A stretch of 64,000 nt of DNA from Paracoccaceae bacterium (GTDB lineage: Bacteria; Pseudomonadota; Alphaproteobacteria; Rhodobacterales; Rhodobacteraceae): positions 20,831 through 84,830 of the forward strand of contig JAJFIC010000066.1 of NCBI GenBank assembly GCA_021775315.1, in the 5' to 3' direction. Below, one piece after another: positions 1-64,000 of the stretch (the first letter of the stretch is position 1; each line of letters starts with the position of its first letter). The notes beneath the pieces were generated by a model. The model saw only the letters and a list, made by a program, of their open reading frames with translations. It had not been told where the DNA came from and did not search any database. The translations under genes were made by a program, and so were the position numbers.

Positions 1-1
1 T

Positions 2-931
2 CGGCTGCCCAACAGTGTCGTTGATGCCGAGATCGGCAATCTGCAAGCGCTTGGGATTGAGATAAAGTGCAATACCCTTGTGGGACGGCTGTTCACGATC
101 GAGATGATGCTCGACGAAATGGGCTATGATGCGGTTTTTATCGGCACCGGTGCCGGAACCCCGCGTTTCATGGATATTCCCGGCGAAAACCTGAACGGTG
201 TCCTGTCGGCGAACGAGTTGCTGACGCGCTGCAATCTGATGCATGCGGGGCAATTCCCGGACTATGACACGCCGCTTGAAATCGGTCGCCGCGTTGCGGT
301 GATCGGTTCCGGCAACACCGCTATGGACGCGATGCGGGTGTCGTTGCGATTGGGTGCCAAAGAGGTTCACTGTGTTTACCGGCGAACCGATGCCGAATGC
401 CCGGCGCGGCTGGAAGAACTGCACCACGCGCAGGAGGAAGGTATAGAGTTTCACTGGCTGGCGGCCCCGGTGGAGCTTCTTGGCGACAAGAACAACCACG
501 TGCGCACGATCCGCTGCGTCAGGATGGAACTGGGGGAACCGGATGCTTCGGGTCGCCGTCGCCCGGTGCCGATCGAGGGTAGCGAGTTTGATTTTGAGGC
601 CGATACGGTGGTCTACGCAATCGGAACTTCGCCGAACCCGATCCTTGGTCAAACCTCGCATGTTCGGCTCGACCAGCGTGGCTATATCGAAACCGACGAA
701 AATCTCGCCACTTCGCTGGCGGGCGTCTATGCGGGTGGCGATATTGTCACCGGCGCTGCAACCGTGATCCTGGCAATGGGGGCAGGGCGCCGCGCCGCGC
801 AGAGCATTCGGCGCTATCTTGGCATTCGCGAAAGCGAGGTTGTGTACGCGCCAGAGCGTTCCGGCTTTGAAGATAGTCTTTTCGGTATAGACCTGACCGA
901 GCGAAATTTCACACACCTACGGTTAACGTAG
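2..931 (+). CDS. GltD-like NAD(P)H:acceptor oxidoreductase, 5' end outside window
   Basis: The reading frame is open from the left edge, so the GTG at 80 is internal and the true start lies outside. About 309 residues are visible. They match the pyridine-nucleotide half of the glutamate-synthase small-subunit family (GltD, NfnB, PreT): a Rossmann motif GSGNTAMDA near visible residue 102, the YRR pair usual for NADP(H)-binding members near residue 126, and the C-terminal FAD-contacting stretch beginning YAGGD. No GltB partner is present; korA-like starts 19 bp downstream. The inferred job is to pass electrons between NAD(P)H and the ferredoxin or 2-oxoacid oxidoreductase encoded next, not glutamate synthesis. 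The N-terminal cysteine clusters of the family cannot be checked here. Family assignment is firm; the partner is inferred from context. Confidence 0.85.
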   Translation, partial: RLPNSVVDAEIGNLQALGIEIKCNTLVGRLFTIEMMLDEMGYDAVFIGTGAGTPRFMDIPGENLNGVLSANELLTRCNLMHAGQFPDYDTPLEIGRRVAVIGSGNTAMDAMRVSLRLGAKEVHCVYRRTDAECPARLEELHHAQEEGIEFHWLAAPVELLGDKNNHVRTIRCVRMELGEPDASGRRRPVPIEGSEFDFEADTVVYAIGTSPNPILGQTSHVRLDQRGYIETDENLATSLAGVYAGGDIVTGAATVILAMGAGRRAAQSIRRYLGIRESEVVYAPERSGFEDSLFGIDLTERNFTHLRLT

Positions 932-950
932 GAATAGCGGAGAAAGAAAA

Positions 951-2882
951 ATGACCTCCGATGGCAGACAGGAATTCGCCGAAAACGCCGAGCTTGGCGA
1001 CATCCGCGAACTCAAGGGTAAAAAGAGGCCCAAGACCCGACCCGCGATTGTCCTGAACGAACATATTGTCGAGATTGTCAGCGATTCCGGCGAGGGTGCC
1101 CAGCGATGCGGTCAGTCACTGGCGGCAATCGCAGCACGTTCCGGAAACGGGATATGGACGGTCGAAATCATTCCCGCCGAGATCCAGCCGCCGCATCGCT
1201 CAATTGCTGGCGCCAGTGGCAATCGGGTGCGCATTGCCTCTCAACCTGTCACGAACGGAGGAGATGAGGCCGACCTTGTGGTTGCCCTGAACGAGCAGGT
1301 TCTGCTTAGTCGGCTGCACGCTGGCGAGATAAAACCGGGTGCCATCATCTTGATTGAAAGCATGTGGCAGTTCGACCCGAACCCGGAAATCGCCACAGCC
1401 TATGCCAGCGTCTGCGCCAAGATCAGGGCCGAGGGTTACCGGCTCTATGAAATTCCGATGGAAGCGGAGTGCCAGAAATATGTGCATGATCCGCGCCGAG
1501 GAAAAAACATGTTCGTGTTAGGTATGCTGTGCGCAATTTACAGTTTTGATACTGATATGGCACAGGCACAAGTGCGGTTTACTTTCGCCAAGAAAGATCA
1601 GAAAGTCATCGATGCCAACATCGAGCTGCTTGATGCCGGGCGGAACTGGGCAGACGACAATCTTGACCTGAAATACGAAATCTCCTCGCATCCGGTGTCA
1701 GCCAAGCAGGTGGTAATGAACGGCAACGCGGCCCTTGCCTTAGGTGTTGTCGCCTCAGGCATGGAGGTTTGTTCAATGTATCCGATCACGCCCGCCACTT
1801 CTGCCTCGCATTACCTTAGCGACATCTTCGAGAAAGTCGGATGTGTCGTGCATCAGGCCGAAGACGAAATTTCTGCCTGTACCTTTGCAATCGGCGCCTC
1901 ATACGCAGGCAAATGCGCGGTGACGATAACCTCAGGCCCTGGCTTGTCTCTTAAGCAAGAGGCAATCGGATTGGCCGTAATGGCCGAAATCCCGCTGGTC
2001 GTGATTAATGTGCAGCGCGGCGGGCCAAGTACGGGATTGCCGACCAAGGTTGAGCAGGGCGACTTGATGGCGTCTATTTTCGGTGGGCACGGCGACGCGC
2101 CGAAAGTGGTGATGGCGGTATCCTCGATTGAGGACTGTTTTTATTCGGCTATCACCGCGCGCAAAATTGCCGAGACCTTTAATACGGTCGTCATCGTTTT
2201 GTCCGATGCAGGCCTGGCCACGGCGCAGCAGCCTTTTGCCAGACCGGTCTTCAACGCAGACTGGCTTGCCCCCCCGGTCAATCAAAGCGCGGTGCCCGAG
2301 GATGCAAAGCCCTACGACTGGGATGAGCGAACAGGGATTGCGACAAGGTTTGTTCCCGGCCAACCGAATGGGATGCACTGCCTGACCGGTCTTGCACATG
2401 ATCGCGATAGCCACGTCGCCTATGATCCCGAAATCAACGAGGAAGGTCTGCTGCAACGCAGCCGGAAACTTGCTGCGTTCCAAACGACGCTGCGGCTGGA
2501 ACCCGTATATGGCGGCGACGACGGCGATTTGCTTTTGATTGGTTGGGGCAGCACTCGTGGCGCGATAGAAGAGGCAGTGGCGAATTTGCGGGCGCAAGGT
2601 CACAAAGTCTCGTCGCTTCACTTAAAATATCTGCAACCGATGGCTTCTGGGATTGATGCCGTTATGGATCGTTTCGACAAAGTGATGACCATCGAGAACA
2701 ACTGGAACGATCCGCCAGACGATCCGCTGATAACCAAGGCCAACCGCCGTTACTCAAGCTTGGCGAACCTGCTGCGCTCCCGCTGGCTGGTTGATATTGA
2801 CTGCTGGGGAAAGGCGCGCGGGCAGCCGCTAAAACCGGCCTCGATCATGCAAGCCGCACTTACCAAGCTTGAAAAACCGTAG
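951..2882 (+). CDS. korA: 2-oxoacid:ferredoxin oxidoreductase, fused gamma-alpha subunit (KorA-like)
   Basis: 643 residues. Residues about 60-215 are the gamma (catalytic-linker) domain, and about 245-640 the alpha domain with the YPITP motif near residue 277 that helps bind the substrate carboxylate. This gamma-alpha fusion is typical of two-subunit 2-oxoglutarate:ferredoxin oxidoreductases, which interconvert succinyl-CoA + CO2 + reduced ferredoxin and 2-oxoglutarate. A purine-rich RBS (GGAGAAAG) precedes the ATG. The beta subunit follows after 9 bp, giving a clear operon. 2-Oxoglutarate is the likeliest substrate from fusion type, but pyruvate or branched-chain/indole 2-oxoacids cannot be excluded from sequence reading alone. 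The enzyme is oxygen-sensitive in many relatives, fitting the anaerobic genes downstream. Confidence 0.85.
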   Translation: MTSDGRQEFAENAELGDIRELKGKKRPKTRPAIVLNEHIVEIVSDSGEGAQRCGQSLAAIAARSGNGIWTVEIIPAEIQPPHRSIAGASGNRVRIASQPVTNGGDEADLVVALNEQVLLSRLHAGEIKPGAIILIESMWQFDPNPEIATAYASVCAKIRAEGYRLYEIPMEAECQKYVHDPRRGKNMFVLGMLCAIYSFDTDMAQAQVRFTFAKKDQKVIDANIELLDAGRNWADDNLDLKYEISSHPVSAKQVVMNGNAALALGVVASGMEVCSMYPITPATSASHYLSDIFEKVGCVVHQAEDEISACTFAIGASYAGKCAVTITSGPGLSLKQEAIGLAVMAEIPLVVINVQRGGPSTGLPTKVEQGDLMASIFGGHGDAPKVVMAVSSIEDCFYSAITARKIAETFNTVVIVLSDAGLATAQQPFARPVFNADWLAPPVNQSAVPEDAKPYDWDERTGIATRFVPGQPNGMHCLTGLAHDRDSHVAYDPEINEEGLLQRSRKLAAFQTTLRLEPVYGGDDGDLLLIGWGSTRGAIEEAVANLRAQGHKVSSLHLKYLQPMASGIDAVMDRFDKVMTIENNWNDPPDDPLITKANRRYSSLANLLRSRWLVDIDCWGKARGQPLKPASIMQAALTKLEKP

Positions 2883-2891
2883 GGGATACCG

Positions 2892-3884
2892 ATGACAGCT
2901 CCAATGAGCCAGTGCCTGATGCAAATGGTGCAAACCGACTATGCATTGTCTGACTATCAGAGTGAGATAGCACCACGCTGGTGCGCAGGCTGCGGTGATA
3001 ATGCTATCCTGACCGCAATGCAGCGCCTGTGTCGGGATGAACAATTGCCGCCGGAAAAGACCGTCTGCGTTTCCGGGATCGGCTGTTCGTCACGGCTGCC
3101 GCATTACATGAACGCTTATGGGTTTCACGGTGTTCATGGCCGTGCCCTGCCGATTGCGGAAGGTGTCAAGATCCGCCGTCCCGACCTGCATGTCTTCGTC
3201 ACCACCGGTGATGGCGATTGTTGCAGTATCGGTGCCGCGCATTGGCTGCATGCAATCCGCTACAACATGAACATGACTGTGCTGTTGCACGACAACCAAA
3301 TCTATGGCTTGACCAAAAAACAGACGTCACCGACCTCGCCGCACGGGTTAAAAAGCAACACCACGCCGCATGGCGCCGTTCTCAATCCGCTCAATCCACT
3401 GACGGTTACGCTTGGTGTGGCGAATGTTTCCTTTGTTGCCCAAGCCGTCGACTGGATTCCGGATCTTCTGTACGAAACTCTTTCCAAGGCCTACCACCAC
3501 AAGGGTTTGTCCTTCATTCGTATCTTGCAGCGGTGTCCGGAGTTCATGGATCACCGTTTTGACGACTGGGTCCGGGACCCGTCGAAAATGCGGATCCTCA
3601 CCCATGCCGACGGCTTGCGCTTAAAGCCCGAGGTTTCGCGCATCTACAAGAACCAAGAAACCCACGACCCACGCGATATGGGGCGGGCGTTGGCTATCTC
3701 ATCGCTTAACGACGAAATTCCGGTCGGCATCCTTTATCGCGATCCATCAGTGCCGTGTTATGACGAATTGCGCGCCGGTGAACGGCCCAATACGCCAGCG
3801 CTGGTTCAGACGGTTCTGAATGAAGAGTTCGACAAAGTTGGAATTTGGCCAGACCCGGCGACGGCGCCGGAGATCAGGGAGTAG
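2892..3884 (+). CDS. korB: 2-oxoacid:ferredoxin oxidoreductase, TPP-binding beta subunit (KorB-like)
   Basis: 330 residues. The early WCAGCGDN motif (near residue 30) supplies cysteines for the proximal [4Fe-4S] cluster. The TPP/Mg-binding motif begins GDGD near residue 106 and continues to an Asn-x-x-x-Tyr-Gly-x-Thr element. The two motifs are those of beta subunits of the Kor/Por/Vor family. It lies 9 bp after the alpha subunit and 6 bp before the 737-residue gene, so the three are almost certainly co-transcribed. There is no separate delta ferredoxin subunit; the downstream protein carries an Fe-S motif that could fill that role. Confidence 0.87.
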   Translation: MTAPMSQCLMQMVQTDYALSDYQSEIAPRWCAGCGDNAILTAMQRLCRDEQLPPEKTVCVSGIGCSSRLPHYMNAYGFHGVHGRALPIAEGVKIRRPDLHVFVTTGDGDCCSIGAAHWLHAIRYNMNMTVLLHDNQIYGLTKKQTSPTSPHGLKSNTTPHGAVLNPLNPLTVTLGVANVSFVAQAVDWIPDLLYETLSKAYHHKGLSFIRILQRCPEFMDHRFDDWVRDPSKMRILTHADGLRLKPEVSRIYKNQETHDPRDMGRALAISSLNDEIPVGILYRDPSVPCYDELRAGERPNTPALVQTVLNEEFDKVGIWPDPATAPEIRE

Positions 3885-3890
3885 TCGACA

Positions 3891-6104
3891 ATGCAACACG
3901 CCAAGATTGCCGACGGATTACCTTCCCAGCCAGAGCGGGAGCCTTCTGTTGCCGCCCTGCGTCCAGCGCTTTTTGCCGGTTATGGTGCTCTTGACGACCT
4001 TCGATATGATTACCCGCTGGTGCTTATTGACGGCGGCAGCGGTGAAAATATGTTCCGGCCGCTGAGCCGAATTATCGACGATATCCTTCAGGAGACAGCG
4101 GCGCCGGATTCGTCCGGCGAGGCGCTGCGTCAGCAGGTTCTGAGGCTTGAGGCGAAAATCCGGCGCAGGGTAATGCAGTCCGGGCCATGCCAACTTACCG
4201 ATCTTTGGCGGGACTGCGCCGCTGAATTTATTGCGCAGACTGGCGAAGCACCGTTTGGCCCGCTTGATGTCAATCTCGACAAGGCGCGGCAGAGCCTTTA
4301 CGTCGATGGTCTGGTCATCGACTGCGACGATAAAACTCCAGGCCAAGTTCTGGTTCATACTTGGAAAGCGATGCATCAAGCCAAGGCCCGCGTGTTTCGC
4401 AAAAAGGTTGACGGGCTCACCCTTCGGTTGACGGATATTCTTAAGTCCGACCACATGAAATCCGATGAAGCGCACGGCGCCGAAGCACTGGCCTCATCGA
4501 TGGGCTCGTCAGGTGACGGGTCGGTCGATTTTCACGCTTTGTCGGCTGTACTGGCGCGCGCCAGACCAGAAGACCGCCTGCCCCAAGACCGGGTGGAACG
4601 GATCCAAAATGTATTGCGTGTTCTGCAGTCGCAACTTTTCTATGGCCCTGGGCGCGCCTCCAAAAGCGGGCCTAAGCAGCCCAAACCATACAGCTACACG
4701 TTCGAAAGTTGCGCGTCCGCGCTTGACGCAAATCGTGATCGCCTTCGGGATGTGCTTGATTTCACCAAGGCTCTGACGGTCGCCGAACTGGAGGTTGAAA
4801 ACAAGTATCGGCCCGAGCTTCATGATCCGATCTTTGAGCGTTTTGACGAAAGCGATCTGACGGCAGATCAGATCGGGTTGCTGCCCTCAGCGCTGGTTTG
4901 CCTGCGCGATGGCGAGACCGATGCGACAGAGATTGCTCGCGCGTTTGAGGCACTGGCCTGCGGGCTGCAAATCACGGTCCTAATCCAAACCGATGACATT
5001 CTGGGTGCGACTTCGCCCGAACCGCCGCGAAATTCCTTTGGTGCCGGCACGACCCGGATTGCGGCGATGGCCATGGGCCTCAACAACGGTTTCGTTTTGC
5101 AGTCATCCAGCGCTCATCTTTATCGTATGCGCGACAATCTGGTTCGCGGAATGCAATATGACGGGCCGACTTTGATCAGCATCTATTCGGGCGCAACGGT
5201 GACGGCGCCGGGCGTGCCGGCCTACATACTTTCAGCGGCAGCCACGGAATCGCGGATTTTCCCTGCTTTCACCTACGATCCATCCGCCGGCCCGGATTGG
5301 GCGCATCGGTTCGACTTGTCAAACAACCCGCAGAACACTGTCGACTGGCCGGAGCATGAGCTAGAGTTTGAAGACGTGAAAGGTCAACGGCAATCCGAGA
5401 AGATCGCGTTCACTTTCGCTGATTTTGCGATTAGCGACGTACGATACGGTCGGTTTTGCCATTCCCTTGCGCAGGCGGACTGGACGCCGGGAATGGAACC
5501 GGCTGCCGACTGGTTGAAACTGCCGCCCGAGACCAACAGCAATCAGAAACCTTATGTTTTCGGCATCGATTCCGAAAACCGGTTGCGTCGTACAGTTGTC
5601 GACGACAAGATTATTGAGGCTGCCCGCCGCTGCAATGACGCATGGTGCCGGTTGCAGGAACTGGCTGGTATCAATAATTCCCATGCTTTGCGTCTGCTGG
5701 CACAGGACCGGCTGGAACGCGAAGTGGCTGCGCGAGCGGCTGAGAACACGCAATCTACATTGTCAGGCCCACCCTCCGTCGCCGCGCAGTTAGCGAAAGT
5801 GGCAGAGGATGCCGCACCGCCCGTCGTCACGGATGTCGCGACTGACGAACAAACCGAAGACACGCCGTGGATCGAAACCGCGCGTTGCACGACCTGCAAC
5901 GAATGTACCCAGATCAACAGCGAACTGTTTGCCTATGACGAAAATATGCAAGCCTACGTTGTGAATCCCGACGGCGGTACATATCGCCAGATCGTCGAGG
6001 CGGCGGAAAGCTGTCAGGTCAGCATCATCCATCCGGGACAACCACGCAATCCGCAGGAGCCAAACCTTGTCGATCTGATCGAACGCGCCAAGTCGTTTCA
6101 CTGA
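3891..6104 (+). CDS. Large hybrid protein: PFOR-like region plus C-terminal Fe-S motif, function unknown
   Basis: 737 residues, start 6 bp after korB. The N-terminal 370 residues match nothing I can name. Residues about 383-440 resemble the TPP-domain end of single-chain pyruvate:ferredoxin oxidoreductase (a glycine-rich run, then AMAMG, then YDGPTLISIYS), but I do not see the GDG metal-TPP motif before it, so it may be non-catalytic. Near the C-terminus Cys666, 669 and 672 (CTTCNEC) plus Cys708 form a plausible single [4Fe-4S] site. Position in the operon suggests an electron-transfer or scaffold subunit between the GltD-like flavoprotein and KorAB. Function is inference; the gene itself is long, uninterrupted and well placed. 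Related third proteins are known beside some Kor enzymes of anaerobic aromatic degraders, but I cannot confirm homology. Confidence 0.7.
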   Translation: MQHAKIADGLPSQPEREPSVAALRPALFAGYGALDDLRYDYPLVLIDGGSGENMFRPLSRIIDDILQETAAPDSSGEALRQQVLRLEAKIRRRVMQSGPCQLTDLWRDCAAEFIAQTGEAPFGPLDVNLDKARQSLYVDGLVIDCDDKTPGQVLVHTWKAMHQAKARVFRKKVDGLTLRLTDILKSDHMKSDEAHGAEALASSMGSSGDGSVDFHALSAVLARARPEDRLPQDRVERIQNVLRVLQSQLFYGPGRASKSGPKQPKPYSYTFESCASALDANRDRLRDVLDFTKALTVAELEVENKYRPELHDPIFERFDESDLTADQIGLLPSALVCLRDGETDATEIARAFEALACGLQITVLIQTDDILGATSPEPPRNSFGAGTTRIAAMAMGLNNGFVLQSSSAHLYRMRDNLVRGMQYDGPTLISIYSGATVTAPGVPAYILSAAATESRIFPAFTYDPSAGPDWAHRFDLSNNPQNTVDWPEHELEFEDVKGQRQSEKIAFTFADFAISDVRYGRFCHSLAQADWTPGMEPAADWLKLPPETNSNQKPYVFGIDSENRLRRTVVDDKIIEAARRCNDAWCRLQELAGINNSHALRLLAQDRLEREVAARAAENTQSTLSGPPSVAAQLAKVAEDAAPPVVTDVATDEQTEDTPWIETARCTTCNECTQINSELFAYDENMQAYVVNPDGGTYRQIVEAAESCQVSIIHPGQPRNPQEPNLVDLIERAKSFH

Positions 6105-6583
6105 CGGCCAAAGCCGGGGGTGACCGGGATAGCGTTTATTGATACTGTCAATGGCCATACCACTTGAACCCGCGGCGGGTATTCGCTATCGAAACCATTC
6201 TTCTAGGCCATGACGCCGCTTGGTTTTGTTCCGTGCAATTTCTGCCACATTGAAGGAAACCGAGACCGGTTCGCATCTTCCCGCAAAGCGTCAATTGCGC
6301 AACCTACTTCCCCGGAAAGACGTGTCACTATCCCTCAGGCTGGCCATCAGCAAGAACAACTTCACACCATCTGAAGTCTGCTTTGGGGCGCCTCAAGCCA
6401 ACCAAATTGAATTGAGTGGAATGGATCAAGCGCCAATCGCTTGAAACCGGAAGCTTGCAAAATTTCAAACTTACCTCATTATATGACCACGCGAAGGGGA
6501 CGAAACCTCTGATACATCAGGACGTTTTTGGACCCAATTACTCCGCCCACGGATAGGGAAGGTAACGAAAGATTTAATTTCAC
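6105..6583. other. 479-bp non-coding stretch between the kor operon and the Crp/Fnr gene
   Basis: I see no convincing gene here. A 74-codon frame at 6220-6444 has no recognisable product and no good RBS. The stretch contains a 15-base dyad, ATTGA-N5-TCAAT, at 6138-6152, shortly after the kor operon stop. Its 5-base spacer differs from the standard Fnr 4-base spacing. It presumably carries the kor terminator region and the promoter of the regulator gene, but no clear terminator hairpin is visible. Confidence 0.5.
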
Positions 6584-7312
6584 GTGGTAAAAGACAAACC
6601 GCCCGAGCACCCTTCAAAGATTCCCTGCCAAAAGGCGCGTTATCGCACCGAGACAGAGTGGGGGGCTTTAACGCGAGACGAGATTAATCTGTTTGATCGC
6701 GATGTTGTCTGCAAAACATATTGCTCTGGCGAGACTATCTTTGTGGAAGGGGACGCCTGTAAAGGACTATATTTCGTTGAACATGGGTTGGTTGCGGTCC
6801 GCAAAACCGAGATTAATGGGCAATCGACAATCGTCCGCCTTGCCTATCAGGGCGACACTTTAGGCTATCGACCGTTATTGGCTAAGGAGAACCATCGGGC
6901 CACTGCCGAGGTGATCAACGATACGCATATCTGTTTTATCAACGCCAAGACGATGCGTCACTTTCTACGTTCCAATCCCAAACTGGGTATGCGTTTTTTG
7001 GAACATACCGCATTGGCCCTTGGTCAGGCCGAAGAACGAATGTTTCAGATTGCAGCATTGAGTGTGCGAACACGCATCATTCACTTGGTCGTATTGCTGC
7101 GAGACCACTACGGCACGATCACCAGCGATGGAACTTTATTTGTTGATTTGCCGATGTCACAGCGCGACATGGCAGACATGATTGGCGCAAGACCCGAGTC
7201 GGTATCGCGCGCCCTTCGAGACATTCAGGATGATGGTCTAATACACCTGTCCGGTCACACCGTACGCGTTGATCGAGTGGATCGTCTTGTCGAAGAACTT
7301 CACCACCACTGA
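6584..7312 (+). CDS. Crp/Fnr-family transcriptional regulator
   Basis: 242 residues from a GTG start; the nearest purine-rich RBS is about 20 bases away, so the start is uncertain. Residues about 40-130 form a cyclic-nucleotide-binding-type beta barrel and about 165-240 a winged helix with the crp signature helix. The recognition helix contains E-S-V-S-R, the same E-x-x-S-R contacts Fnr uses for TGA half-sites. Sensor-domain cysteines sit at 15, 43, 47, 59 and 117, not in the Fnr CxxCx5C spacing, so a standard Fnr cluster is not evident; it may be Dnr/FixK-like or use another ligand. It sits between the kor and molybdoenzyme operons and is the obvious local regulator of both and of rquA-frd (inference). 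Confidence 0.88.
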   Translation: MVKDKPPEHPSKIPCQKARYRTETEWGALTRDEINLFDRDVVCKTYCSGETIFVEGDACKGLYFVEHGLVAVRKTEINGQSTIVRLAYQGDTLGYRPLLAKENHRATAEVINDTHICFINAKTMRHFLRSNPKLGMRFLEHTALALGQAEERMFQIAALSVRTRIIHLVVLLRDHYGTITSDGTLFVDLPMSQRDMADMIGARPESVSRALRDIQDDGLIHLSGHTVRVDRVDRLVEELHHH

Positions 7313-7619
7313 ACTGCGGCAATACCACCTGCGTTAAGCCCCAAATCAAAGCCAAACCAATCCAATTGAATTCACTTATCCGCCCAAGCGCGTTTGGCAA
7401 ATCAAACGCAGCTTCGGGCTGGAAGATGAAGACACTAATCTGGTCGGATTGGGTTCGCATTCATCGGCAAACCCTACGTCAAATGACAGGTGCCTGTCGG
7501 CTATATCTCTAATTTACGTATCATGACTTATGTCATCGACCGAAATTGCACGTGATTGCACGCTGCTGGCCAAGATGAAAACTGGATTTTCGTCAACCCA
7601 CAGAAATAAGGGGCTTAGA
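7313..7619. other. Regulatory intergenic region upstream of the molybdoenzyme operon
   Basis: About 300 bases with no coding frame I believe. An ATG at 7530 opens the downstream frame 30 codons early, but it lies inside a palindromic operator candidate (7523-7536). The Tat signal begins only at 7620, so I treat this stretch as promoter/operator and 5' UTR. Confidence 0.55.
7523..7536. promoter_or_regulatory. Candidate Crp/Fnr-type operator, ATGAC-N4-GTCAT
   Basis: A perfect 5-4-5 inverted repeat, ATGAC TTAT GTCAT, with the TGA/TCA core and 4-base spacer of Fnr/Dnr sites. It lies about 84 bases before the inferred start of the Fe-S subunit gene and 210 bases after the stop of the Crp/Fnr regulator gene. 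The regulator's E-x-x-S-R recognition helix suits a TGA core. Confidence 0.5.
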
Positions 7620-8369
7620 ATGGAAGTGACACAGAAAACCATTTCTCGCAGAAGCTTAATCGGGAACATTGGAAAAGGAGCTACGCTGGCCGTTGCTGCC
7701 ACTGCGCTCCCTAGTCCGGTGAAAGCGGCTGTCGATCAGAAATCGGTGCATTATGCGATGGTCATCGACGCGCGTAAATGCACCGGGTGCCATGCTTGCT
7801 CTGTTGCTTGCAAGGCTGAATTTGAAGTCCCTCTGGGCGTTCACCGATCTTGGGTGGAATATGTTGAAAAGGGCACATACCCCAACGTATCCAGAAGCTT
7901 TTTGCCACGCCTGTGCAATCAGTGTTCGGAGCCGGATTGTGTGTCCGTTTGTCCCACGGGGGCAACGTACAAGAGGGAGGAAGACGGCATTGTTGTTGTC
8001 GATTCTGATCTTTGTATCGGGTGTAAGTACTGCATGCAGGCTTGCCCCTACGATGTGCGGTTTATTAATCCCAATACCGGCACAGTAGAAAAATGTGATT
8101 TCTGCTTGCATCGGGTGACCCAGGGGCTTGAACCTTCTTGCGTAAACACCTGCCAAGGCAGAGCAAGAATTTTTGGTGATCTCAATGACCCGACCAGCGA
8201 GGTTGCAAAACTTGTCGCAACAGAACCGGTAACAGTTCTTAGGCAAGAAATGGGAACAAAACCGAACGTCTTTTATATCGGCGCAGATCATTCGGACGAA
8301 AGCGATCTTAGGGTTCCCGGACAATATGTCCGTGTTGATACCCATCGTCCAATTCAGGAACGGAGGTAA
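7620..8369 (+). CDS. Tat-exported 4x[4Fe-4S] electron-transfer subunit (NrfC/DmsB-like)
   Basis: 249 residues from the ATG at 7620, chosen because AAGGGG precedes it and a twin-arginine signal (SRRSLIGN, then a hydrophobic stretch to about residue 36) follows. An in-frame ATG at 7530 would bury the Tat motif. Four cysteine groups follow: CTGCHACSVAC, CNQCSEPDCVSVC, CIGCKYCMQAC and CDFC...CVNTC, the pattern of NrfC/PsrB/DmsB proteins that wire four [4Fe-4S] clusters between a molybdoenzyme and a membrane quinone subunit. Genes for both partners follow directly. A periplasmic location is inferred from its own Tat signal and that of the catalytic subunit. Confidence 0.9.
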   Translation: MEVTQKTISRRSLIGNIGKGATLAVAATALPSPVKAAVDQKSVHYAMVIDARKCTGCHACSVACKAEFEVPLGVHRSWVEYVEKGTYPNVSRSFLPRLCNQCSEPDCVSVCPTGATYKREEDGIVVVDSDLCIGCKYCMQACPYDVRFINPNTGTVEKCDFCLHRVTQGLEPSCVNTCQGRARIFGDLNDPTSEVAKLVATEPVTVLRQEMGTKPNVFYIGADHSDESDLRVPGQYVRVDTHRPIQERR

Positions 8370-8374
8370 AGGCC

Positions 8375-9370
8375 ATGCTAGATCTAAATTGGGGACTCCC
8401 TGTCATCGGGTACTTGTTTTTGGCAGGTGTTGGCGCCGGTGCATTCACCGTAAGTTCCTCCGTACTCTTGCGAGGCGGAGGTTTCTCAAGCGACCACTTT
8501 TCTGTCGCACGTTATGGGGCGTTATTGGCGCCCATTCCAATGATGGTTGGAACCGGTTTGATAATCTTGGAACTAGGAACGTTCCAGGCAGCCATAGCAA
8601 ATGGCGATATCGGTTTGTTCTTCCGCTGGATCAACCTGTTCCTGACCATTAACATGTCACCGATGAGCATCGGGTCATGGGTTCTGGGACTGTGTATCCT
8701 TGTCAGCTTAATCTATGCCTATACATTTCTTTCAAAAGAAAGTGCGCCTGATGACGACAAGAAGGGTTTGCGTCAAGCGCTAGCATGGGTTGGTATACCA
8801 CTTGGTATATCTGTCGCGATCTATACTGGTGTCATGTTAGGAGCCACGCCAGCACGGCCATTCTGGAATTCGCCGGTATTGGCGCTCCTCTTCCTGATTT
8901 CGGCATTATCGACCGGGGTTGCTGGAATATTGCTGCTGCGCGCATTGTTTGGTGGGCATAATCCTTCCCAAAAAATGGGCACACAGAGCGAGTCCGCCAA
9001 TGCACCCAATCGGGCCACATATCTGCTGGCATCTTCTGATAGCTTGCTGATCGGCGCGGAAATTCTGACTGTTTTCCTGTTCATCATGTTTGCCCATCTG
9101 ACAATTGGCAATCCGGCACAAGCCGTGTCGATCATCCTTCCTGGCGGAGAGCTGGCAACCTTGTTCTGGGTTGGTGTGGTCGCTGTTGGCTTGGTAATTC
9201 CGGTTCTGATTGAACTTCGATATGTGATTCCGACACTGCTTTATCGTCAGCCATATGCAATGCCACGCGGTGTTGAGATGGCGGTATGCGTGGTTATCCT
9301 GATTGGCGGATTCATGTTGCGTTACGTTGTGGTTGTCGCCGGCCAGTTGACCGGACCAATGGGAATATAA
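8375..9370 (+). CDS. NrfD/PsrC-family membrane quinone-interacting subunit
   Basis: 331 residues, strongly hydrophobic, with eight or more predicted membrane helices and the NrfD-family start (GLPVIGYLFLAGVGAGAF). The family anchors periplasmic Fe-S/molybdenum complexes and exchanges electrons with the quinone pool. An RBS (GGAGG) and a 5-bp gap link it to the Fe-S subunit; the catalytic subunit follows after 10 bp. Given rquA nearby, rhodoquinol as well as ubiquinol is a candidate electron carrier (inference). Confidence 0.88.
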   Translation: MLDLNWGLPVIGYLFLAGVGAGAFTVSSSVLLRGGGFSSDHFSVARYGALLAPIPMMVGTGLIILELGTFQAAIANGDIGLFFRWINLFLTINMSPMSIGSWVLGLCILVSLIYAYTFLSKESAPDDDKKGLRQALAWVGIPLGISVAIYTGVMLGATPARPFWNSPVLALLFLISALSTGVAGILLLRALFGGHNPSQKMGTQSESANAPNRATYLLASSDSLLIGAEILTVFLFIMFAHLTIGNPAQAVSIILPGGELATLFWVGVVAVGLVIPVLIELRYVIPTLLYRQPYAMPRGVEMAVCVVILIGGFMLRYVVVVAGQLTGPMGI

Positions 9371-9380
9371 GGAGACGATT

Positions 9381-11915
9381 ATGTTAAACCGACGAAATAT
9401 TCTACAAATGGGAGCCGCCGTACCACTCGCTGCATTGACTGGAGAGGCTCTGACACCGCGTGTCTCCGCAGGGCCGGTTATCGGTGGCAAAGATTTCTCA
9501 CCAACAACCGGTAAGGAACGGCAAGCCATCCCCAGCGCCTGCTGGCAGTGCGTGACCCGTTGTCCCTCTATTTCCTACGTGGAAGACGGACGGTTGGTAA
9601 AAATCGAAGGCCAACCAAAATCGATACGGACCCATGGCGTCATGTGCGCGAAGGGGCAAGGCGGTGTCGGTCAGTTCTCTGACCCGGATCGCATCCTGCA
9701 CCCGATGCGTCGGGTTGGCAAACGCGGCGAAGGCAAGTGGAAAAGGATCAGCTGGGACGAAGCCCTGGACGAGATTTCCGGGCGCATGAAGAAACTGCGT
9801 GACGAGGGAACACCCGAGAAATTCTGTTTTCACTACGGACGCATGAAGGCCAGTCACTCCAAGCTCATCAAGAGCGTATTCCTTGCCACTTATGGTACCG
9901 GGACTATCGGCAACCACACTTCTATTTGCGAGGGGGCTAAATGGACGGCTCAGGAAATGACCTGGGGCGGGCATTATGATAACTGGGATGTCGATCACAC
10001 CAACTATGTCCTGAATTTCGGCTCAAACGTGTTTGAAGCTCATACAAACCACATACCAGTGGCGCACAGGTTGATTGCACGGTTAAGCGAGAAGAATATT
10101 CACATGGTGACCTTCGACGTCCGATTGTCGAACACGGCTGCCAAATCGTCAGAATGGGTGCCGATAAAACCGGGAACTGATCGCGCCGTTGTTCTTGCCA
10201 TGTGCAATGTGGTGATGAGCGAAGATCTCTATAAAGGCGAAGGCGAGGAATTCCTGAAATTCGTCAAAGTGACTGCCGGACGCAGCGCTACCGTCGATGA
10301 AAAAATCGCCGCCCTAAAAGCGCATCTTGCCGAGTTTACGCCAGAGTGGGCGGAGGGAATTAGCGGCGTATCCGCCGATAAAATCCGCGAGATCGCTCGT
10401 GAAGTGGCAACAAACAAGCCGGCCTGTATCATCAGTTACCGGGGGGCTGTGGCCCACCACCATGGGGCTGACACCGAACGGGCCGTGCAAATGCTGGCTT
10501 CGATCACCGGTAATATTGATAATCCAGGCGGCAGATGCAAAGCCGTCGGGGCGAGTTGGAAATACCCGAAAGGGCCAAAAGACAAACCCAAATCCCGCAA
10601 GCTGAAGATATTGGATGGCCTCAAAGGTGCTGCGAAGATGCCGACCCATCATGTCAGCCATCAAGTGCTGAAGATGATCAAGGATGGCAGTGCTGGTCGC
10701 CCGGATATTTACATGTGGTATTGCTACACACCAGTATATGCCAACGGCGAAGTCCAGGAAAACATCGACATCCTCAAGGACGAAGAACTGATACCGTTCA
10801 GTGTCTGCGTCAACCCGTTCTATGACGAGTCCGCGGCGCTGGCCGATATCATCCTGCCCGACACACCCTATACAGAACGTTGGGGCACGGAAGACATGGT
10901 ATCACCGGCGCAAATACCGGAATACTACATTCGCCAACCAGCAGTGAAGCCGCTGGGAGAATGCCGCGATTTTGCTGATGTTTGCATCGATCTTGCAGAC
11001 AGGATGGGTTTCCCGCTCGGGATTAAGAGTCACGAGGAATTTGTTATGCAGGCCTGCGAGATGACCCCGACGGTAAAAGCTGCTGGCGGTTTTGAATATA
11101 TGAAGGCCAACGGGGTTTATCACGACCCTGAGGCAAAGCCCCGGTTCTATTCATATATGAACATCATCAAACCTGAAAAATATGAGAAAGATGGTGTCGT
11201 CTTGGACCCGGATACCGGTGTCTATTGGGACTGGAAGAAAGCTCATGTCGCCAGCGAAGAAGAAGCTTTGGCGAAGGGTTACACACACACCAAGAAATCC
11301 TACAAGGCCTATATCGGCCAAGAGATTGATGGTGTGGTGTATTCGGGCTTCAAACCTGACAAGCTCAATAAATCGGGCTATATGGAGCTCTATTCCGAAA
11401 TCGTCGAAGCCCATGATCTTTCAGCCATGCCTTCGTGGACTCCTGCACCCGAACACGTCGCTATGAAGCCGGATGATCTGATCTTGACCACCTACAAGGT
11501 TGCCACTCAGATTCACTCACGCTCCGCCAACTGCAAATATCTGACCGAGATTTATCATGACAATCCGGCCTGGATTAATCCGGCAACGGCGGCTGAGAGA
11601 GGCATCACCGAAGGCAATACGATAACGGTCAATTCGGAGTTTGGAGAAATCAAAACCACCGTCAGGGTAACCCCGGCGGTCGTACCAGGGACCATTGCAA
11701 TTGCCCACCATTGCGGACATTGGGAATACGGTCGCTATGCTTCCGGGAAAAACAGCCCGGAAGGCCAACCCAGTCCCAAAGCTGAAAAAATCTGGTGGAC
11801 AACCCACGGCATGCATCCGAATTGGATTATCGGTACCAAGGCAGACCCGATATCTGGCCAGATGCGCTGGATGGATACAGTGGTACAGGTAGAAAAGGCC
11901 ATGGCTGATGCTTGA
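9381..11915 (+). CDS. Tat-exported molybdopterin oxidoreductase, catalytic subunit (Psr/Phs-like)
   Basis: 844 residues, DMSO-reductase superfamily. The N-terminus has a short Tat-like signal (NRRNILQMG plus hydrophobic run). The [4Fe-4S] motif CWQCVTRC with a fourth Cys in MCAKG spans residues about 54-91. A Cys in TSICEGAKW is the probable molybdenum ligand, and the C-terminal molydopterin dinucleotide-binding domain is present. Subunit set and order (Fe-S, NrfD, Mo) resemble polysulfide/thiosulfate reductases and related sulfur enzymes. Substrate cannot be assigned from motifs: polysulfide, thiosulfate, tetrathionate, arsenate or an organic oxide are all open, and so is the oxidative direction. 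The stop overlaps the start of the TorD-like chaperone gene by 8 bp. Confidence 0.9.
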   Translation: MLNRRNILQMGAAVPLAALTGEALTPRVSAGPVIGGKDFSPTTGKERQAIPSACWQCVTRCPSISYVEDGRLVKIEGQPKSIRTHGVMCAKGQGGVGQFSDPDRILHPMRRVGKRGEGKWKRISWDEALDEISGRMKKLRDEGTPEKFCFHYGRMKASHSKLIKSVFLATYGTGTIGNHTSICEGAKWTAQEMTWGGHYDNWDVDHTNYVLNFGSNVFEAHTNHIPVAHRLIARLSEKNIHMVTFDVRLSNTAAKSSEWVPIKPGTDRAVVLAMCNVVMSEDLYKGEGEEFLKFVKVTAGRSATVDEKIAALKAHLAEFTPEWAEGISGVSADKIREIAREVATNKPACIISYRGAVAHHHGADTERAVQMLASITGNIDNPGGRCKAVGASWKYPKGPKDKPKSRKLKILDGLKGAAKMPTHHVSHQVLKMIKDGSAGRPDIYMWYCYTPVYANGEVQENIDILKDEELIPFSVCVNPFYDESAALADIILPDTPYTERWGTEDMVSPAQIPEYYIRQPAVKPLGECRDFADVCIDLADRMGFPLGIKSHEEFVMQACEMTPTVKAAGGFEYMKANGVYHDPEAKPRFYSYMNIIKPEKYEKDGVVLDPDTGVYWDWKKAHVASEEEALAKGYTHTKKSYKAYIGQEIDGVVYSGFKPDKLNKSGYMELYSEIVEAHDLSAMPSWTPAPEHVAMKPDDLILTTYKVATQIHSRSANCKYLTEIYHDNPAWINPATAAERGITEGNTITVNSEFGEIKTTVRVTPAVVPGTIAIAHHCGHWEYGRYASGKNSPEGQPSPKAEKIWWTTHGMHPNWIIGTKADPISGQMRWMDTVVQVEKAMADA

Positions 11916-12645
11916 AACCAAGGCCATCATACATCATGATGAATTGGCCAAGAAGGCCATAGAGCAAAGTCGGCTCTATGGCCTGTTGGCGACTGTTTTT
12001 CGTCGGGAGCCGTCGACCGAGTTTTTGTGCCATCTGAGAACGCCGGAATTGATCGTGGCTCTCACAGGTGTTGGGATTGATTTTGGCAAGGAATTTGGAA
12101 CCAGAACATTTGCCGATATTGCCGATGAATTGGCGATTGAATATACCCGCCTGTTTTTGGGACCCGGGAAACATATTTCACCCCATGAATCGGTACAACT
12201 GAAACGTGGCAGTGGCATTTTGTGGGGCCCTGAGACCTCGGCAGTCCAGCAATCCTATCGCGCTGCCGGATTTGAAATTGGCGAAGGCGAGACTGATATT
12301 CCCGATCACCTCAGTGTTGAACTGGACTTTCTATCGCTTCTGACCAAGGAAGAATCACAGTGTTGGACAAATCGGGATCATGAACAAACAGCCAGAATCC
12401 TGAATCTTCAACGCGCCTTTATTTCTGGTCACCTCGGCAAATGGGTCGCAATATTTTGCACCAAGGTAAAGGAAGAAGCCGAATTTGGTTTTTATCCGGC
12501 ATTTGCCGGTCTCTTGCTAAGCTATTTATCCGGCGAGAAGATGGAAATCGGAATTCGGGCAAGTCTTGTCGGTCGGCCGGAACAAAATGGCGCAAATGGC
12601 CCTGACACCACATATGGGACGGAGGATTCTGCGCGCAGGGCGTAA
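11908..12645 (+). CDS. TorD/DmsD-family molybdoenzyme maturation chaperone
   Basis: 245 residues, starting inside the last codons of the molybdoenzyme gene (8-bp overlap). The YTRLFLGPG segment followed by SPHESV, and then PDHLSVELDFL, match the conserved core of TorD/NarJ-type chaperones, which bind the Tat signal and apoprotein until the molybdenum cofactor is loaded. No signal peptide, so cytoplasmic. The last 35 residues look unstructured. Its placement ties it to the catalytic subunit just upstream. Confidence 0.85.
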   Translation: MLETKAIIHHDELAKKAIEQSRLYGLLATVFRREPSTEFLCHLRTPELIVALTGVGIDFGKEFGTRTFADIADELAIEYTRLFLGPGKHISPHESVQLKRGSGILWGPETSAVQQSYRAAGFEIGEGETDIPDHLSVELDFLSLLTKEESQCWTNRDHEQTARILNLQRAFISGHLGKWVAIFCTKVKEEAEFGFYPAFAGLLLSYLSGEKMEIGIRASLVGRPEQNGANGPDTTYGTEDSARRA

Positions 12646-12829
12646 GTTGGCCTCGCTTATACTGCTCTGCGTAAGGCGAGCCGAGAATGGAGGTGGTCGT
12701 CTGATTAGATGGATTGGTTCCGATTTCATCCGCACACAGGACGCACTTGCGGTGAACCGAAATAGACATTCGCGCTGAGGGCGTGATAGTCTTCAAAACA
12801 TGGTTGAAGCGAGCGGAGCCTGCAATATC

Positions 12830-13318
12830 ATGCCCAGACATGAAGCCCAATGTACGCTTTATTACACTTCAGAACAGCTTTTTGATCTTGCTGCAGACGT
12901 CGAGCGTTATCCGGATTTTCTGCCGTGGTGCGTTGCTGCCAGAGTGAGTAGAAGAGAAGGCAATACCTATTACTCAGATCAAATCTTTGGTTTTGGCTTG
13001 TTCCGCGAGCGTTTTATTTCAAAAACTGTTCTTCAGCGACCGGCACGGATTGTTGTGACCTCGACCAGCAAAATTTTTCGAAAATTCGAACTCACCTGGC
13101 TGTTTGACACGCTGCCTGAAAATGGATGTCGGGTCGCCATTCGGGCTGATCTTGAACTGCAATCAAAGCTTGTTCAGGATATTTTCCACCGGAGTATCGC
13201 TCAAATGGTCGGATCAATCATGTCTGCTTTTGAATCCCGCGCCCACAAGCTCTACAGCCATTCTGCGATCCCACGTCCGGCGCCAGGAACAGAAAACTCA
13301 AACGATTTCACTGGCTGA
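12830..13318 (+). CDS. COQ10/RatA-family START-domain protein, probable quinone-binding
   Basis: 162 residues from the ATG at 12830; an in-frame ATG at 12800 would add ten unconserved residues. The start (MPRHEAQ) followed by LFDLAADVERYPDFLPWC is the hallmark of polyketide-cyclase/START proteins of the COQ10/RatA family, which bind ubiquinone and are needed for its delivery to respiratory enzymes. Alphaproteobacteria normally carry a housekeeping copy elsewhere. This copy sits 188 bp before rquA, so a role in handling rhodoquinone or delivering it to fumarate reductase is an attractive inference. A toxin-like RatA function is the alternative, less likely here. Confidence 0.82.
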   Translation: MPRHEAQCTLYYTSEQLFDLAADVERYPDFLPWCVAARVSRREGNTYYSDQIFGFGLFRERFISKTVLQRPARIVVTSTSKIFRKFELTWLFDTLPENGCRVAIRADLELQSKLVQDIFHRSIAQMVGSIMSAFESRAHKLYSHSAIPRPAPGTENSNDFTG

Positions 13319-13362
13319 TGATATCTACTGGATGCGATCCAGATCCGCCTTTCTCCGTGATG

Positions 13363-13376
13363 TTGACTTGGATCAT
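13363..13376. promoter_or_regulatory. Candidate Fnr-type box upstream of rquA
   Basis: TTGAC-TTGG-ATCAT: 5-4-5 layout close to the Fnr consensus TTGAT-N4-ATCAA, with both TGA cores intact. It lies 130 bases before the rquA start in the only sizeable gap between the COQ10-like gene and rquA. Assigned by eye only. Confidence 0.4.
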
Positions 13377-13506
13377 TCCTGGCGCTGATCTTTCAAATTA
13401 GTATCGGTATATCATTGAGTTATATTGCCAATCATTAAAATTGGTTCAGACGGTGCAAACAAGTGGCTATCCAAAGTCGCCGGACTGGTGTTGGAGGAAA
13501 TCAAGA

Positions 13507-14319
13507 ATGAATTCTATGCAAAAACCGGCCGGGCGGCAGCGTGTGGACGACGATAACCAAACGGCAGCACAAGGGACATATGTGGAAAGTTTGGTTGTTG
13601 CCGACTGCGCCGAACAAGCAAACGCGCAACGTTTCTTATCGAACGGTAACAATTTTGACCCGACAATTCCCGCCTATTTGAGGGATACCTATACTTGGGC
13701 TTATCTACGACCAAGTTCCGTGAAATTGCTCGACCGATCGCTCGTCGTGAATACAATTCTGTGGGGGAATTACCGCCGATTACTGCGCGCGGCGCTGTCT
13801 GAATTGCGCCCCGGCCAAAATGTTTATCAACCAGCGTGTGTCTACGGTGATTTTTCTCATAGCGTCGTCGAATTCTTGGGGCCAGATGGCCATCTCGATG
13901 TCGGCGATGTTGCCCCCGTGCAAGTTGAGAACTGCCGACGCAAGTTGACCGGTTGCAGCAACGCGCGTGTCCAATTGCACGATGCGGCGGTCAAACTCCA
14001 TGAAGTCTACGACGCAGTGTGCTGCTTTTTTCTGCTGCACGAGGTGCCGGATCCTTACAAATACCGGATTGTCGATACTTTATTGGATGCAGTGGAACCG
14101 GGCGGCAAAGTTGTGTTCGTTGACTATCATGGTCCGCACAGGTTCCACCCGCTGAAATGGATTATGAGCTTTGTCGATGATACGCTGGAACCGTTTGCCA
14201 AGGCGCTATGGGACAACGAGATTTCCAGCTACAGCAGCCGGAAAGAAGAATTCACTTGGACAAAGCAGACCTATTTCGGCGGGTTGTACCAGAAAGTCGT
14301 CGCGGAGAGGCGGACATGA
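13507..14319 (+). CDS. rquA: RquA, rhodoquinone biosynthesis protein
   Basis: 270 residues from the ATG at 13507, which has a strong GGAGG RBS nine bases upstream; an earlier TTG in frame has none. Distinctive RquA segments are visible: [13 protein letters not shown] near residue 57, [57 protein letters not shown] and a C-terminal FGGLYQKVV. RquA is a methyltransferase-fold enzyme reported to convert ubiquinone to rhodoquinone, replacing a methoxy with an amino group with S-adenosylmethionine as amino donor. Rhodoquinone's lower potential lets it donate electrons to fumarate. The stop overlaps the frdA start as ATGA, so translation of quinone maker and quinol user is coupled. Confidence 0.93.
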
Positions 14320-16073
14320 ATATCATCAAAACGGATGTTCTCATTATCGGCGCTGGCGGCGCAGGCCTGAGGGCCGCGATTGCAATCGCTGAATTGGACC
14401 CGAGCATCCAAGTCGCGTTGATCTCCAAAGTCTACCCCATGCGCAGCCACACAGTTGCCGCCGAAGGCGGTGCTGCCGGAGTGGCCCGCGAAGACGACAG
14501 CTTTGAAAACCATTTTAACGATACCGTCACCGGCGGCGACTGGATGAGCGATCAGGATGCGGTCGAGTTCTTTGTTCATGAAGCCCCAAAAGAACTAACC
14601 CAGATGGAGCATTGGGGCTGCCCATGGAGCCGCAAACCCGACGGTCACATCGCGGTGCGGCCGTTTGGTGGCATGAAAGTCGAACGCACATGGTATGCCG
14701 CTGACAAGACCGGCTTTCACATGCTGCACACGCTGTTTCAGACCTCGTTGAAATTCCCGTCCATCCAAAGATTTGACGAGTACTATTCGACCGATCTTAT
14801 CGTCGTGGATGGGTGCTGCCGTGGGGCCACCGCGATCGAGATGCGAAGCGGGCAGATGCATACGTTCAGCGCGAGGGCGGTCATTATTGCCACCGGCGGT
14901 GCCGGGCGTATTTTCCCGTTCACAACCAATGGCGCAATCAAGACCGGTGACGGCATGGCAATGGCCTATCGCGCCGGGGTGGCCCTGAAGGACATGGAAT
15001 TCATCCAGTACCACCCGACCGGCCTGCCCGGTACCGGCATCCTGATTACCGAAGGATCACGCGGCGAAGGCGGGCTTCTGGTCAACAAAGACGGCTACCG
15101 GTATTTGCAGGACTACGACCTTGGGCCTCCGGACCCGTCGCCGCGCAATAAGGCCATGGAACTTGGCCCACGCGATCGTCTTAGTCAGGCGTTCTGGCAC
15201 GAACAGAAAAAAGGCCGCACCATCAAGACGCCGCATGGCGATGTGGTTCACCTTGATCTGCGCCATCTGGGCGAGAAGAAGATCAATGAACGCCTGCCGA
15301 TGGTGCGTGAATTGGCCACTGCTTATGTCGGCGTCGATCCGGTTTACGAACCGATCCCGGTACGCCCGGTGATCCACTACACCATGGGTGGCATCGATAC
15401 CGATATCAATGCGGCCACCAGCATCGATGGATTGTTCGCGGCGGGCGAATGTGCATGCGTCAGCATCAACGGTGCCAATCGTCTGGGATCAAATTCGCTG
15501 ACCGAAATTCTGGTCTTCGGCGCCCGCGCCGGACAAAGCGCCGTACAGATACTGGCGGCGGATTCACCGCAGGTTGACGAGGCCGCAATCCACGAACAGG
15601 CCAACGCGGCGAAAGCCCGGATTGCTGACCTATTCCTGGCCAGTGGCGGCGGCGAAACCGTGTCGGGCCTGCGCCGCGAAATGAACGACACAATGGAAAG
15701 CGGCGCCGGCATTTACCGCACCGACGCCTCGCTGCGCGAAAGCAGCGCCGTGATCAAAGATATCCGCCGCCGGTTTGCCGATATCGAACTGCAAGACAAA
15801 AGCAACGTCTACAACACAGATCTGATACAGGTTCTGGAACTGGGGGCGATGATCGACGTGGCGCAGGCGCTTATCATTTCGGCCCTGGAACGAAAAGAAT
15901 CGCGCGGCTCGCACCAGCGTTTGGATTTCACAGAACGCGACGATAAATCCTATCTCAGACACTCGCTGGCGAGTTTTGTCAAAGGCGGCGATCCCGAAAT
16001 ATCCTATCGGGACGTGACCATCACCCGCTCGCAACCCGGAGAGCGGGTCTATGGCGGAGGTGAGCAGAAATGA
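14316..16073 (+). CDS. frdA: Fumarate reductase flavoprotein subunit FrdA
   Basis: 585 residues from the ATG at 14316 (GGAGAGG RBS inside rquA). Close to E. coli FrdA in length and motifs: FAD fold [10 protein letters not shown], His45 in [10 protein letters not shown] for covalent FAD, active-site His233 in HPTGLPGTG, His354 in HYTMGGI and Arg389 in [10 protein letters not shown]. With frdBCD it forms a membrane quinol:fumarate reductase facing the cytoplasm. Succinate dehydrogenase is the alternative, but the C/D subunits downstream are of fumarate-reductase type and rquA overlaps upstream. An upstream in-frame ATG at 14208 lies inside rquA and is rejected. Confidence 0.93.
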
Positions 16074-16813
16074 GCAATCGCATCGTTGAACTTGAAATCC
16101 TGCGCTACAATCCCGAAACAGATGAAGAGCCCAAGTTTCAGACCTTTAGCGTACCTTGCGCCGAGGACTGGGTGGTGCTTGACGCCATCAACTACATCAA
16201 GGACGAACTTGACCGCACGCTCAGCTATCGCTGGTCGTGCCACATGGCGGTCTGCGGCAGTTGCGGCATGATGATCAACGGTGAACCGATGCTGTCGTGC
16301 AAATCCTTCCTGCGCGATCTGCCGGACAGAATACGTGTCGAGCCGCTGACAAACTTTCCGATCGAGCGCGATCTGGTCGTCGTCATGGACGATTTTATGG
16401 ACAAACTCGATAGCGTTAAACCGTTTCTCATCCCGCGCGAAGAAAAGACGGTTGATGAAGGCGAGTTCCTGCAGACACCGGCCCAGCTCAGCAAGTTCAA
16501 GCAATACACGCTGTGTATCAACTGCACGCTGTGCTATGCGGCCTGCCCGCAATACGCCCACAACGAAGGCTTTGTCGGCCCCGCAGCCTTGGCGCTGGCG
16601 CACCGCTATAACCTTGATTCCCGTGATGTCGGGCGGTCGGCCCGCGCCGACGTTGTCGCCAGCAACGCCGGTATCTGGGAATGCAGTTTCGTCGGAGCCT
16701 GTTCCGAGGTTTGCCCACATGGGGTCGATCCGGCCGCCGCTATCCAGCAGACCAAGATCGCCAGCTCCGTTGATTATTTCAGAGACATGTTGATACCGGG
16801 GAGACGCTCATGA
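16070..16813 (+). CDS. frdB: Fumarate reductase iron-sulfur subunit FrdB
   Basis: 247 residues; ATG overlaps the frdA stop (ATGA). The N-terminal ferredoxin domain has the [2Fe-2S] ligands [12 protein letters not shown] plus a later Cys. The C-terminal part has [12 protein letters not shown] for [4Fe-4S], and [17 protein letters not shown] with the third and fourth groups for the [3Fe-4S] and [4Fe-4S] centres. The last motif is nearly that of E. coli FrdB. It carries electrons from the membrane quinol site to the FrdA flavin. Confidence 0.95.
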
Positions 16814-17199
16814 GCCGCAGACCATATATTCGACCGGTTTCCAAGGTCTCTTGGTGGCTGTCACAGCCCCGATATATCCGTTATATGGCCCGCGAGGCCA
16901 GTTGCATATTCATCGGCGCCTACAGCGGTGTGCTGGTCGTCGGGCTGATACGACTGTCGCAGGGCGCTGCCGCTTGGGGTGCTTTCCTTGAAACGCTGCA
17001 ATCGCCTGTCAGCATCGCGTTCCACCTGTTTGCCCTGGCATTTGCACTGTATCACACGACCACCTGGTTCAATGTCACGCCCAAGGCGATGCCGTTGCAG
17101 TTCGGCCAGACACCGGTGCCGGGAGGGGCGATCATTGGCGCCCATTACCTTGGCTGGATTTTGGTGTCCGGGCTGATCCTATTTCTTGTCGGAGTGTAG
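16810..17199 (+). CDS. frdC: Fumarate reductase membrane anchor FrdC
   Basis: 129 residues, three membrane helices, overlapping frdB by ATGA. Conserved E. coli FrdC features: an N-terminal RPYIRP, a WW pair, the ARE motif with Glu29 at the position of the E. coli quinone-site glutamate, and HTTTWF in the second helix. This is the heme-free (type D) quinol:fumarate reductase anchor, not the cytochrome b-containing SdhC usual in alphaproteobacteria. Confidence 0.92.
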   Translation: MSRRPYIRPVSKVSWWLSQPRYIRYMAREASCIFIGAYSGVLVVGLIRLSQGAAAWGAFLETLQSPVSIAFHLFALAFALYHTTTWFNVTPKAMPLQFGQTPVPGGAIIGAHYLGWILVSGLILFLVGV

Positions 17200-17201
17200 C
17201 C

Positions 17202-17549
17202 ATGGCCGTTTCCAACAAACCAATCATCTGGTTGCTGTTTGCCGCCGGTGGAACCTTTGCCGCTTTCGTCACGCCAGTGCTGATCTTCATCACCGGTCTT
17301 GCGCTTCCGTCCGGCCTGCTGCCGGCCGAGGCGCTGGCTTATGACCGAGTGCTGGCGGTTGCACAGACCCAGATTGGAAAACTGGTCCTGTTTGCAGTCG
17401 TTTTCCTGCCCGTCTGGCACGCGGCGCACCGGCTGCGCATTACGGCCCATGATTTTGGCATCCGCGCCGATGCCTTTGTGAAGTATATATGCTACGGACT
17501 GGCAGCAACGGCGACGGTTATTTCCGCCATTGCACTTTTCAGCATCTGA
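17202..17549 (+). CDS. frdD: Fumarate reductase membrane anchor FrdD
   Basis: 115 residues, three membrane helices, two bases after frdC. The PVLIFITGLALPSGLLP segment, then AYDRVLA and the HRL...HD motif, parallel E. coli FrdD closely. It completes a four-gene frdABCD operon. The last gene of the anaerobic block; IS3 remnants begin about 20 bp later, so the operon's natural downstream context has been disturbed. Confidence 0.92.
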   Translation: MAVSNKPIIWLLFAAGGTFAAFVTPVLIFITGLALPSGLLPAEALAYDRVLAVAQTQIGKLVLFAVVFLPVWHAAHRLRITAHDFGIRADAFVKYICYGLAATATVISAIALFSI

Positions 17550-17565
17550 GAAGTAAAAAAACCCT

Positions 17566-18440
17566 GGATTTGCAGACACCTTGCTTGGTAATTTTGGAAG
17601 CAAGGAGGACGATTTGTCCGGAGTTAAATTCACTCAAGAGATCAAACGCGATGCCGTCGCTCAGGTCGTCGTGCGCGGATATGCGGTCAGCGAAGTGGCT
17701 GAACGATTAGGGATCCACCAGTCGACAGGTGAATGCGCAGCACTCATCAAAAGGGGAACCTGGCGCGCGTGTCTCCCTTTTCATGGCTTGCCCCCAAACC
17801 ACTGCCGGGCAGTGAATGAGGTAAGCGGCTATTGAGGCTCATGGTGCAGATTTTTCTGTGCGGTCAATGTGCCGGGTGCTGATGGTTTTTTTCAGTGTGC
17901 TCTACGCTTGGCTAAAGGAACCACTAAGCCAGCGTGCGCAAGAAGACGTCCGGCAAACGGATTTGATCCGGCAAGCATGGGCTGACAGCGATAAAGTTTA
18001 TGGTTATCCATTGGCCGGTAGGTGATTGCTAACAATCACAATAAGGCGAAATCTGCATGACGACTTGCGCGATCAAGGCGAGACCTGTTCCGAGAACCGC
18101 GTCGCACGTTTGGCCAGCTTAGTGGGCATCGCAGCACAGACAGGCTACAAACGGCGTGCTGGTCGATATGGTGGCAAACCTGCGGTCGTCGCAGACAACA
18201 CATTGGACTGACAGTTCGAAGTTGAAGCGCCTGATCGGGTCTGGCTCACCGACATTACATACATCAAAACCCACTAAGGCTGGTCCGTATCTGGCTGTCG
18301 TCATTGATCTGTTCTCAAGGCGCGTCGTTGGCCCCTCTCATTTATTGCTTTGCAATCAGCTGTCGGGCAGGCGGGGTGGATGCAGTCACGCATGACAACG
18401 GACCTCGCCTTGCAAGCCCTGCTCAGCGCGGTGCGGTGGC
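17566..18440 (+). pseudogene. Decayed IS3-family element (orfA and orfB remnants)
   Basis: An AGGAGG RBS at about 17605 precedes a TTG-started orfA remnant encoding SGVKFTQEIKRDAVAQ and the helix-turn-helix VSEVAERLGI, broken after HQST. OrfB pieces follow in order: YAWLKEPLSQRAQEDVRQ near 17905, a stop after VYGY, then HDDLRDQGETCSENRVARL near 18057, RVWLTDITYIKTH near 18236 ending at a stop, LAVVIDLFSRRVVG in another frame near 18290, and MQSRMTTDLALQALL near 18379. About 45 bases of foreign sequence split the last two. The C-terminal DDE half is gone, so it is not mobile. It sits exactly at the 3' edge of the anaerobic block. Confidence 0.85.
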
Positions 18441-18597
18441 AAAATGACACTGAATTCTCTTTGCGACATATTCTACTTCTGCACGGTTTCTTTTTGAACC
18501 TTCCCGCCAACGGGGATAGGCTGAAGCCATAAAAGCGTCAGCGGTTGTTTCCGGGGCAGCGGAATTGGTTTTGGCTCGGGCCGCTTGCGATCACATA

Positions 18598-20583
18598 ATG
18601 ACGAAAGCGATGCCAATGGCCACCACTCGTGCTTCTTCTCAGCGCACCGCGCTTCTTTGCGGCCCCTATCAATCCGGCAAATCGACCTTGTTCGAGGCTC
18701 TTTTAGCAGCGACCGGCGCCCATGTGTTGCATGGTCAGGGTCTTTCTTTGGCGGACAGTTCACCCGAGGCAAAGGCACATTCGATGTCGACCGAGATGAA
18801 TGTGGCAAGTTCTGCGTATTCGGGCGAAAGCTGGACATTCATTGACTGCCCGGGCTCGATCGAGTTGACGCAGGAAACACGTGACGCCATTTGTGTCGCA
18901 GATATCGCCGTGGTTGTGGTGGAGCCGGAAGAAAGCAAAGTGCTGGCGCTAGCCTCGTACCTGAAAATGCTGGACGAGGCCGGCGTGCCGCATCTGGTCT
19001 TCATTAACAAGTTTGACAAGAAAAACCTCTCGGTCCGGGCATTGCTCCAAGCCTTTCAGGGGGCTTCCGAGCATCCCTTGGTTCTGCGCGAAATTCCGAT
19101 CCACGAAGGGGATGTGGTCACGGGTCATATCGACCTTGTGTCAGAACGCGCTTTCCACTGGGAAGAGGGCAAAACATCCAGTCTGATCAAATTGCCCGAG
19201 ATGGTTTTAGACCGCGAAGTCGAGGCCCGTGCAGAGATGATGGAGAGTCTGGCCGATTTTGACGACGGTCTTTTGGAAAAACTACTGGAAGACATAACAC
19301 CATCGAAAACCGATCTTTATGACACTCTGACCAATGACCTTTCGTCAAATCTTGTTGTGCCGGTGTTCTTTGGCTCGGCCGAACAGGGCCATGGGATTAC
19401 CCGGCTGATGAAGGCCCTGCGCCATGAGGCGCCGGATATCAAGGTTACGGCCGAACGTTTGGGCGTAAAAGCCAATGCGCAAGTTTGGGTGAAGGTGTTC
19501 AAAACGCTGCATGCAGGCCATGCGGGCAAGGTGTCTTATGGCCGTGTCCTTTCTGGTTCGCTCAAAGCGGGTGATCATCTTGCCGGGGTGCGGCCCTCAG
19601 GGATGAGCAAGCTTTTTGGTCGCAAAATGGAGCTGATCAGCGGTGCCGTTGCCGGCGATGTGGTTGCCCTTACTAAGATGGAAGAGGTTCAGACCGGTGA
19701 TCTGATCTCAACAGATAGCCGTAAGGCGCGCGACGTTCCCCCACCAACCCCGTTGTATTCGCTGGCGATCAAAACCAGTAAACGCGGTGATGAAGTGAAA
19801 CTGCCTGAGGCTTTGCACAAACTTCTGGATGAAGACCCGTCGCTTTCTTCTGAATTTGACGATGCCACCGGCGAACAAGTACTGCGCGGCCAAGGTGATG
19901 TGCAGCTAGGACTGGTGCTGGAAAAACTGAAAGGTCGCTATGGGCTTACGGTATCCGCCACCACTCCAAAGATAGCTTACCGCGAAAGTATCCGCAAAAC
20001 TGTGATCAAAAAGGTTCGCCACAAAAAGCAAAGTGGTGGGCATGGTGAATTTGGGGAAGTCGAGCTGAAGGTCTCGCCGCGTGCGCGGGGAAAAGAGTTC
20101 AAGTTCTCTGAGTCAATTCGTGGCGGCGTTGTCCCCCGACAGTATTTCAGTGCCGTTGAAACCGGGGTGCTGGACGCAATGGTCGAGGGCCCGCAGGGCA
20201 ATCAGGTTGTTGACGTAGCGGTTGAACTGACAGATGGCAAACACCATTCGGTTGATAGCTCGGAAATGGCATTTCGCAGGGCAGGCGCACAGGCAACGCG
20301 CGAAGCTTTGGCAGCTGCCGATTCAGTGGTTCTTGAACCTGTTAACAACGTAAAAATTTCGGTACCGGACCAGTTCATTTCGTCGATCCAGAAAATTATC
20401 ACTGGTAGACGCGGGCAGATTCTCGGGATGGAAACAAAGGCAGGATGGACCGGCTGGGAAGAGGTCTCAAGCCAGATACCCACTGCCGAAATGCAGGACC
20501 TGATCACTGAAATCCGCTCAGTCACGCAAGGGGTTGGATCGTTCGAGACCAGCTTTGATCATTTGCAGGAGGTGCTGGTGTAG
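18598..20583 (+). CDS. Elongation factor G-like GTPase (FusA paralogue)
   Basis: 661 residues from the ATG at 18598 (other in-frame ATGs at 18610 and 18616). P-loop GPYQSGKST at about residue 24, DCPG for G3 and NKFD for G4 are intact, then EF-G domains II-V, with RHKKQSGGHGEFGEVEL and RRGQILGME matching domain IV/V segments. The usual EF-G switch I sequence is not recognisable and the protein is shorter than true EF-G (about 700). Such EF-G-like proteins occur beside a canonical fusA in many alphaproteobacteria; their role is not settled. Monocistronic, next to the IS3 remnant. Confidence 0.85.
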   Translation: MTKAMPMATTRASSQRTALLCGPYQSGKSTLFEALLAATGAHVLHGQGLSLADSSPEAKAHSMSTEMNVASSAYSGESWTFIDCPGSIELTQETRDAICVADIAVVVVEPEESKVLALASYLKMLDEAGVPHLVFINKFDKKNLSVRALLQAFQGASEHPLVLREIPIHEGDVVTGHIDLVSERAFHWEEGKTSSLIKLPEMVLDREVEARAEMMESLADFDDGLLEKLLEDITPSKTDLYDTLTNDLSSNLVVPVFFGSAEQGHGITRLMKALRHEAPDIKVTAERLGVKANAQVWVKVFKTLHAGHAGKVSYGRVLSGSLKAGDHLAGVRPSGMSKLFGRKMELISGAVAGDVVALTKMEEVQTGDLISTDSRKARDVPPPTPLYSLAIKTSKRGDEVKLPEALHKLLDEDPSLSSEFDDATGEQVLRGQGDVQLGLVLEKLKGRYGLTVSATTPKIAYRESIRKTVIKKVRHKKQSGGHGEFGEVELKVSPRARGKEFKFSESIRGGVVPRQYFSAVETGVLDAMVEGPQGNQVVDVAVELTDGKHHSVDSSEMAFRRAGAQATREALAAADSVVLEPVNNVKISVPDQFISSIQKIITGRRGQILGMETKAGWTGWEEVSSQIPTAEMQDLITEIRSVTQGVGSFETSFDHLQEVLV

Positions 20584-20600
20584 CAGGCGGCCTGGCGGCA

Positions 20601-20651
20601 TTGACACATTAGCGTGTCGATCAGCCTTACAACGGATAAGTAAGGTTGAGT
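20601..20651. terminator. Two adjacent hairpins between convergent genes
   Basis: TTGACAC/GTGTCGA (loop ATTAGC) at 20601-20619 and CAGCCTTAC/GTAAGGTTG (loop AACGGATAA) at 20622-20648, each with one G-T pair. Neither has a T-tract, so they are weak candidates for ending the EF-G-like and hydratase transcripts that converge here. Confidence 0.3.
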
Positions 20652-20714
20652 GAACAAGATACCCTACGCCCGCCACTGTTTTCCGCCGACAATAATTCAT
20701 CGGGCTGTCTGTCG

Positions 20715-21527
20715 TTAGCAAAAGGCGATCGTTGCGCCCGGCAGGTCGATGCCGTCTAGCCGGGTGGTCCAGCGGTCGCCGGGCGATATCGGTACGGCGT
20801 CAGTCAAGGTTCCGGTGGTAATGATCTCTCCCTCGCCGACAGGTGTTGCGCCGGGGTCAGTTGCCAGCGTGTCGAGAAGATGGTCGAGCGCCCGTAACGG
20901 ACCATCCAAAACATCCGCGCCGCAGCCCGTCAGCCGCTTGCCGTCCGGCCCCTCAAGCAAGATACGAAAACGCGGTAGCTGGTTGATGATGGATTGCGTC
21001 AGGGGCAACCGCGGGCCGAGATAGAGCGCGCTGTGCAGTCCGAAAGCGGCGGCACAGTCCGTACCGGAAAAGCGCCAGTCAGGGAAGGGCGAAAATACGA
21101 TCTCGAACCCGTGTGACACCCAAGCGATGCACCCGGCAAGCTCAGCCTCGCTCATCCCCGCTCGGGGCGCGGACTTCAAGCCGAATGCGATCTCCGGTTC
21201 TAGCCGTGGTTCGGGCATCGGCGGTAAAGTGTGCAATCCATCGCCAATCTCGTGCAGAGTTGTATCCCACACCGGCCCCCATATCGGGCCCGAGACGCCG
21301 TAGATCGGCCAGATCGTGCGGTTTGTGAAACCAATCTTGCGGCCCACCTGCCGCTCGCCCCGTGCTTCGCGCAGCGCAGTGATCCTATGGGCCACACGAT
21401 ACGCCGCTTTGGCGTCGAAGCCAGAGTCGCCATCGGAAAATGAAGCGATCTGGCGGCCGGTGTCATAGGCATCAAGCAGTTCAGCGACATAGGCCTCAAT
21501 CGTGGCATCTGCTATCGAACCTGTCAT
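20715..21527 (-). CDS. 2-oxopent-4-enoate hydratase / fumarylacetoacetase-superfamily protein
   Basis: 270 residues from the ATG whose first base is 21527, chosen for the AAGGAGG RBS seven bases upstream; an in-frame ATG ten codons earlier lacks one. Visible features: GRKIGFTNRTIWPIYGV, EPEIAFGL (acidic metal ligands), and a C-terminal GEIITTGTLTDA, the pattern of MhpD/hydratase-like FAH proteins that hydrate 2-hydroxy-dienoates or hydrolyse beta-diketones with a divalent metal. The neighbouring aconitase-X and MFS genes on the same strand suggest one catabolic cluster; the substrate is unknown. Confidence 0.8.
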   Translation of the reverse strand: MTGSIADATIEAYVAELLDAYDTGRQIASFSDGDSGFDAKAAYRVAHRITALREARGERQVGRKIGFTNRTIWPIYGVSGPIWGPVWDTTLHEIGDGLHTLPPMPEPRLEPEIAFGLKSAPRAGMSEAELAGCIAWVSHGFEIVFSPFPDWRFSGTDCAAAFGLHSALYLGPRLPLTQSIINQLPRFRILLEGPDGKRLTGCGADVLDGPLRALDHLLDTLATDPGATPVGEGEIITTGTLTDAVPISPGDRWTTRLDGIDLPGATIAFC

Positions 21528-21705
21528 CCAAGAGCCTCCTTGCAGCATGAACGGCAATCTGACCTGATGTATGGCTGGGGGTTGGAAGAAAGTGCGTTAA
21601 CGATATCTGATTGCCTTCCATCAAGTGGTCCTGCTTGAATGTTAGTGCATGATTGGCGTGGGTTCCACCGTGATGATGGTTTCGGGTGTCCGCGCGCAAT
21701 CCGGT

Positions 21706-23416
21706 TTACGCTTCCAGCCAGTGCGGAAGGCCGTCCGGCGCGTTTCCGTCGAGGGCACAGGTCACGCAATCCTTAAGGCTGCCAAACCGTACACGCCGGC
21801 CCGAAAGTCCAAAAGCATAATGTGCGTATTTCCCCGAGTTGGTCATCAGGACACGAGCGTGCGAAGGAAACACCGGTTCGGTGATTGAACACCAGCAAAG
21901 ATCAGGGATCAACTGAACGCCAGCAGCTTCAAGCCGTCCTGCGACGCCTTCGGATTGCGCTTGCTCCAGTTCATCCCGGCCTATCGTCACGATCACCTCC
22001 GTGTCCGGATGTCTTTGACGCCCGTCTAGCAGATCTGCAAGCAGGCGGACTTCGGAGGACGAGACGTGGGGGCTGCCTATGGCCACCAGATCAACCCGCG
22101 TTTCAGTGCCGTTGAGTTCGTGCCACGCAGTTGCCAAGTCGACGACGCCGCAAGAAATGTGATCTGCGCCTTTAGCCAGTGCGAGATGCGCTTCCGGTGT
22201 GTGGCCTGCAATATGCAGCATTGGCGCGCCAGAGGTCGTACCAAAAGCGGCGCAAAGCGCCTTGAGATCATCCCTGGTGAGGCGCGCGTCTCTCAGCCCG
22301 GTCAAAAGCGGCACGCGATCGGGCGAGAGCTTGCCAGCCAGCCAGCCCACCAAAGGCCAAATCGATTCATCATAGGCGAGCTCGGGTAGTGCAAAATTGA
22401 TCACTCTGCCGGGCGCGCGGCCGGCGTCGGTGTACACGCCGGACACCGGCGCACGGCCGGTCATTGCAATGCAGAGATCCAGGTAATCGGGATGCTTGGC
22501 CGTGCGCGCACCGATCACGCTATTTGCAAATATCACAGCATTGGATTCCGACCAACCGATGCATTCGCCTTGCTGCGGTGCATCGCTTAGCAGGTAGGGG
22601 GCACAAGTAAAGGTCGGTCGCGCGCCCATCTTCACGTAAGCGTCGGCCAGTCGGCTTGCGCGCGTCCCGAACTTTGAAGGGACACCCCGAGATTTCCAGT
22701 TCTCCCGGTCCACCGAAATCGCGTTGATAGTGGTCGGTATCGAAACCTGCGCCCCCATGGCCGCCAGTTTTTCCGCGAATATCAAGTTCGCGGAATGCGC
22801 TAGAATACAGCCATCAATATGCCCACGAGTCACGTCCATCAGACGCGGAGCCTGCTGTGCGACCGCCATGAGGCAGACAATCTCTATCGCGGTCTGCGTG
22901 GCCAGACCGGCGCTTCCGTTCAGCATCGCGCGGTCTTTTTCCTCTAGGTGCAATTCGCCGAAATCGGCTTGTTCTAAGGCGATGTCTATAGTGTCCGCTA
23001 CTAGCCTTCGTGCGCGGATGGTGGCAGTTTTTGACCGTTTGAGACTGTCATAATTTGCTTTTGACAGCCGCAGCGTGGCGACGGGCCGATCGAAGATCCG
23101 TTCTGATACAAGAGCGCCCAGTGTAAGGACCTCTTCATCTTCGCAAAAGATAAGTGCAGCAGGGGCACAGCCAGCCAGCGCAAGTTCAAGCAATACGCCA
23201 CTTCCGCTGCACGACCCGCGTGATGTTGACATCATCAGCATTTTGGAGGCGATGCACTGGCCGTAATTTGGGTGGTGGACATCAATGATATGGCCGGTTG
23301 CGGGATCGACCCCCCCCCCAGAAACTCAGCCCTTCGTCGCAGTGAAGGATTTCGCCTTGGGCGTCGGCCGCTACAATCATGAGCGCAGTCACAAGACTTG
23401 ATGAAGTATTGTTCAA
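21706..23416 (-). pseudogene. Aconitase X family protein (swivel + large domain), frameshifted at a 10-C run
   Basis: The uninterrupted 511-residue frame starts at 23241 but lacks the beginning of its first domain. Upstream, in a different frame, are the missing residues: EGLSFWGG before, and VDPATGHIIDVHHPNYGQ after, a run of ten C (23310-23319). With nine C the two join into one protein from a TTG at 23416 (AGGGG RBS). The N-terminal part is the aconitase-X small/swivel domain (TSRGSCSGSGVLLE); the rest is the large domain. Relatives dehydrate cis-3-hydroxy-L-proline or phosphomevalonate. It is either a pseudogene, a sequencing error in a homopolymer, or a slippage-variable gene. Confidence 0.82.
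23310..23319. repeat. C10 homopolymer causing a reading-frame shift
   Basis: Ten consecutive C on the plus strand (ten G in the coding strand of the aconitase-X gene). Nine would keep the conserved FWGGVDP motif in frame; ten produce a stop at 23326-23328 when read from the downstream frame. Confidence 0.95.
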
Positions 23417-23530
23417 TTTTCCACCCCTACAGACACGAGACCTCTGTCTCAATGTACTGACACTATAGCTAGGCTCGCGAAAGCGTCATTATGCTAAATT
23501 GCGGCCCGTCTAAAATCGCCCATCGCTAGC

Positions 23531-24769
23531 TTAGCTCTCCATCCGCGCCAGAAACCTGCGCAGACGGGCCAGAATGGCAAGCAGGATGGTGCACACCACC
23601 GTTAGGGCAGCCAGTGGTAAAACGAAACTGCCGGACAGATCAGACAAAACACCGAAAGTGATCGGCCCCATTACGCCACCGATCTCGGCAAAGGTGAAAA
23701 ACAGCCCGCCTGCAAGGCCAAGCCGTTCTTCCGGGATGCGCGGTGTCTCCATCAGCAGCAGGATCGCCACTGTCATCATTGCGCCACGCGCAAGGCCTTG
23801 CAGGATTAGCCCCGCGACCATCAGCGGCCCGGCCGATACTTGTAACAATAGGCTTGCCGCCAACGAGAACACGAAGAGCACCGCCATGACCATCAGCCGC
23901 CGTTCCGGCACAGCAAGGCGCGGGACCACCAGCGCACCGACGATCCCGACCGTTGAGGGGATCGCGGCCCAATACCCGGCTTGCACAGCCGAAAACCCAT
24001 GGCCGCGTAGAATCTCGGGCAGCCAGTTGTTCAGACCGTGGTTGATGAAAAAGATACCGATACTCATCGCCAGGATCATCTGTACCTCGGGAAGGCGCAC
24101 GATCTCGCTAAAGGCCGACAGGTTAAATTTCTTGCCGCCGTCTTCTTCCCCACTATGTTTGCGGCCGCCCGGCAGGCTCGCAATCGCGAACCAAACCGCG
24201 CCACTCAGCGCGACCAGAACGGCATAAACCATCATCACGCCTCGCCAATCGTTGCCCACCATTGGCATGACAACGCTATTGGTCAGCGACAGCGAAAGGA
24301 TCCCGCCGAGATAGGGCCCGGTCACATATATCCCCATCGCTGACGCGCGGGTTTTTCCCTGAAAGAGGCGCGCAATCAGCTTAGGTGCCCCAATCGAAAT
24401 CATCGGCCCTCCAACCCCAAATAGCGCGACTGCAAGCAGCAATTGAACCGGAGTTTCAGCGTAGCTGCGCGCCAGCCCGGATGAGGCCATCAAGAGGGTT
24501 GCCAGCAATAGCATACGCCGCGCGCCCAGACGGTCGAGTAGGATACCGCAGGGAATGGCGGCCAAAATATAGGTCAGGGGCCATGCCCCAAGGATTACTC
24601 CCATCAAACCGTTACTAATGCCAAGTTCAGCACTTATCGGGCTTACCAAGGGTGCCATCGCCGCAGCGGTCAATCCAAAGCAAAAATAGATCAACCAGAC
24701 CCCAAAAAGGATCAGCCATCGCACCGGTGCTGTTTTACAGGGGACAGACGGAGAGAGGGTATGGGTCAA
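23531..24769 (-). CDS. MFS transporter (CynX/NimT-like)
   Basis: 412 residues with twelve hydrophobic segments; the family A-like motif DRLGARR lies in the loop after helix 2, and there is a hydrophilic central loop rich in charged residues (GGRKHSGEEDGGKK). Resembles CynX/NimT-type permeases for small organic anions or amino-acid-like substrates. Same strand as the aconitase-X and hydratase genes with a gap of about 115 bp, so probable uptake for that pathway. The substrate cannot be predicted. Confidence 0.85.
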   Translation of the reverse strand: MTHTLSPSVPCKTAPVRWLILFGVWLIYFCFGLTAAAMAPLVSPISAELGISNGLMGVILGAWPLTYILAAIPCGILLDRLGARRMLLLATLLMASSGLARSYAETPVQLLLAVALFGVGGPMISIGAPKLIARLFQGKTRASAMGIYVTGPYLGGILSLSLTNSVVMPMVGNDWRGVMMVYAVLVALSGAVWFAIASLPGGRKHSGEEDGGKKFNLSAFSEIVRLPEVQMILAMSIGIFFINHGLNNWLPEILRGHGFSAVQAGYWAAIPSTVGIVGALVVPRLAVPERRLMVMAVLFVFSLAASLLLQVSAGPLMVAGLILQGLARGAMMTVAILLLMETPRIPEERLGLAGGLFFTFAEIGGVMGPITFGVLSDLSGSFVLPLAALTVVCTILLAILARLRRFLARMES

Positions 24770-24938
24770 AGTTCCACCTTTGGTGCTTGGGCCGCATCGG
24801 CGTGACAGAGAGCCTGTCGCAAATTATGGTGTGCCAATAATAACGTTAACGTCAGGAAACGGGATGAAGCGGAAATTGTAGAACAAAACCAAGGTTTGGT
24901 TAATTCCGGTTAATGACCCAATTCAGCTCATCCGGGTG

Positions 24939-25343
24939 TTACGATTTCAAATGATGGATATAGGGCTTCAGGTCCAGCAGGGGTGTTCCGTCAATGCAGT
25001 CCATCGCGGTCACAGTCATGATGGTTTTATCAATTGACAAAATCTCAACGGTGCTCAATCCAATCGGGTTAGGACGCGCGGGAGACCGGATCGAAAAAAC
25101 GCCGCGCTCTTCATTGGCTTCAGACCATTTTGGCACCGTCTTCAATACGCTTCTGTCCGCTTGATCTAGCCAATACAAAACCTGGACATGAGCACCAACC
25201 TTCAGGCCGTTGATTGCCGAGGCGTATTTTTCATCAACGATGATCTGACTGGTCCCATTTTCGGGTCTGGCTTGCCCAGGGCACTCTGCTGTCGTTTGGT
25301 AAGGTGTTTTGATGTGGCCTACGAATACCAATTCTGCGCTCAT
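24939..25343 (-). CDS. trmO: TrmO-like tRNA m6t6A37 methyltransferase (TsaA/YaeB family)
   Basis: 134 residues. GHIKTPY near the start, then RGVFSIRSPARPNPIGLS, and DGTPLLDLKPYI near the C-terminus are the three signature blocks of the TsaA/TrmO family, which N6-methylates t6A37 of some threonine tRNAs using S-adenosylmethionine. It is shorter than E. coli TrmO (about 235), matching the single-domain form common in bacteria. Short forms of this family are sometimes unverified as methyltransferases. Monocistronic. Confidence 0.8.
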   Translation of the reverse strand: MSAELVFVGHIKTPYQTTAECPGQARPENGTSQIIVDEKYASAINGLKVGAHVQVLYWLDQADRSVLKTVPKWSEANEERGVFSIRSPARPNPIGLSTVEILSIDKTIMTVTAMDCIDGTPLLDLKPYIHHLKS

Positions 25344-25459
25344 GCGCTTACTCCTTCTCGGGAAAACCGATCCTGCATTAGTGTCGATGACCGCTTCTGG
25401 CCAAAATTTGTCTGTAATCTTAACCTAAAGAAACAAATCATCCCTGTCAGCCATCGGCG

Positions 25460-25567
25460 AAGAATGCACATGGCGTCGAGGCTGTTTTGGACTGGCTCAA
25501 ACTCAAGCGGATCATGGCCGGAATTTACGCCAGCAAGACGGGTCGACCGAGCTATCCATTGCTAACC
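25460..25567 (+). pseudogene. IS5-family transposase N-terminal remnant
   Basis: About 36 codons in frame +: AVLDWLKLKRIMAGIYASKT then GRPSYPLLT, the N-terminus typical of IS5-type transposases (normally continuing into FRALLLQ). The similarity ends at about 25567 and nothing of the DDE core remains. It lies in the 244-bp gap between trmO and the deacylase gene. Confidence 0.6.
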
Positions 25568-25587
25568 CATATTAGCACAACCATGCA

Positions 25588-26550
25588 CTAAGTGGCATCT
25601 TGGGCGACAACCGCAATAACATCACCCCTGCGCGACAACCCTTGTCCCCCAATGCAAAGCACCCATCCGTCATGAGGTGCAAAATAGGCGCGCGGTTTCG
25701 TGCCTACCCGGTCGATGAACCGCCCATGCCCCAGAATGTCGCCCTCGCGCACTGCGTCCCCCAAATCGATGGCTGGCACAAAAATCATATCATCATCGCA
25801 GATCAGAAATCTGTCGGACGGAGGCAGACGCACATAGTGCGATGTCGGCGGGGCCTCTTTCACTGGCAGATGCCCAAGGGCTGCAACCATCCGCGCCAGA
25901 CCCTCGGTCGCGAGGGTAGCCGTGTGTCGCGTCACCATGCCTGCGCCACCCAGTTCGGACGAGATAATGACTTTTCCCAAATTTTCGGCAACCGCATCAA
26001 TTGTCATTGAGGCGTGGTCTTCGTTTATCAACACGGTGAACGGCGCGCCGAAGGCCATGCTGGCGGCCTTTGCCAAGGCGACTTGCGAGGACGCTTCGGG
26101 CACCAATATGCTGGACGCAAAGTTCAAGGTGCGCCCGCCAGAATGAAGGTCCACGATGTGATCAGACAGGGGCATCATCGTCTCGCTCAGCCAATGGGCA
26201 ATGCGCTGTGTGAGGCTGCCCAAAGGATCACCTGGGAACACACGGTTCAAATTCAACCCGTCATCGGGCGTCAGACGTGTTCCCGCCATCACGGCAGGCA
26301 AGTTGAGGGCCGGCAGAAGGATCAAGCGCCCGACCAGTGCGTTGGTATCGACAGCATGCGCCAAGGCATCAATCGCAACGGGCCCCTCGTATTCGTCGCC
26401 ATGCATCCCGCCCAAGATCAATGTGGTCGGCCCTTCAGAGCCATTCAAACAATGAATGGGCAGGCGGACCGATTGCCATGCACTTTTGTTGGTTGAATTG
26501 TGAAAATGCACATATCCTGAGGTTAAGCCGGGTTGGTCGAGCACGATCAT
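25588..26550 (-). CDS. Succinylglutamate desuccinylase/aspartoacylase-family deacylase (EutE/DoeB-like)
   Basis: 320 residues. Zinc site GGMHGDEYEGP (His50, Glu53) and DLHSGG (second His, about residue 139) are intact, followed by LNLNRVFPG typical of M14-like deacylases. The C-terminal third is a beta-barrel/biotinyl-like domain (DAVREGDILG, GDVIAVV). Best matched by memory to EutE/DoeB, which deacetylates N-alpha-acetyl-diaminobutyrate in ectoine breakdown. Its start overlaps the stop of the upstream eutB-like gene by ATGA, last gene of a five-gene operon. The ring-opening hydrolase DoeA is not in the window, so the substrate may differ. Confidence 0.82.
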   Translation of the reverse strand: MIVLDQPGLTSGYVHFHNSTNKSAWQSVRLPIHCLNGSEGPTTLILGGMHGDEYEGPVAIDALAHAVDTNALVGRLILLPALNLPAVMAGTRLTPDDGLNLNRVFPGDPLGSLTQRIAHWLSETMMPLSDHIVDLHSGGRTLNFASSILVPEASSQVALAKAASMAFGAPFTVLINEDHASMTIDAVAENLGKVIISSELGGAGMVTRHTATLATEGLARMVAALGHLPVKEAPPTSHYVRLPPSDRFLICDDDMIFVPAIDLGDAVREGDILGHGRFIDRVGTKPRAYFAPHDGWVLCIGGQGLSRRGDVIAVVAQDAT

Positions 26551-27518
26551 GGCATTGCGCCAATAACCGGTGCGATCCGGTCGCGGTCAAAGTTCGCGCC
26601 ACATAGGATCACCGCGCTGACCTTGCCAGTGCGGTTGGGCGCATCCGCTTCCCATGCCGCTTGTGCCAATCCCGCTGACCCTTCGACCAGCATTTTTTCG
26701 GTCCATGCCATATGACGGATGCCGTCGGCGATCTTGTCCTCGGTACAATCAATCAGTTCATCGATGACTTCGCTGCCCAGCGGCAGTGTGATCGACCCTT
26801 CGTCGATTCCACCGGCACATCCGTCTGCCAAGGTATCAGTATGTGTGACCTCGACGTTGTGACCAGCCCGGATGCTGGCGGCCATGGCGGCTGAATTGAT
26901 CGCGCTGACGCCTACAAGTCGTGTTGTTGGCGAAAACGCCTTGAGTACAGCACCGATGCCTGAGATCAAGCCGCCGCCACCGATCGAAACATAAACCACA
27001 TCGAGGCGCGGCAGCTGTTCCAGCAATTCCAGCGCAATCGTGCCTTGCCCGGCAATGACCTGCGGATCGTTGTAGGGCGAGACATAGATTTTGCCCTGCT
27101 CTTTGGCCAGCTGTTGCGCGTGCTGTTCGGCCAACCCGGCATCGTTTGAATGCAGAATAGTCTCAACCCCAAGCGCCTTGATCCGCGACAGTTTTTCCCG
27201 CGCAACGGTTTCGGGCAGGACAACCGTCAGGTCATGACCCGTCATCTGCGCCGCGGTGGCAAGTGCTAGTCCGTGATTGCCAGAGGATGCGGTGATCGCG
27301 GGCACTTCTGTTGATAGGGACGTCAGTTTTGACAAGGCGCCGCGAAATTTGAACGATCCGGTTTGCTGAAAATTCTCGGCCTTGAACACAAGGCCGGTGT
27401 CGTCGTCAAAAGACATTCGGGACGGGATGCAGGGCGTCAGCGTCAGCCAGTGTTTGATGCGGCGATGGGCAGCGACCGAAAGGGCGGCTTGTTCAAGAAC
27501 GGCTGAGGAGGCGGTCAT
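26547..27518 (-). CDS. PLP-dependent threonine dehydratase-like enzyme (EutB-like)
   Basis: 323 residues from the ATG at 27518 (AAGGA upstream, 10-bp gap from the preceding gene); the longer frame to 27695 runs into that gene and is rejected. The PLP lysine is in GSFKFRGAL; the ring-binding SSGNHG and the phosphate-cup SIGGGGLISG follow. The fold is that of type II PLP serine/threonine dehydratases and racemases. EutB of hydroxyectoine degradation belongs here; a generic hydroxy-amino-acid dehydratase is equally possible. Confidence 0.82.
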   Translation of the reverse strand: MTASSAVLEQAALSVAAHRRIKHWLTLTPCIPSRMSFDDDTGLVFKAENFQQTGSFKFRGALSKLTSLSTEVPAITASSGNHGLALATAAQMTGHDLTVVLPETVAREKLSRIKALGVETILHSNDAGLAEQHAQQLAKEQGKIYVSPYNDPQVIAGQGTIALELLEQLPRLDVVYVSIGGGGLISGIGAVLKAFSPTTRLVGVSAINSAAMAASIRAGHNVEVTHTDTLADGCAGGIDEGSITLPLGSEVIDELIDCTEDKIADGIRHMAWTEKMLVEGSAGLAQAAWEADAPNRTGKVSAVILCGANFDRDRIAPVIGAMP

Positions 27519-27528
27519 AGGATGTCCT

Positions 27529-28488
27529 TTATGGGGTTTTGGCGAAGGCTGCGGCGTCGATGATAGCTTGCGTGATGGCGATGTCTTGGGCTGCGATCCC
27601 GGTAAGGTCAACGATGGTGATATCATCATCAGACGAGCGTCCCGGTTGTGTGTCTGACAGGATGTGGCCCAATTCGGTGACTTGCAATGATGCATTGCTA
27701 CGACAGGCAGTTTGAAATTCGCCGTGGTTCAAAGACTGGCTTGCCCTATCGCAGACCCGCAAAGATGCGGTGAAAACCAGCTCTGTCGGTAGCTCCTGTT
27801 TGCCCGGACAATCGGCGCCAATTGCGGTTACATGAGTGCCTTTGCGTACCAAGCCATCTGCAAACAGAGGCTCTGTCGCGGTTGTTGTTGTTATGATGAT
27901 GTCTGCGGCACCAATGGCCGCCTCTAAATTTGACACGACGACGGCACAGTGGCCCGTCGCATTCAGATCGGTGGTCAATGTCTGCCCGGCAACGGTATTT
28001 CGCGCCCATATGTGAAAATTCAGCGTCCGCTCTGGCATCAACTGTGCAAGGCATGTGGCCTGAAACCGGGCCTGAATGCCCGCGCCGATGATCAAGACCT
28101 CTGTCGCATCGGAACGCGCCAGAGCGCGGGTCGCCAAAGCGCCGCCGATTGCGGTGCGCATATCGGTCAACCAACCTTCGTCGCGCAAAATGGCGAGGGT
28201 TTCGCCTGTGGTTGCGGAAAAGGCCAACATCATACCGTTGGATGAGGGCAAGTCTTTGGCCGGATTGTCATAGAACCCTGAAGCGATTTTGATCACATAG
28301 CTGGCAGTGTCCGCAATATGGCCCGACTTGACGTGACAATCGCCGTTCGCTTCGGGAAAGGCCAGATGCACCACATCAGCCGTTTGCACTTTGCTTTGTG
28401 CGGACGCGACATATGCGTTGTGGATGCGCTCAACGGCAACGTCAAAATCAAACAGCGCCACGATCTGCGGTTTATCTAGGTCTAACAT
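27529..28488 (-). CDS. Ornithine cyclodeaminase/mu-crystallin family protein (EutC-like)
   Basis: 319 residues. Rossmann motif GAGIQARFQ near residue 133, followed by an acidic end to the second strand, and the substrate-side GLVRKGTHVTAIGAD are typical of the family, whose members are ornithine cyclodeaminases, imine (pyrroline/piperideine-2-carboxylate) reductases or EutC of the ectoine pathway. It is preceded by a 72-bp gap and followed by the eutB-like gene after 10 bp. One of two family members in this operon; the pair probably act on different intermediates. Confidence 0.82.
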   Translation of the reverse strand: MLDLDKPQIVALFDFDVAVERIHNAYVASAQSKVQTADVVHLAFPEANGDCHVKSGHIADTASYVIKIASGFYDNPAKDLPSSNGMMLAFSATTGETLAILRDEGWLTDMRTAIGGALATRALARSDATEVLIIGAGIQARFQATCLAQLMPERTLNFHIWARNTVAGQTLTTDLNATGHCAVVVSNLEAAIGAADIIITTTTATEPLFADGLVRKGTHVTAIGADCPGKQELPTELVFTASLRVCDRASQSLNHGEFQTACRSNASLQVTELGHILSDTQPGRSSDDDITIVDLTGIAAQDIAITQAIIDAAAFAKTP

Positions 28489-28560
28489 CGAAAGCCTCTC
28501 TCAGAACCGTTCTTTTAGGATACTCTTCGGTTTCGAAACGATTATATCCACGCGATCGGG

Positions 28561-29703
28561 TCACGCGGTAGTATCCGATTTGGTAGCCAAACCCGCCAGA
28601 AAAGTGCTGACCTTGGCCAAACCAATGCGCAGGATCTCAGGGTCATTGGCGTAGCCAACGCGCAGCCAGCCTTCCATGTGCATGACCGACCCGGGCGTAA
28701 ACATCACGCCAGTTTGTTCAAGCAGCTGAATGCAGAAATCGCGCGACGGCATATCAAAATCATATTTCAACAGCGCTGTGGTACCCGCCTTGGGCTTCAC
28801 ATAAGAAATCGACGGTTCCCCAGCGACCCAGGCATCCAAGATTGCAAGGTTGCCGCGTGTGATCCGTTGACTACGCGCGAGGATTTTGTCCTTGGCCTCC
28901 AGCGCCATGGCGGCAAAGTAATCGTCCAACATACCGACGCTGATGGTGTTGTAGTCGCGATGGATCGACACAGCCTCAAGCACGTCCGCAGGCCCCGCGA
29001 TCCATCCCAGCCGCAGCCCAGCAAGGGAGAACGTCTTGGACATGCCTGCAACGCTGATGCCTTTTTCATAGACATCGGCCATGGCTGGGGCGAAACCATC
29101 GCCGGTTTGGTTGGTGCCGCGATAGACCTCGTCACACAGCACATAAGCGCCGGCGTCACGGGCAATCGCTACGAAGGCGTTCAACGCATCTGCCTCCATC
29201 AATGCGCCGGTGGGGTTATTCGGATTGTTCAGTACGATCAACTTGGTCTCTGGGCGCACCATCGCCTTGAGCTCCGCAAGGTCAGGCAAAAAACCGTTTT
29301 CGGGACGGAGGTGCAGAATATCAACTTCAGCCCCATAGCTTTCGGGGATCGAATAGTGCTGCTGATACGTCGGGTGCACGGAAATCACATGATCGCCGGG
29401 TTCGACCAACGTTTCATGGACCAATGCATTGGCCCCATTGGCCCCATGCGTTACCACAACGTTGTCGCGGGTTTGCTTGGAATACATCGTGCAGATCGCA
29501 TCGCGCAGCCGGTCGGACCCTTGGATCGCGCCGTAGGTCAATTTCATGGGCAACAGGTCAGACATCACGCTGTCGTTTTTGCCCGACATTTCCAGCAGTT
29601 GTTCAATCGTCAGGGACGCCACACAGGTTTCTGCCAGATTAAATTCGCAGCGGTTCTCGAATTCGTTCATCCAGATTTCAACGCCAAAGGGTTTGATCTT
29701 CAT
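28561..29703 (-). CDS. Class I/II PLP-dependent aminotransferase
   Basis: 380 residues from the ATG at 29703, which overlaps the stop of the upstream gene as ATGA; a 13-codon longer frame is rejected. The PLP Asn/Asp/Tyr elements (NNPNNPTG, CDEVYRG) and the Schiff-base lysine in GMSKTFSLAGLRLGW are intact. The N-terminal EVWMNEFENR-like opening is unlike aspartate aminotransferases and recalls the capreomycidine-synthase-like subgroup. Probable amine-acceptor step in the catabolic operon; substrate unknown. Confidence 0.85.
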   Translation of the reverse strand: MKIKPFGVEIWMNEFENRCEFNLAETCVASLTIEQLLEMSGKNDSVMSDLLPMKLTYGAIQGSDRLRDAICTMYSKQTRDNVVVTHGANGANALVHETLVEPGDHVISVHPTYQQHYSIPESYGAEVDILHLRPENGFLPDLAELKAMVRPETKLIVLNNPNNPTGALMEADALNAFVAIARDAGAYVLCDEVYRGTNQTGDGFAPAMADVYEKGISVAGMSKTFSLAGLRLGWIAGPADVLEAVSIHRDYNTISVGMLDDYFAAMALEAKDKILARSQRITRGNLAILDAWVAGEPSISYVKPKAGTTALLKYDFDMPSRDFCIQLLEQTGVMFTPGSVMHMEGWLRVGYANDPEILRIGLAKVSTFLAGLATKSDTTA

Positions 29704-30659
29704 CGTGTTTTCCTTTCGCTGATCACTTGGGCCAATTTCCATATGCCATGTGCCATTGCTATGTCTTCCAGCCCCAACCCGATTGAGCGGAAATAAATGG
29801 GTGCATCAACCTGCGGTGTCACGCAAGTGCCGCTGACCAATCCGGTAAGGTCGCCCAGAATGCGATCCTTATTCCAGCCGTGATCTTGCGCGGCAAGGCG
29901 CATATCTGCTGCGCTGTCCGGGGTCGTTGGCAGGTAGTCGCAGTATACCTGCGCCTCGCAAAGAAACGCCGGCGGGACTTCATGGGCGTTTGGCGCATTG
30001 GTGCTGACTGAGGTGAACAGCGATGGTTTGCCCGTGTCCGCAGGGTCGATGACCGGCGTGCCGGACGACGTGCACAACATAACAACATCGCTGTCAGCAA
30101 GGCAGTCGCGCGCGGTCGCGGCGATGGTAAGCCGGGGATCGGTCTGGCGCCAAAGGGCGGCCCGCTCGGCTGAGAGATTGGGGGAATAGACCGAGACCTC
30201 TTGCCAGTCACGCAAGGCCGCAACATGGCGCAGATGGGCAAGAGCGACAGGACCGCTTCCGATGATCGCAAGGCGGCGAGCCGAGGCGGGTGTAAGCAGA
30301 TCAACAGCCAGTGCAGTTGTGCCCGCCGTTCGTTCTGTTGTCAGCAGGCCAGCATTGCACCAGACAAGTGGCTGACCTGTCTGCATCGACATCAATGCAG
30401 TCCATGCGGTGATCACTGGTGTTGTGTCAGTGACGATATAAGGAGAGAGCTTTGCGCCAAAAACACCCGGCCCCTTCAACGCACCCATATAGGTGATGAA
30501 GTCCCCGCCGCCGCCGGGAAAGTCAGTTATGGTTTGCGCAGGCTGCACAGCGCTGCCGTCACCCAAGGCGCGAAAAAGTGCGGTTAATTCGGCCTTCACA
30601 TCCAGCTGCGGCAACAGCTTTGCGACGGCTTGCGCATCAAGAATTTGGGGGCGGTTCAT
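29700..30659 (-). CDS. Second ornithine cyclodeaminase/mu-crystallin family protein
   Basis: 319 residues from the ATG at 30659, where the family's N-terminal helix (PQILDAQAVAKLL) begins. Rossmann motif GSGPVALAHLRHVAAL, substrate-side K/R region (FGAKLSPYI) and a C-terminal GLGLEDIAMAHGIWK. Distinct from its paralogue 1.2 kb downstream in length of loops and key segments, suggesting a different substrate, e.g. a cyclic imine reductase versus a deaminase. First intact gene of the five-gene operon; a truncated frame ends five bases before its ATG. Confidence 0.83.
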   Translation of the reverse strand: MNRPQILDAQAVAKLLPQLDVKAELTALFRALGDGSAVQPAQTITDFPGGGGDFITYMGALKGPGVFGAKLSPYIVTDTTPVITAWTALMSMQTGQPLVWCNAGLLTTERTAGTTALAVDLLTPASARRLAIIGSGPVALAHLRHVAALRDWQEVSVYSPNLSAERAALWRQTDPRLTIAATARDCLADSDVVMLCTSSGTPVIDPADTGKPSLFTSVSTNAPNAHEVPPAFLCEAQVYCDYLPTTPDSAADMRLAAQDHGWNKDRILGDLTGLVSGTCVTPQVDAPIYFRSIGLGLEDIAMAHGIWKLAQVISERKTR

Positions 30660-30663
30660 TTGA

Positions 30664-30912
30664 TTACCCTTTGAGGATTGAAACGACCTCATCCAGCCGC
30701 GCTTTGTCACCAGCGGCAAGGACATGACCCGCCATGTCTAACGTAAGCGGATCGCCGTTCCAATGGATTTGTCTCGTTGACTCAGTTGAGCCAAAACAGC
30801 CGATGCCACCCCAGATCAAGCAGCCATTATTTCGAACCAGCGAGCGAATGCCCTGACGCGTGTTTGGCGAAGAATTCTGGGTTTTCCATTCGTCAATTGC
30901 TGCGCAACTCAC
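30664..30912 (-). pseudogene. 3' fragment of an unidentified gene upstream of the catabolic operon
   Basis: An 82-codon frame ends four bases before the start of the ornithine cyclodeaminase-like gene, the spacing of a former operon partner. Its C-terminal part (PLTLDMAGHVLAAGDKARL) looks like ordinary protein, whereas the N-terminal part does not and has no RBS. I do not recognise the family. It may be the tail of a deleted first gene, or simply a chance frame. Confidence 0.35.
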
Positions 30913-30977
30913 CTATGGCGTCAATCAGGCGGGCGCTGGCACGAAAAAAGCATTGGTGGTGAACCGGGCACAAGGGA

Positions 30978-31166
30978 TCAACGCATTTTTTGAATTTTCA
31001 ATTTGTCTTGTTTTGCTCTGTTCTTGGTCGATTCCTCAGAACGTGTGAGAGCTTTGGCAATAGCCTTTAAACTCATCCCCTTCGTCGCCAGCATATGCAG
31101 CTTTTGAATTTCCTCTTGTGTCCAGGCTTGCCGGTGGCGTTCGTAACGTTCGGTCATTGGTCTCAT
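30978..31166 (-). CDS. Small basic protein with SANT/Myb- or HTH-like helix set
   Basis: 62 residues: WTQEEIQKLHMLATKGMSLK then IAKALTRSEESTKNRAKQ. The tryptophan, the acidic first helix, the turn before SLKAIAKAL and the RSEES segment form a compact three-helix pattern like SANT or small HTH proteins common in alphaproteobacteria. Highly basic C-terminus. No neighbour indicates its target. DNA binding is inference. Confidence 0.6.
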   Translation of the reverse strand: MRPMTERYERHRQAWTQEEIQKLHMLATKGMSLKAIAKALTRSEESTKNRAKQDKLKIQKMR

Positions 31167-31270
31167 CTACCTTATCATTGTGTCAGAGCTATCATAAAGC
31201 ATGGTCCGCCGCTCATGCCATGTATTCGCCGTGTATCGCTTATGCAATTTGGTGAGTAGGGCCATGAAAT

Positions 31271-31786
31271 TCATCTGTTTTCAAGGAAATGGTGAGCCTC
31301 AAGAATAGTCGTGGCCAGCCCGTCAAAAAAGCCCGGCACACTGACATCTACAAGTCCTGTGGATGCGTGCGATCCATCAGAAATATCTTTGTTTGGTTTC
31401 ACAACAAAAAACGAGTTTGGGGCATTGAGCAACTCTCGATAACTCGCGCCTTTTCCATGTTTCAGCACGTTGATTGCCAGATAATATTGATGGAACCTAT
31501 GGGCGAGGTCAGTTTGCTCAGCTTCCAACATCAATGATTTCAATTTGCGTGAAAACGGTCCCCGTCTAAAGTGGTGCTGCATCCGCGCCTCGAAAAGAGT
31601 GAAGATATCGACCGCTGCCAATTCAAGCGCAACAGTCGCGGCGCGGAGCTCTTCAACTTGAGCGCTGGACCCGTTCTGTTTGTCCATAAGTTTCAGAATG
31701 TCTGAGACGCGATCTTCTGACATCTTTGCATTGATCTTTGCAGTCGCAACCAGCTCAGGTACGTTCTGCAGGGATTTAGGGTTCAT
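31271..31786 (-). CDS. Helical protein of unknown function
   Basis: 171 residues, mostly alpha-helical, no signal peptide or membrane segment. A block ending INVLKHGKGASYRELL resembles motifs in several uncharacterised families, and the HxxxxINVLKHG arrangement recalls HEPN-type helices, but the R-x4-6-H catalytic pair is not clear. Lies 59 bp before the start of the phospholipase D gene on the same strand (head of a possible two-gene unit). I cannot name a function. Confidence 0.6.
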   Translation of the reverse strand: MNPKSLQNVPELVATAKINAKMSEDRVSDILKLMDKQNGSSAQVEELRAATVALELAAVDIFTLFEARMQHHFRRGPFSRKLKSLMLEAEQTDLAHRFHQYYLAINVLKHGKGASYRELLNAPNSFFVVKPNKDISDGSHASTGLVDVSVPGFFDGLATTILEAHHFLENR

Positions 31787-31845
31787 CTTTTGGCAGACTC
31801 CACTTGGGTTATTCCACCCTCACTACACGAGTATTTGTTAAACGT

Positions 31846-33396
31846 CTAAAGGTATGAATGAATTGGAAGATGGCCGATCAACCACGAAAACCCTCGCCAA
31901 AAAACCGGAACCTCAGGCTCAAAAACCATAACCTGAGGCAGCCCAGGTCGAGCTAAATGCCATTGTAGGATAGGTCCATGCATAGATAATACGTAAGATT
32001 GTGCTGGTGCCGTATCGCGCTTAAAGATGTCTGAAAGTTCCGCAACCAGATCGGGTTGTTCAAACAGCACCCCCATTTCGGTATTTAAAAATGCTGACCG
32101 TAAATCGAAATTGAACGAACCAACAAATGCAACCTGATGATCAATCACAAATACTTTTGAATGCAGGAAATCCCGTTTCCTTTTTTCGTGCGTTGGCGGC
32201 GCAAATTCATATAGGTCAATGCCGGCCATCAACACCTTTTCCCTATACCGGCGGTATGCGCCATGCGCCAAAACGATGTCGGTTGCTGAAAGCCCATTGG
32301 TGAGCAACGAAATGTTTATTCCCTTTTGCGCCAGTTTGGTCAGCGCTGCCATTCCAATGGCTCCAGGCACAAAATATGGGGTCGTCAATTGGACATCACT
32401 TTTTGCAGCGCCAATGACAGTCTGAATAGCCTCAGCCATCCAGGGTTCATTATGCAGGCCAAAGGCCTTCTCCGGCGGGTCAGCCACAACCCGAACGGCC
32501 TCCGTCCAGAAGAGCCTATTGGTCAATATTGCTGCTGCGTCCTGTCCGTCCAAAGATTGCGCCTTGAAAGCCTGCACACGTGCCGCCTTAGCCTTGCGGC
32601 CAAAACGATTGCGAAGCAATTGCAGGTTCACTTTCAGGTTCGGTGACAGCTTCGCAATGGGTAGAGAAAGCTCCGAATTCCAGTAATTGTCAAAAATGGT
32701 TTCAACTTGCCCAACGGCAGGTCCGACAAGCATAATATCTGAATCCCGCGTATTGGGCTGGCCTTTGTTCGCCACCCCGAAATACGAGTCACCAATATTA
32801 CGCCCGCCGACAATTGCAAGCTGGCCATCGACGATCCAGGCCTTGCAATGCATTCGCCGGTTGAATCGCGCTACCCCCAGCAGTAATTCCAGTGCGCGAT
32901 GTACGGACTTTCCCCGGATGCGTGTCGGATTGAACAGCCGCACCTCGATTTGTGGATGTCGGCTGAGGGCCAGATAGACCGGATCAAGCCCATGTACATG
33001 GGCATCATCAAGCAAAAGGCGCACCCGAACACCCCGATCGGCAGCCGCTAACACTTCACGCACCAAAAGCCATCCGGTCAGATCTGTACTCCAATAATAG
33101 TACATCATATCAAGGCTGCGTCCCGCCTTCACTGTAGAAACAGCACGGGCTGCAAACGCGTCCGCGTTTTCAAACAGACTCATCAACCCGGATTGTCCCA
33201 CATGATTGGCGGTGTGCGGTTCTATCAATGAGTCGAGCTGCGTTTTTTCTTCGCTGTGTGGCAACGAATAACTTGGCATCCCGCGAGATCGTTTTGTAAA
33301 ACGCCGATGGTGCCATAGAGCAATCCCAGACGCCGAAGAAAACAGCACCGCCAAGGTCAAGAACCAGAGAATTCCATTGATGCCCAGTTCAATCAT
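31846..33396 (-). CDS. Phospholipase D-superfamily, cardiolipin synthase-like
   Basis: 516 residues. One N-terminal membrane helix, then two HKD motifs: HCKAWIVD...GGRN near residue 182 and HSKVFVID...GSFN near residue 410, the paired active sites of ClsA/ClsC-type cardiolipin synthases and related phosphatidyltransferases. Spacing and length fit a cardiolipin synthase. Two-HKD phosphodiesterases of other specificity are possible. Probably expressed from the divergent promoter region shared with the glutathione transferase gene. Confidence 0.87.
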   Translation of the reverse strand: MIELGINGILWFLTLAVLFSSASGIALWHHRRFTKRSRGMPSYSLPHSEEKTQLDSLIEPHTANHVGQSGLMSLFENADAFAARAVSTVKAGRSLDMMYYYWSTDLTGWLLVREVLAAADRGVRVRLLLDDAHVHGLDPVYLALSRHPQIEVRLFNPTRIRGKSVHRALELLLGVARFNRRMHCKAWIVDGQLAIVGGRNIGDSYFGVANKGQPNTRDSDIMLVGPAVGQVETIFDNYWNSELSLPIAKLSPNLKVNLQLLRNRFGRKAKAARVQAFKAQSLDGQDAAAILTNRLFWTEAVRVVADPPEKAFGLHNEPWMAEAIQTVIGAAKSDVQLTTPYFVPGAIGMAALTKLAQKGINISLLTNGLSATDIVLAHGAYRRYREKVLMAGIDLYEFAPPTHEKRKRDFLHSKVFVIDHQVAFVGSFNFDLRSAFLNTEMGVLFEQPDLVAELSDIFKRDTAPAQSYVLSMHGPILQWHLARPGLPQVMVFEPEVPVFWRGFSWLIGHLPIHSYL

Positions 33397-33737
33397 GGCG
33401 CCAATCTCGCCTGTAATCTAGGCATCCGCAAGCTTGCTTATAATCGAAAATTGTCCAGCCTGGATCTTTCGCGAATTTGTGTCGCTCACTTAACTGCTTG
33501 CCGCCAGTAGACATCCGTTGAGATCGTTGGGCACCTATGGCTTGTTCTTGAATTGCTGAAATGAGCGAAGTTACCGCTGGCGGCACATAAACGCTGCGTC
33601 TGTAGGCTATCCCTCAGCGTATTTATGGACAGCGCGCAATAGCAACTTTGGCACCTAAGATTGCGACCTGACGTGACTCTGGTGTTTTGGCGCAAAGCAC
33701 GTCAGGCTTGCAAAAAAAACTGAACCAAGAGGTTGTC
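33397..33737. other. Divergent promoter region between cardiolipin synthase-like and GST genes
   Basis: 341 bases without a gene I accept. The most notable content is a perfect 9-base inverted repeat, CCTGACGTG at 33667-33675 and CACGTCAGG at 33698-33706, 32 bases before the GST start. No other structure recognised. Confidence 0.5.
33667..33706. promoter_or_regulatory. 9-bp perfect inverted repeat, candidate operator
   Basis: CCTGACGTG, 22-base spacer, CACGTCAGG. A 9-base repeat with a long spacer can be a dimeric operator spanning two helical turns, or a stable hairpin in the GST 5' UTR. No regulator gene is adjacent to name a binder. Confidence 0.4.
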
Positions 33738-34358
33738 ATGATCACCGTTCACCATCTGAACAATTCTCGGTCCCAACGCGTACTTTGGCTACTGGAAGAA
33801 CTCAGCATACCTTATGCGGTTGAAATACATCTGCGTGATGTGGTGACCAATCTTGCGCCACCATCATTGATTGCCCAGCACCCTTTGGGTAAATCACCGA
33901 TGATCGAAGACAACGGACGGATGGTCACCGAAAGCGGCGCGATTGTTGAGTATCTGTGTGCCCGTTACGGGCCGCATTTGGTACCAGCAAGCGATACGGA
34001 CGCATATATCAGCCATCTGGAACTGATGCACTTTGCCGAAGGCTCGGCAATGACCCCGATCCTTTTGAACCTCTATGTCGGCAAGTTAGGCAAAGCCGGA
34101 GCGCCGCTTGCGCCGCGGATCACACAACAGTTGGAAAGTCACTTTGACTATATGGAGGGGATGCTTCGCCCCTCAGGTCATTTCGTGCAGGACGATCTGT
34201 CAGCGGTGGATATCATGCTGAGTTTCCCTGCTGAAATCGCAATTCGCCAAGGTTATGGCGACAGGTTGCCAAAACTTGCGGCTTTCGTCGAACATTTGCA
34301 ATCTCGACCAGCCTACAAGCGTGCGATTGAAAAGGGTGGCAAATACGCGTTTGTCTGA
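33738..34358 (+). CDS. Glutathione S-transferase
   Basis: 206 residues from the ATG at 33738 (AAGAGG RBS); the frame extends 17 codons upstream without a credible start. Thioredoxin-fold N-terminus with NSRSQRVLWLLEEL, the cis-proline-containing HPLGKSPMIEDNG, and the glutathione-binding ESGAIVEYL; C-terminal all-helical domain with DDLSAVDIMLSF. Typical cytosolic GST, possibly beta/theta-like. Substrate unknown; IS3 remnant follows downstream. Confidence 0.88.
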   Translation: MITVHHLNNSRSQRVLWLLEELSIPYAVEIHLRDVVTNLAPPSLIAQHPLGKSPMIEDNGRMVTESGAIVEYLCARYGPHLVPASDTDAYISHLELMHFAEGSAMTPILLNLYVGKLGKAGAPLAPRITQQLESHFDYMEGMLRPSGHFVQDDLSAVDIMLSFPAEIAIRQGYGDRLPKLAAFVEHLQSRPAYKRAIEKGGKYAFV

Positions 34359-34436
34359 GACAAAGGGCTGGCCGCTTTGGTCGCCCAATTCACTGAAGTC
34401 AATGTTTGATAGCTGTCTCTGAAACATCGTCTAACA

Positions 34437-34830
34437 ATGCTAACTTGTGGCAGGCAGAGCAGTTTAGTAACTTTTCTGAATGACCAAACGCCTGCGTTTC
34501 CGCTACCTCAAAACCAGCCCCGAACGTTGTGGCACGATCCCCGCCCCGACCAAGGGCTTGGATGCGAGGCGATTGCGTCCAGGCTTGGCTGTTCGCCTGA
34601 CAGTCTATGGGCTTGGTGCCACCACGTAGAACGCGATGCTGGAAAGCGCGATGGTCTGAACAGCGAAGAGAAAGCGCGGCTGAGAGCATTGGAACGCGAG
34701 GTGGGGAAGTTATCGCAACCAATCCTGACGCAGCCCAGCCACGTCCTGATGACAATGTAAACCGGGAGTTCTTTGCGCTGATGCCGAAGTTGCGTCGCGA
34801 TTTTACTAAATTGCGCTGCAAGTTTTCGCA
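34437..34830 (+). pseudogene. IS3-family orfA remnant
   Basis: CEAIASRLGCSPDSLWAWC, then HHVERDAGKRDGLNSEEKAR and RLRALEREVGKL match the helix-turn-helix and leucine-zipper part of IS3-family OrfA. The N-terminus lies in another frame (MTKRLRFRYLKTSPE from 34481) and the orfB part is gone. This orfA differs from the one at 17.6 kb, so two separate IS3-type insertions left traces here. Confidence 0.65.
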
Positions 34831-34893
34831 TCACTTAAGGTTATCATTAGCACTCGTCAGCCAATCTCAGGTGATCTGAGGATTGGGGATGAT

Positions 34894-36849
34894 ATGGATA
34901 ACGCGGTGATTTCGACCCGGCGCAAGGCCGGAAATATGTTGGTGTGGGTCGGGCATCCGGCGGCACGCAACATACCAATTCTGGCGATTGGGTTTTGGTT
35001 TGTCTGGTTGTTGGCCGGGCGATTGCAAAGCTATGATCTGGCGCTTTTGGTCCAATATTTTTCCGAGATCTCGCCGCAGCAATGGGCCTTGGCGCTGGCT
35101 GTGACCTCAATCAGCTTTCTGGCCGTTGCGGGATATGACGTTCTGGCAACACGCGCCGTCGGAATGCCGGTGCCGCTTGGCGACGCGCTAAAAATCGGGT
35201 TTGTCGCCACCGCGCTGGCGCAACTGATTGGATTGGGGCTGGCCACCGGCGCGCTGGTACGATGGCGCATGCTTGGGGGCGCGCATTTTTCGCTGTGGCA
35301 GGCCAGTGTTTTGACGATTTCGGTGACCACGGGTTTCCTGTTGGCTTCGATGTTTTTCGCCGCTGTAACCTCGTTGCTGTGGTTAGGGCTGGGCCCGCTC
35401 GCAACGATGGCCGGACTGGCCACATTGCTGGGGTTTGGGGGATTGGTTTTGGCCTCCATAACCCGGCCAGAGATTTCGATTGCCGGGCGTCGATTGCAGC
35501 TGCCAAAACTGAGACTGGTCTTTGGTTTTATAGCCTTGGCGATTGTTGATCTGGGTGGCGCGGCACTGGCCTTTTGGTTGATCCTGCCCGCTGAAATGGC
35601 CGTCGGATTTACCGTCATTCTGCCGATTTTTGTGCTGGCGACCGGGGCCGGAATTCTGTCAGGGGTGCCGGGGGGTGTCGGCCCGTTTGAGCTGACCTGC
35701 CTCGCGCTGATGCCAATGCACGGGCAAGAACCCTTGCTGGCGGCGATACTCGGGTTTCGTGTGGTTTATTATCTGGTGCCCGGCATTGCGGCGTTCGCCA
35801 TGTTTTTATGGGCGGAATGGTCACGTTCCGGGGTGCTGCCGGTCCCAACGCAGATCAAAGATGCCACCAGACAACGGCAATTGCCCTTTGCTATCGCTGA
35901 ACGGGTGGCCAAGGCGCAAAGGGCTGAGGCGCGATTGATCCATTCCGGGGATTTTGGATATCTCAGCAACGAGCAAAATTCCGGTCATTTCCTTGTCGCT
36001 GAGGCCGGAAATTCCCTGATCGCGCTTTCAGACCCGGTTGCCGAAAGGCGGGACTGGCCCGCATTGATTGCCAGACTGAAGATCGAGGCGCAAATGCGAA
36101 ACACCCAGCCGGTCATCTACAAATGCAGTGGCGAAGTCGCCGAACTGGCGCGCAAAGCGGGGTATCGCGTCTGCCGGATCGGGCAAGAGGCGGTGTTGGA
36201 TCCGCAAGAATTCACCTTGAACGGTGCCGCAATGCGCAGCATGCGCCGCAAATTGCGCCAGGCCGAGGCTGCAAATATCCGTGTTGAGTGCGTGGAAAAC
36301 GAAGTTCTGCCGTTGGCGCAAATGCAGATTGTGTCGCGCCAATGGGTCGCCCGACGTGGTGGGGAACGCGGCTTTTCCATGGGCCGGTTTTCACCCGCAA
36401 CCACCCAACAACACCGGCATTTTCTGGCTTGGCAGGGTGGCCGTTTGGTCGGCTTTATCGGGCTTTGGCAGACAGAGGGTGAAACGGCCCTTGATCTGAT
36501 GCGCACAAGTGACGACGCACCGACCGGCGTGATGCAGGCGTTGGTCTGTGCTGCCATTCAGGACGCCGCCAGTGCGGGCATCGCCCGGTTTTCACTGGCG
36601 TCCGTGCCGTTCCTGCCACTTGCAGCGACCCCCAATTTGTCAGAGCGGCTGTGCGATTGGCTGTGGCGCAAACGGGCGGGCTGGCACGGCGGTCAGGGGC
36701 TATATCAGTTCAAACAAGGCTTTCGCCCGAATTGGGAGCCGCGATACCTGGCGACCAGCGGCCTGATCCCCGCCGCAATCGCCGGGGTAGACATCGCGCG
36801 CAGCGTTGCGGCCGGAAAAGTCAGCCCTCGTCGCCAAAAACCCGGCTGA
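34894..36849 (+). CDS. mprF: MprF-like phosphatidylglycerol lysyltransferase/flippase
   Basis: 651 residues. Residues about 1-320 hold eight or more membrane helices with LSGVPGGVGPFE, the flippase (UPF0104) signature; residues about 330-640 are the cytoplasmic DUF2156/GNAT-like aminoacyltransferase domain (MRRKLRQAE, WVARRGGERGFSMGRF). MprF proteins add lysine (or another amino acid) from its tRNA to phosphatidylglycerol and flip it, reducing membrane negative charge. Convergent with purB, overlapping it by 29 bases. Aminoacyl donor not predictable by eye. Confidence 0.85.
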   Translation: MDNAVISTRRKAGNMLVWVGHPAARNIPILAIGFWFVWLLAGRLQSYDLALLVQYFSEISPQQWALALAVTSISFLAVAGYDVLATRAVGMPVPLGDALKIGFVATALAQLIGLGLATGALVRWRMLGGAHFSLWQASVLTISVTTGFLLASMFFAAVTSLLWLGLGPLATMAGLATLLGFGGLVLASITRPEISIAGRRLQLPKLRLVFGFIALAIVDLGGAALAFWLILPAEMAVGFTVILPIFVLATGAGILSGVPGGVGPFELTCLALMPMHGQEPLLAAILGFRVVYYLVPGIAAFAMFLWAEWSRSGVLPVPTQIKDATRQRQLPFAIAERVAKAQRAEARLIHSGDFGYLSNEQNSGHFLVAEAGNSLIALSDPVAERRDWPALIARLKIEAQMRNTQPVIYKCSGEVAELARKAGYRVCRIGQEAVLDPQEFTLNGAAMRSMRRKLRQAEAANIRVECVENEVLPLAQMQIVSRQWVARRGGERGFSMGRFSPATTQQHRHFLAWQGGRLVGFIGLWQTEGETALDLMRTSDDAPTGVMQALVCAAIQDAASAGIARFSLASVPFLPLAATPNLSERLCDWLWRKRAGWHGGQGLYQFKQGFRPNWEPRYLATSGLIPAAIAGVDIARSVAAGKVSPRRQKPG

Positions 36850-38131
36850 ATATCGTATCCACATGTTTGGTGTGATAGCCAAGGTCGAACTTGTCCTCGA
36901 TCTCAGCATCGCTCATGACCGCGGTGACTTCGCTGTCGGCCTTAAGCTCCTGCATGAAATCTTTGCCCTCTTCCCAGACACGCATCGCGTTGCGCTGCAC
37001 CAACCGATAGCTGTCTTCGCGACTGACACCTTTTTGTGTCAGCGCCAGCAACACCCGTTGCGAATGTACCAAGCCTTTGAATTTATTCAGATTTGCCATC
37101 ATATTGTCGGGATAAACCAACAGCCTATCGACAACGGATGTCAGACGAACAAGCGCGAAATCAAGTGTGATCGTGGCATCAGGGCCGATATTACGCTCAA
37201 CACTTGAATGGGAAATATCCCGCTCGTGCCACAGTGCGACGTTTTCCATCGCCGGGGCAACGCACATCCGGACAAGCCGCGACAACCCGGTCAGGTTTTC
37301 CGTCAACACCGGATTGCGTTTGTGCGGCATGGCGGATGAACCTTTTTGACCGGGCGCAAAAAACTCCTCAGCCTCCAGCACTTCGGTACGCTGCAAATGT
37401 CGAATTTCAATCGCTACGTTTTCCACGGATGACGCAACCACACCGAGGGCTGCAAAAAACGCGGCGTGGCGATCACGCGGGATAACCTGGGTGCTGATCG
37501 GTTCCGCCACAAGGCCCATTTGGGCGCAAACATGCGCCTCAATCGCGGGGTCGATATTGGCGAAAGTGCCAACTGCGCCCGATACAGCCCCGGTCGCGAT
37601 CTCTTCGCGGGCAGTGAGCAGGCGGCGTTTGTTGCGCTCCATCTCGGCATAAAAACGCGCAAATTTCAGGCCCATCGTCACCGGTTCTGCGTGGATGCCG
37701 TGGGATCGACCGATACAGATCGTGTCTTTATGTTCAAACGCCCGGCGTTTCAGCGCCGCCAGCAGATTGTCCATATCGGCCAGCAAAATATCCGCCGCGC
37801 GTACCAGTTGCACATTAAAAGCTGTGTCCAGAACGTCGGAACTCGTCATTCCCTGATGCACAAACCGGGCTTCGTCGCTGCCGACGATTTCCGCCAGATG
37901 GGTCAGAAACGCGATAACATCATGTTTGGTGACGGCCTCAATCTCATCAATCCGCGCGACGTCAAATTCCACGTCTTTGGCCTTCCACACCGCTTGTGCG
38001 TTTTCACGTGGGATCACACCCAGATCGGCCATTGCGTCACAGGCATGGGCCTCGATGTCGTACCAGATGCGAAACTTGGTTTCCGGGCTCCAGATCGAGA
38101 CCATCTCAGGGCGGGAATAGCGAGGGATCAT
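36821..38131 (-). CDS. purB: Adenylosuccinate lyase
   Basis: 436 residues. Fumarase/aspartase-superfamily signature GQKGSSAMPHKRNP near residue 265, catalytic His in GMTSSDVLDT and GRSHGIHAEP. The N-terminus (MIPRYSRPEMVSIW) and length match the PurB form of alphaproteobacteria, which cleaves adenylosuccinate and SAICAR in purine synthesis. The 3' end overlaps mprF, convergent. Confidence 0.95.
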   Translation of the reverse strand: MIPRYSRPEMVSIWSPETKFRIWYDIEAHACDAMADLGVIPRENAQAVWKAKDVEFDVARIDEIEAVTKHDVIAFLTHLAEIVGSDEARFVHQGMTSSDVLDTAFNVQLVRAADILLADMDNLLAALKRRAFEHKDTICIGRSHGIHAEPVTMGLKFARFYAEMERNKRRLLTAREEIATGAVSGAVGTFANIDPAIEAHVCAQMGLVAEPISTQVIPRDRHAAFFAALGVVASSVENVAIEIRHLQRTEVLEAEEFFAPGQKGSSAMPHKRNPVLTENLTGLSRLVRMCVAPAMENVALWHERDISHSSVERNIGPDATITLDFALVRLTSVVDRLLVYPDNMMANLNKFKGLVHSQRVLLALTQKGVSREDSYRLVQRNAMRVWEEGKDFMQELKADSEVTAVMSDAEIEDKFDLGYHTKHVDTIFSRVFGDEG

Positions 38132-38214
38132 GATCTGACCTTTTCGTGAGTTGAGAGAGGATTGAGCGCGTCATAAACTGCCAGCAGAACAGGGACAAGG
38201 GAAGGAAGCGTCGC

Positions 38215-38556
38215 ATGCGGCTATTGCTGGGGTTTATTATGGTTTTTGCGCTGCCAGCGCAGGTTTTCGCCGCAGATTGGACGCCGCTGCGCGGGGCGGA
38301 AATCGCCGTGGCACTGGATGGGCGGGGCCTTGACTATGACGGCGCCAACCAACGTTTTTTTGCATCCGGGCGCACATTGTACAACGCTGGCGAAGACAGT
38401 TGGGGCTATTGGCGGGTCAACGGGGATAAGTATTGCTCGCAATGGCCGCCGGGGCAGGTTTGGGATTGTTACCGGCTGGAACGCAGCCTGGATGGCCTGT
38501 CCTTGCGGTTTCTTGATCCCGAGGGGCGGCCATTCGTCGGAAAATATGTGGAATAA
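38215..38556 (+). CDS. Small secreted protein of unknown function
   Basis: 113 residues. Hydrophobic N-terminus (LLLGFIMVFALPAQVFA) with an Ala-x-Ala-like cleavage site before ADWTPL, so probably periplasmic. The mature part contains two cysteines (YCSQWPPG and WDCYRL) that may form a disulphide, and a WRVNGDKYC stretch found in small periplasmic proteins of Rhodobacterales. Family not named. Followed 86 bp later by bioY. Confidence 0.7.
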   Translation: MRLLLGFIMVFALPAQVFAADWTPLRGAEIAVALDGRGLDYDGANQRFFASGRTLYNAGEDSWGYWRVNGDKYCSQWPPGQVWDCYRLERSLDGLSLRFLDPEGRPFVGKYVE

Positions 38557-38642
38557 GCCCGAAAAAATGGGGGATAGGGCTTGCAAGGCCTTTGTGCATT
38601 GGGCAAAACGCGCTGAATGCTAACCAAACAAAGGAAAAATGA

Positions 38643-39248
38643 ATGGCTTTGGTGATGACTGATACGGTCCTGAGCGAGGAAATCTGGCCCGCTGAGGGGG
38701 CTGCTCTGTGGGTGAAACGCGCGGTTCTGGTCGTGCTGGGGATTGCGGTTCTTGCGATTTCGGCGAAAATCAAGGTGCCGATGTGGCCTTCGCCGGTGCC
38801 AATCACGCTGGGCACTTTCGCAGTTCTGACTTTGGGTGCCGCTTATGGCCCGCGTTTGGGTTTGGTTACGGTTTTCGGCTATATGCTGATCGGCGCACTT
38901 GGTTTTGACGTGTTTGCCGGGTCTTCTGCCGAGGCAAACGGCCTGACATATATGATGGGCAGCACCGGCGGTTATCTGGTTGGGTTCGTTCTGGCAACGC
39001 TGGCGCTGGGATACGCGGCGCGCATGGGTTGGGACCGTAAGGTTTGGCAAATGGCCACGGCGATGCTGGTTGGCAATGTCCTGATCTATGTCCCCGGCAT
39101 TTTGTGGCTGGCGCATCTTTACACATGGCAAAAGCCGATCCTTGAATGGGGTCTGACGCCTTTCCTGGTGGGTGACGTGCTGAAACTGGTTCTGGCGGCC
39201 ATGATTGTTCCGGCCGTGTGGAAACTGGTCGGCAAAGCCCGCGCTTAA
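38643..39248 (+). CDS. bioY: BioY biotin transporter S component
   Basis: 201 residues, six hydrophobic segments. The opening helix plus KVPMWPSPVPITLGTF and YGPRLG, then GSTGGYLVGF, are the BioY family blocks that form the substrate-binding pocket of biotin ECF transporters. No adjacent BioMN energising genes, so it may work alone or share a module elsewhere. A strong intrinsic terminator follows. Confidence 0.93.
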   Translation: MALVMTDTVLSEEIWPAEGAALWVKRAVLVVLGIAVLAISAKIKVPMWPSPVPITLGTFAVLTLGAAYGPRLGLVTVFGYMLIGALGFDVFAGSSAEANGLTYMMGSTGGYLVGFVLATLALGYAARMGWDRKVWQMATAMLVGNVLIYVPGILWLAHLYTWQKPILEWGLTPFLVGDVLKLVLAAMIVPAVWKLVGKARA

Positions 39249-39271
39249 TCCATACACAATGATTTTCTATT

Positions 39272-39301
39272 AAGGGCGCGGGCCGGTTCCGCGCCCTTTT
39301 T
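39272..39301 (+). terminator. Intrinsic terminator after bioY
   Basis: Perfect 10-base stem AAGGGCGCGG / CCGCGCCCTT with loop GCCGGTT, running into TTTTC. Located 24 bases past the bioY stop. Confidence 0.9.
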
Positions 39302-39373
39302 CGTTGGAACTGCCATCTGAACGTCAGATGCATAAGCAGGCAAATGTAAAAGCCCCATGGCCCAAAAGCCAAA

Positions 39374-39391
39374 GCCGCCCGTTAAGGCGGC
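39374..39391 (-). terminator. Intrinsic terminator after gltA
   Basis: Read on the minus strand: GCCGCC, loop TTAACG, GGCGGC followed by a T-rich stretch. It sits 34 bases past the gltA stop. Confidence 0.75.
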
Positions 39392-39424
39392 CTTGTTGAG
39401 TGTTTTAGGTTTGTTTATAGCGCC

Positions 39425-40720
39425 TTAGCGCGATTCAACATCAATATAGTCGCGGTTTGCAGCCCCGATATAAAGCTGACGGGGTCGCCCGATTTTTTGG
39501 GTCGGATCGCCAATCATTTCTTTCCACTGGGCAATCCAGCCGACGGTGCGGCTAAGCGCAAAGATCGGTGTGAACATCGAGGTCGAAAAGCCCATGGCGT
39601 CCAGAATGATGCCGGAATAAAAATCGACATTCGGATACAGCTTTTTGGACACGAAATATTCGTCCTCCAGCGCGATCCGCTCAAGTTCCTTGGCGACTTG
39701 CAGGGTCGGGTTGTTCTCAATCCCCAACAGGCCCAGAACTTCGTCGGCACTTTCTTTCATAACTTTGGCGCGCGGGTCAAAGTTCTTGTAAACCCGGTGG
39801 CCAAAACCCATCAGGCGGAACGGATCGTCCTTGTCCTTGGCGCGGCGCACATATTCCGGAATGTTGTCAACCGTGCCGATTTCACGCAACATTGACAACG
39901 CTGCCTCGTTCGCACCGCCATGGGCAGGGCCCCATAGACAGGCAATACCGGCCGCGATACAGGCAAACGGGTTCGCGCCAGATGAGCCAGCAAGCCGAAC
40001 GGTCGAGGTCGAAGCGTTCTGTTCGTGATCCGCATGCAAGGTAAAGATCCGGTCCATTGCCCGGCTCAGAATCGGGTTAACCTCGTAATCTTCCGCAGGA
40101 ACGGCAAAGCACATGCGCAAGAAGTTCGACGCATAGTCAAGGTCGTTGCGCGGATAAACAAAAGGCTGACCGATCGAATATTTATAGGCCATCGCCGCAA
40201 TCGTCGGCAATTTGGCGATCATGCGGATCGATGCGACCTCGCGCTGATAGGGGTCATTGATGTCAGTGCTGTCGTGGTAAAACGCCGACATTGCGCCCAC
40301 AACGCCAACCATTGTCGCCATCGGATGCGCGTCGCGCCGGAATCCACGGAAAAAATTGTGCATCTGTTCGTGGACCATGGTGTGATTGGTCACGCGGCTT
40401 TCAAAATCATCCAGCTCGTCCGCCGAAGGCAGTTCGCCGTACAGCAGCAGATAGCAGACCTCCAGGTAATGCGATTTTTCCGCCAACTGGTCGATGGGAT
40501 AGCCGCGATACAGCAGCTCGCCCTTTTCGCCGTCAATAAAGGTGATGTCAGATTCACAAGAAGCAGTCGACGTAAAGCCGGGATCGAACGTGAAAATATC
40601 ACCATCTGCATAGAGGCGGCGAATATCGATAACGTCCGGGCCAAGCACCGGTGACATCATCGGTAATTCAAATGTCTTGCCATCAAAGCTCAGGGTCGCT
40701 GTTTTTTTGTTTTCTGCCAT
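39425..40720 (-). CDS. gltA: Citrate synthase (type II)
   Basis: 431 residues. Substrate and catalytic blocks [23 protein letters not shown] and DFYSG-ILDAMG hold the conserved His and Asp residues of hexameric, NADH-regulated citrate synthases. N-terminus [16 protein letters not shown] is the usual type II start. Monocistronic between gltX and a terminator. It condenses oxaloacetate and acetyl-CoA in the oxidative TCA cycle, the opposite arm to the kor/frd block at the left. Confidence 0.95.
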
Positions 40721-40865
40721 GTAATCTACCTCTCGTCATTCCAAATTCGGGCCATGTCTGGCCCAAGATCAGACCAAAACCCTCTTAAGCGTCCTCAATA
40801 AGGAGAACCCTTAAAGTATTTCTTAACCTCTCCGGAGGGCGGCTGATCCAATCAGCCCCGGTCGG

Positions 40866-42281
40866 TCAGACAGCCGCATCTTCCAGCCGCGCGATCGTTT
40901 CGTCTTGTCCAATCAGGAGCATGACATCAAACACGCTTGGTGACACAGTGCGTCCGGTCAATGCCGCCCGAAGTGGTTGGGCGACCTTGCCGAGCTTAAG
41001 GGATTGCGCGTCCGCAAAGTCGCGCAAGGCTGCCTCAAGACTATCGTGGTCCCATTTAGCATTTCGCAGTCGCGGCGTCAAACGGTTCAGCATACCGCGG
41101 GATACTGAATCAAGCTGTTGTGAGGCCCCGGCATCTGCCTTGAATGGGCGTTTTGACAGGATAAAATGTGCTTTATCAACGAGTTCCGGCAATAACTTCG
41201 CGCGATCCTTTAAAACAGGCATGGCATGCTGCAGTGCGGCAATTTGTGCGTCATCCAGCGCAGATTGGCCAGTTTCCGTTAAGAATTCAACAATTTCTGC
41301 CACCAAATGTGCATCCGCAGCATTTCTGATATGCTGACCAGACAGATTATCCAGTTTTTTAAAGTCAAACCGCGCCGGAGATTTGCCGATTCCCGCCAGA
41401 GTGAACCATTCAATCGCCTGCGCGGTGGTGAAATATTCGTCGTTGCCATGGCTCCAACCCAGCCGCGCCAGATAATTGCGCATCGCCTCGGGCAGATAGC
41501 CCATGTCGCGGTATTCCTCGACCCCAAGGGCGCCGTGGCGTTTGGACAGTTTCTTGCCATCCTCGCCATGGATCAGCGGAATATGGGCAAAGACCGGCAC
41601 TTTCCACCCCATCGCCAGATAAATGAAAGTCTGACGAGCGGCATTCGACAAATGGTCATCGCCCCGGATGATGTGCGTGACGCCCATATCGTGGTCATCC
41701 ACAACCACCGCCAGCATATAGGTGGGCGAGCCGTCAGCCCGCAGCAGCACCAGATCATCCAGCGTGTCTTTGCGAAAGGTCACCTTGCCCTGCACCTTGT
41801 CGCGAATGGTGATTTCGCCGTCCTTGGGGGCCTTCAGGCGGACCACGAAAGGGGCGTCAGGATGGCTTGCCGGATCGCTGTCGCGCCATGGGCTTTGAAA
41901 CAAGGTGGCGTGACCGGCGGCACGGGCGATATCACGCGCGGCCTCGATCTCTTCCTTGGTGGAAAAGCATTTATAGGCATGGCCATAGGCCAACATTTGC
42001 TGCGCCACGTCAGCGTGACGATCCATGCGCGACGCCTGCGACAGCGCCTCGCCATCCCAATCAAGACCCAACCATTTCAAGCCCTTAAAGATCGCTTCGG
42101 TCGCTTCCGGGGTTGAGCGTTCCTTGTCCGTGTCTTCGATCCTAAGCAGGAATTTACCGCCATTGGCACGGGCGAACAACCAGTTGAACAGGGCCGTTCG
42201 GGCGCCGCCAATATGCAGATATCCCGTCGGTGACGGGGCAAAGCGGGTCACGATCTGGGGGTCAGAATGTGCATTCGTCAT
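40866..42281 (-). CDS. gltX: Glutamyl-tRNA synthetase
   Basis: 471 residues. HIGH-type motif in [13 protein letters not shown] and KMSKS-type motif KKLSKRHGA, with the [16 protein letters not shown] catalytic core between. Non-discriminating and discriminating forms cannot be told apart here. Read towards gltA; divergent from comEC with a 76-bp gap. Confidence 0.95.
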
Positions 42282-42357
42282 GATTTGTTAACCTTTCGGC
42301 AACCAAGGGCTGGCAGACTAGGACGCTGTTTAGGCAAAGGGGGGGGCGATAACAAGG

Positions 42358-44415
42358 GTGCGCGCGTGGTCTGTGATATCCGATCTGGCCGAAAGGCAGC
42401 GTGGCACATTGCTGCTGTGGATGCCGTTCGGTCTGGCGCTGGGTATCGGGGCCTATTTTTCCTTGCAGGTTGAGCCGGGATTGAACCTTTATGGCTGGGC
42501 TGCTGGCGCCGCAACTCTGGCACTGCTGGCTGCGCGCAAGGCTCCGTTTACAATGGCCGTCCCACTGATTGCGTTGTTGCTGGTCGCCATGGGATTTATC
42601 AATGCAGGCGCAAATGCCCACCGAAAGGCAGCGCCTGTGCTGTCCTATCACTATTATGGTCCGGTTGAAGGGCGGATAATCGCGGTGGATCGGTCAAGCA
42701 GCAACATGCCAAGGATCACGCTTGATCAGATCCATCTGAAAGCCAGATCAAAGGCAAGAACGCCGCATAACCTACGCATATCATTGCATTATCCACGCTT
42801 ATTCACACCACTTGAGCCGGGTCGCCACGTCATGGTAACCGCCAGCCTGTCACCGCCGTCCGGGCCGGTTGAGCCCGGTGGCTTTGACTTTCAACGCTTT
42901 GCCTGGTTTCGCAGCTTAGGGGCGATAGGATACAGCCGTACACCACTGGTTGAGGTCAGCGCGCCTGACCAAAGTGGCTGGTCCATGGGGTTGATGCGCT
43001 TGCGGATGCGGCTGGCGGCTGGCATTCGCGCCCGCATCGACGGGCAAACCGGGGCGTTTGCAGCCGCCATTCTGACCGGGGATCGATCAGCCATCGCGCC
43101 GGAAATGCTGACTAGGTTGAGGGCCTCCAATCTGGCGCATTTGCTGGCAATTTCGGGCCTGCATATGGGCCTGCTAACCGGGTTTGTTTTTGCCTGGATC
43201 CGCTATGGTCTGGCGCTTAGCCCCTATCTGGCGCTGCGATTGCCTGCGAAAAAGATCGCCGCCGTCGGTGCGTTCATCGCGGCGATCAGTTATTTGTTCC
43301 TGTCGGGCGCGAATGTTGCCACCCAACGCGCCTTTGTGATGGTCGCAGTGATGTTGCTGGCGATCCTGCTCGACCGGCGTGCGCTGACGTTGCGCGCAGT
43401 GGCTTTGGCGGCGGTGATCGTTCTGATGATCCGACCCGAAAGCCTGATTGAGGCCGGGTTTCAGATGTCTTTTGCCGCCACAACCGCGCTTGTCGCCGTT
43501 TTTGCCGGGCTGCGCGACTATGGAATTCTGGTGACCGGTGGCGGGCTGGTCAAAAACATTGCCCGCTGGGCATTGGCGTTGCTGCTATCCTCGGCCGTGG
43601 CGGGGTTGGCGACGGCGCCAATATCTGCCTTTCATTTCAACCAGATCGCGCAATTCGGTCTGGTGGCAAATCTGGCCTCGGTTCCGGTGATGGGGATGCT
43701 GGTGATGCCATCCGCCGTGGTCGCTGTGGTTTTGCTGCCTTTCGGTCTGGATGGGCTGGCTTGGGAAGTTATGGGGGCAGGGATCGGCTGGATCTTGTTT
43801 GTCGCCGGTAAAATCGCCAGCCTGAACGGTGCCGTGGTCCATGTCGTCAAGCCACCCACGTTGGTTTTGGCGCTGATTGCCTCTGGCGGCATGATCTTCG
43901 TGCTCCTGCGTAGCCGCCTGCGCTTTGCCGCCTTTGGGCTTGTACTGTTTGGGTTCTGGATGTGGAACACCACCCAAAGACCTGATATTTTGCTTTCGGC
44001 AAACGGTCGGCTAATGGGTGTGCTGGGAACGGATGGTCGCGCGTTGAACCGCGCCAAGGGCACGGGGTTTGTCGCCCGCAACTGGTTGGAAAACGACGGC
44101 GATCCCGCCAGTCAACAACAGGCCGCAGATCGCCTGATCCAAGCCAAGGCCGCACCACAGCAATCTGTCAAACTGGGTGCCCATAACATTGTCTATAGTT
44201 GGTCAAAGGATATTGATTTCAGTACATTGCAGGACCTATGCAAAGTCAATTCGCTGTTGATCTTGCCGCAATCTGATGCCGTATTGGCCGATTGTCAGCT
44301 GATTGGCAAAACAGAGCTTCGGCATCTGGGCGCCATCGCTATCAGCCAGCAAAAAGGCGGGTTGATAATCAAAAGCGCGCGCCAGCAAGGTGGTGCGCGC
44401 CTTTGGTCGAGGTGA
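42358..44415 (+). CDS. comEC: ComEC/Rec2-family DNA-uptake membrane protein
   Basis: 685 residues from a GTG at 42358. Multiple membrane helices; the competence-domain blocks AAILTGDRSAIAPE, HLLAISGLHMG and FLSGANVATQRAF are intact. The C-terminal 150 residues replace the usual metallo-beta-lactamase domain with a shorter region lacking HxHxDH, as in related alphaproteobacteria. Suggests natural DNA uptake potential. Its stop lies next to the lexA stop (convergent, no gap). Confidence 0.9.
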   Translation: MRAWSVISDLAERQRGTLLLWMPFGLALGIGAYFSLQVEPGLNLYGWAAGAATLALLAARKAPFTMAVPLIALLLVAMGFINAGANAHRKAAPVLSYHYYGPVEGRIIAVDRSSSNMPRITLDQIHLKARSKARTPHNLRISLHYPRLFTPLEPGRHVMVTASLSPPSGPVEPGGFDFQRFAWFRSLGAIGYSRTPLVEVSAPDQSGWSMGLMRLRMRLAAGIRARIDGQTGAFAAAILTGDRSAIAPEMLTRLRASNLAHLLAISGLHMGLLTGFVFAWIRYGLALSPYLALRLPAKKIAAVGAFIAAISYLFLSGANVATQRAFVMVAVMLLAILLDRRALTLRAVALAAVIVLMIRPESLIEAGFQMSFAATTALVAVFAGLRDYGILVTGGGLVKNIARWALALLLSSAVAGLATAPISAFHFNQIAQFGLVANLASVPVMGMLVMPSAVVAVVLLPFGLDGLAWEVMGAGIGWILFVAGKIASLNGAVVHVVKPPTLVLALIASGGMIFVLLRSRLRFAAFGLVLFGFWMWNTTQRPDILLSANGRLMGVLGTDGRALNRAKGTGFVARNWLENDGDPASQQQAADRLIQAKAAPQQSVKLGAHNIVYSWSKDIDFSTLQDLCKVNSLLILPQSDAVLADCQLIGKTELRHLGAIAISQQKGGLIIKSARQQGGARLWSR

Positions 44416-45114
44416 CTAATACGTTCGGATCAGGCCGACCAGACGGCCCTGAATTTTAACCTGATCTTCCCGATAAACCCGGGTCTCATAGGCCGGGTTT
44501 GCCGCCTCAAGCGCGATGGCGTTGCCGCGTTTGCGCAGGCGTTTCAGCGTTGCTTCCTGATCTTCAACCAGTGCAACAACGATATCGCCGTTATCCGCAT
44601 CCGGCTGTTCGCGGATAACCACAACATCACCGTTGTTGATCCCTGCATCAATCATGGAATCGCCCTTGACCTCCAACGCATAGTGCAACCCCTTGGAGCG
44701 CATCATGTTTGCCGGAACGGCAACGCTGGCGGTTTTGTGGCTGATCGCCTCGATCGGAGTGCCTGCCGCGATCTGGCCCATGATCGGCACATCGAGCGCA
44801 TTTATCCGCTCAACCGCGCGCTCAACAACCTGAGACTCGCGCGGGCGACCCGTGGCAGAACCTTCGATGACCTGCGGACGGAACCCCGGTTTTGCCAGTG
44901 AATCCGGTAGTTTAATGATCTCTATCGCTCGGGCACGATGGGCAAGGCGGCGGATAAATCCGCGTTCCTCCAAAGCGGTGATAAGTCGGTGGATGCCGGA
45001 TTTGGAGCGCAGGTCCAGCGCATCCTTCATTTCATCAAACGAGGGTGGCACCCCGTCACGCTGCATGCGTTTGTTGATAAAATCAAGCAAATCCAGTTGC
45101 TTACGTGTTAACAT
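44416..45114 (-). CDS. lexA: LexA SOS repressor
   Basis: 232 residues from the ATG at 45114 (opening [17 protein letters not shown]); a longer frame to 45219 is rejected. Winged-helix DNA-binding domain, cleavage-site region near AAGTPIEA, and the catalytic Ser/Lys dyad in [12 protein letters not shown] and DIVVALV. Represses DNA-damage genes until RecA-stimulated self-cleavage. A GTTC-N7-GTTC box lies 77-91 bases upstream, so it should be autoregulated. Confidence 0.95.
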
Positions 45115-45190
45115 TAACGTCTCCTCTGCTCGAAACGGTGGGTATTTCCCACCTGCGCGCAAAATCCTGCTTTGCATTCGTTCAGGCAAA

Positions 45191-45205
45191 GTTCTACATG
45201 TGTTC
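45191..45205 (-). promoter_or_regulatory. Alphaproteobacterial LexA box upstream of lexA
   Basis: GTTC-TACATGT-GTTC, the exact GTTC-N7-GTTC direct-repeat form used by LexA in alphaproteobacteria, located 77 bases before the lexA start. Confidence 0.85.
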
Positions 45206-45276
45206 TTGTTTTGTGTCAATAGTTTGCAAATTGCAGTAAATCCGTGAACACAACACCTTTTGCAAAATTCAATCGC

Positions 45277-46461
45277 TCAATAGCGGATAACTTCGACCAT
45301 ATCGCCGATTGATCTGGCCGGGTCGTTTGCGGCGCGCACCAACAGCGCATTGGCCTTGGACAGCACGGATAACAGGGCGGAATCCTGACGGTCATGCGGA
45401 TGCACCGTCAACTGGCTATATTCGATGCCAAGGCGCGCCCGCATGTAATGTTCACGTCCGCCATTCGGGCCAAGATCAGACGCCAATCGCGCCAGTTCCC
45501 GTGGCAGCGGATGGCCGCCAAGACCGAGCATGACATTGAGCGCTGGCCGTAAAAAGATATGACCGCAAACCATTGAAGACACAGGATTACCTGGAAGTCC
45601 GATCATTGGCGTGTCGCGCAAAAGGCCGGCCATCAGCGGCTTACCGGGGCGCATGGCGACCTTGTAGAATTCCGTTTCCAGCCCGAGGTCCCGGGCGACG
45701 TCCTGCACGATATCATGGTCGCCGACCGACACGCCGCCAATTGTGACGATCAGGTCAGCACCTTTGCACATCTTAAGCGCCAGCGCCAGCGACGCGGCAT
45801 TATCGCGCGCAATCGGCAGCATACGGGTTTCGGCACCGGTGGCCTCTAACAGCGCGGCAAGGCCGAAATTGTTCGACGCGATGATCTGGTCCGGGCCGGG
45901 AACCTCGCCCGGCATCACCAATTCGTCGCCCGTTGCCACCAGCGCCACAATTGGACGGCGGCGAACGGGGATTTCCGCGATGTTCATTGAGGCAAGCAAA
46001 GCCACGTCCGCTGGGGTGAGCAATCGGGGCGCCTGCATGGTCTCACCAATGCTGAAATCATCCCCGGCAGGGCGGATATAGCGTGAGTTATCAAAGATTT
46101 GCCCAAGTGTGATCACATTTTCAACGCGGGATACATCCTCTTGAATAATCACTCGATCAGCCCCTTTTGGCACGGGTGCGCCGGTGAATATCCGCACAGC
46201 CTGACCTGCACCAACCGTGCCGTCAAACCCAAGCCCAGCAGCAGACTCGCCGATGACCGCAAATTCCGCACCGGGGGCGACGTCGTTTTCCATGACGGCG
46301 TAACCGTCCATTGAAGACGCGGCAAAGGGTGGCTGGTTGCGGGTTGCGGCCACATCTGTGGCCAGAATTCGCCCGGCGGCACGGCGCAGTGGCACGTATT
46401 CTATGGGCAAAGGCGCGAATAACGCGGTTATTTTGGCCAGGGCTTCATCAACAGTGATCAT
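45277..46461 (-). CDS. moeA: Molybdopterin molybdenumtransferase MoeA
   Basis: 394 residues. ASSMDGYAV, the GDELVMPGE and [10 protein letters not shown] blocks and a C-terminal MoeA domain IV are present. Inserts molybdate into adenylated molybdopterin, the last step before use by enzymes such as the molybdoenzyme encoded at 9.4 kb. Start overlaps the moaC stop by ATGA. Confidence 0.95.
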
Positions 46462-46937
46462 CGCTGTGCCTCGTAACGGCCTGATTTACCACCATCTTTC
46501 AGGGTGACGCGAATATCAGTAATCTCCATCGCGCGATCAACGGCCTTGAGCATATCATAGACCGTCAGGGCGGCCACACTGACCGCCGTCAGGGCCTCCA
46601 TTTCCACGCCGGTTTGGCCGGATGTCTTGACGGTGGCTGTGATCACAACACTGGAATCACTGCTATCTGGCACAAGATCAAGCGTAACTTTGGTGATCGG
46701 CAAGGGATGACATAACGGGATCAGATCGGCCGTGCGCTTAGCGGCCATGATGCCAGCCAACCGCGCAACACCCAAAACGTCGCCCTTTTTGGCATTGCCT
46801 TTCTGAACAATTTCAAAGGTTTCCGGTGCCATCTTAATGCGGCCTGAGGCTGTCGCGATACGCTCGGTCACCGCCTTGTCGGACACATCAACCATATGCG
46901 CCGCCCCGGAGTCATCAAAATGTGTCAGTTCCGCCAT
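46458..46937 (-). CDS. moaC: Cyclic pyranopterin monophosphate synthase MoaC
   Basis: 159 residues. The [26 protein letters not shown] and [20 protein letters not shown] blocks define MoaC, which converts the MoaA product to cyclic pyranopterin phosphate. Start codon shares one base with the trpC stop (TAATG), and it overlaps moeA downstream: a trp/moa operon in this group. Confidence 0.96.
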
Positions 46938-47731
46938 TACGCTGCTCCTGCCAGTAAGTTTCGCGTTGCTGTGGCCACGTCGGCTTGGCGCATCAGGCTT
47001 TCGCCGATCAGAAAACTACGCGCGCCATATGTCGCCAGATCGGCCAGATCCGAAGGGGTGAAAATGCCGGATTCTGCGACGATCATGCGATCAACTGGCA
47101 CATCTTGCGATAAAATTCTGGTGGTATCCAGCGTGACCTCAAAGGTTTTAAGGTTGCGGTTGTTGATCCCCATCAGGGGCGATTTCAACTTGCAGGCCCG
47201 CGCCAATTCTTCGCCGTCATGCACCTCAAGCAGCACATCCATACCCCAGGACATCGCCGCGTCCTCTAACTCAGCCGCCTGCATGTCCGAAACCGATGCC
47301 AGAATGATCAGGATGCAATCGGCCCCAAGGGCGCGTGCCTCGGCAATCTGGTAAGGGTCATAGGTGAAATCTTTGCGCAAAGCGGGCAGGGAAACCGCGT
47401 CCCGTGCTGCTGTCAGATAAGCGTCATCCCCCTGAAACGACGGTGTATCTGTCAGCACACTCAGGCAAGTGGCACCACCTTCCTCATAAGCCCGGGCCAG
47501 TGCCACAGGGTCAAAATCGGCGCGAATCAAGCCTTTCGACGGGCTGGCCTTTTTAATTTCAGCGATCAAACCATAACCGTCAGTCGCAGCCCTGACCAAA
47601 GCCGCATGAAACCCGCGCGGGGCCGAGGCGCGTTTGGCGTCGGCCTCAACCTCGGCCATCGGGCGCGCGGCTTTGCGCGCGGCAACCTCGTCCAGCTTAT
47701 ATGCTTTGATGCGGTCCAGAATATTGCTCAT
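46937..47731 (-). CDS. trpC: Indole-3-glycerol phosphate synthase
   Basis: 264 residues from the ATG at 47731 ([15 protein letters not shown] start); the longer frame begins inside trpD and is rejected. TIM-barrel blocks [22 protein letters not shown] and [12 protein letters not shown] carry the catalytic Lys and Glu residues. Cyclises CdRP to indole-glycerol phosphate. Starts 13 bases after the trpD stop. Confidence 0.95.
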
Positions 47732-47744
47732 ACCAGAAATCCGT

Positions 47745-48764
47745 TCATGTCTTGGCCGATGTGATTTTGGCCAAAGCCTCGATCTTGTCCTTCGCCGCCC
47801 CGCTGTCGATGCTTTCGCGTGCCATTTCAACGCCTTCCACCAGCGAACCCACCTTGTCAGCCACCATCAAAGCCGCCGCGGCATTGAGCAGAACCGCATC
47901 ACGATACGCCCCCTTGGTGCCATTCAACAACTCCTGAAACGCCGCCGCGTTTTCGGCTGGCGTGCCGCCTAAAATGGCCTCAAACGGATGCACCGGCAAT
48001 CCGGCCTCTTCGGGATGCAATTCCCGATCATGCACTTTGCCATCTTCCAACGCCGCAATCCAAGTCACGCCCGCTATGGAAATCTCGTCGGTTCCGTCCG
48101 AGCCATGCACCAGCCACGCCTTTTCTGATCCGAGTTCGCGCAGCGTTTCCGCCATTGGTCGGATAACCTCGCGCGCATAGGCCCCGGTCAACTGCCGCTT
48201 GACGCCCGCCGGGTTGGTCAGGGGGCCAAGAATGTTGAAAATCGTGCGCGTGCCAAGTTCCTGACGCGACGGCATCACATGGCGCGTCGCCGGGTGATGC
48301 ATCGGGGCCATCATGAAACCGATACCGGCTGATTTGATCGCCTTTTCAACCACATCCGGGCCGACCATCACGTTCACGCCCATCTGACCCAGCGCATCCG
48401 CCGCGCCTGATTTTGAACTAAGATTGCGATTGCCGTGCTTTGCGACAACCACACCAGCCCCAGCCACAACAAACGCTGTCGCGGTTGAAATGTTCAGCGT
48501 GCCTTTGCCGTCGCCGCCGGTTCCAACAATATCCATCGCACCCTCTGGTGCCGAAACCGACAAGCATTTGGCGCGCATAACAGCCGCCGCCGCCGCATAT
48601 TCCTGAACAGTTTCACCGCGTGTACGCAACGCCATCAGCAATCCGCCGATCTGTGACGGCGTCGCCTCGCCCTCCATAATCGCGGTAAAGGCGGTTTCCG
48701 CCTCGCTGCGGGTCAAAGACCGGTCAGCGGCGGTTCCGATCAGGGATTTAATTGCGTCACTCAT
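47745..48764 (-). CDS. trpD: Anthranilate phosphoribosyltransferase
   Basis: 339 residues. PRPP/Mg site [15 protein letters not shown], the [17 protein letters not shown] loop and HHPATRH are the TrpD signatures. Its start overlaps the trpG stop by ATGA. Confidence 0.96.
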
Positions 48765-49342
48765 GCCGGTTCTTTTACCTCTTGCAGGAAATTCTTAAGG
48801 AGTGCGTGACCATGTTGGGACGCAATGCTTTCAGGATGGAACTGAACGCCGTGGATCGGTAGGGATTTGTGCTGCAACCCCATGATGGTGCCATCCTCCA
48901 GCCAACTGGTGACAGCAAGGCAATCGGGCAGGCTGTCCCGCTCAACCACCAGCGAATGATAGCGCGTCGCCTGAAACGGCGTTGGCAACCCGGCAAACAA
49001 CCCGGTGCCGGTGTTGTGCATCGCCGCCGTCTTGCCATGCACGATTTCATGGCAGCGCACAACTTTGCCACCAAAGGCCTGACCAATGGTCTGGTGGCCA
49101 AGACAAACACCGATCAGCGGAATTTCTTCTGCGGCGGCGGCCTGCGTTATCTCAAGACAGATCCCCGCCTGATCAGGGTCACACGGCCCCGGCGACAGCA
49201 ATATCGCCTTGGGGCGCAGCGCCAACGCGTCGGCAACACTTAGCTCATCATTTCGAACCACCTTTACCTTACAGGACAACTCGCCCAAATAATGCACGAG
49301 GTTCCAGGTAAAACTGTCGTAATTGTCGATCAGCAAAAGCAT
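48761..49342 (-). CDS. trpG: Anthranilate synthase glutamine amidotransferase subunit
   Basis: 193 residues from the ATG at 49342 ([18 protein letters not shown] start). Class I amidotransferase: Cys nucleophile in [21 protein letters not shown] oxyanion region, and the C-terminal His-x-Glu in QFHPES. Supplies ammonia to TrpE, encoded 1.5 kb away across an unrelated plus-strand gene. Confidence 0.95.
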
Positions 49343-49479
49343 CTTAGGGCGGCTTTCAGGGTTATGGCCGGGTTTGTGTGAACTCAGGGGGTTATCCCGG
49401 CGGGTTTTCGCGCTATAAATGCCCAGAGGCACGGCAGATGGTCAAGACCGGGCGAGCGGAATAATTGCGGAGGCAAGGC

Positions 49480-50757
49480 ATGAGTGGCGGGTTTGGCGTC
49501 GGTTTTCTGAAAGGAGCCCTGATTTCATTGATCGGGCTAAGCGCATTTTCGCTTGTGGCGCCGCTCACACCGCGTGATCCCGGCAGCAACTCGCAGGTTG
49601 ATCTGACGACGCCGAAAGGCTCAGGCTTCAATGCGGCCCGCACGGATACCAAGCCGGTGCTGCCCGATACCGATCAATCGGTGGCCAAAGAGGGTGTTCA
49701 AAAACCTGAACCCGGCAGCGTTGCAACTGGCACGCCGCTTGCCGATACAAGTTCAGCCAGCCAGCCAACAACCCAAGGCGGGGTAGAACTGCCAAGTGTT
49801 GCACCGGGAAATGACGATGTGGCGATGGTAACGTCTGGCGACGGCGACGCGCCTGCAAATGCTGTGCCAACCACGCCGCCGGCCCTTGGTGTGCCAATGC
49901 CCGCGATCGACAATCCGGTGCGTGAAATTCCGGTCAATCGGCTGCCAATCGTTGATGCGCCCGCAACATCCGTGACCGAACCACCCGTGGTCAACCCGGA
50001 TGGCTCGCAAAGCGGTGACACGACAGCGGTTGCGGTGCTGGTTCCGGTTGATCCCGATCCGCCGACACAGGCCAAAGCCCTGTTGCGCAACAAAATGGTG
50101 TTTGAAAACACCGGCGGAAAACCCCTGATGTCGGTCATTCTGATTGATGCGGGCGAACAGGGATTGGCCAAAGACGTTTTGTTAACGTTTTCCTTCCCGG
50201 TGACCTTCGCACTTGATCCCAACGCTGCAGGTGCAACAGCGGACGCCAAGATTTTCAAACAGAACGGGTTTGAAGTGCTGGCACTGGCCCCAACCGGGGT
50301 TGAAAAACTGGTGGCGGCTGAAAACGACACCGATATCGACGCGGCCCTGTCCGGCGTTTTCGCCAAACTGCCCGAGGCGGTCGGCCTGATCGACGGTGTG
50401 CTGGCGGAATTACAGCAATCCCCGGAACTGGCGGATCAGATCATCACCAGCCTGCAAACCACCGGCCACGGCCTGCTGACCTATGATATCGGGCTGAATG
50501 CAACCGATCAAAAGGCCCGCAAAAACGGTGTCTACGCCGGAACCGTGTTTCGGATACTGGACGGCGAAGGCGAAAAATCGGCCACGATCAAACGCTATCT
50601 AAACCGCGCGGTGCTTGAGGCGGGCAAAGACGGACATGTCATCGTGCTGGGTCGAACCTATCCGGAAACTGTGACGGCCTTATTTTCCTGGGCGGTCAGC
50701 GCAAAATCATCAACCGTGGCCCTAGCCCCAATTTCCGCGTCTTTGTTGGCACGATAA
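49480..50757 (+). CDS. Divergent polysaccharide deacetylase-family protein (YibQ-like)
   Basis: 425 residues from the ATG at 49480 (GGAGG RBS six bases upstream; a TTG five codons before is rejected). One membrane helix near residues 12-30, a long low-complexity Pro/Ala/Thr/Ser linker to about residue 200, then the divergent polysaccharide deacetylase (DUF610) domain with LMSVILIDAGEQGL. Catalytic metal ligands are usually degenerate in this family. Likely periplasmic, envelope-associated. It splits trpE from trpGDC, on the opposite strand. Confidence 0.8.
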   Translation: MSGGFGVGFLKGALISLIGLSAFSLVAPLTPRDPGSNSQVDLTTPKGSGFNAARTDTKPVLPDTDQSVAKEGVQKPEPGSVATGTPLADTSSASQPTTQGGVELPSVAPGNDDVAMVTSGDGDAPANAVPTTPPALGVPMPAIDNPVREIPVNRLPIVDAPATSVTEPPVVNPDGSQSGDTTAVAVLVPVDPDPPTQAKALLRNKMVFENTGGKPLMSVILIDAGEQGLAKDVLLTFSFPVTFALDPNAAGATADAKIFKQNGFEVLALAPTGVEKLVAAENDTDIDAALSGVFAKLPEAVGLIDGVLAELQQSPELADQIITSLQTTGHGLLTYDIGLNATDQKARKNGVYAGTVFRILDGEGEKSATIKRYLNRAVLEAGKDGHVIVLGRTYPETVTALFSWAVSAKSSTVALAPISASLLAR

Positions 50758-50760
50758 CAA

Positions 50761-50785
50761 AGGCGGACAACCTCCGCCTCGTTTT
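50761..50785 (+). terminator. Intrinsic terminator after the polysaccharide deacetylase-like gene
   Basis: Perfect 7-base stem AGGCGGA / TCCGCCT, loop CAACC, followed by CGTTTT; three bases after the stop codon. Confidence 0.85.
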
Positions 50786-50831
50786 CATTGTTCCTAAAAT
50801 ACTCAAACCCGCTGCCCCGACAGGGGCGGCT

Positions 50832-50857
50832 AAAAAATAGTACCCCCGCAAGGGGGT
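50832..50857 (-). terminator. Intrinsic terminator after trpE
   Basis: On the minus strand: ACCCCC, loop TTGC, GGGGGT, then ACTATTTTTT. Located 29 bases downstream of the trpE stop. Confidence 0.8.
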
Positions 50858-50885
50858 GCCGTTTGGTGACCTTCAGACCAGAAAC

Positions 50886-52400
50886 CTAGCCCTGACCGCT
50901 GAACTTCACAAACAGACCGGCGTCTTTCGCCGCTTGCCGCAAGGCTTTGGATTTGTTGACGGTTTCCTGAAATTCAGCCTCGGGATCGCTGTCAAAAACC
51001 ACGCCGCCACCGGCCTGAATATATAGCTTTTCGTCCTTGGTCACCGCTGTGCGCAGCGCAATACAGATATCCATGTCACCATTGGCCGAAAAATAGCCAA
51101 CCCCGCCGCCATAAACACCGCGCTTTTCATGCTCAAGCTCGTCAATGATCTGCATCGCGCGCACTTTCGGCGCGCCTGACACGGTGCCCGCGGGCAAACC
51201 CGCCAGCAGGGCCGACAAGGCGTCGTGATCGTTGCTAAGGTCGCCAATGACGTTGGAAACGATGTGCATCACATGCGAATACCGCTCGACCAGAAATTGC
51301 TCATTGGGGTCAACACTGCCGATTTTCGCCACCCGGCCCACATCATTGCGCCCCAGATCCAGCAGCATCAGATGTTCGGCCCGTTCTTTCGGATCGGCCA
51401 GCAGATCGGCCTCGAACGCTTTATCCTCGGCCAATGTCGCGCCGCGTGGGCGGGTGCCTGCGATCGGGCGAATTGTCACCTCGTCGCCTTGCAGACGTAC
51501 CAGAATTTCCGGGCTGGCGCCGATCACCTGAAAGCCGCCGAAATTGAAATAAAACATGTAAGGCGATGGGTTTGTGCGGCGCAAAGCGCGGTAGAGCGCA
51601 AAAGGCGGCAACGTGAAATCCTGCACCCAACGCTGCGACGGTACCACCTGAAAAATATCACCAGCCTGAATGTAGTCGCGCGCCTTTTCAACCATTGCGA
51701 AATATTCCGCCTTGGTGGTGTTTGACACCGGCTCGGCCACATCAGACAGATCGCCCAGATCGCGGGTCTCGTTTGGTGCCTGACGGTCAAGGTCGCGCAC
51801 GGCGTCCATCACCCGTTCAGCCGCCTGCGCATAGGCCGCGCGGGCCGACAGGCCACCTTCGGCCCAAGCTGGCGACACAACGGTAACTTCGCCCTTCACC
51901 CCATCCAGAACCACCACCACAGAGGGGCGCAACATGATCGCGTCCGGCAAATCCAACGGGTCCGGGTTCACATCCGGCAAATGTTCAACCAAGCGGATCA
52001 TGTCATAACCCAGATAGCCAAACAGCCCGGCGGCAATTGGTGGCAGGCCGTCCGGCAGGTCGATATGGCTGGCCTCAATCAGGCCACGCAGGGCCTCCAG
52101 CGGATCACCTGGCACGGGTTGAAACGCGTCGGGATCAAACCGGGCTTCGCGGTTCAGACGGCTGGTTGTGCCGCGACATTCCCAGATCAGATCAGGTTTC
52201 ATGCCGATCACAGAATAGCGCCCGCGCACTTCGCCGCCGGTTACGCTTTCAAGCATAAAGGCATCTTTGCGGGCTTGCGCCAGCTTCAGCATCAGCGACA
52301 CCGGCGTATCGAGATCCGCCGCTAAGCGGCTGAACACAACCTGATTGCGCCCCGCGTCAAACGCGCTGGCGAATGCGTCGAAAGAGGGTTCCAGCGCCAT
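50886..52400 (-). CDS. trpE: Anthranilate synthase component I
   Basis: 504 residues. The chorismate-binding blocks PIAGTRPRG, DLGRNDVGRVA and GAPKVRAMQIIDELE are intact; the N-terminal half carries the tryptophan-binding region. Makes anthranilate with TrpG. Starts two bases after the ppiD-like stop, so it is probably expressed from the ppiD promoter; no attenuator-type leader is visible. Confidence 0.95.
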   Translation of the reverse strand: MALEPSFDAFASAFDAGRNQVVFSRLAADLDTPVSLMLKLAQARKDAFMLESVTGGEVRGRYSVIGMKPDLIWECRGTTSRLNREARFDPDAFQPVPGDPLEALRGLIEASHIDLPDGLPPIAAGLFGYLGYDMIRLVEHLPDVNPDPLDLPDAIMLRPSVVVVLDGVKGEVTVVSPAWAEGGLSARAAYAQAAERVMDAVRDLDRQAPNETRDLGDLSDVAEPVSNTTKAEYFAMVEKARDYIQAGDIFQVVPSQRWVQDFTLPPFALYRALRRTNPSPYMFYFNFGGFQVIGASPEILVRLQGDEVTIRPIAGTRPRGATLAEDKAFEADLLADPKERAEHLMLLDLGRNDVGRVAKIGSVDPNEQFLVERYSHVMHIVSNVIGDLSNDHDALSALLAGLPAGTVSGAPKVRAMQIIDELEHEKRGVYGGGVGYFSANGDMDICIALRTAVTKDEKLYIQAGGGVVFDSDPEAEFQETVNKSKALRQAAKDAGLFVKFSGQG

Positions 52401-52401
52401 G

Positions 52402-54261
52402 TCAGGGAATTTGCGCGTGAACCGCGTTGATCAACGCCTGATTAAGCGTCACACCTGCATCATCCTGAATGGCGGCGGTGAAGGCCGCAAAAACGTCAGT
52501 CCCGATCTGGCCGGAATATTGCTGGGCGACACTGGCCAAAACCTCGACATTGTTCGCAGAAGCGCCATCAAAGCTGGTGATTTCGCTGAGTTTCGCCAAC
52601 ACAATCACGTCGCGGCCTTCGACCACGGCGATACCGTTAACCGATTGGCCGAACATGTCTGCAACCAATCCAGCCGGGGCGGTTTCAACAAAGGCGTCGC
52701 GGCTGATTTTAGCCTCATCGCGGGCCAATAGGGCCAGTTCTTCGAAGGTTTCGCCGCCTTCAAGCCGTGTCTGTAACTCAGCGGCCAGTTCCAACACGCG
52801 CTTGCGGTTTTCGGCGGCAGTCCAGTCGCTGGTGACGCGGTCGGCCACATCTGCCAGCGGAATTACGGTTGGCGGTACGATCCCATCCAGACGCAGCGCG
52901 AAAATGCCACCATCAGACAGGCTCAGCACTTCGGCAAAATCCTTTTCCGCGACGGCTAAAGCGGCGTTGCGGAAATTTTCATAGGCTGCAATGCCGTCCT
53001 CGTCGCCGCTGGAAAAGTCGAGCGCCGTCAATTCCATAGGTGTTTCGTCGGCGATTTCTTCCAGCGTTGCCCCACCCGCCAGCAAATCATCAATATTGGT
53101 GATGTTGTCATCAACCATCCGGCGGGCACGATCCGCAACGAATTCGGCGTGAAGCACGCTGCGTGCGTTTTCAAAGCTGGTGTTTTGGGCTGCCAGTACG
53201 GCGTTGACGCGGAACAAGGCCGGACCAAGCGACGATTGTATCGGCCCGACAAGGCCCGGTTCGGTCAACAGAAACACAGCCTCAGCGGCTTGGGCGGACA
53301 GGTCGGATTTGGTGACCTCGCCCATGTCGATGTCTTCCAGTTCAAGACCTCGCGTGGCCACGATGTCGCCAAAGATTTTGGTGCCTGCTGTGATCTTGTC
53401 CAACGCTTCCTGTGCTTCGGCGTCCGAGCCAAAAACCAAGCGGTCAACGATCACGCGGGCGGGTTGGTTAAACCGGTCTGATTGGCTGTCATAGGCCGTT
53501 TGCAAGGCTTCTTCACTAACCTCGATCGACGGGATCAGCATTTCCGGCGTCAGCAAAATATAGCTGATTTTGCGGATTTCCGGGGCGGTATAAGCCTCGG
53601 GATTTGCCCGGTAATGGGCGTCAATCTCAGCCGGGGTCGGGGCGCGGGTTGCCTCGCTCAGCATGGTTTCGTCAACTCTAGCCCAGCGGAAATCGCGGGT
53701 TTCACCCAGAAAATTCAAAAGCGCCAAACCGTAAGTGTCATTGGCCCGAATGCCGCTGGTGACAGAGGCTTGCAACAAAACCCGGGCCGCGTCGTTGCGG
53801 ATGGTTTCGTCATATTCGCCAGGGCTTAGATTGGCCCGCTCAAGTGCAAAATCATAAGCCGCCTTGTCAAACTTGCCCGACAGGCTTTGAAAGGCTTCCG
53901 TGGCCAGCAGGTTGTCTTTGACCCGCTGATCGCCCAATGACAGGCCGATCCGGCTGTTTTCGCCATCAATTGCGGCGGTGCCCAGAACCTGCGCCAGCAC
54001 TTGTTGATCGACGCCAAAGGTCAGGCCCTGTTGTAGCGAAATGTTTATGCCAGCCTGTTGTGAAATCGCGCGCAATTGGGTGTTCAGGGCGCGGACATAA
54101 ACATCGACCGTAACTTTTTCGTCGCCGACAGTTCCAATCGCTTGCGATCCGCCATGCCCGACCGAGCGGACGCCAAATCCTGTCAGACTGATGACAAGCA
54201 GACCCAAAAGGGCCCAGACAATGGTGTTATTCTTTTTCTTGGCGCGAAGCGGTGCAGACAT
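52402..54261 (-). CDS. PpiD/SurA-like peptidyl-prolyl cis-trans isomerase
   Basis: 619 residues. A single N-terminal membrane helix (VWALLGLLVISLTGFG), a SurA N-like domain (residues about 40-210), a PpiC-type rotamase domain (about 240-350) and a C-terminal helical/rotamase-like part. The arrangement matches PpiD, a periplasmic folding factor bound to the inner membrane near SecYEG. Located directly upstream of trpE, an order conserved in Rhodobacterales. Confidence 0.85.
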   Translation of the reverse strand: MSAPLRAKKKNNTIVWALLGLLVISLTGFGVRSVGHGGSQAIGTVGDEKVTVDVYVRALNTQLRAISQQAGINISLQQGLTFGVDQQVLAQVLGTAAIDGENSRIGLSLGDQRVKDNLLATEAFQSLSGKFDKAAYDFALERANLSPGEYDETIRNDAARVLLQASVTSGIRANDTYGLALLNFLGETRDFRWARVDETMLSEATRAPTPAEIDAHYRANPEAYTAPEIRKISYILLTPEMLIPSIEVSEEALQTAYDSQSDRFNQPARVIVDRLVFGSDAEAQEALDKITAGTKIFGDIVATRGLELEDIDMGEVTKSDLSAQAAEAVFLLTEPGLVGPIQSSLGPALFRVNAVLAAQNTSFENARSVLHAEFVADRARRMVDDNITNIDDLLAGGATLEEIADETPMELTALDFSSGDEDGIAAYENFRNAALAVAEKDFAEVLSLSDGGIFALRLDGIVPPTVIPLADVADRVTSDWTAAENRKRVLELAAELQTRLEGGETFEELALLARDEAKISRDAFVETAPAGLVADMFGQSVNGIAVVEGRDVIVLAKLSEITSFDGASANNVEVLASVAQQYSGQIGTDVFAAFTAAIQDDAGVTLNQALINAVHAQIP

Positions 54262-54385
54262 GTTGCGGGCTTTCTTTCGACGGATTTTGGCAGAGTATTA
54301 GGGCCAAGACGCCCCGGATACAAGAGAAGGGTTAAGCCCGGCAGGCCCAATTCACAAAAGGTTTTATCGGGGTGATTGGCACGGG

Positions 54386-54973
54386 TTAGTCCAAATCTGC
54401 ATCAGGGATCGACAAAAGCAGTGGATCGGTCACGGACGCGGGTAGGGCGTTTCCAAGGGTTGAGAAATCACCGCCTTCAAACATGGCTTTTCCCGTGTCG
54501 TGAATGGCCCGATGGGTCAGACGTGCCAAAGCCGCGCCAAGCGAGATACGCGCAATGCCTATGCTGGCAAATTCAGCCCGGCTTTTGCTTGTGTAAGGCC
54601 CGGCGGCCAGCGCATTTATTGGCGCGTTGGTTTCACGGCAAATGCGTTCAAGCCCGGCCTCGCAGGCGAGCCGAACGGTTTCAGCACAGATTTCCGGCGC
54701 CTCGCCAAACCCGTTTTCAAAATCACCTGACACCGGCAAAGACGTCGCAGACACCAGATCAGCAGCGTGGCTTAGCGCCTCGTCCCGGCTGAGTGTGCCC
54801 ATATCCGGGTGGCCAAGCGTAAAGGCATGCGCGCCGGACGAAGTCGCCAACGCCTGCGCGCCAAGGGCCGCCAGCATTTTGGCGCTGCCCCGATCCCAGG
54901 CATTGGCCAGAATGAACGGGTTTCCCGACTGATGCAGGGCGCGAAAGGCGGGGCCGGGGTCATGCCGGCTCAT
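54386..54973 (-). pseudogene. PEP mutase/isocitrate lyase-family gene with internal in-frame deletion
   Basis: 195 residues versus about 260-280 for the family. The N-terminus (FILANAWDRGSAKMLAALGA) and metal-binding GDFENGFG are intact, and so is the C-terminal part from about ICRETNAPINALAAG. Between them, at CEAGLERICRE, the middle of the barrel with the expected IED and LTARAD-like segments is missing, about 75-80 residues without a frameshift. The product would lack catalytic residues, so it is probably inactive although still translatable. Its start overlaps the stop of the upstream aminotransferase gene. Confidence 0.75.
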
Positions 54974-56142
54974 GCTGTCAGGCTTTGGGCAAAGGCCACA
55001 AGCCGGGTCAGGGCGGTGATGAACCTGTCGTCATCAATCGTCATGGCAACCCGGATATGCCCGGCCGCCGCCCGCCCGAAACTTTCCCCTGGCATCACCG
55101 CGATTTTTTCCGCGTCAAGCAGGGCCAGCGCAAAGTCTTCGCCGCTCAAACCCGTCGGGCGGATATCCAGCATCAGATACATCGCCCCACCCGACGGCAC
55201 CAGCCGCACAGCATTGGTTCCCTTCAGCGTCTCATAGGCCAACAAACGGCGGCGTTGAAACGGTGCGCCGACATCAGTTTCCAGCGTCTCGCCTTGATTA
55301 AGGGCAAACAAAGCCGCCTCTTGAATGAAACCGGGCACGCCGTAGGTGGTTGATGTGGACAGGTCGATCAGACGCGGCACCACGACGCGCGGCGCGACGA
55401 TCCAGCCAACGCGCGACCCTGTCATGGCGTGGCTTTTGGACATGGACCCGATCACTAACGTGCGTTCCTCCATCCCGGCGAAAGCGCGCGGGGTGCGGTG
55501 CTCGCCTTCCCAGATCTGCGTGTCGTAAACCTCGTCCGAGATCAGCCACAGATCGTTTTCGCGCGCGACATCGCAAATCAATTGCATGGTGTCTTGCGAA
55601 TAGACCACGCCGGTCGGGTTGTTGGGCGAGTTGATCAGCAGCGACCGCGCGCCTTTAGCAGACACCGCAAGTTCATCCCGCGTTGGCTGGAAATCGTTTT
55701 CGGGCCGGGTTTCAATCGGCACATCAACCGCACCTGCCGCCCTGAGCGTACCGGGATAGGTGGCGTAATAGGGATCAAGGTAAAGCGCACGATCGCCGGG
55801 ATCGAGCACCGCCATATGCGTCGCAAACAACGCCGCCTGACCGCCGGGGGTGACGATGATGTTTTCAAAAGTTGTCGCCACGCCGGTGCGCGCCTCAACC
55901 CGTTTGGCAATAGCTTCACGCAAGGGCTGCATGCCCGGAACGCTGGCGTAACCGGTGTTGCCGGTTGCGGCACTGTCATACATGGCGCGCAGAATCTGGG
56001 CATCAGTTTTGCGGTCATGCTCGCCGATCGTCAGCTCCAGAATGTCCTGTCCGGCGTTCTTCATGGCGCGGGCTTTGTAAAAAACATCCCAGCCGTCACT
56101 GCCGCCTTTGGTGATGTTGGTGATCCGGTTTGAAAGCTGCAT
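54970..56142 (-). CDS. Class I/II pyridoxal phosphate-dependent aminotransferase
   Basis: 390 residues. NSPNNPTGVVYS, ISDEVYDTQIWEG and the PLP lysine in SMSKSHAMTGSRVGW are present. Sequence style is that of arginine:pyruvate transaminase (AruH)-like and valine/alanine aminotransferases. ATGA overlap with the downstream gene makes a two-gene unit. Substrate unknown. Confidence 0.88.
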   Translation of the reverse strand: MQLSNRITNITKGGSDGWDVFYKARAMKNAGQDILELTIGEHDRKTDAQILRAMYDSAATGNTGYASVPGMQPLREAIAKRVEARTGVATTFENIIVTPGGQAALFATHMAVLDPGDRALYLDPYYATYPGTLRAAGAVDVPIETRPENDFQPTRDELAVSAKGARSLLINSPNNPTGVVYSQDTMQLICDVARENDLWLISDEVYDTQIWEGEHRTPRAFAGMEERTLVIGSMSKSHAMTGSRVGWIVAPRVVVPRLIDLSTSTTYGVPGFIQEAALFALNQGETLETDVGAPFQRRRLLAYETLKGTNAVRLVPSGGAMYLMLDIRPTGLSGEDFALALLDAEKIAVMPGESFGRAAAGHIRVAMTIDDDRFITALTRLVAFAQSLTA

Positions 56143-56409
56143 GCCGCACCTGCCTTATAAAAGAATTCCAGATCTGGACGGCATCATGATTCTGGTGCCT
56201 TTGGCAAGGGGGGCTGGGCCGTCTTGGTGGGAAAAACCTTGCAAGCAAGGGCCGTGCGCGATACATGAAATTCTATGAGAAGCTGCATCACCATTTGTGA
56301 AATTTGTATTCCCTGCTGACATCTGTCGCGGGCCCTTCTTATGTTTTCAAATCTGACATGAAGTGATAGGCCCGCGAGCGTAGCCATAAGCGTGCGAAAG
56401 TTAAGGCCA

Positions 56410-57801
56410 ATGACCGAAATAAAACTATATAACACCAAGTCCCGCCAGAAAGAGGCGTTCACGCCTTTGGACGACCAAGACGTGCGGATGTATGTCTGCG
56501 GGCCGACGGTTTACGACCGGGCGCATATCGGCAACGCGCGCCCTGTGATCGTGTTTGACGTGCTCTATCGCCTGCTGCGTCATGTTTACGGCATAGACCA
56601 CGTGACCTATGCGCGAAATTTCACCGATGTCGATGACAAGATCAACGCCACAGCCCAAGCCCGCAAAGAGGCGGGGGCGGCGGGGTCTCTGGTTGAACTT
56701 ATCCACCAGCGGGCGGATGAAACCATCGCCTGGTATCTGGAAGACATGAACGCCCTTGGCAATCTGGTGCCGGATCAGGCCCCGCGCGCCACCGAATTCA
56801 TTGCTGAGATGATCACGATGACGACGGAACTAATTGCCTCAGGTCATGCTTACGAGGCCGAGGGGCATGTGCTGTTTGATGTCACATCTTATGACCGCTA
56901 CGGCTCGCTTTCGGGCCGCTCGATTGACGACATGATCGCCGGTGCGCGGGTCGAAGTGGCGCCATACAAACGCAATCCGATGGATTTTGTGCTGTGGAAA
57001 CCGTCCAGTGCGGATTTGCCGGGTTGGGACAGCCCATGGGGCTGGGGCCGTCCGGGCTGGCATATTGAATGTTCCGCCATGACCAAGGCGCTGTTTGGCG
57101 AACGGTTTGACATTCACGGTGGCGGTCTTGATCTGGCGTTTCCGCATCACGAAAACGAAAAGGCGCAAAGCTGCTGTGAAGCGGGCGAGGATAGTTTCGC
57201 CCAAGTCTGGATGCATAACGAGATGTTGCAGGTCGAGGGTAAGAAGATGTCCAAGTCTTTGGGCAACTTCTTTTCGGTGCGCGAACTGTTGGATCAGGGC
57301 TATCCCGGCGAGGTGATCCGGTTTGTGTTTTTAAGCACGCATTACCGCAAGCCGATGGACTGGACGGAAAAGAAGGCGCGCGAAGCTGAGGCGACGCTCG
57401 GTCGATGGCATCGGATGCGCGGTGAAAACAAACCAAGCAAAGTTCCGCAGGCCGTTCTTAACGCGCTTGCTGATGATGTGAACACACCAAAAGCAATATC
57501 AGAACTGCACGATCTGGCAAAGTCAGGTGACATTTCGGGTTTATTGGCCGGGCTAGAGATATTGGGACTTCGTACAATAAACGCAGAAATAGCCGCTGAC
57601 ATTCGTGAAAGCTGGAAGGAATTGATTGATCAGTTGCTTATGGACAGGAAACAAGCGCGGGCCGACAAGAATTTCGCTCGCGCCGATGAGCTTCGCGATG
57701 GTTTCGCAAGGGCAGGCGTGTTGATAAAGGACACGCCAGACGGTCCTGTTTGGGAATTGTCAAAGGACTTTGACGCAGAAAAGTTGGAGGCCCTGCGATG
57801 A
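56410..57801 (+). CDS. cysS: Cysteinyl-tRNA synthetase
   Basis: 463 residues from the ATG at 56410 (AAGG seven bases upstream); an earlier start at 56392 is less likely. Zinc/HIGH region [26 protein letters not shown] zinc ligands and KKMSKSLGN are intact. The stop overlaps the next small ORF as ATGA. Confidence 0.95.
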
Positions 57802-57929
57802 AATGTGAACGTTATTCAACACAGGTCATCGCCCGGCCTGGGGGGTGCGAAGAGCCCTCCGGGGGGAGGTCGGGCGCTGACCGGACCGCAAGCGCTCCGG
57901 TCGGAGATTTTGGAAGGGTCGCGCCATGA
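57798..57929 (+). CDS. 43-residue ORF coupling cysS to cimA
   Basis: Starts on the ATGA that ends cysS, with GGAGG seven bases upstream, and ends on the ATGA that starts cimA, exactly filling the gap. Product begins [20 protein letters not shown] and is Gly/Arg/Ser-rich with two cysteines; no family recognised. The DNA also folds into two hairpins (57830-57876 and 57879-57902), so it may be a regulatory leader, not a gene for a stable peptide. Whether it is translated is unproven. Confidence 0.45.
57830..57902 (+). promoter_or_regulatory. Tandem hairpins within the cysS-cimA gap
   Basis: Hairpin 1: CGCCCGGCCT (57830-57839) with AGGTCGGGCG (57867-57876), 9 of 10 pairs plus one G-T, with a further G-rich/C-rich pairing inside. 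Hairpin 2: perfect 7-base stem GACCGGA (57879) / TCCGGTC (57902), followed by GGAGATTTT. Candidates for a processing site, attenuator or REP-like element. Confidence 0.5.
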
Positions 57930-59554
57930 CCAAACAACGCCTCTACCTTTTTGACACCACCCTGCGCGACGGTCAGCAAACCCAGGGCGTTGATTTCGCC
58001 ACCGATGACAAGACCCGCATTGCTGAGGCGCTGGATGGGCTTGGCATTGACTATATCGAAGGTGGCTGGCCCGGCGCGAACCCCACCGACAGCGATTTCT
58101 TTGACGCGCCGCCTGCACTGAACTCCGCCATATTCACGGCCTTTGGCATGACCAAACGGGCCGGGCGTTCGGCCGAAAACGACGATGTTCTGGCCGCAGT
58201 GCTGAACGCCAAGACCCCGGCAGTTTGTCTGGTCGGCAAGACCCATGACTTTCACGTCACAACCGCGCTTGGCATCTCGCTGGAAGAAAACGTCGAAAAC
58301 ATCGCACTTTCGATGAACCATCTTTCCGCCCAAAGCCGCGAACCTTTGTTTGACGCTGAACATTTCTTTGACGGCTACAAAGCCAACCCGGACTATGCGC
58401 TGGAATGTCTGCATGCGGCCTATGACAACCACGCCCGCTGGGTGGTTCTGTGCGACACCAACGGCGGCACATTGCCAAACGAGATCCGCGAAATCACCCG
58501 CGCCGTTATCGACAGCGGCATTCCCGGCGATCACTTAGGCATTCACACCCATGACGACACCGGCCACGCCGTCGCCAATTCGCTGGCCGCGGTCGAGGCT
58601 GGTGCGTGCCAAATTCAGGGTACTCTGAACGGGCTGGGCGAGCGGTGCGGCAACGCCAACCTGATTTCCCTGATCCCGACGCTGACCTTAAAACAACCCT
58701 ATGCCAGCCAATTCAAAACCGGCGTAAGCCGCGCTGGCGTCAAATCCCTGACCCGCATCAGCCGGATGCTGGATGACATCCTGAACCGGGTGCCGCAGAA
58801 ATCGCTGCCTTACGTCGGTGCCTCGGCCTTTGCGCATAAGGCTGGTCTGCATGCCTCGGCGATTGTCAAAGACCCCAGCACATATGAACATGTGGACCCC
58901 GCGATTGTCGGCAATACCCGCATCATTCCGATGTCAAATCAGGCCGGGCAATCCAATCTGCGCAAACGCCTGTCCGAGGCCGGGATTGACGTCGAAAAGG
59001 GCGACCCACGGCTTGCTGGCATCCTGATCGACATTAAAGAGCGTGAAGATCGCGGCTTTGCCTATGACACAGCGCAAGCCTCGTTTGAATTGTTGGCGCG
59101 CGCCGCCCTTGACCAACTGCCGCAGTATTTTGAGGTCAAACGCTACCGCGTCACGGTCGAGCGTCGGCGTAATAAACGCAACGAAATGACAACCCTTTCC
59201 GAAGCGGTCGTTGCCGTCAAAATCGCCGGTAAGAAAGTGCTGTCGGTGTCGGATTCGCTGGATGACCACGGCAAGGACAGCGGCCCGATCAATGCTTTGG
59301 CCAAGGCACTGGCCAAAGATTTGGGACCCTATCAAGGCTGTATCGACGACATGCGGTTGGTCGATTTTCGGGTGCGCATCATCAATGGCGGCACCGAGGC
59401 CGTGACCCGCGTCATTATCGACAGCGAAGACAGCCAAGGTCGCCGTTGGTCAACCGTTGGCGTTTCGGCCAACATTGTGGATGCCAGTTTTCAGGCACTG
59501 CTTGATGCGATCCAGTGGAAGCTGATTACTGACGGACAAGAGGTAGCAAAATGA
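57926..59554 (+). CDS. cimA: (R)-citramalate synthase
   Basis: 542 residues. DREM/aldolase motif FDTTLRDGQQTQGVDF, catalytic HTHDDTGHAVANS and GERCGNAN of the isopropylmalate/citramalate synthase family, plus a C-terminal LeuA-like regulatory domain. CimA condenses pyruvate and acetyl-CoA to citramalate for 2-oxobutyrate (isoleucine) synthesis. 2-Isopropylmalate synthase is the alternative, less consistent with its start. GGAAGG RBS nine bases upstream. Confidence 0.88.
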   Translation: MTKQRLYLFDTTLRDGQQTQGVDFATDDKTRIAEALDGLGIDYIEGGWPGANPTDSDFFDAPPALNSAIFTAFGMTKRAGRSAENDDVLAAVLNAKTPAVCLVGKTHDFHVTTALGISLEENVENIALSMNHLSAQSREPLFDAEHFFDGYKANPDYALECLHAAYDNHARWVVLCDTNGGTLPNEIREITRAVIDSGIPGDHLGIHTHDDTGHAVANSLAAVEAGACQIQGTLNGLGERCGNANLISLIPTLTLKQPYASQFKTGVSRAGVKSLTRISRMLDDILNRVPQKSLPYVGASAFAHKAGLHASAIVKDPSTYEHVDPAIVGNTRIIPMSNQAGQSNLRKRLSEAGIDVEKGDPRLAGILIDIKEREDRGFAYDTAQASFELLARAALDQLPQYFEVKRYRVTVERRRNKRNEMTTLSEAVVAVKIAGKKVLSVSDSLDDHGKDSGPINALAKALAKDLGPYQGCIDDMRLVDFRVRIINGGTEAVTRVIIDSEDSQGRRWSTVGVSANIVDASFQALLDAIQWKLITDGQEVAK

Positions 59555-60561
59555 AACTGATTTACCGGATCGCGGTCGGTGCCGCGTCTACGGTCGTGAT
59601 CTATCTGGCCATCGCGCTTGGACTGATCCTGTCGCAATCCGGTGATCCCGTCACTATGGATGATGCATCCGGCGGTGGCCTTGATTTTTCCGCCCAAATC
59701 GCAAAAACCGGCCCTGAGCCGATGGCGTTGACGCGCTTTGAAACCCGCGACGGCGCCGGGCAGATGGCGCGGGTCTATCCGGGGCCGAGCGGCGCACCTT
59801 TGCTGGTGTTGGTGCATGGCTCTGGCTGGCACGGGTTGCAGTTTGATGAACTGGCCCGGCAATTGCAGGGCTCCGCCACCGTGATTGCGCCGGATTTGCG
59901 CGGCCACGGCGAAACGCCCCAGCGGCGTGGTGATGTCGATCATATCGCGCAGTTGGAAGAAGACATTGCCGATTTAGTCACCGCCACCGTCAAGCCCGGT
60001 CAGAAAACCGTGCTGGCGGGCCATTCCTCGGGCGGCGGTCTGGTTGTGCGCTTTGCTGGTGGGACGCATGGCGAGATGTTGGACGGCGCCATCCTGCTGG
60101 CACCTTTCCTTAAATACAACGCGCCGACCACGCGGCAAAACTCCGGTGGTTGGGCAAGGCCGCTGACACGGCGCATCATTGGTCTGTCGATGCTGAACGG
60201 CGTTGGCATTACAGCATTGAACGGCCTGACCGCGATCCGGTTCAACTTTCCCGCAAGCGTGCGCAATGGCCCGCTGGGCCACACCGTCACAGACGCCTAT
60301 TCTTTCCGTTTGAACACCGCTTTTGCGCCAAGAAATGATTATCTGGCGGATATCGCCAAGCTGCCGAAATTCCTGCTGATCGCGGGCCTTGATGATGAAA
60401 GCTTTTTCGCCAAAGAATATCAGCCGCTGATGTCCAGCGTCACTGACAAAGGGCAATACCTGCTGGTGCCTGATCAGTCGCACCTTGCAATCGTTGACGC
60501 GCCAGACACGCGGGTGGCAATTGAAAAGTTTTTGCAGACGTTGACGGACGCCCCTGAATGA
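59551..60561 (+). CDS. Alpha/beta hydrolase
   Basis: 336 residues, overlapping cimA by ATGA. N-terminal membrane helix (YRIAVGAASTVVIYLAIA), oxyanion LVHGSGWHG, nucleophile elbow GHSSGGG, and a late catalytic His in QSHLAI. Envelope-anchored esterase or lysophospholipase-like enzyme; the substrate is not predictable. Confidence 0.85.
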   Translation: MKLIYRIAVGAASTVVIYLAIALGLILSQSGDPVTMDDASGGGLDFSAQIAKTGPEPMALTRFETRDGAGQMARVYPGPSGAPLLVLVHGSGWHGLQFDELARQLQGSATVIAPDLRGHGETPQRRGDVDHIAQLEEDIADLVTATVKPGQKTVLAGHSSGGGLVVRFAGGTHGEMLDGAILLAPFLKYNAPTTRQNSGGWARPLTRRIIGLSMLNGVGITALNGLTAIRFNFPASVRNGPLGHTVTDAYSFRLNTAFAPRNDYLADIAKLPKFLLIAGLDDESFFAKEYQPLMSSVTDKGQYLLVPDQSHLAIVDAPDTRVAIEKFLQTLTDAPE

Positions 60562-61334
60562 GTGTTGAAGCTTGCGCCGACCTGCTTGCCAAAGGCGATC
60601 CTGATCGGTTTTTGTCGGCCATGACGGCACCCTTGGACAAGCGGGCCGGGCTGTTGGTGCTTTATGCCTTCAACCTTGAAATCGCCCGCGTGCCGTGGAT
60701 GACGGCCGAGCCGATGATCGCTGAAATGCGCCTGCAATTCTGGACCGACGTGATTGACGATGCCTTGTCCGGCAAAGCCGCGCGCGCCCATGAGGTCGCG
60801 GCGCCGCTGGCTGAACTGATACAGGCGCAAGGCTTGCATTCGTTTGGTGGAGTGCTGTCCCAAATGGTGCAGGCCCGACAGTTTGATATTTATAGCGATC
60901 CACACGCAGATATTCAGGCACTAGGGAATTATCTCGACCAGACCGCAGGCCATCTGATGTGGCTATCGGCAGAGTTATGTGGCGCCGGGCAACAAGATGA
61001 ACCCGCCATCCGCGATTTCGCTTTTGGCGCTGGGCTGGCGGCACTGTTTCGCGCCGCACCGGCGCTGATCAACGCTGGACGCGGGCCATTCGCGGATGAC
61101 AGTCCACCTGCAATTGCGGATTTGGCGGCTCAAGGACTGGCCGCGATGGCAAAATCGCGCGCGGGTCCAATCAACCGAAACGCGGCCCCGGCACTTCGGG
61201 CTGGGTGGATGGCGCGACCGATATTGCTGCGCGCCTGGCGTGATCCGTCAACGGTGCTGGAAGGGCGGCTTGAACCGTCGGAATTTACCCGCCGCAGCCG
61301 CTTGATGCTAAAAACGATGACGGGTCGCTGGTAA
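60558..61334 (+). CDS. Squalene/phytoene synthase-family protein (NDUFAF6-like)
   Basis: 258 residues, ATGA overlap with the hydrolase gene. The prenyltransferase fold is visible (FLSAMTAPLDKRAGLLVLYAFNLEIA, QFWTDVIDD, YLDQTAGHLM), but the two DxxxD metal motifs are only partly kept, so true phytoene synthesis is doubtful. Such proteins near housekeeping genes resemble the complex I assembly factor NDUFAF6. Function uncertain. Confidence 0.7.
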   Translation: MSVEACADLLAKGDPDRFLSAMTAPLDKRAGLLVLYAFNLEIARVPWMTAEPMIAEMRLQFWTDVIDDALSGKAARAHEVAAPLAELIQAQGLHSFGGVLSQMVQARQFDIYSDPHADIQALGNYLDQTAGHLMWLSAELCGAGQQDEPAIRDFAFGAGLAALFRAAPALINAGRGPFADDSPPAIADLAAQGLAAMAKSRAGPINRNAAPALRAGWMARPILLRAWRDPSTVLEGRLEPSEFTRRSRLMLKTMTGRW

Positions 61335-61346
61335 GGAAACCGCCGC

Positions 61347-62585
61347 CTACGCCTGGGCCTCTTTCGGGCGCATCATCAGCCAGATCAACGCCCCACCTGC
61401 CAACGCTAAAAACGGTGCCATCGCCAGATTAACCGCAGTCCAGCCATGGGTTACGGATTCGACGGTCTGTACGCCCGTATCACCCGTACAGTTCATCAGA
61501 CCGCCAGAGGCCAGTGACGCAATGGTGACACAGCCAAAAACGATCATGTCGTTAATGCCCTGAATGCGGCCACGCTCTTCTATCGTGTGTGACCCCGCCA
61601 ACATGGTGGACGCGCCGATAAAGCCAAAGTTCCAACCGATGCCAAGCAGGATCAAAGCGACAAAGAAATTGGCGATATCAACCCCGGCAAGGCCAACCGC
61701 CCCCGCCGATGCCAGAATGACCAGCCCGATGGCGACAATCTTTTCCGCCCCGTATCGCGCAATCAGATGCCCGGTGAAAAAGGACGGCACGAACATCGCC
61801 AGCACATGGCCTGTGACCACATCCGCCGCCAGATCCTGTGTATAACCACAGCCAACCACCGCCAGCGGGGTCGATGTCATCACCAGATTCATCAGCGCAT
61901 AAGACACCATGGCCGTGATGATCGCGACCAGAATTCGAGGCTCTTTCAGCATTTCCCATCTTGTGCGCCCGGCAACATCGCCGACCTTGGGTTTTGGCGG
62001 TGTCGGAATGTCCAGAAACAAAAACAAAAGCGAGCCGATGATGTTGATACCGATCACCGTCAGGTAAGTTCCCAGAAACGGCACGGCCATCGCGTCTGAG
62101 GTGATTTTCGTCAATTGCGGGCCAATCACCGCCGACGCCAACCCACCAGCCATCACATAAGACATCGCCTTGGGGCGAAACGCCTCGCTGGCGGTATCAA
62201 TCGCGGCAAAGCGGTAAAAACCATGCGCCGACATATAGATACCGGTGAAATAAGAGCCGAGCAAAAACAGAGGGAAGGACGAGTTCATCAGGGCATAAGC
62301 CCCAATCGCCGCGCCAATCGCACCGCCACTGACCCCCACAATGAACCCCGCCCGTCGACCAAATCGCTGCATCACCTGTGACATCCACGGTGCCGTGGTC
62401 ATCGAGCCGAAAACGATCATCGAAATTGGCAATGTCGCCCAACAGACATTCGACGCCAAGGTCTGTCCGGCAAGGCCGCCAAGAACGAAAATCATCGGCA
62501 TCTGTGCGCCAACGGTGGCCTGCGCGATCACCAGAACGAAAACGTTGCGAATGGCGCGGGAGTCGGGATTTGCAATATCTGTCAT
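61347..62585 (-). CDS. MFS transporter
   Basis: 412 residues from the ATG at 62585; twelve hydrophobic segments, with the RFGRRAG loop motif after helix 2 and GRIQGINDMIVFG in the C-terminal half. Resembles uncharacterised MFS permeases common in Rhodobacterales. Substrate unknown. Tail-to-tail with the phytoene-synthase-like gene (13-bp gap). Confidence 0.82.
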   Translation of the reverse strand: MTDIANPDSRAIRNVFVLVIAQATVGAQMPMIFVLGGLAGQTLASNVCWATLPISMIVFGSMTTAPWMSQVMQRFGRRAGFIVGVSGGAIGAAIGAYALMNSSFPLFLLGSYFTGIYMSAHGFYRFAAIDTASEAFRPKAMSYVMAGGLASAVIGPQLTKITSDAMAVPFLGTYLTVIGINIIGSLLFLFLDIPTPPKPKVGDVAGRTRWEMLKEPRILVAIITAMVSYALMNLVMTSTPLAVVGCGYTQDLAADVVTGHVLAMFVPSFFTGHLIARYGAEKIVAIGLVILASAGAVGLAGVDIANFFVALILLGIGWNFGFIGASTMLAGSHTIEERGRIQGINDMIVFGCVTIASLASGGLMNCTGDTGVQTVESVTHGWTAVNLAMAPFLALAGGALIWLMMRPKEAQA

Positions 62586-62660
62586 GCGCAAGACCTATCG
62601 GGGCTTGCGGGTGCTGCCAAGACCTAATTGACGGCGTCAATCACTTCCGGAATCCCTGCG

Positions 62661-63938
62661 CTATTCACATCTGTCGATGACATGGGCGAACGATCCGGAC
62701 ACGCGCCCTTTGATCAATCCCATAGCGGGCAGGGTGTCACCTTCGGCATTCGTGGCCTCAAACAAAGGCGCGCCTTTTGCGCTTATTGTGGTCGCATAAT
62801 GAAACTCGTGCGCTGTCAACTGGCCAAAAAATGGCCCACCCAGTGCCTTCAGATGGCGATACCCCAGATGCAACTTGCGCTTGGCAAAGCTGGTTTCCAG
62901 CGGCAACAATCCGGCCATAGCGTGCCGCGTGCCAGTTGCGTCTGTCAGCGTGTCGCCCAGAACCATGTAACCACCACATTCGCCATAAATATCCGTGGTT
63001 TCGGCGGCACTTCGCAGCCCGGCCAGAAACGTCGAGTTTTGCGCCAGCCGCGCCGCATGCAGTTCAGGATAGCCCCCCGGCAGGAATACCAGATCGCATT
63101 CCGGCGGGGCCTGATCGGCCAAAGGTGAAAACAGCGTGATTTCCGCCCCGGCCTTGCGCCAGTCCGCCAAAAGATGCGGATAGGCGAAGGCAAAAGCGGC
63201 GTCGCGGGCCACAGAGATTCGCTGCGCCGGTGGCGGCAGAACCTTGCCGGGCGTACTGGCGGGCAACGGGGCGGCAAGCGCGGTCAAGGCCGCAAGATCA
63301 AGATCAGCGGTGACAACATCGGCGACGCGGTCAAGAAACTCCTCCAGATCCGGGCGCTCCTCGGCCTGCACCAGTCCCAGATGGCGTGATGGATGTTCCA
63401 GCCCAGTCTGACGGCGAATGGCCCCCAGCACTGGCAAGCCAACAGGGGCCAAGGCCCCGCGCAACATCATTTCATGGCGGGGCGAGCCTGTGTTGTTCAG
63501 GATAACACCCACAACCCGCACATCTTTTTGATGCCGTGCAAAACCTTCAACCACGGCCGCCACCGATTGCGATTGCTTTGCCGTGTCAAGGATCAGCACC
63601 ACCGGCAGGCCCAGATGCCGCGCCAGATCGGCGGTGGCCCCTTTGCCATTTGGCGGCGCCCCATCAAACAGACCCATGGCCCCTTCGATCAACAACAATT
63701 CCGGCCCATCCGCCACGCGGCGCAACCGCTCTGGCGACATCGCCCAGGCGTCAAGATTGACACAGACCTGACCACTGGCGGCGGCGTGAAAACGTGGGTC
63801 AATGTAATCCGGCCCGGATTTGGCGGACCGCACCGCCACGCCTTGACGTTTTAGAGCCCGCAAAATGCCCAGCGTCAGCGTGGTTTTGCCGCTCCCAGAC
63901 GAGGGGGCCGACAGGATCAGACCATGTCCATTGCTCAT
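62661..63938 (-). CDS. cobB: Cobyrinic acid a,c-diamide synthase
   Basis: 425 residues. P-loop APSSGSGKTTLTLG at the start, the CobB/DTB-synthetase nucleotide-binding fold, and a C-terminal class I amidotransferase-like domain with the Cys nucleophile in GECGGYMVLGDTLTD. Amidates cobyrinic acid using glutamine and ATP in aerobic cobalamin synthesis (hydrogenobyrinic acid form in this group). The preceding gene is cut off by the window edge. Confidence 0.92.
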   Translation of the reverse strand: MSNGHGLILSAPSSGSGKTTLTLGILRALKRQGVAVRSAKSGPDYIDPRFHAAASGQVCVNLDAWAMSPERLRRVADGPELLLIEGAMGLFDGAPPNGKGATADLARHLGLPVVLILDTAKQSQSVAAVVEGFARHQKDVRVVGVILNNTGSPRHEMMLRGALAPVGLPVLGAIRRQTGLEHPSRHLGLVQAEERPDLEEFLDRVADVVTADLDLAALTALAAPLPASTPGKVLPPPAQRISVARDAAFAFAYPHLLADWRKAGAEITLFSPLADQAPPECDLVFLPGGYPELHAARLAQNSTFLAGLRSAAETTDIYGECGGYMVLGDTLTDATGTRHAMAGLLPLETSFAKRKLHLGYRHLKALGGPFFGQLTAHEFHYATTISAKGAPLFEATNAEGDTLPAMGLIKGRVSGSFAHVIDRCE

Positions 63939-64000
63939 GCGCGCATGCCTTTAGGCCGGGGATTCGGCGCTTATGCTTATGGCATCGCAGAAACCTGCCG

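What the first reader, a model, noticed from the sequence alone, without database searches (positions are those of the whole stretch)
12830..17549. rquA translationally coupled to an E. coli-type frdABCD, with a COQ10-like gene in front
The sequence shows rquA overlapping frdA by ATGA, then three further overlapping or near-overlapping frd genes. Subunit C/D motifs and Glu29 of FrdC follow the heme-free E. coli-type quinol:fumarate reductase. Alphaproteobacteria of this kind normally make only ubiquinone, too high in potential for fumarate reduction; rhodoquinone from RquA would solve that. A separate START/COQ10-like gene 188 bp upstream could deliver the new quinone. Coupling of quinone maker to quinol user suggests a self-contained, transferable rhodoquinone-fumarate respiration module. 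I know of no such linkage described in Rhodobacterales, but cannot search.
Basis: partly seen in the sequence, partly recalled or inferred. Interest (0 to 1): 0.85.

Follow-up and report, generated by a model that had tools for sequence, protein, structure and literature searches.

The report
Rhodoquinone respiration island with quinone carrier
A bacterium, likely a relative of Sulfitobacter and Paracoccus, carries the gene predicted to make the low-oxygen electron carrier rhodoquinone overlapping the genes of a fumarate reductase that would use it, with a COQ10-type gene in front that belongs to a separate branch found repeatedly next to the rhodoquinone gene and that likely helps to handle that quinone.

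Summary
In detail: rquA (NCBIfam equivalog, 312 bits, cut-off 175) overlaps frdA by ATGA, and frdABCD is of the E. coli type. (1) rquA near complex II genes was already in print (Stairs 2018, eLife); in my survey E. coli-type frdABCD lay within 10 kb of rquA in 9 of 80 named loci. In the window's family it is rare: FrdC in 1 of 394 genomes, RquA over cut-off in 4 of 394. (2) The COQ10-like gene is not a stray: such a gene sits directly upstream of rquA in 21 of 80 loci, and these copies branch apart (100/97) from the ordinary COQ10 of the same genomes. I found no report of this in the papers I could search. (3) The unit is larger: Nfn-like, 2-oxoacid:ferredoxin oxidoreductase, CRP/FNR, polysulfide-reductase-like molybdoenzyme, COQ10-like, rquA, frdABCD, on one strand; none of it lies beside the syntenic left flank in four congeners. 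RquA and FrdA trees agree broadly, so the pair mostly travelled together. That rhodoquinone is made, used and carried is inferred; nothing here measures it. The most testable new point is a rhodoquinone-dedicated COQ10 paralogue.

The parts
12830..13318 (+). COQ10-like START-domain gene of the rquA-linked branch (the ORF can also start at 12800)
   Evidence: PF03364 77.5 bits; 1T17/CC1736 by sequence E 6.9e-14; trees; START fold model pLDDT 83.6
13363..13376 (+). FNR-like site TTGACTTGGATCAT, one mismatch, between COQ10-like and rquA (weak)
   Evidence: 14 such sites in the window, 7.57 expected by shuffling, 14 or more in 3 of 100 shuffles
13507..14319 (+). rquA, rhodoquinone biosynthesis protein (a TTG start at 13441 is also possible)
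   Evidence: NF038261 312 bits, cut-off 175; 46 invariant columns in a 32-row RquA alignment
14316..16073 (+). frdA, quinol:fumarate reductase flavoprotein, ATGA overlap with rquA
   Evidence: NF006686 and TIGR01176 over cut-off; residues
16070..16813 (+). frdB, iron-sulfur subunit
   Evidence: NF009051 379.1 bits, cut-off 333
16810..17199 (+). frdC, membrane anchor; Glu29, His82, Trp86 conserved
   Evidence: PF02300 137 bits
17202..17549 (+). frdD, membrane anchor; Arg81 conserved
   Evidence: NF003977 120 bits, cut-off 60
7530..8369 (+). 4Fe-4S subunit of the PsrB/TtrB/NrfC/DsrO kind
   Evidence: PF13247 107 bits; passes the DsrO model NF045797 (211.7 bits, cut-off 200) and is below the TtrB and NrfC cut-offs
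8375..9370 (+). NrfD/PsrC-like membrane quinol subunit
   Evidence: PF03916 132.5 bits
9381..11915 (+). PsrA/PhsA-like molybdopterin oxidoreductase, Cys183 aligned to a PsrA cysteine (Mo-ligand role recalled)
   Evidence: PF00384; 2VPW 180.6 bits; below the NCBIfam cut-offs listed
11908..12645 (+). TorD/DmsD-like assembly chaperone
   Evidence: PF02613 84 bits
6584..7312 (+). CRP/FNR-family regulator (nearest FnrL/FixK, below cut-off)
3891..6104 (+). 737-residue protein with a C-terminal ferredoxin-like domain
   Evidence: PF13370 29.2 bits, cut-off 24.5; no NCBIfam family at E 1e-10
951..2882 (+). 2-oxoacid:ferredoxin oxidoreductase alpha (KorA-type)
   Evidence: TIGR03710 522.3 bits, cut-off 482.75
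2892..3884 (+). 2-oxoacid:ferredoxin oxidoreductase beta (KorB-type)
   Evidence: PF02775 over cut-off; TIGR02177 245.1 bits, below its cut-off 261.9
80..931 (+). 3' part of a GltD/NfnB-like gene that begins left of the window (contig C74:20259-21761)
   Evidence: TIGR01316 562.9 bits, cut-off 471.75
17581..18400 (+). transposase remnant (IS3-like; the IS family is recalled) behind frdD
   Evidence: PF01527 30.6 bits, cut-off 24.1, for 17581-17832; further short frames

Best explanation
This is an anaerobic-respiration gene island in which rquA, whose product is predicted to turn ubiquinone into rhodoquinone, overlaps frdABCD, whose product would oxidise rhodoquinol to reduce fumarate, and follows a COQ10-like gene whose product likely carries the quinone. 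Shown: gene identities, overlaps, conserved catalytic and quinone-site residues, no MenD over cut-off, recurrence of the neighbours, a separate branch for the rquA-linked COQ10-like proteins, broadly congruent RquA and FrdA trees, and no island genes beside the syntenic left flank in four congeners. Inferred: ubiquinone of the cell is aminated by RquA; low-potential rhodoquinol, refilled by NADH or other dehydrogenases, feeds FrdABCD and possibly the Psr-like complex; the COQ10-like protein binds ubiquinone or rhodoquinone and hands it to or from RquA or the reductases, beside the ordinary COQ10 that serves ubiquinone; the overlap keeps maker and user of the quinone in step.
For: RquA and FrdABCD models and residues. 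E. coli-type frdABCD within 10 kb of rquA in 9 of 80 named loci (7 of the 48 that hold 5.5 kb on both sides), in several gene orders; rquA and frdA also overlap in L067. In 385 genomes of the class, FrdC in 4 and RquA in 25 (23 over cut-off), both in 3, each time with frd genes within 1 kb of rquA; Fisher p 0.011 without the window genome, 0.0009 with it. COQ10-like directly upstream of rquA, same strand, in 21 of 80 loci; of these 21, 17 genomes were searched and all 17 hold at least two PF03364 genes; linked copies stand apart at 100/97 in a 66-row tree, with the window's copy inside. RquA-FrdA path distances correlate (Mantel r 0.64, p 0.0001, 18 pairs, 7 of them inferred from equal contig length). 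CC1736 (1T17), the nearest solved relative by sequence, is said to bind CoQ, and the Caulobacter protein to complement yeast coq10 (PMC4807763 passages). Two adjacent U32-family genes of the UbiU/UbiV kind are present and no MenD over cut-off (the UbiU/UbiV reading is inference).
Against: No quinone, enzyme or expression was measured. Most rquA loci show neither partner: 71 of 80 without E. coli-type frd and 59 of 80 without an adjacent COQ10-like gene in the stretches held, some of them short; in the class sample 23 of 25 other rquA loci have neither. 5 of 8 searched rquA genomes without a linked copy have only one COQ10, so the paralogue is not needed for every RquA. The other rquA loci of the window's family have neither partner. 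L067 and L068 have frd close to the window's but divergent RquA and no COQ10-like neighbour. G758 has frdABCD and no RquA match at E 1e-40. FNR-like sites were found in 0 of 21 regions before linked COQ10 genes. P0333, not known to be near rquA, falls in the linked branch. Purified R. rubrum RquA needed oxygen in vitro (PMC9814641 passages).
Confidence: 0.62

Rival explanations
1. The COQ10-like neighbour is an ordinary ubiquinone-binding COQ10 copy (or a RatA-type protein) that stays beside rquA by common descent, with no rhodoquinone-specific role.
For: Same Pfam family as canonical COQ10; its one NCBIfam hit is the RatA model (65.8 bits, far below cut-off 258). Linkage is patchy (21 of 80) and concentrated in related lineages: the linked label needs at least 9 changes on the RquA tree against 19.4 in shuffles.
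Against: Linked copies branch apart while the same genomes keep a canonical copy; the place just upstream of rquA is kept although frd lies downstream, upstream, divergent or absent; nearest solved relative is CC1736.
Confidence: 0.3
2. The rhodoquinone made here serves mainly the polysulfide/thiosulfate-reductase-like molybdoenzyme upstream, and FrdABCD is a secondary or succinate-oxidising enzyme.
For: A PsrB-NrfD-molybdoenzyme set lies beside rquA in 3 of 80 other loci (L048, L067, L118), two of them without frd in the stretch held; all genes run on one strand in the window.
Against: The overlap is with frdA, not with the molybdoenzyme; RquA and FrdA trees are broadly congruent; FrdA carries the Frd-type Glu, unlike the genome's own SdhA. 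L067's molybdoenzyme has no Cys at the position of window Cys183.
Confidence: 0.15
3. The island is a decaying import that is not expressed: the transposase remnant and lower GC mark a recent arrival with no role yet.
For: Transposase remnant behind frdD; GC 48-53% from the regulator to rquA against 54-62% in eight genes to the right; rare in the family sample.
Against: The island's reading frames are open and the overlaps kept, frd GC is 57-58% like the right-hand genes, active-site residues are conserved, and contigs that probably hold close relatives of the set occur in metagenomes.
Confidence: 0.08

Closest known systems
rquA near complex II genes in Proteobacteria (Stairs et al. 2018, PMC5953543; section 8 read in full, other passages seen)
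   Same: rquA lies within 15 genes of complex II or other respiratory genes in many bacterial genomes; an operon was suggested; rquA reported in 6 of 513 Rhodobacterales genomes.
   Different: The paper says rquA does not appear near candidate quinone biosynthesis genes and its main text has 0 occurrences of coq10; its supplementary tables were not available to me. Here a COQ10-like branch is tied to rquA.
Candidatus Thiosymbion oneisti (PMC8269255, passages seen)
   Same: Has frdABCD, rquA and a psr/phs-type reductase in one genome, with menaquinone called missing.
   Different: The passages seen do not describe these genes as one cluster; a gammaproteobacterium.
E. coli quinol:fumarate reductase FrdABCD (L233; PDB 1KF6)
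   Same: Subunit set, order, active-site and most quinone-site residues.
   Different: E. coli uses menaquinol (recalled); here rquA would replace a menaquinone route.
COQ10 / CC1736 (PDB 1T17)
   Same: START/polyketide-cyclase fold, E 6.9e-14.
   Different: Separate rquA-linked branch; the genome also has a canonical COQ10.
CoxG START-type protein of Mycobacterium (PDB 8UDS)
   Same: START-like fold (rank 36); quinone handling for one enzyme is recalled, not tested here.
   Different: Different family and partner enzyme.

Membership tests
RquA | Scores above the NCBIfam equivalog cut-off and not with UbiE/MenG | tested here: met
   312 bits against 175; UbiE/MenG models 25.5 bits or less
RquA | Converts ubiquinone to rhodoquinone | not testable with these tools
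   needs lipid analysis
E. coli-type (FrdCD-anchored) quinol:fumarate reductase | Four subunits FrdABCD with two small anchors, Frd-type flavoprotein | tested here: met
E. coli-type (FrdCD-anchored) quinol:fumarate reductase | FrdC above the NCBIfam FrdC equivalog cut-off | tested here: not met
   92.9 bits against 143; Pfam FrdC is over its cut-off
E. coli-type (FrdCD-anchored) quinol:fumarate reductase | Quinone-site residues FrdB K228, FrdC E29/W86, FrdD R81 | tested here: met
   roles recalled; FrdD His84 (E. coli) is Ile here
E. coli-type (FrdCD-anchored) quinol:fumarate reductase | No heme and fumarate reduction with a low-potential quinol | not testable with these tools
   heme-free state is inferred from the E. 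coli-type anchors; activity needs an assay
COQ10/START | Pfam PF03364 over cut-off and START fold | tested here: met
COQ10/START | Groups with canonical COQ10 of the same genomes | tested here: not met
   separate branch 100/97
COQ10/START | Binds quinone | not testable with these tools
   only by relation to CC1736
Psr/Phs molybdoenzyme | PsrA-like subunit with the PsrA cysteine, PsrB-like and NrfD partners | tested here: met
Psr/Phs molybdoenzyme | Over the curated equivalog cut-off for thiosulfate reductase PhsA | tested here: not met
   340.7 bits against 694; substrate open
Mobile element | Integrase, tRNA site or flanking repeats | tested here: inconclusive
   transposase remnant only; no tRNA in the 30 kb scanned, longest shared edge match 12 nt; integrases were not searched for

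The most novel reading that the evidence does not exclude
Rhodoquinone metabolism has its own soluble START-type quinone carrier: a COQ10 paralogue that split from ubiquinone COQ10, is inherited with rquA, and shuttles ubiquinone into RquA and rhodoquinone out to low-potential reductases (FrdABCD and a Psr-like molybdoenzyme), so that a ubiquinone-only bacterium can gain a second quinone circuit by acquiring one island.
Probability: 0.42. Interest if true: 0.78.

Novelty: new variant of a known kind. Interest (0 to 1): 0.62.

Why it matters
Rhodoquinone lets ubiquinone-making cells respire fumarate without oxygen, and in bacteria it is made from ubiquinone in one step by RquA (PMC11707229 passage). 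A COQ10 paralogue that keeps company with rquA across lineages is a candidate for an unexplained step (how membrane quinones are sorted between two pools) and can be tested by gene deletion. The island also bears on a question that the same 2024 survey left open (passage): whether a low-potential quinone is gained together with a fumarate reductase. Here the two lie in one stretch, in a family where FrdC is otherwise absent from a 394-genome sample.

Tried and rejected
Chance open frames: rejected by profile scores and conserved residues. RquA as UbiE: rejected. Frd as succinate dehydrogenase: rejected. Viral contigs for RquA: 4 pattern matches, no relative. RquA on plasmids: none at E 1e-20; FrdA on plasmids at E 1e-150: 19 records, best 61%, none from Rhodobacterales by the first word of the organism name. 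FNR sites before linked COQ10 genes: 0 of 21. My first automatic gene calling in GC-rich loci missed rquA in 29 of 86 stretches; I used tblastn and an HMM instead. The same crude gene list also left rquA and frdD out of the query set; I repeated that check with all 16 island proteins against the six congener stretches: no hit at E 1e-5. In the first COQ10 tree the window row had a long branch, and L064 (which I had labelled canonical, although it lies about 5 kb from rquA) fell among the linked rows; a tree without L064 and L154 gave 100/93, and adding 18 relatives shortened the window's branch from 1.38 to 0.17. Of those 18, I took 14 as likely linked: 10 share contig length and source with an RquA, 2 more (P0242, P0256) with an FrdA, and 2 (P0276, P0293) had no such match. 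Of the 4 taken as unlinked, P0333 fell in the linked branch and the other 3 among the canonical rows. Lower-scoring extra PF03364 copies of the named genomes (one search lists more places than the 30 loci fetched) were not put in the trees. For the contig-length comparison I transcribed 119 of 119 non-window RquA rows, 59 of 119 FrdA rows and 89 of 119 COQ10 rows; matches RquA-FrdA 7, RquA-COQ10 10, COQ10-FrdA 3, null means 0.12, 0.76 and 0.07, null maxima 2, 4 and 1; that equal length and source mean one contig is inference. Right flank: the EF-G-like gene lies in other surroundings in G801 and G169, so no two-sided empty site was shown. Only G169 of the nine congeners met was searched genome-wide for rquA and FrdC. 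Literature searches: in a library of open-licence papers only; Lonjers 2012 was not read.
Full report
Setting. The window is contig C74, bases 20831-84830, of a 3.69 Mb assembly of 111 contigs. The tool does not name the genome.

Observation. RquA is well above the curated equivalog cut-off, FrdA above both E. coli-type models, FrdB and FrdD above theirs; FrdC passes Pfam but not the NCBIfam equivalog. Compared with E. coli frdABCD fetched as a reference, all 11 E. coli FrdB cysteines, the flavin histidine, the Frd-type Glu (the genome's own SdhA has Gln), the active-site residues, FrdC E29/H82/W86, FrdB K228 and FrdD R81 are kept (which residues matter is recalled). That the enzyme is heme-free follows from its type and was not tested.

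How unusual. In the window's family, sampled at 394 genomes, RquA passes the cut-off in 4 and FrdC is found in 1, the window genome. The three other intact rquA loci and two rquA fragments of the family show no E. coli-type frd and no COQ10-like gene in the 17-20 kb stretches fetched, and those five genomes have one PF03364 gene each at E 1e-8. In the class, sampled at 385 genomes, FrdC is in 4 and RquA in 25 (23 over cut-off); both are in 3 (the window genome, G565, G742), each time with frd genes within 1 kb of rquA; Fisher p 0.0009, or 0.011 without the window genome.

How recurrent. A scan of named genomes with an RquA alignment found 450 relatives; the best 80 (so biased to close RquA) were kept with up to 10 kb on each side; 48 of them hold 5.5 kb on both sides. 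E. coli-type frdABCD (FrdA 67-79% to the window) lies beside rquA in 9 of 80: downstream in L051, L060, L061, L067 and L068, divergent in L063, L071 and L072, upstream in L105; G742 (L205) adds another upstream case. In L067 the rquA stop and the frdA start overlap too (ATGA or TGATG, depending on the start chosen). Three further loci (L064, L066, L113) have a more distant complex II (36-37%). On an RquA tree of 84 rows the frd label needs at least 6 changes (3 forced by starred branches). Equal contig length and source in the protein searches suggest 7 more contigs with both RquA and FrdA, against 0.12 expected. RquA and FrdA trees of 18 pairs share their main clusters (Mantel r 0.64, p 0.0001); L067 and L068 are exceptions with divergent RquA. 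So the pair mostly moves together, with some exchange.

The COQ10-like gene. It lies directly upstream of rquA on the same strand in 21 of 80 named loci (20 of the 72 that hold 1.5 kb upstream, and L070), in organisms such as Rhodospira, Roseospira, Caenispirillum, Phaeovibrio and Pararhodospirillum. I searched 25 of the 80 genomes for PF03364 at E 1e-10: all 17 with a linked copy (17 of the 21) have at least two copies; of 8 without, 5 have one. In the class sample the linked gene is in 2 of 25 other rquA loci. The window genome has a canonical copy on another contig (119.5 bits) besides the linked one (77.8 bits). In a 50-row tree the linked rows, with L064, are one side of a branch (99/92); without L064 and L154, 100/93. 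With 18 relatives from the protein search, 22 linked rows, 14 rows taken as likely linked and P0333 stand apart from the canonical rows at 100/97, and the window's copy sits well inside. Ten contigs probably hold both RquA and this COQ10 form (0.76 expected, null maximum 4), and one 5267-base contig all three proteins. Seven of the nine frd-linked loci also have the COQ10-like gene. The predicted structure (pLDDT 83.6) is a START fold; the nearest solved relative by sequence is CC1736, which passages of PMC4807763 say binds CoQ and, for Caulobacter, complements yeast coq10.

The larger island. On one strand lie, from contig position 19291: NfnA-like, NfnB/GltD-like, 2-oxoacid:ferredoxin oxidoreductase alpha and beta, a 737-residue protein with a ferredoxin end, a CRP/FNR regulator, a PsrB-NrfD-PsrA/PhsA-like molybdoenzyme with TorD-like chaperone, then COQ10-like, rquA, frdABCD, and a transposase remnant. 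The seven genes left of it (contig 9794-18598) are in the same order in congener G801, and five, five and four of them in G800, G799 and G805; these stretches reach 4 to 9 kb beyond the last shared gene, and none of 16 island proteins has a hit there at E 1e-5. The right flank is not syntenic. The Psr-like set recurs beside rquA in L048, L067 and L118, and the Nfn-Kor-737 set beside an RquA-like gene below cut-off in G533. These repeats suggest that rhodoquinol may also feed the molybdoenzyme; that is inference.

Mechanism. Ubiquinone, made with a likely oxygen-independent route (two adjacent U32-family genes of the UbiU/UbiV kind) and with no MenD over cut-off (the futalosine route was not searched), would be turned into rhodoquinone by RquA. 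Its lower potential (-63 mV against +100 mV, PMC5953543 passage) favours fumarate reduction by FrdABCD. The linked COQ10-like protein would hold or move the quinone. All of this is inferred from families and neighbours. A caution: purified RquA needed oxygen in vitro, and the authors expect another oxidant in cells (PMC9814641 passages).

Known and new. Stairs et al. already report rquA near complex II and propose an operon, and state that rquA does not appear near candidate quinone biosynthesis genes; coq10 has 0 occurrences in that main text and in those of PMC6529003, PMC11707229, PMC13386864 and PMC9814641. The search for rquA with polyketide cyclase gave 0 papers; rhodoquinone with Coq10 gave 10 papers, 9 listed, none on such a linkage by title. 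All 24 papers that hold rquA were listed; I looked at passages of six of them, and read one section of one in full. Supplements and subscription papers were not seen. So the layout is a variant of a known kind; the rquA-linked COQ10 branch appears unreported within that reach.

Noticed in passing
window 3891-6104: 737-residue protein with a ferredoxin-like end (PF13370) and no NCBIfam family at E 1e-10 sits behind the 2-oxoacid:ferredoxin oxidoreductase genes; a 39% relative lies in the same place in G533 (L229).
   Followed up: partly
L048:228-7816, L067:5644-10747, L118:1929-7628: A PsrB-NrfD-molybdoenzyme set stands next to rquA in three other genomes; in L067 the molybdoenzyme has no Cys at the position of window Cys183.
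   Followed up: partly
L229 (G533:C63:36000-55900): An RquA-like protein below the family cut-off (157 bits) lies beside NfnAB-KorAB-737 genes 39-70% like the window's.
   Followed up: no
L122 (G208), L123 (G093): Partial rquA matches in two family members, covering model positions 1-109 and 1-58 of 218.
   Followed up: no
L210 and L211 (G470): One genome carries two rquA genes on different contigs.
   Followed up: no
P0276 and P0333: COQ10-like proteins of the rquA-linked branch from Pelagivirga sediminicola and a Bradyrhizobium MAG; whether these genomes have rquA was not checked.
   Followed up: no
window 13363-13376: An FNR-like site lies in the 188-bp gap before rquA, but none was found before linked COQ10 genes elsewhere.
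   Followed up: partly
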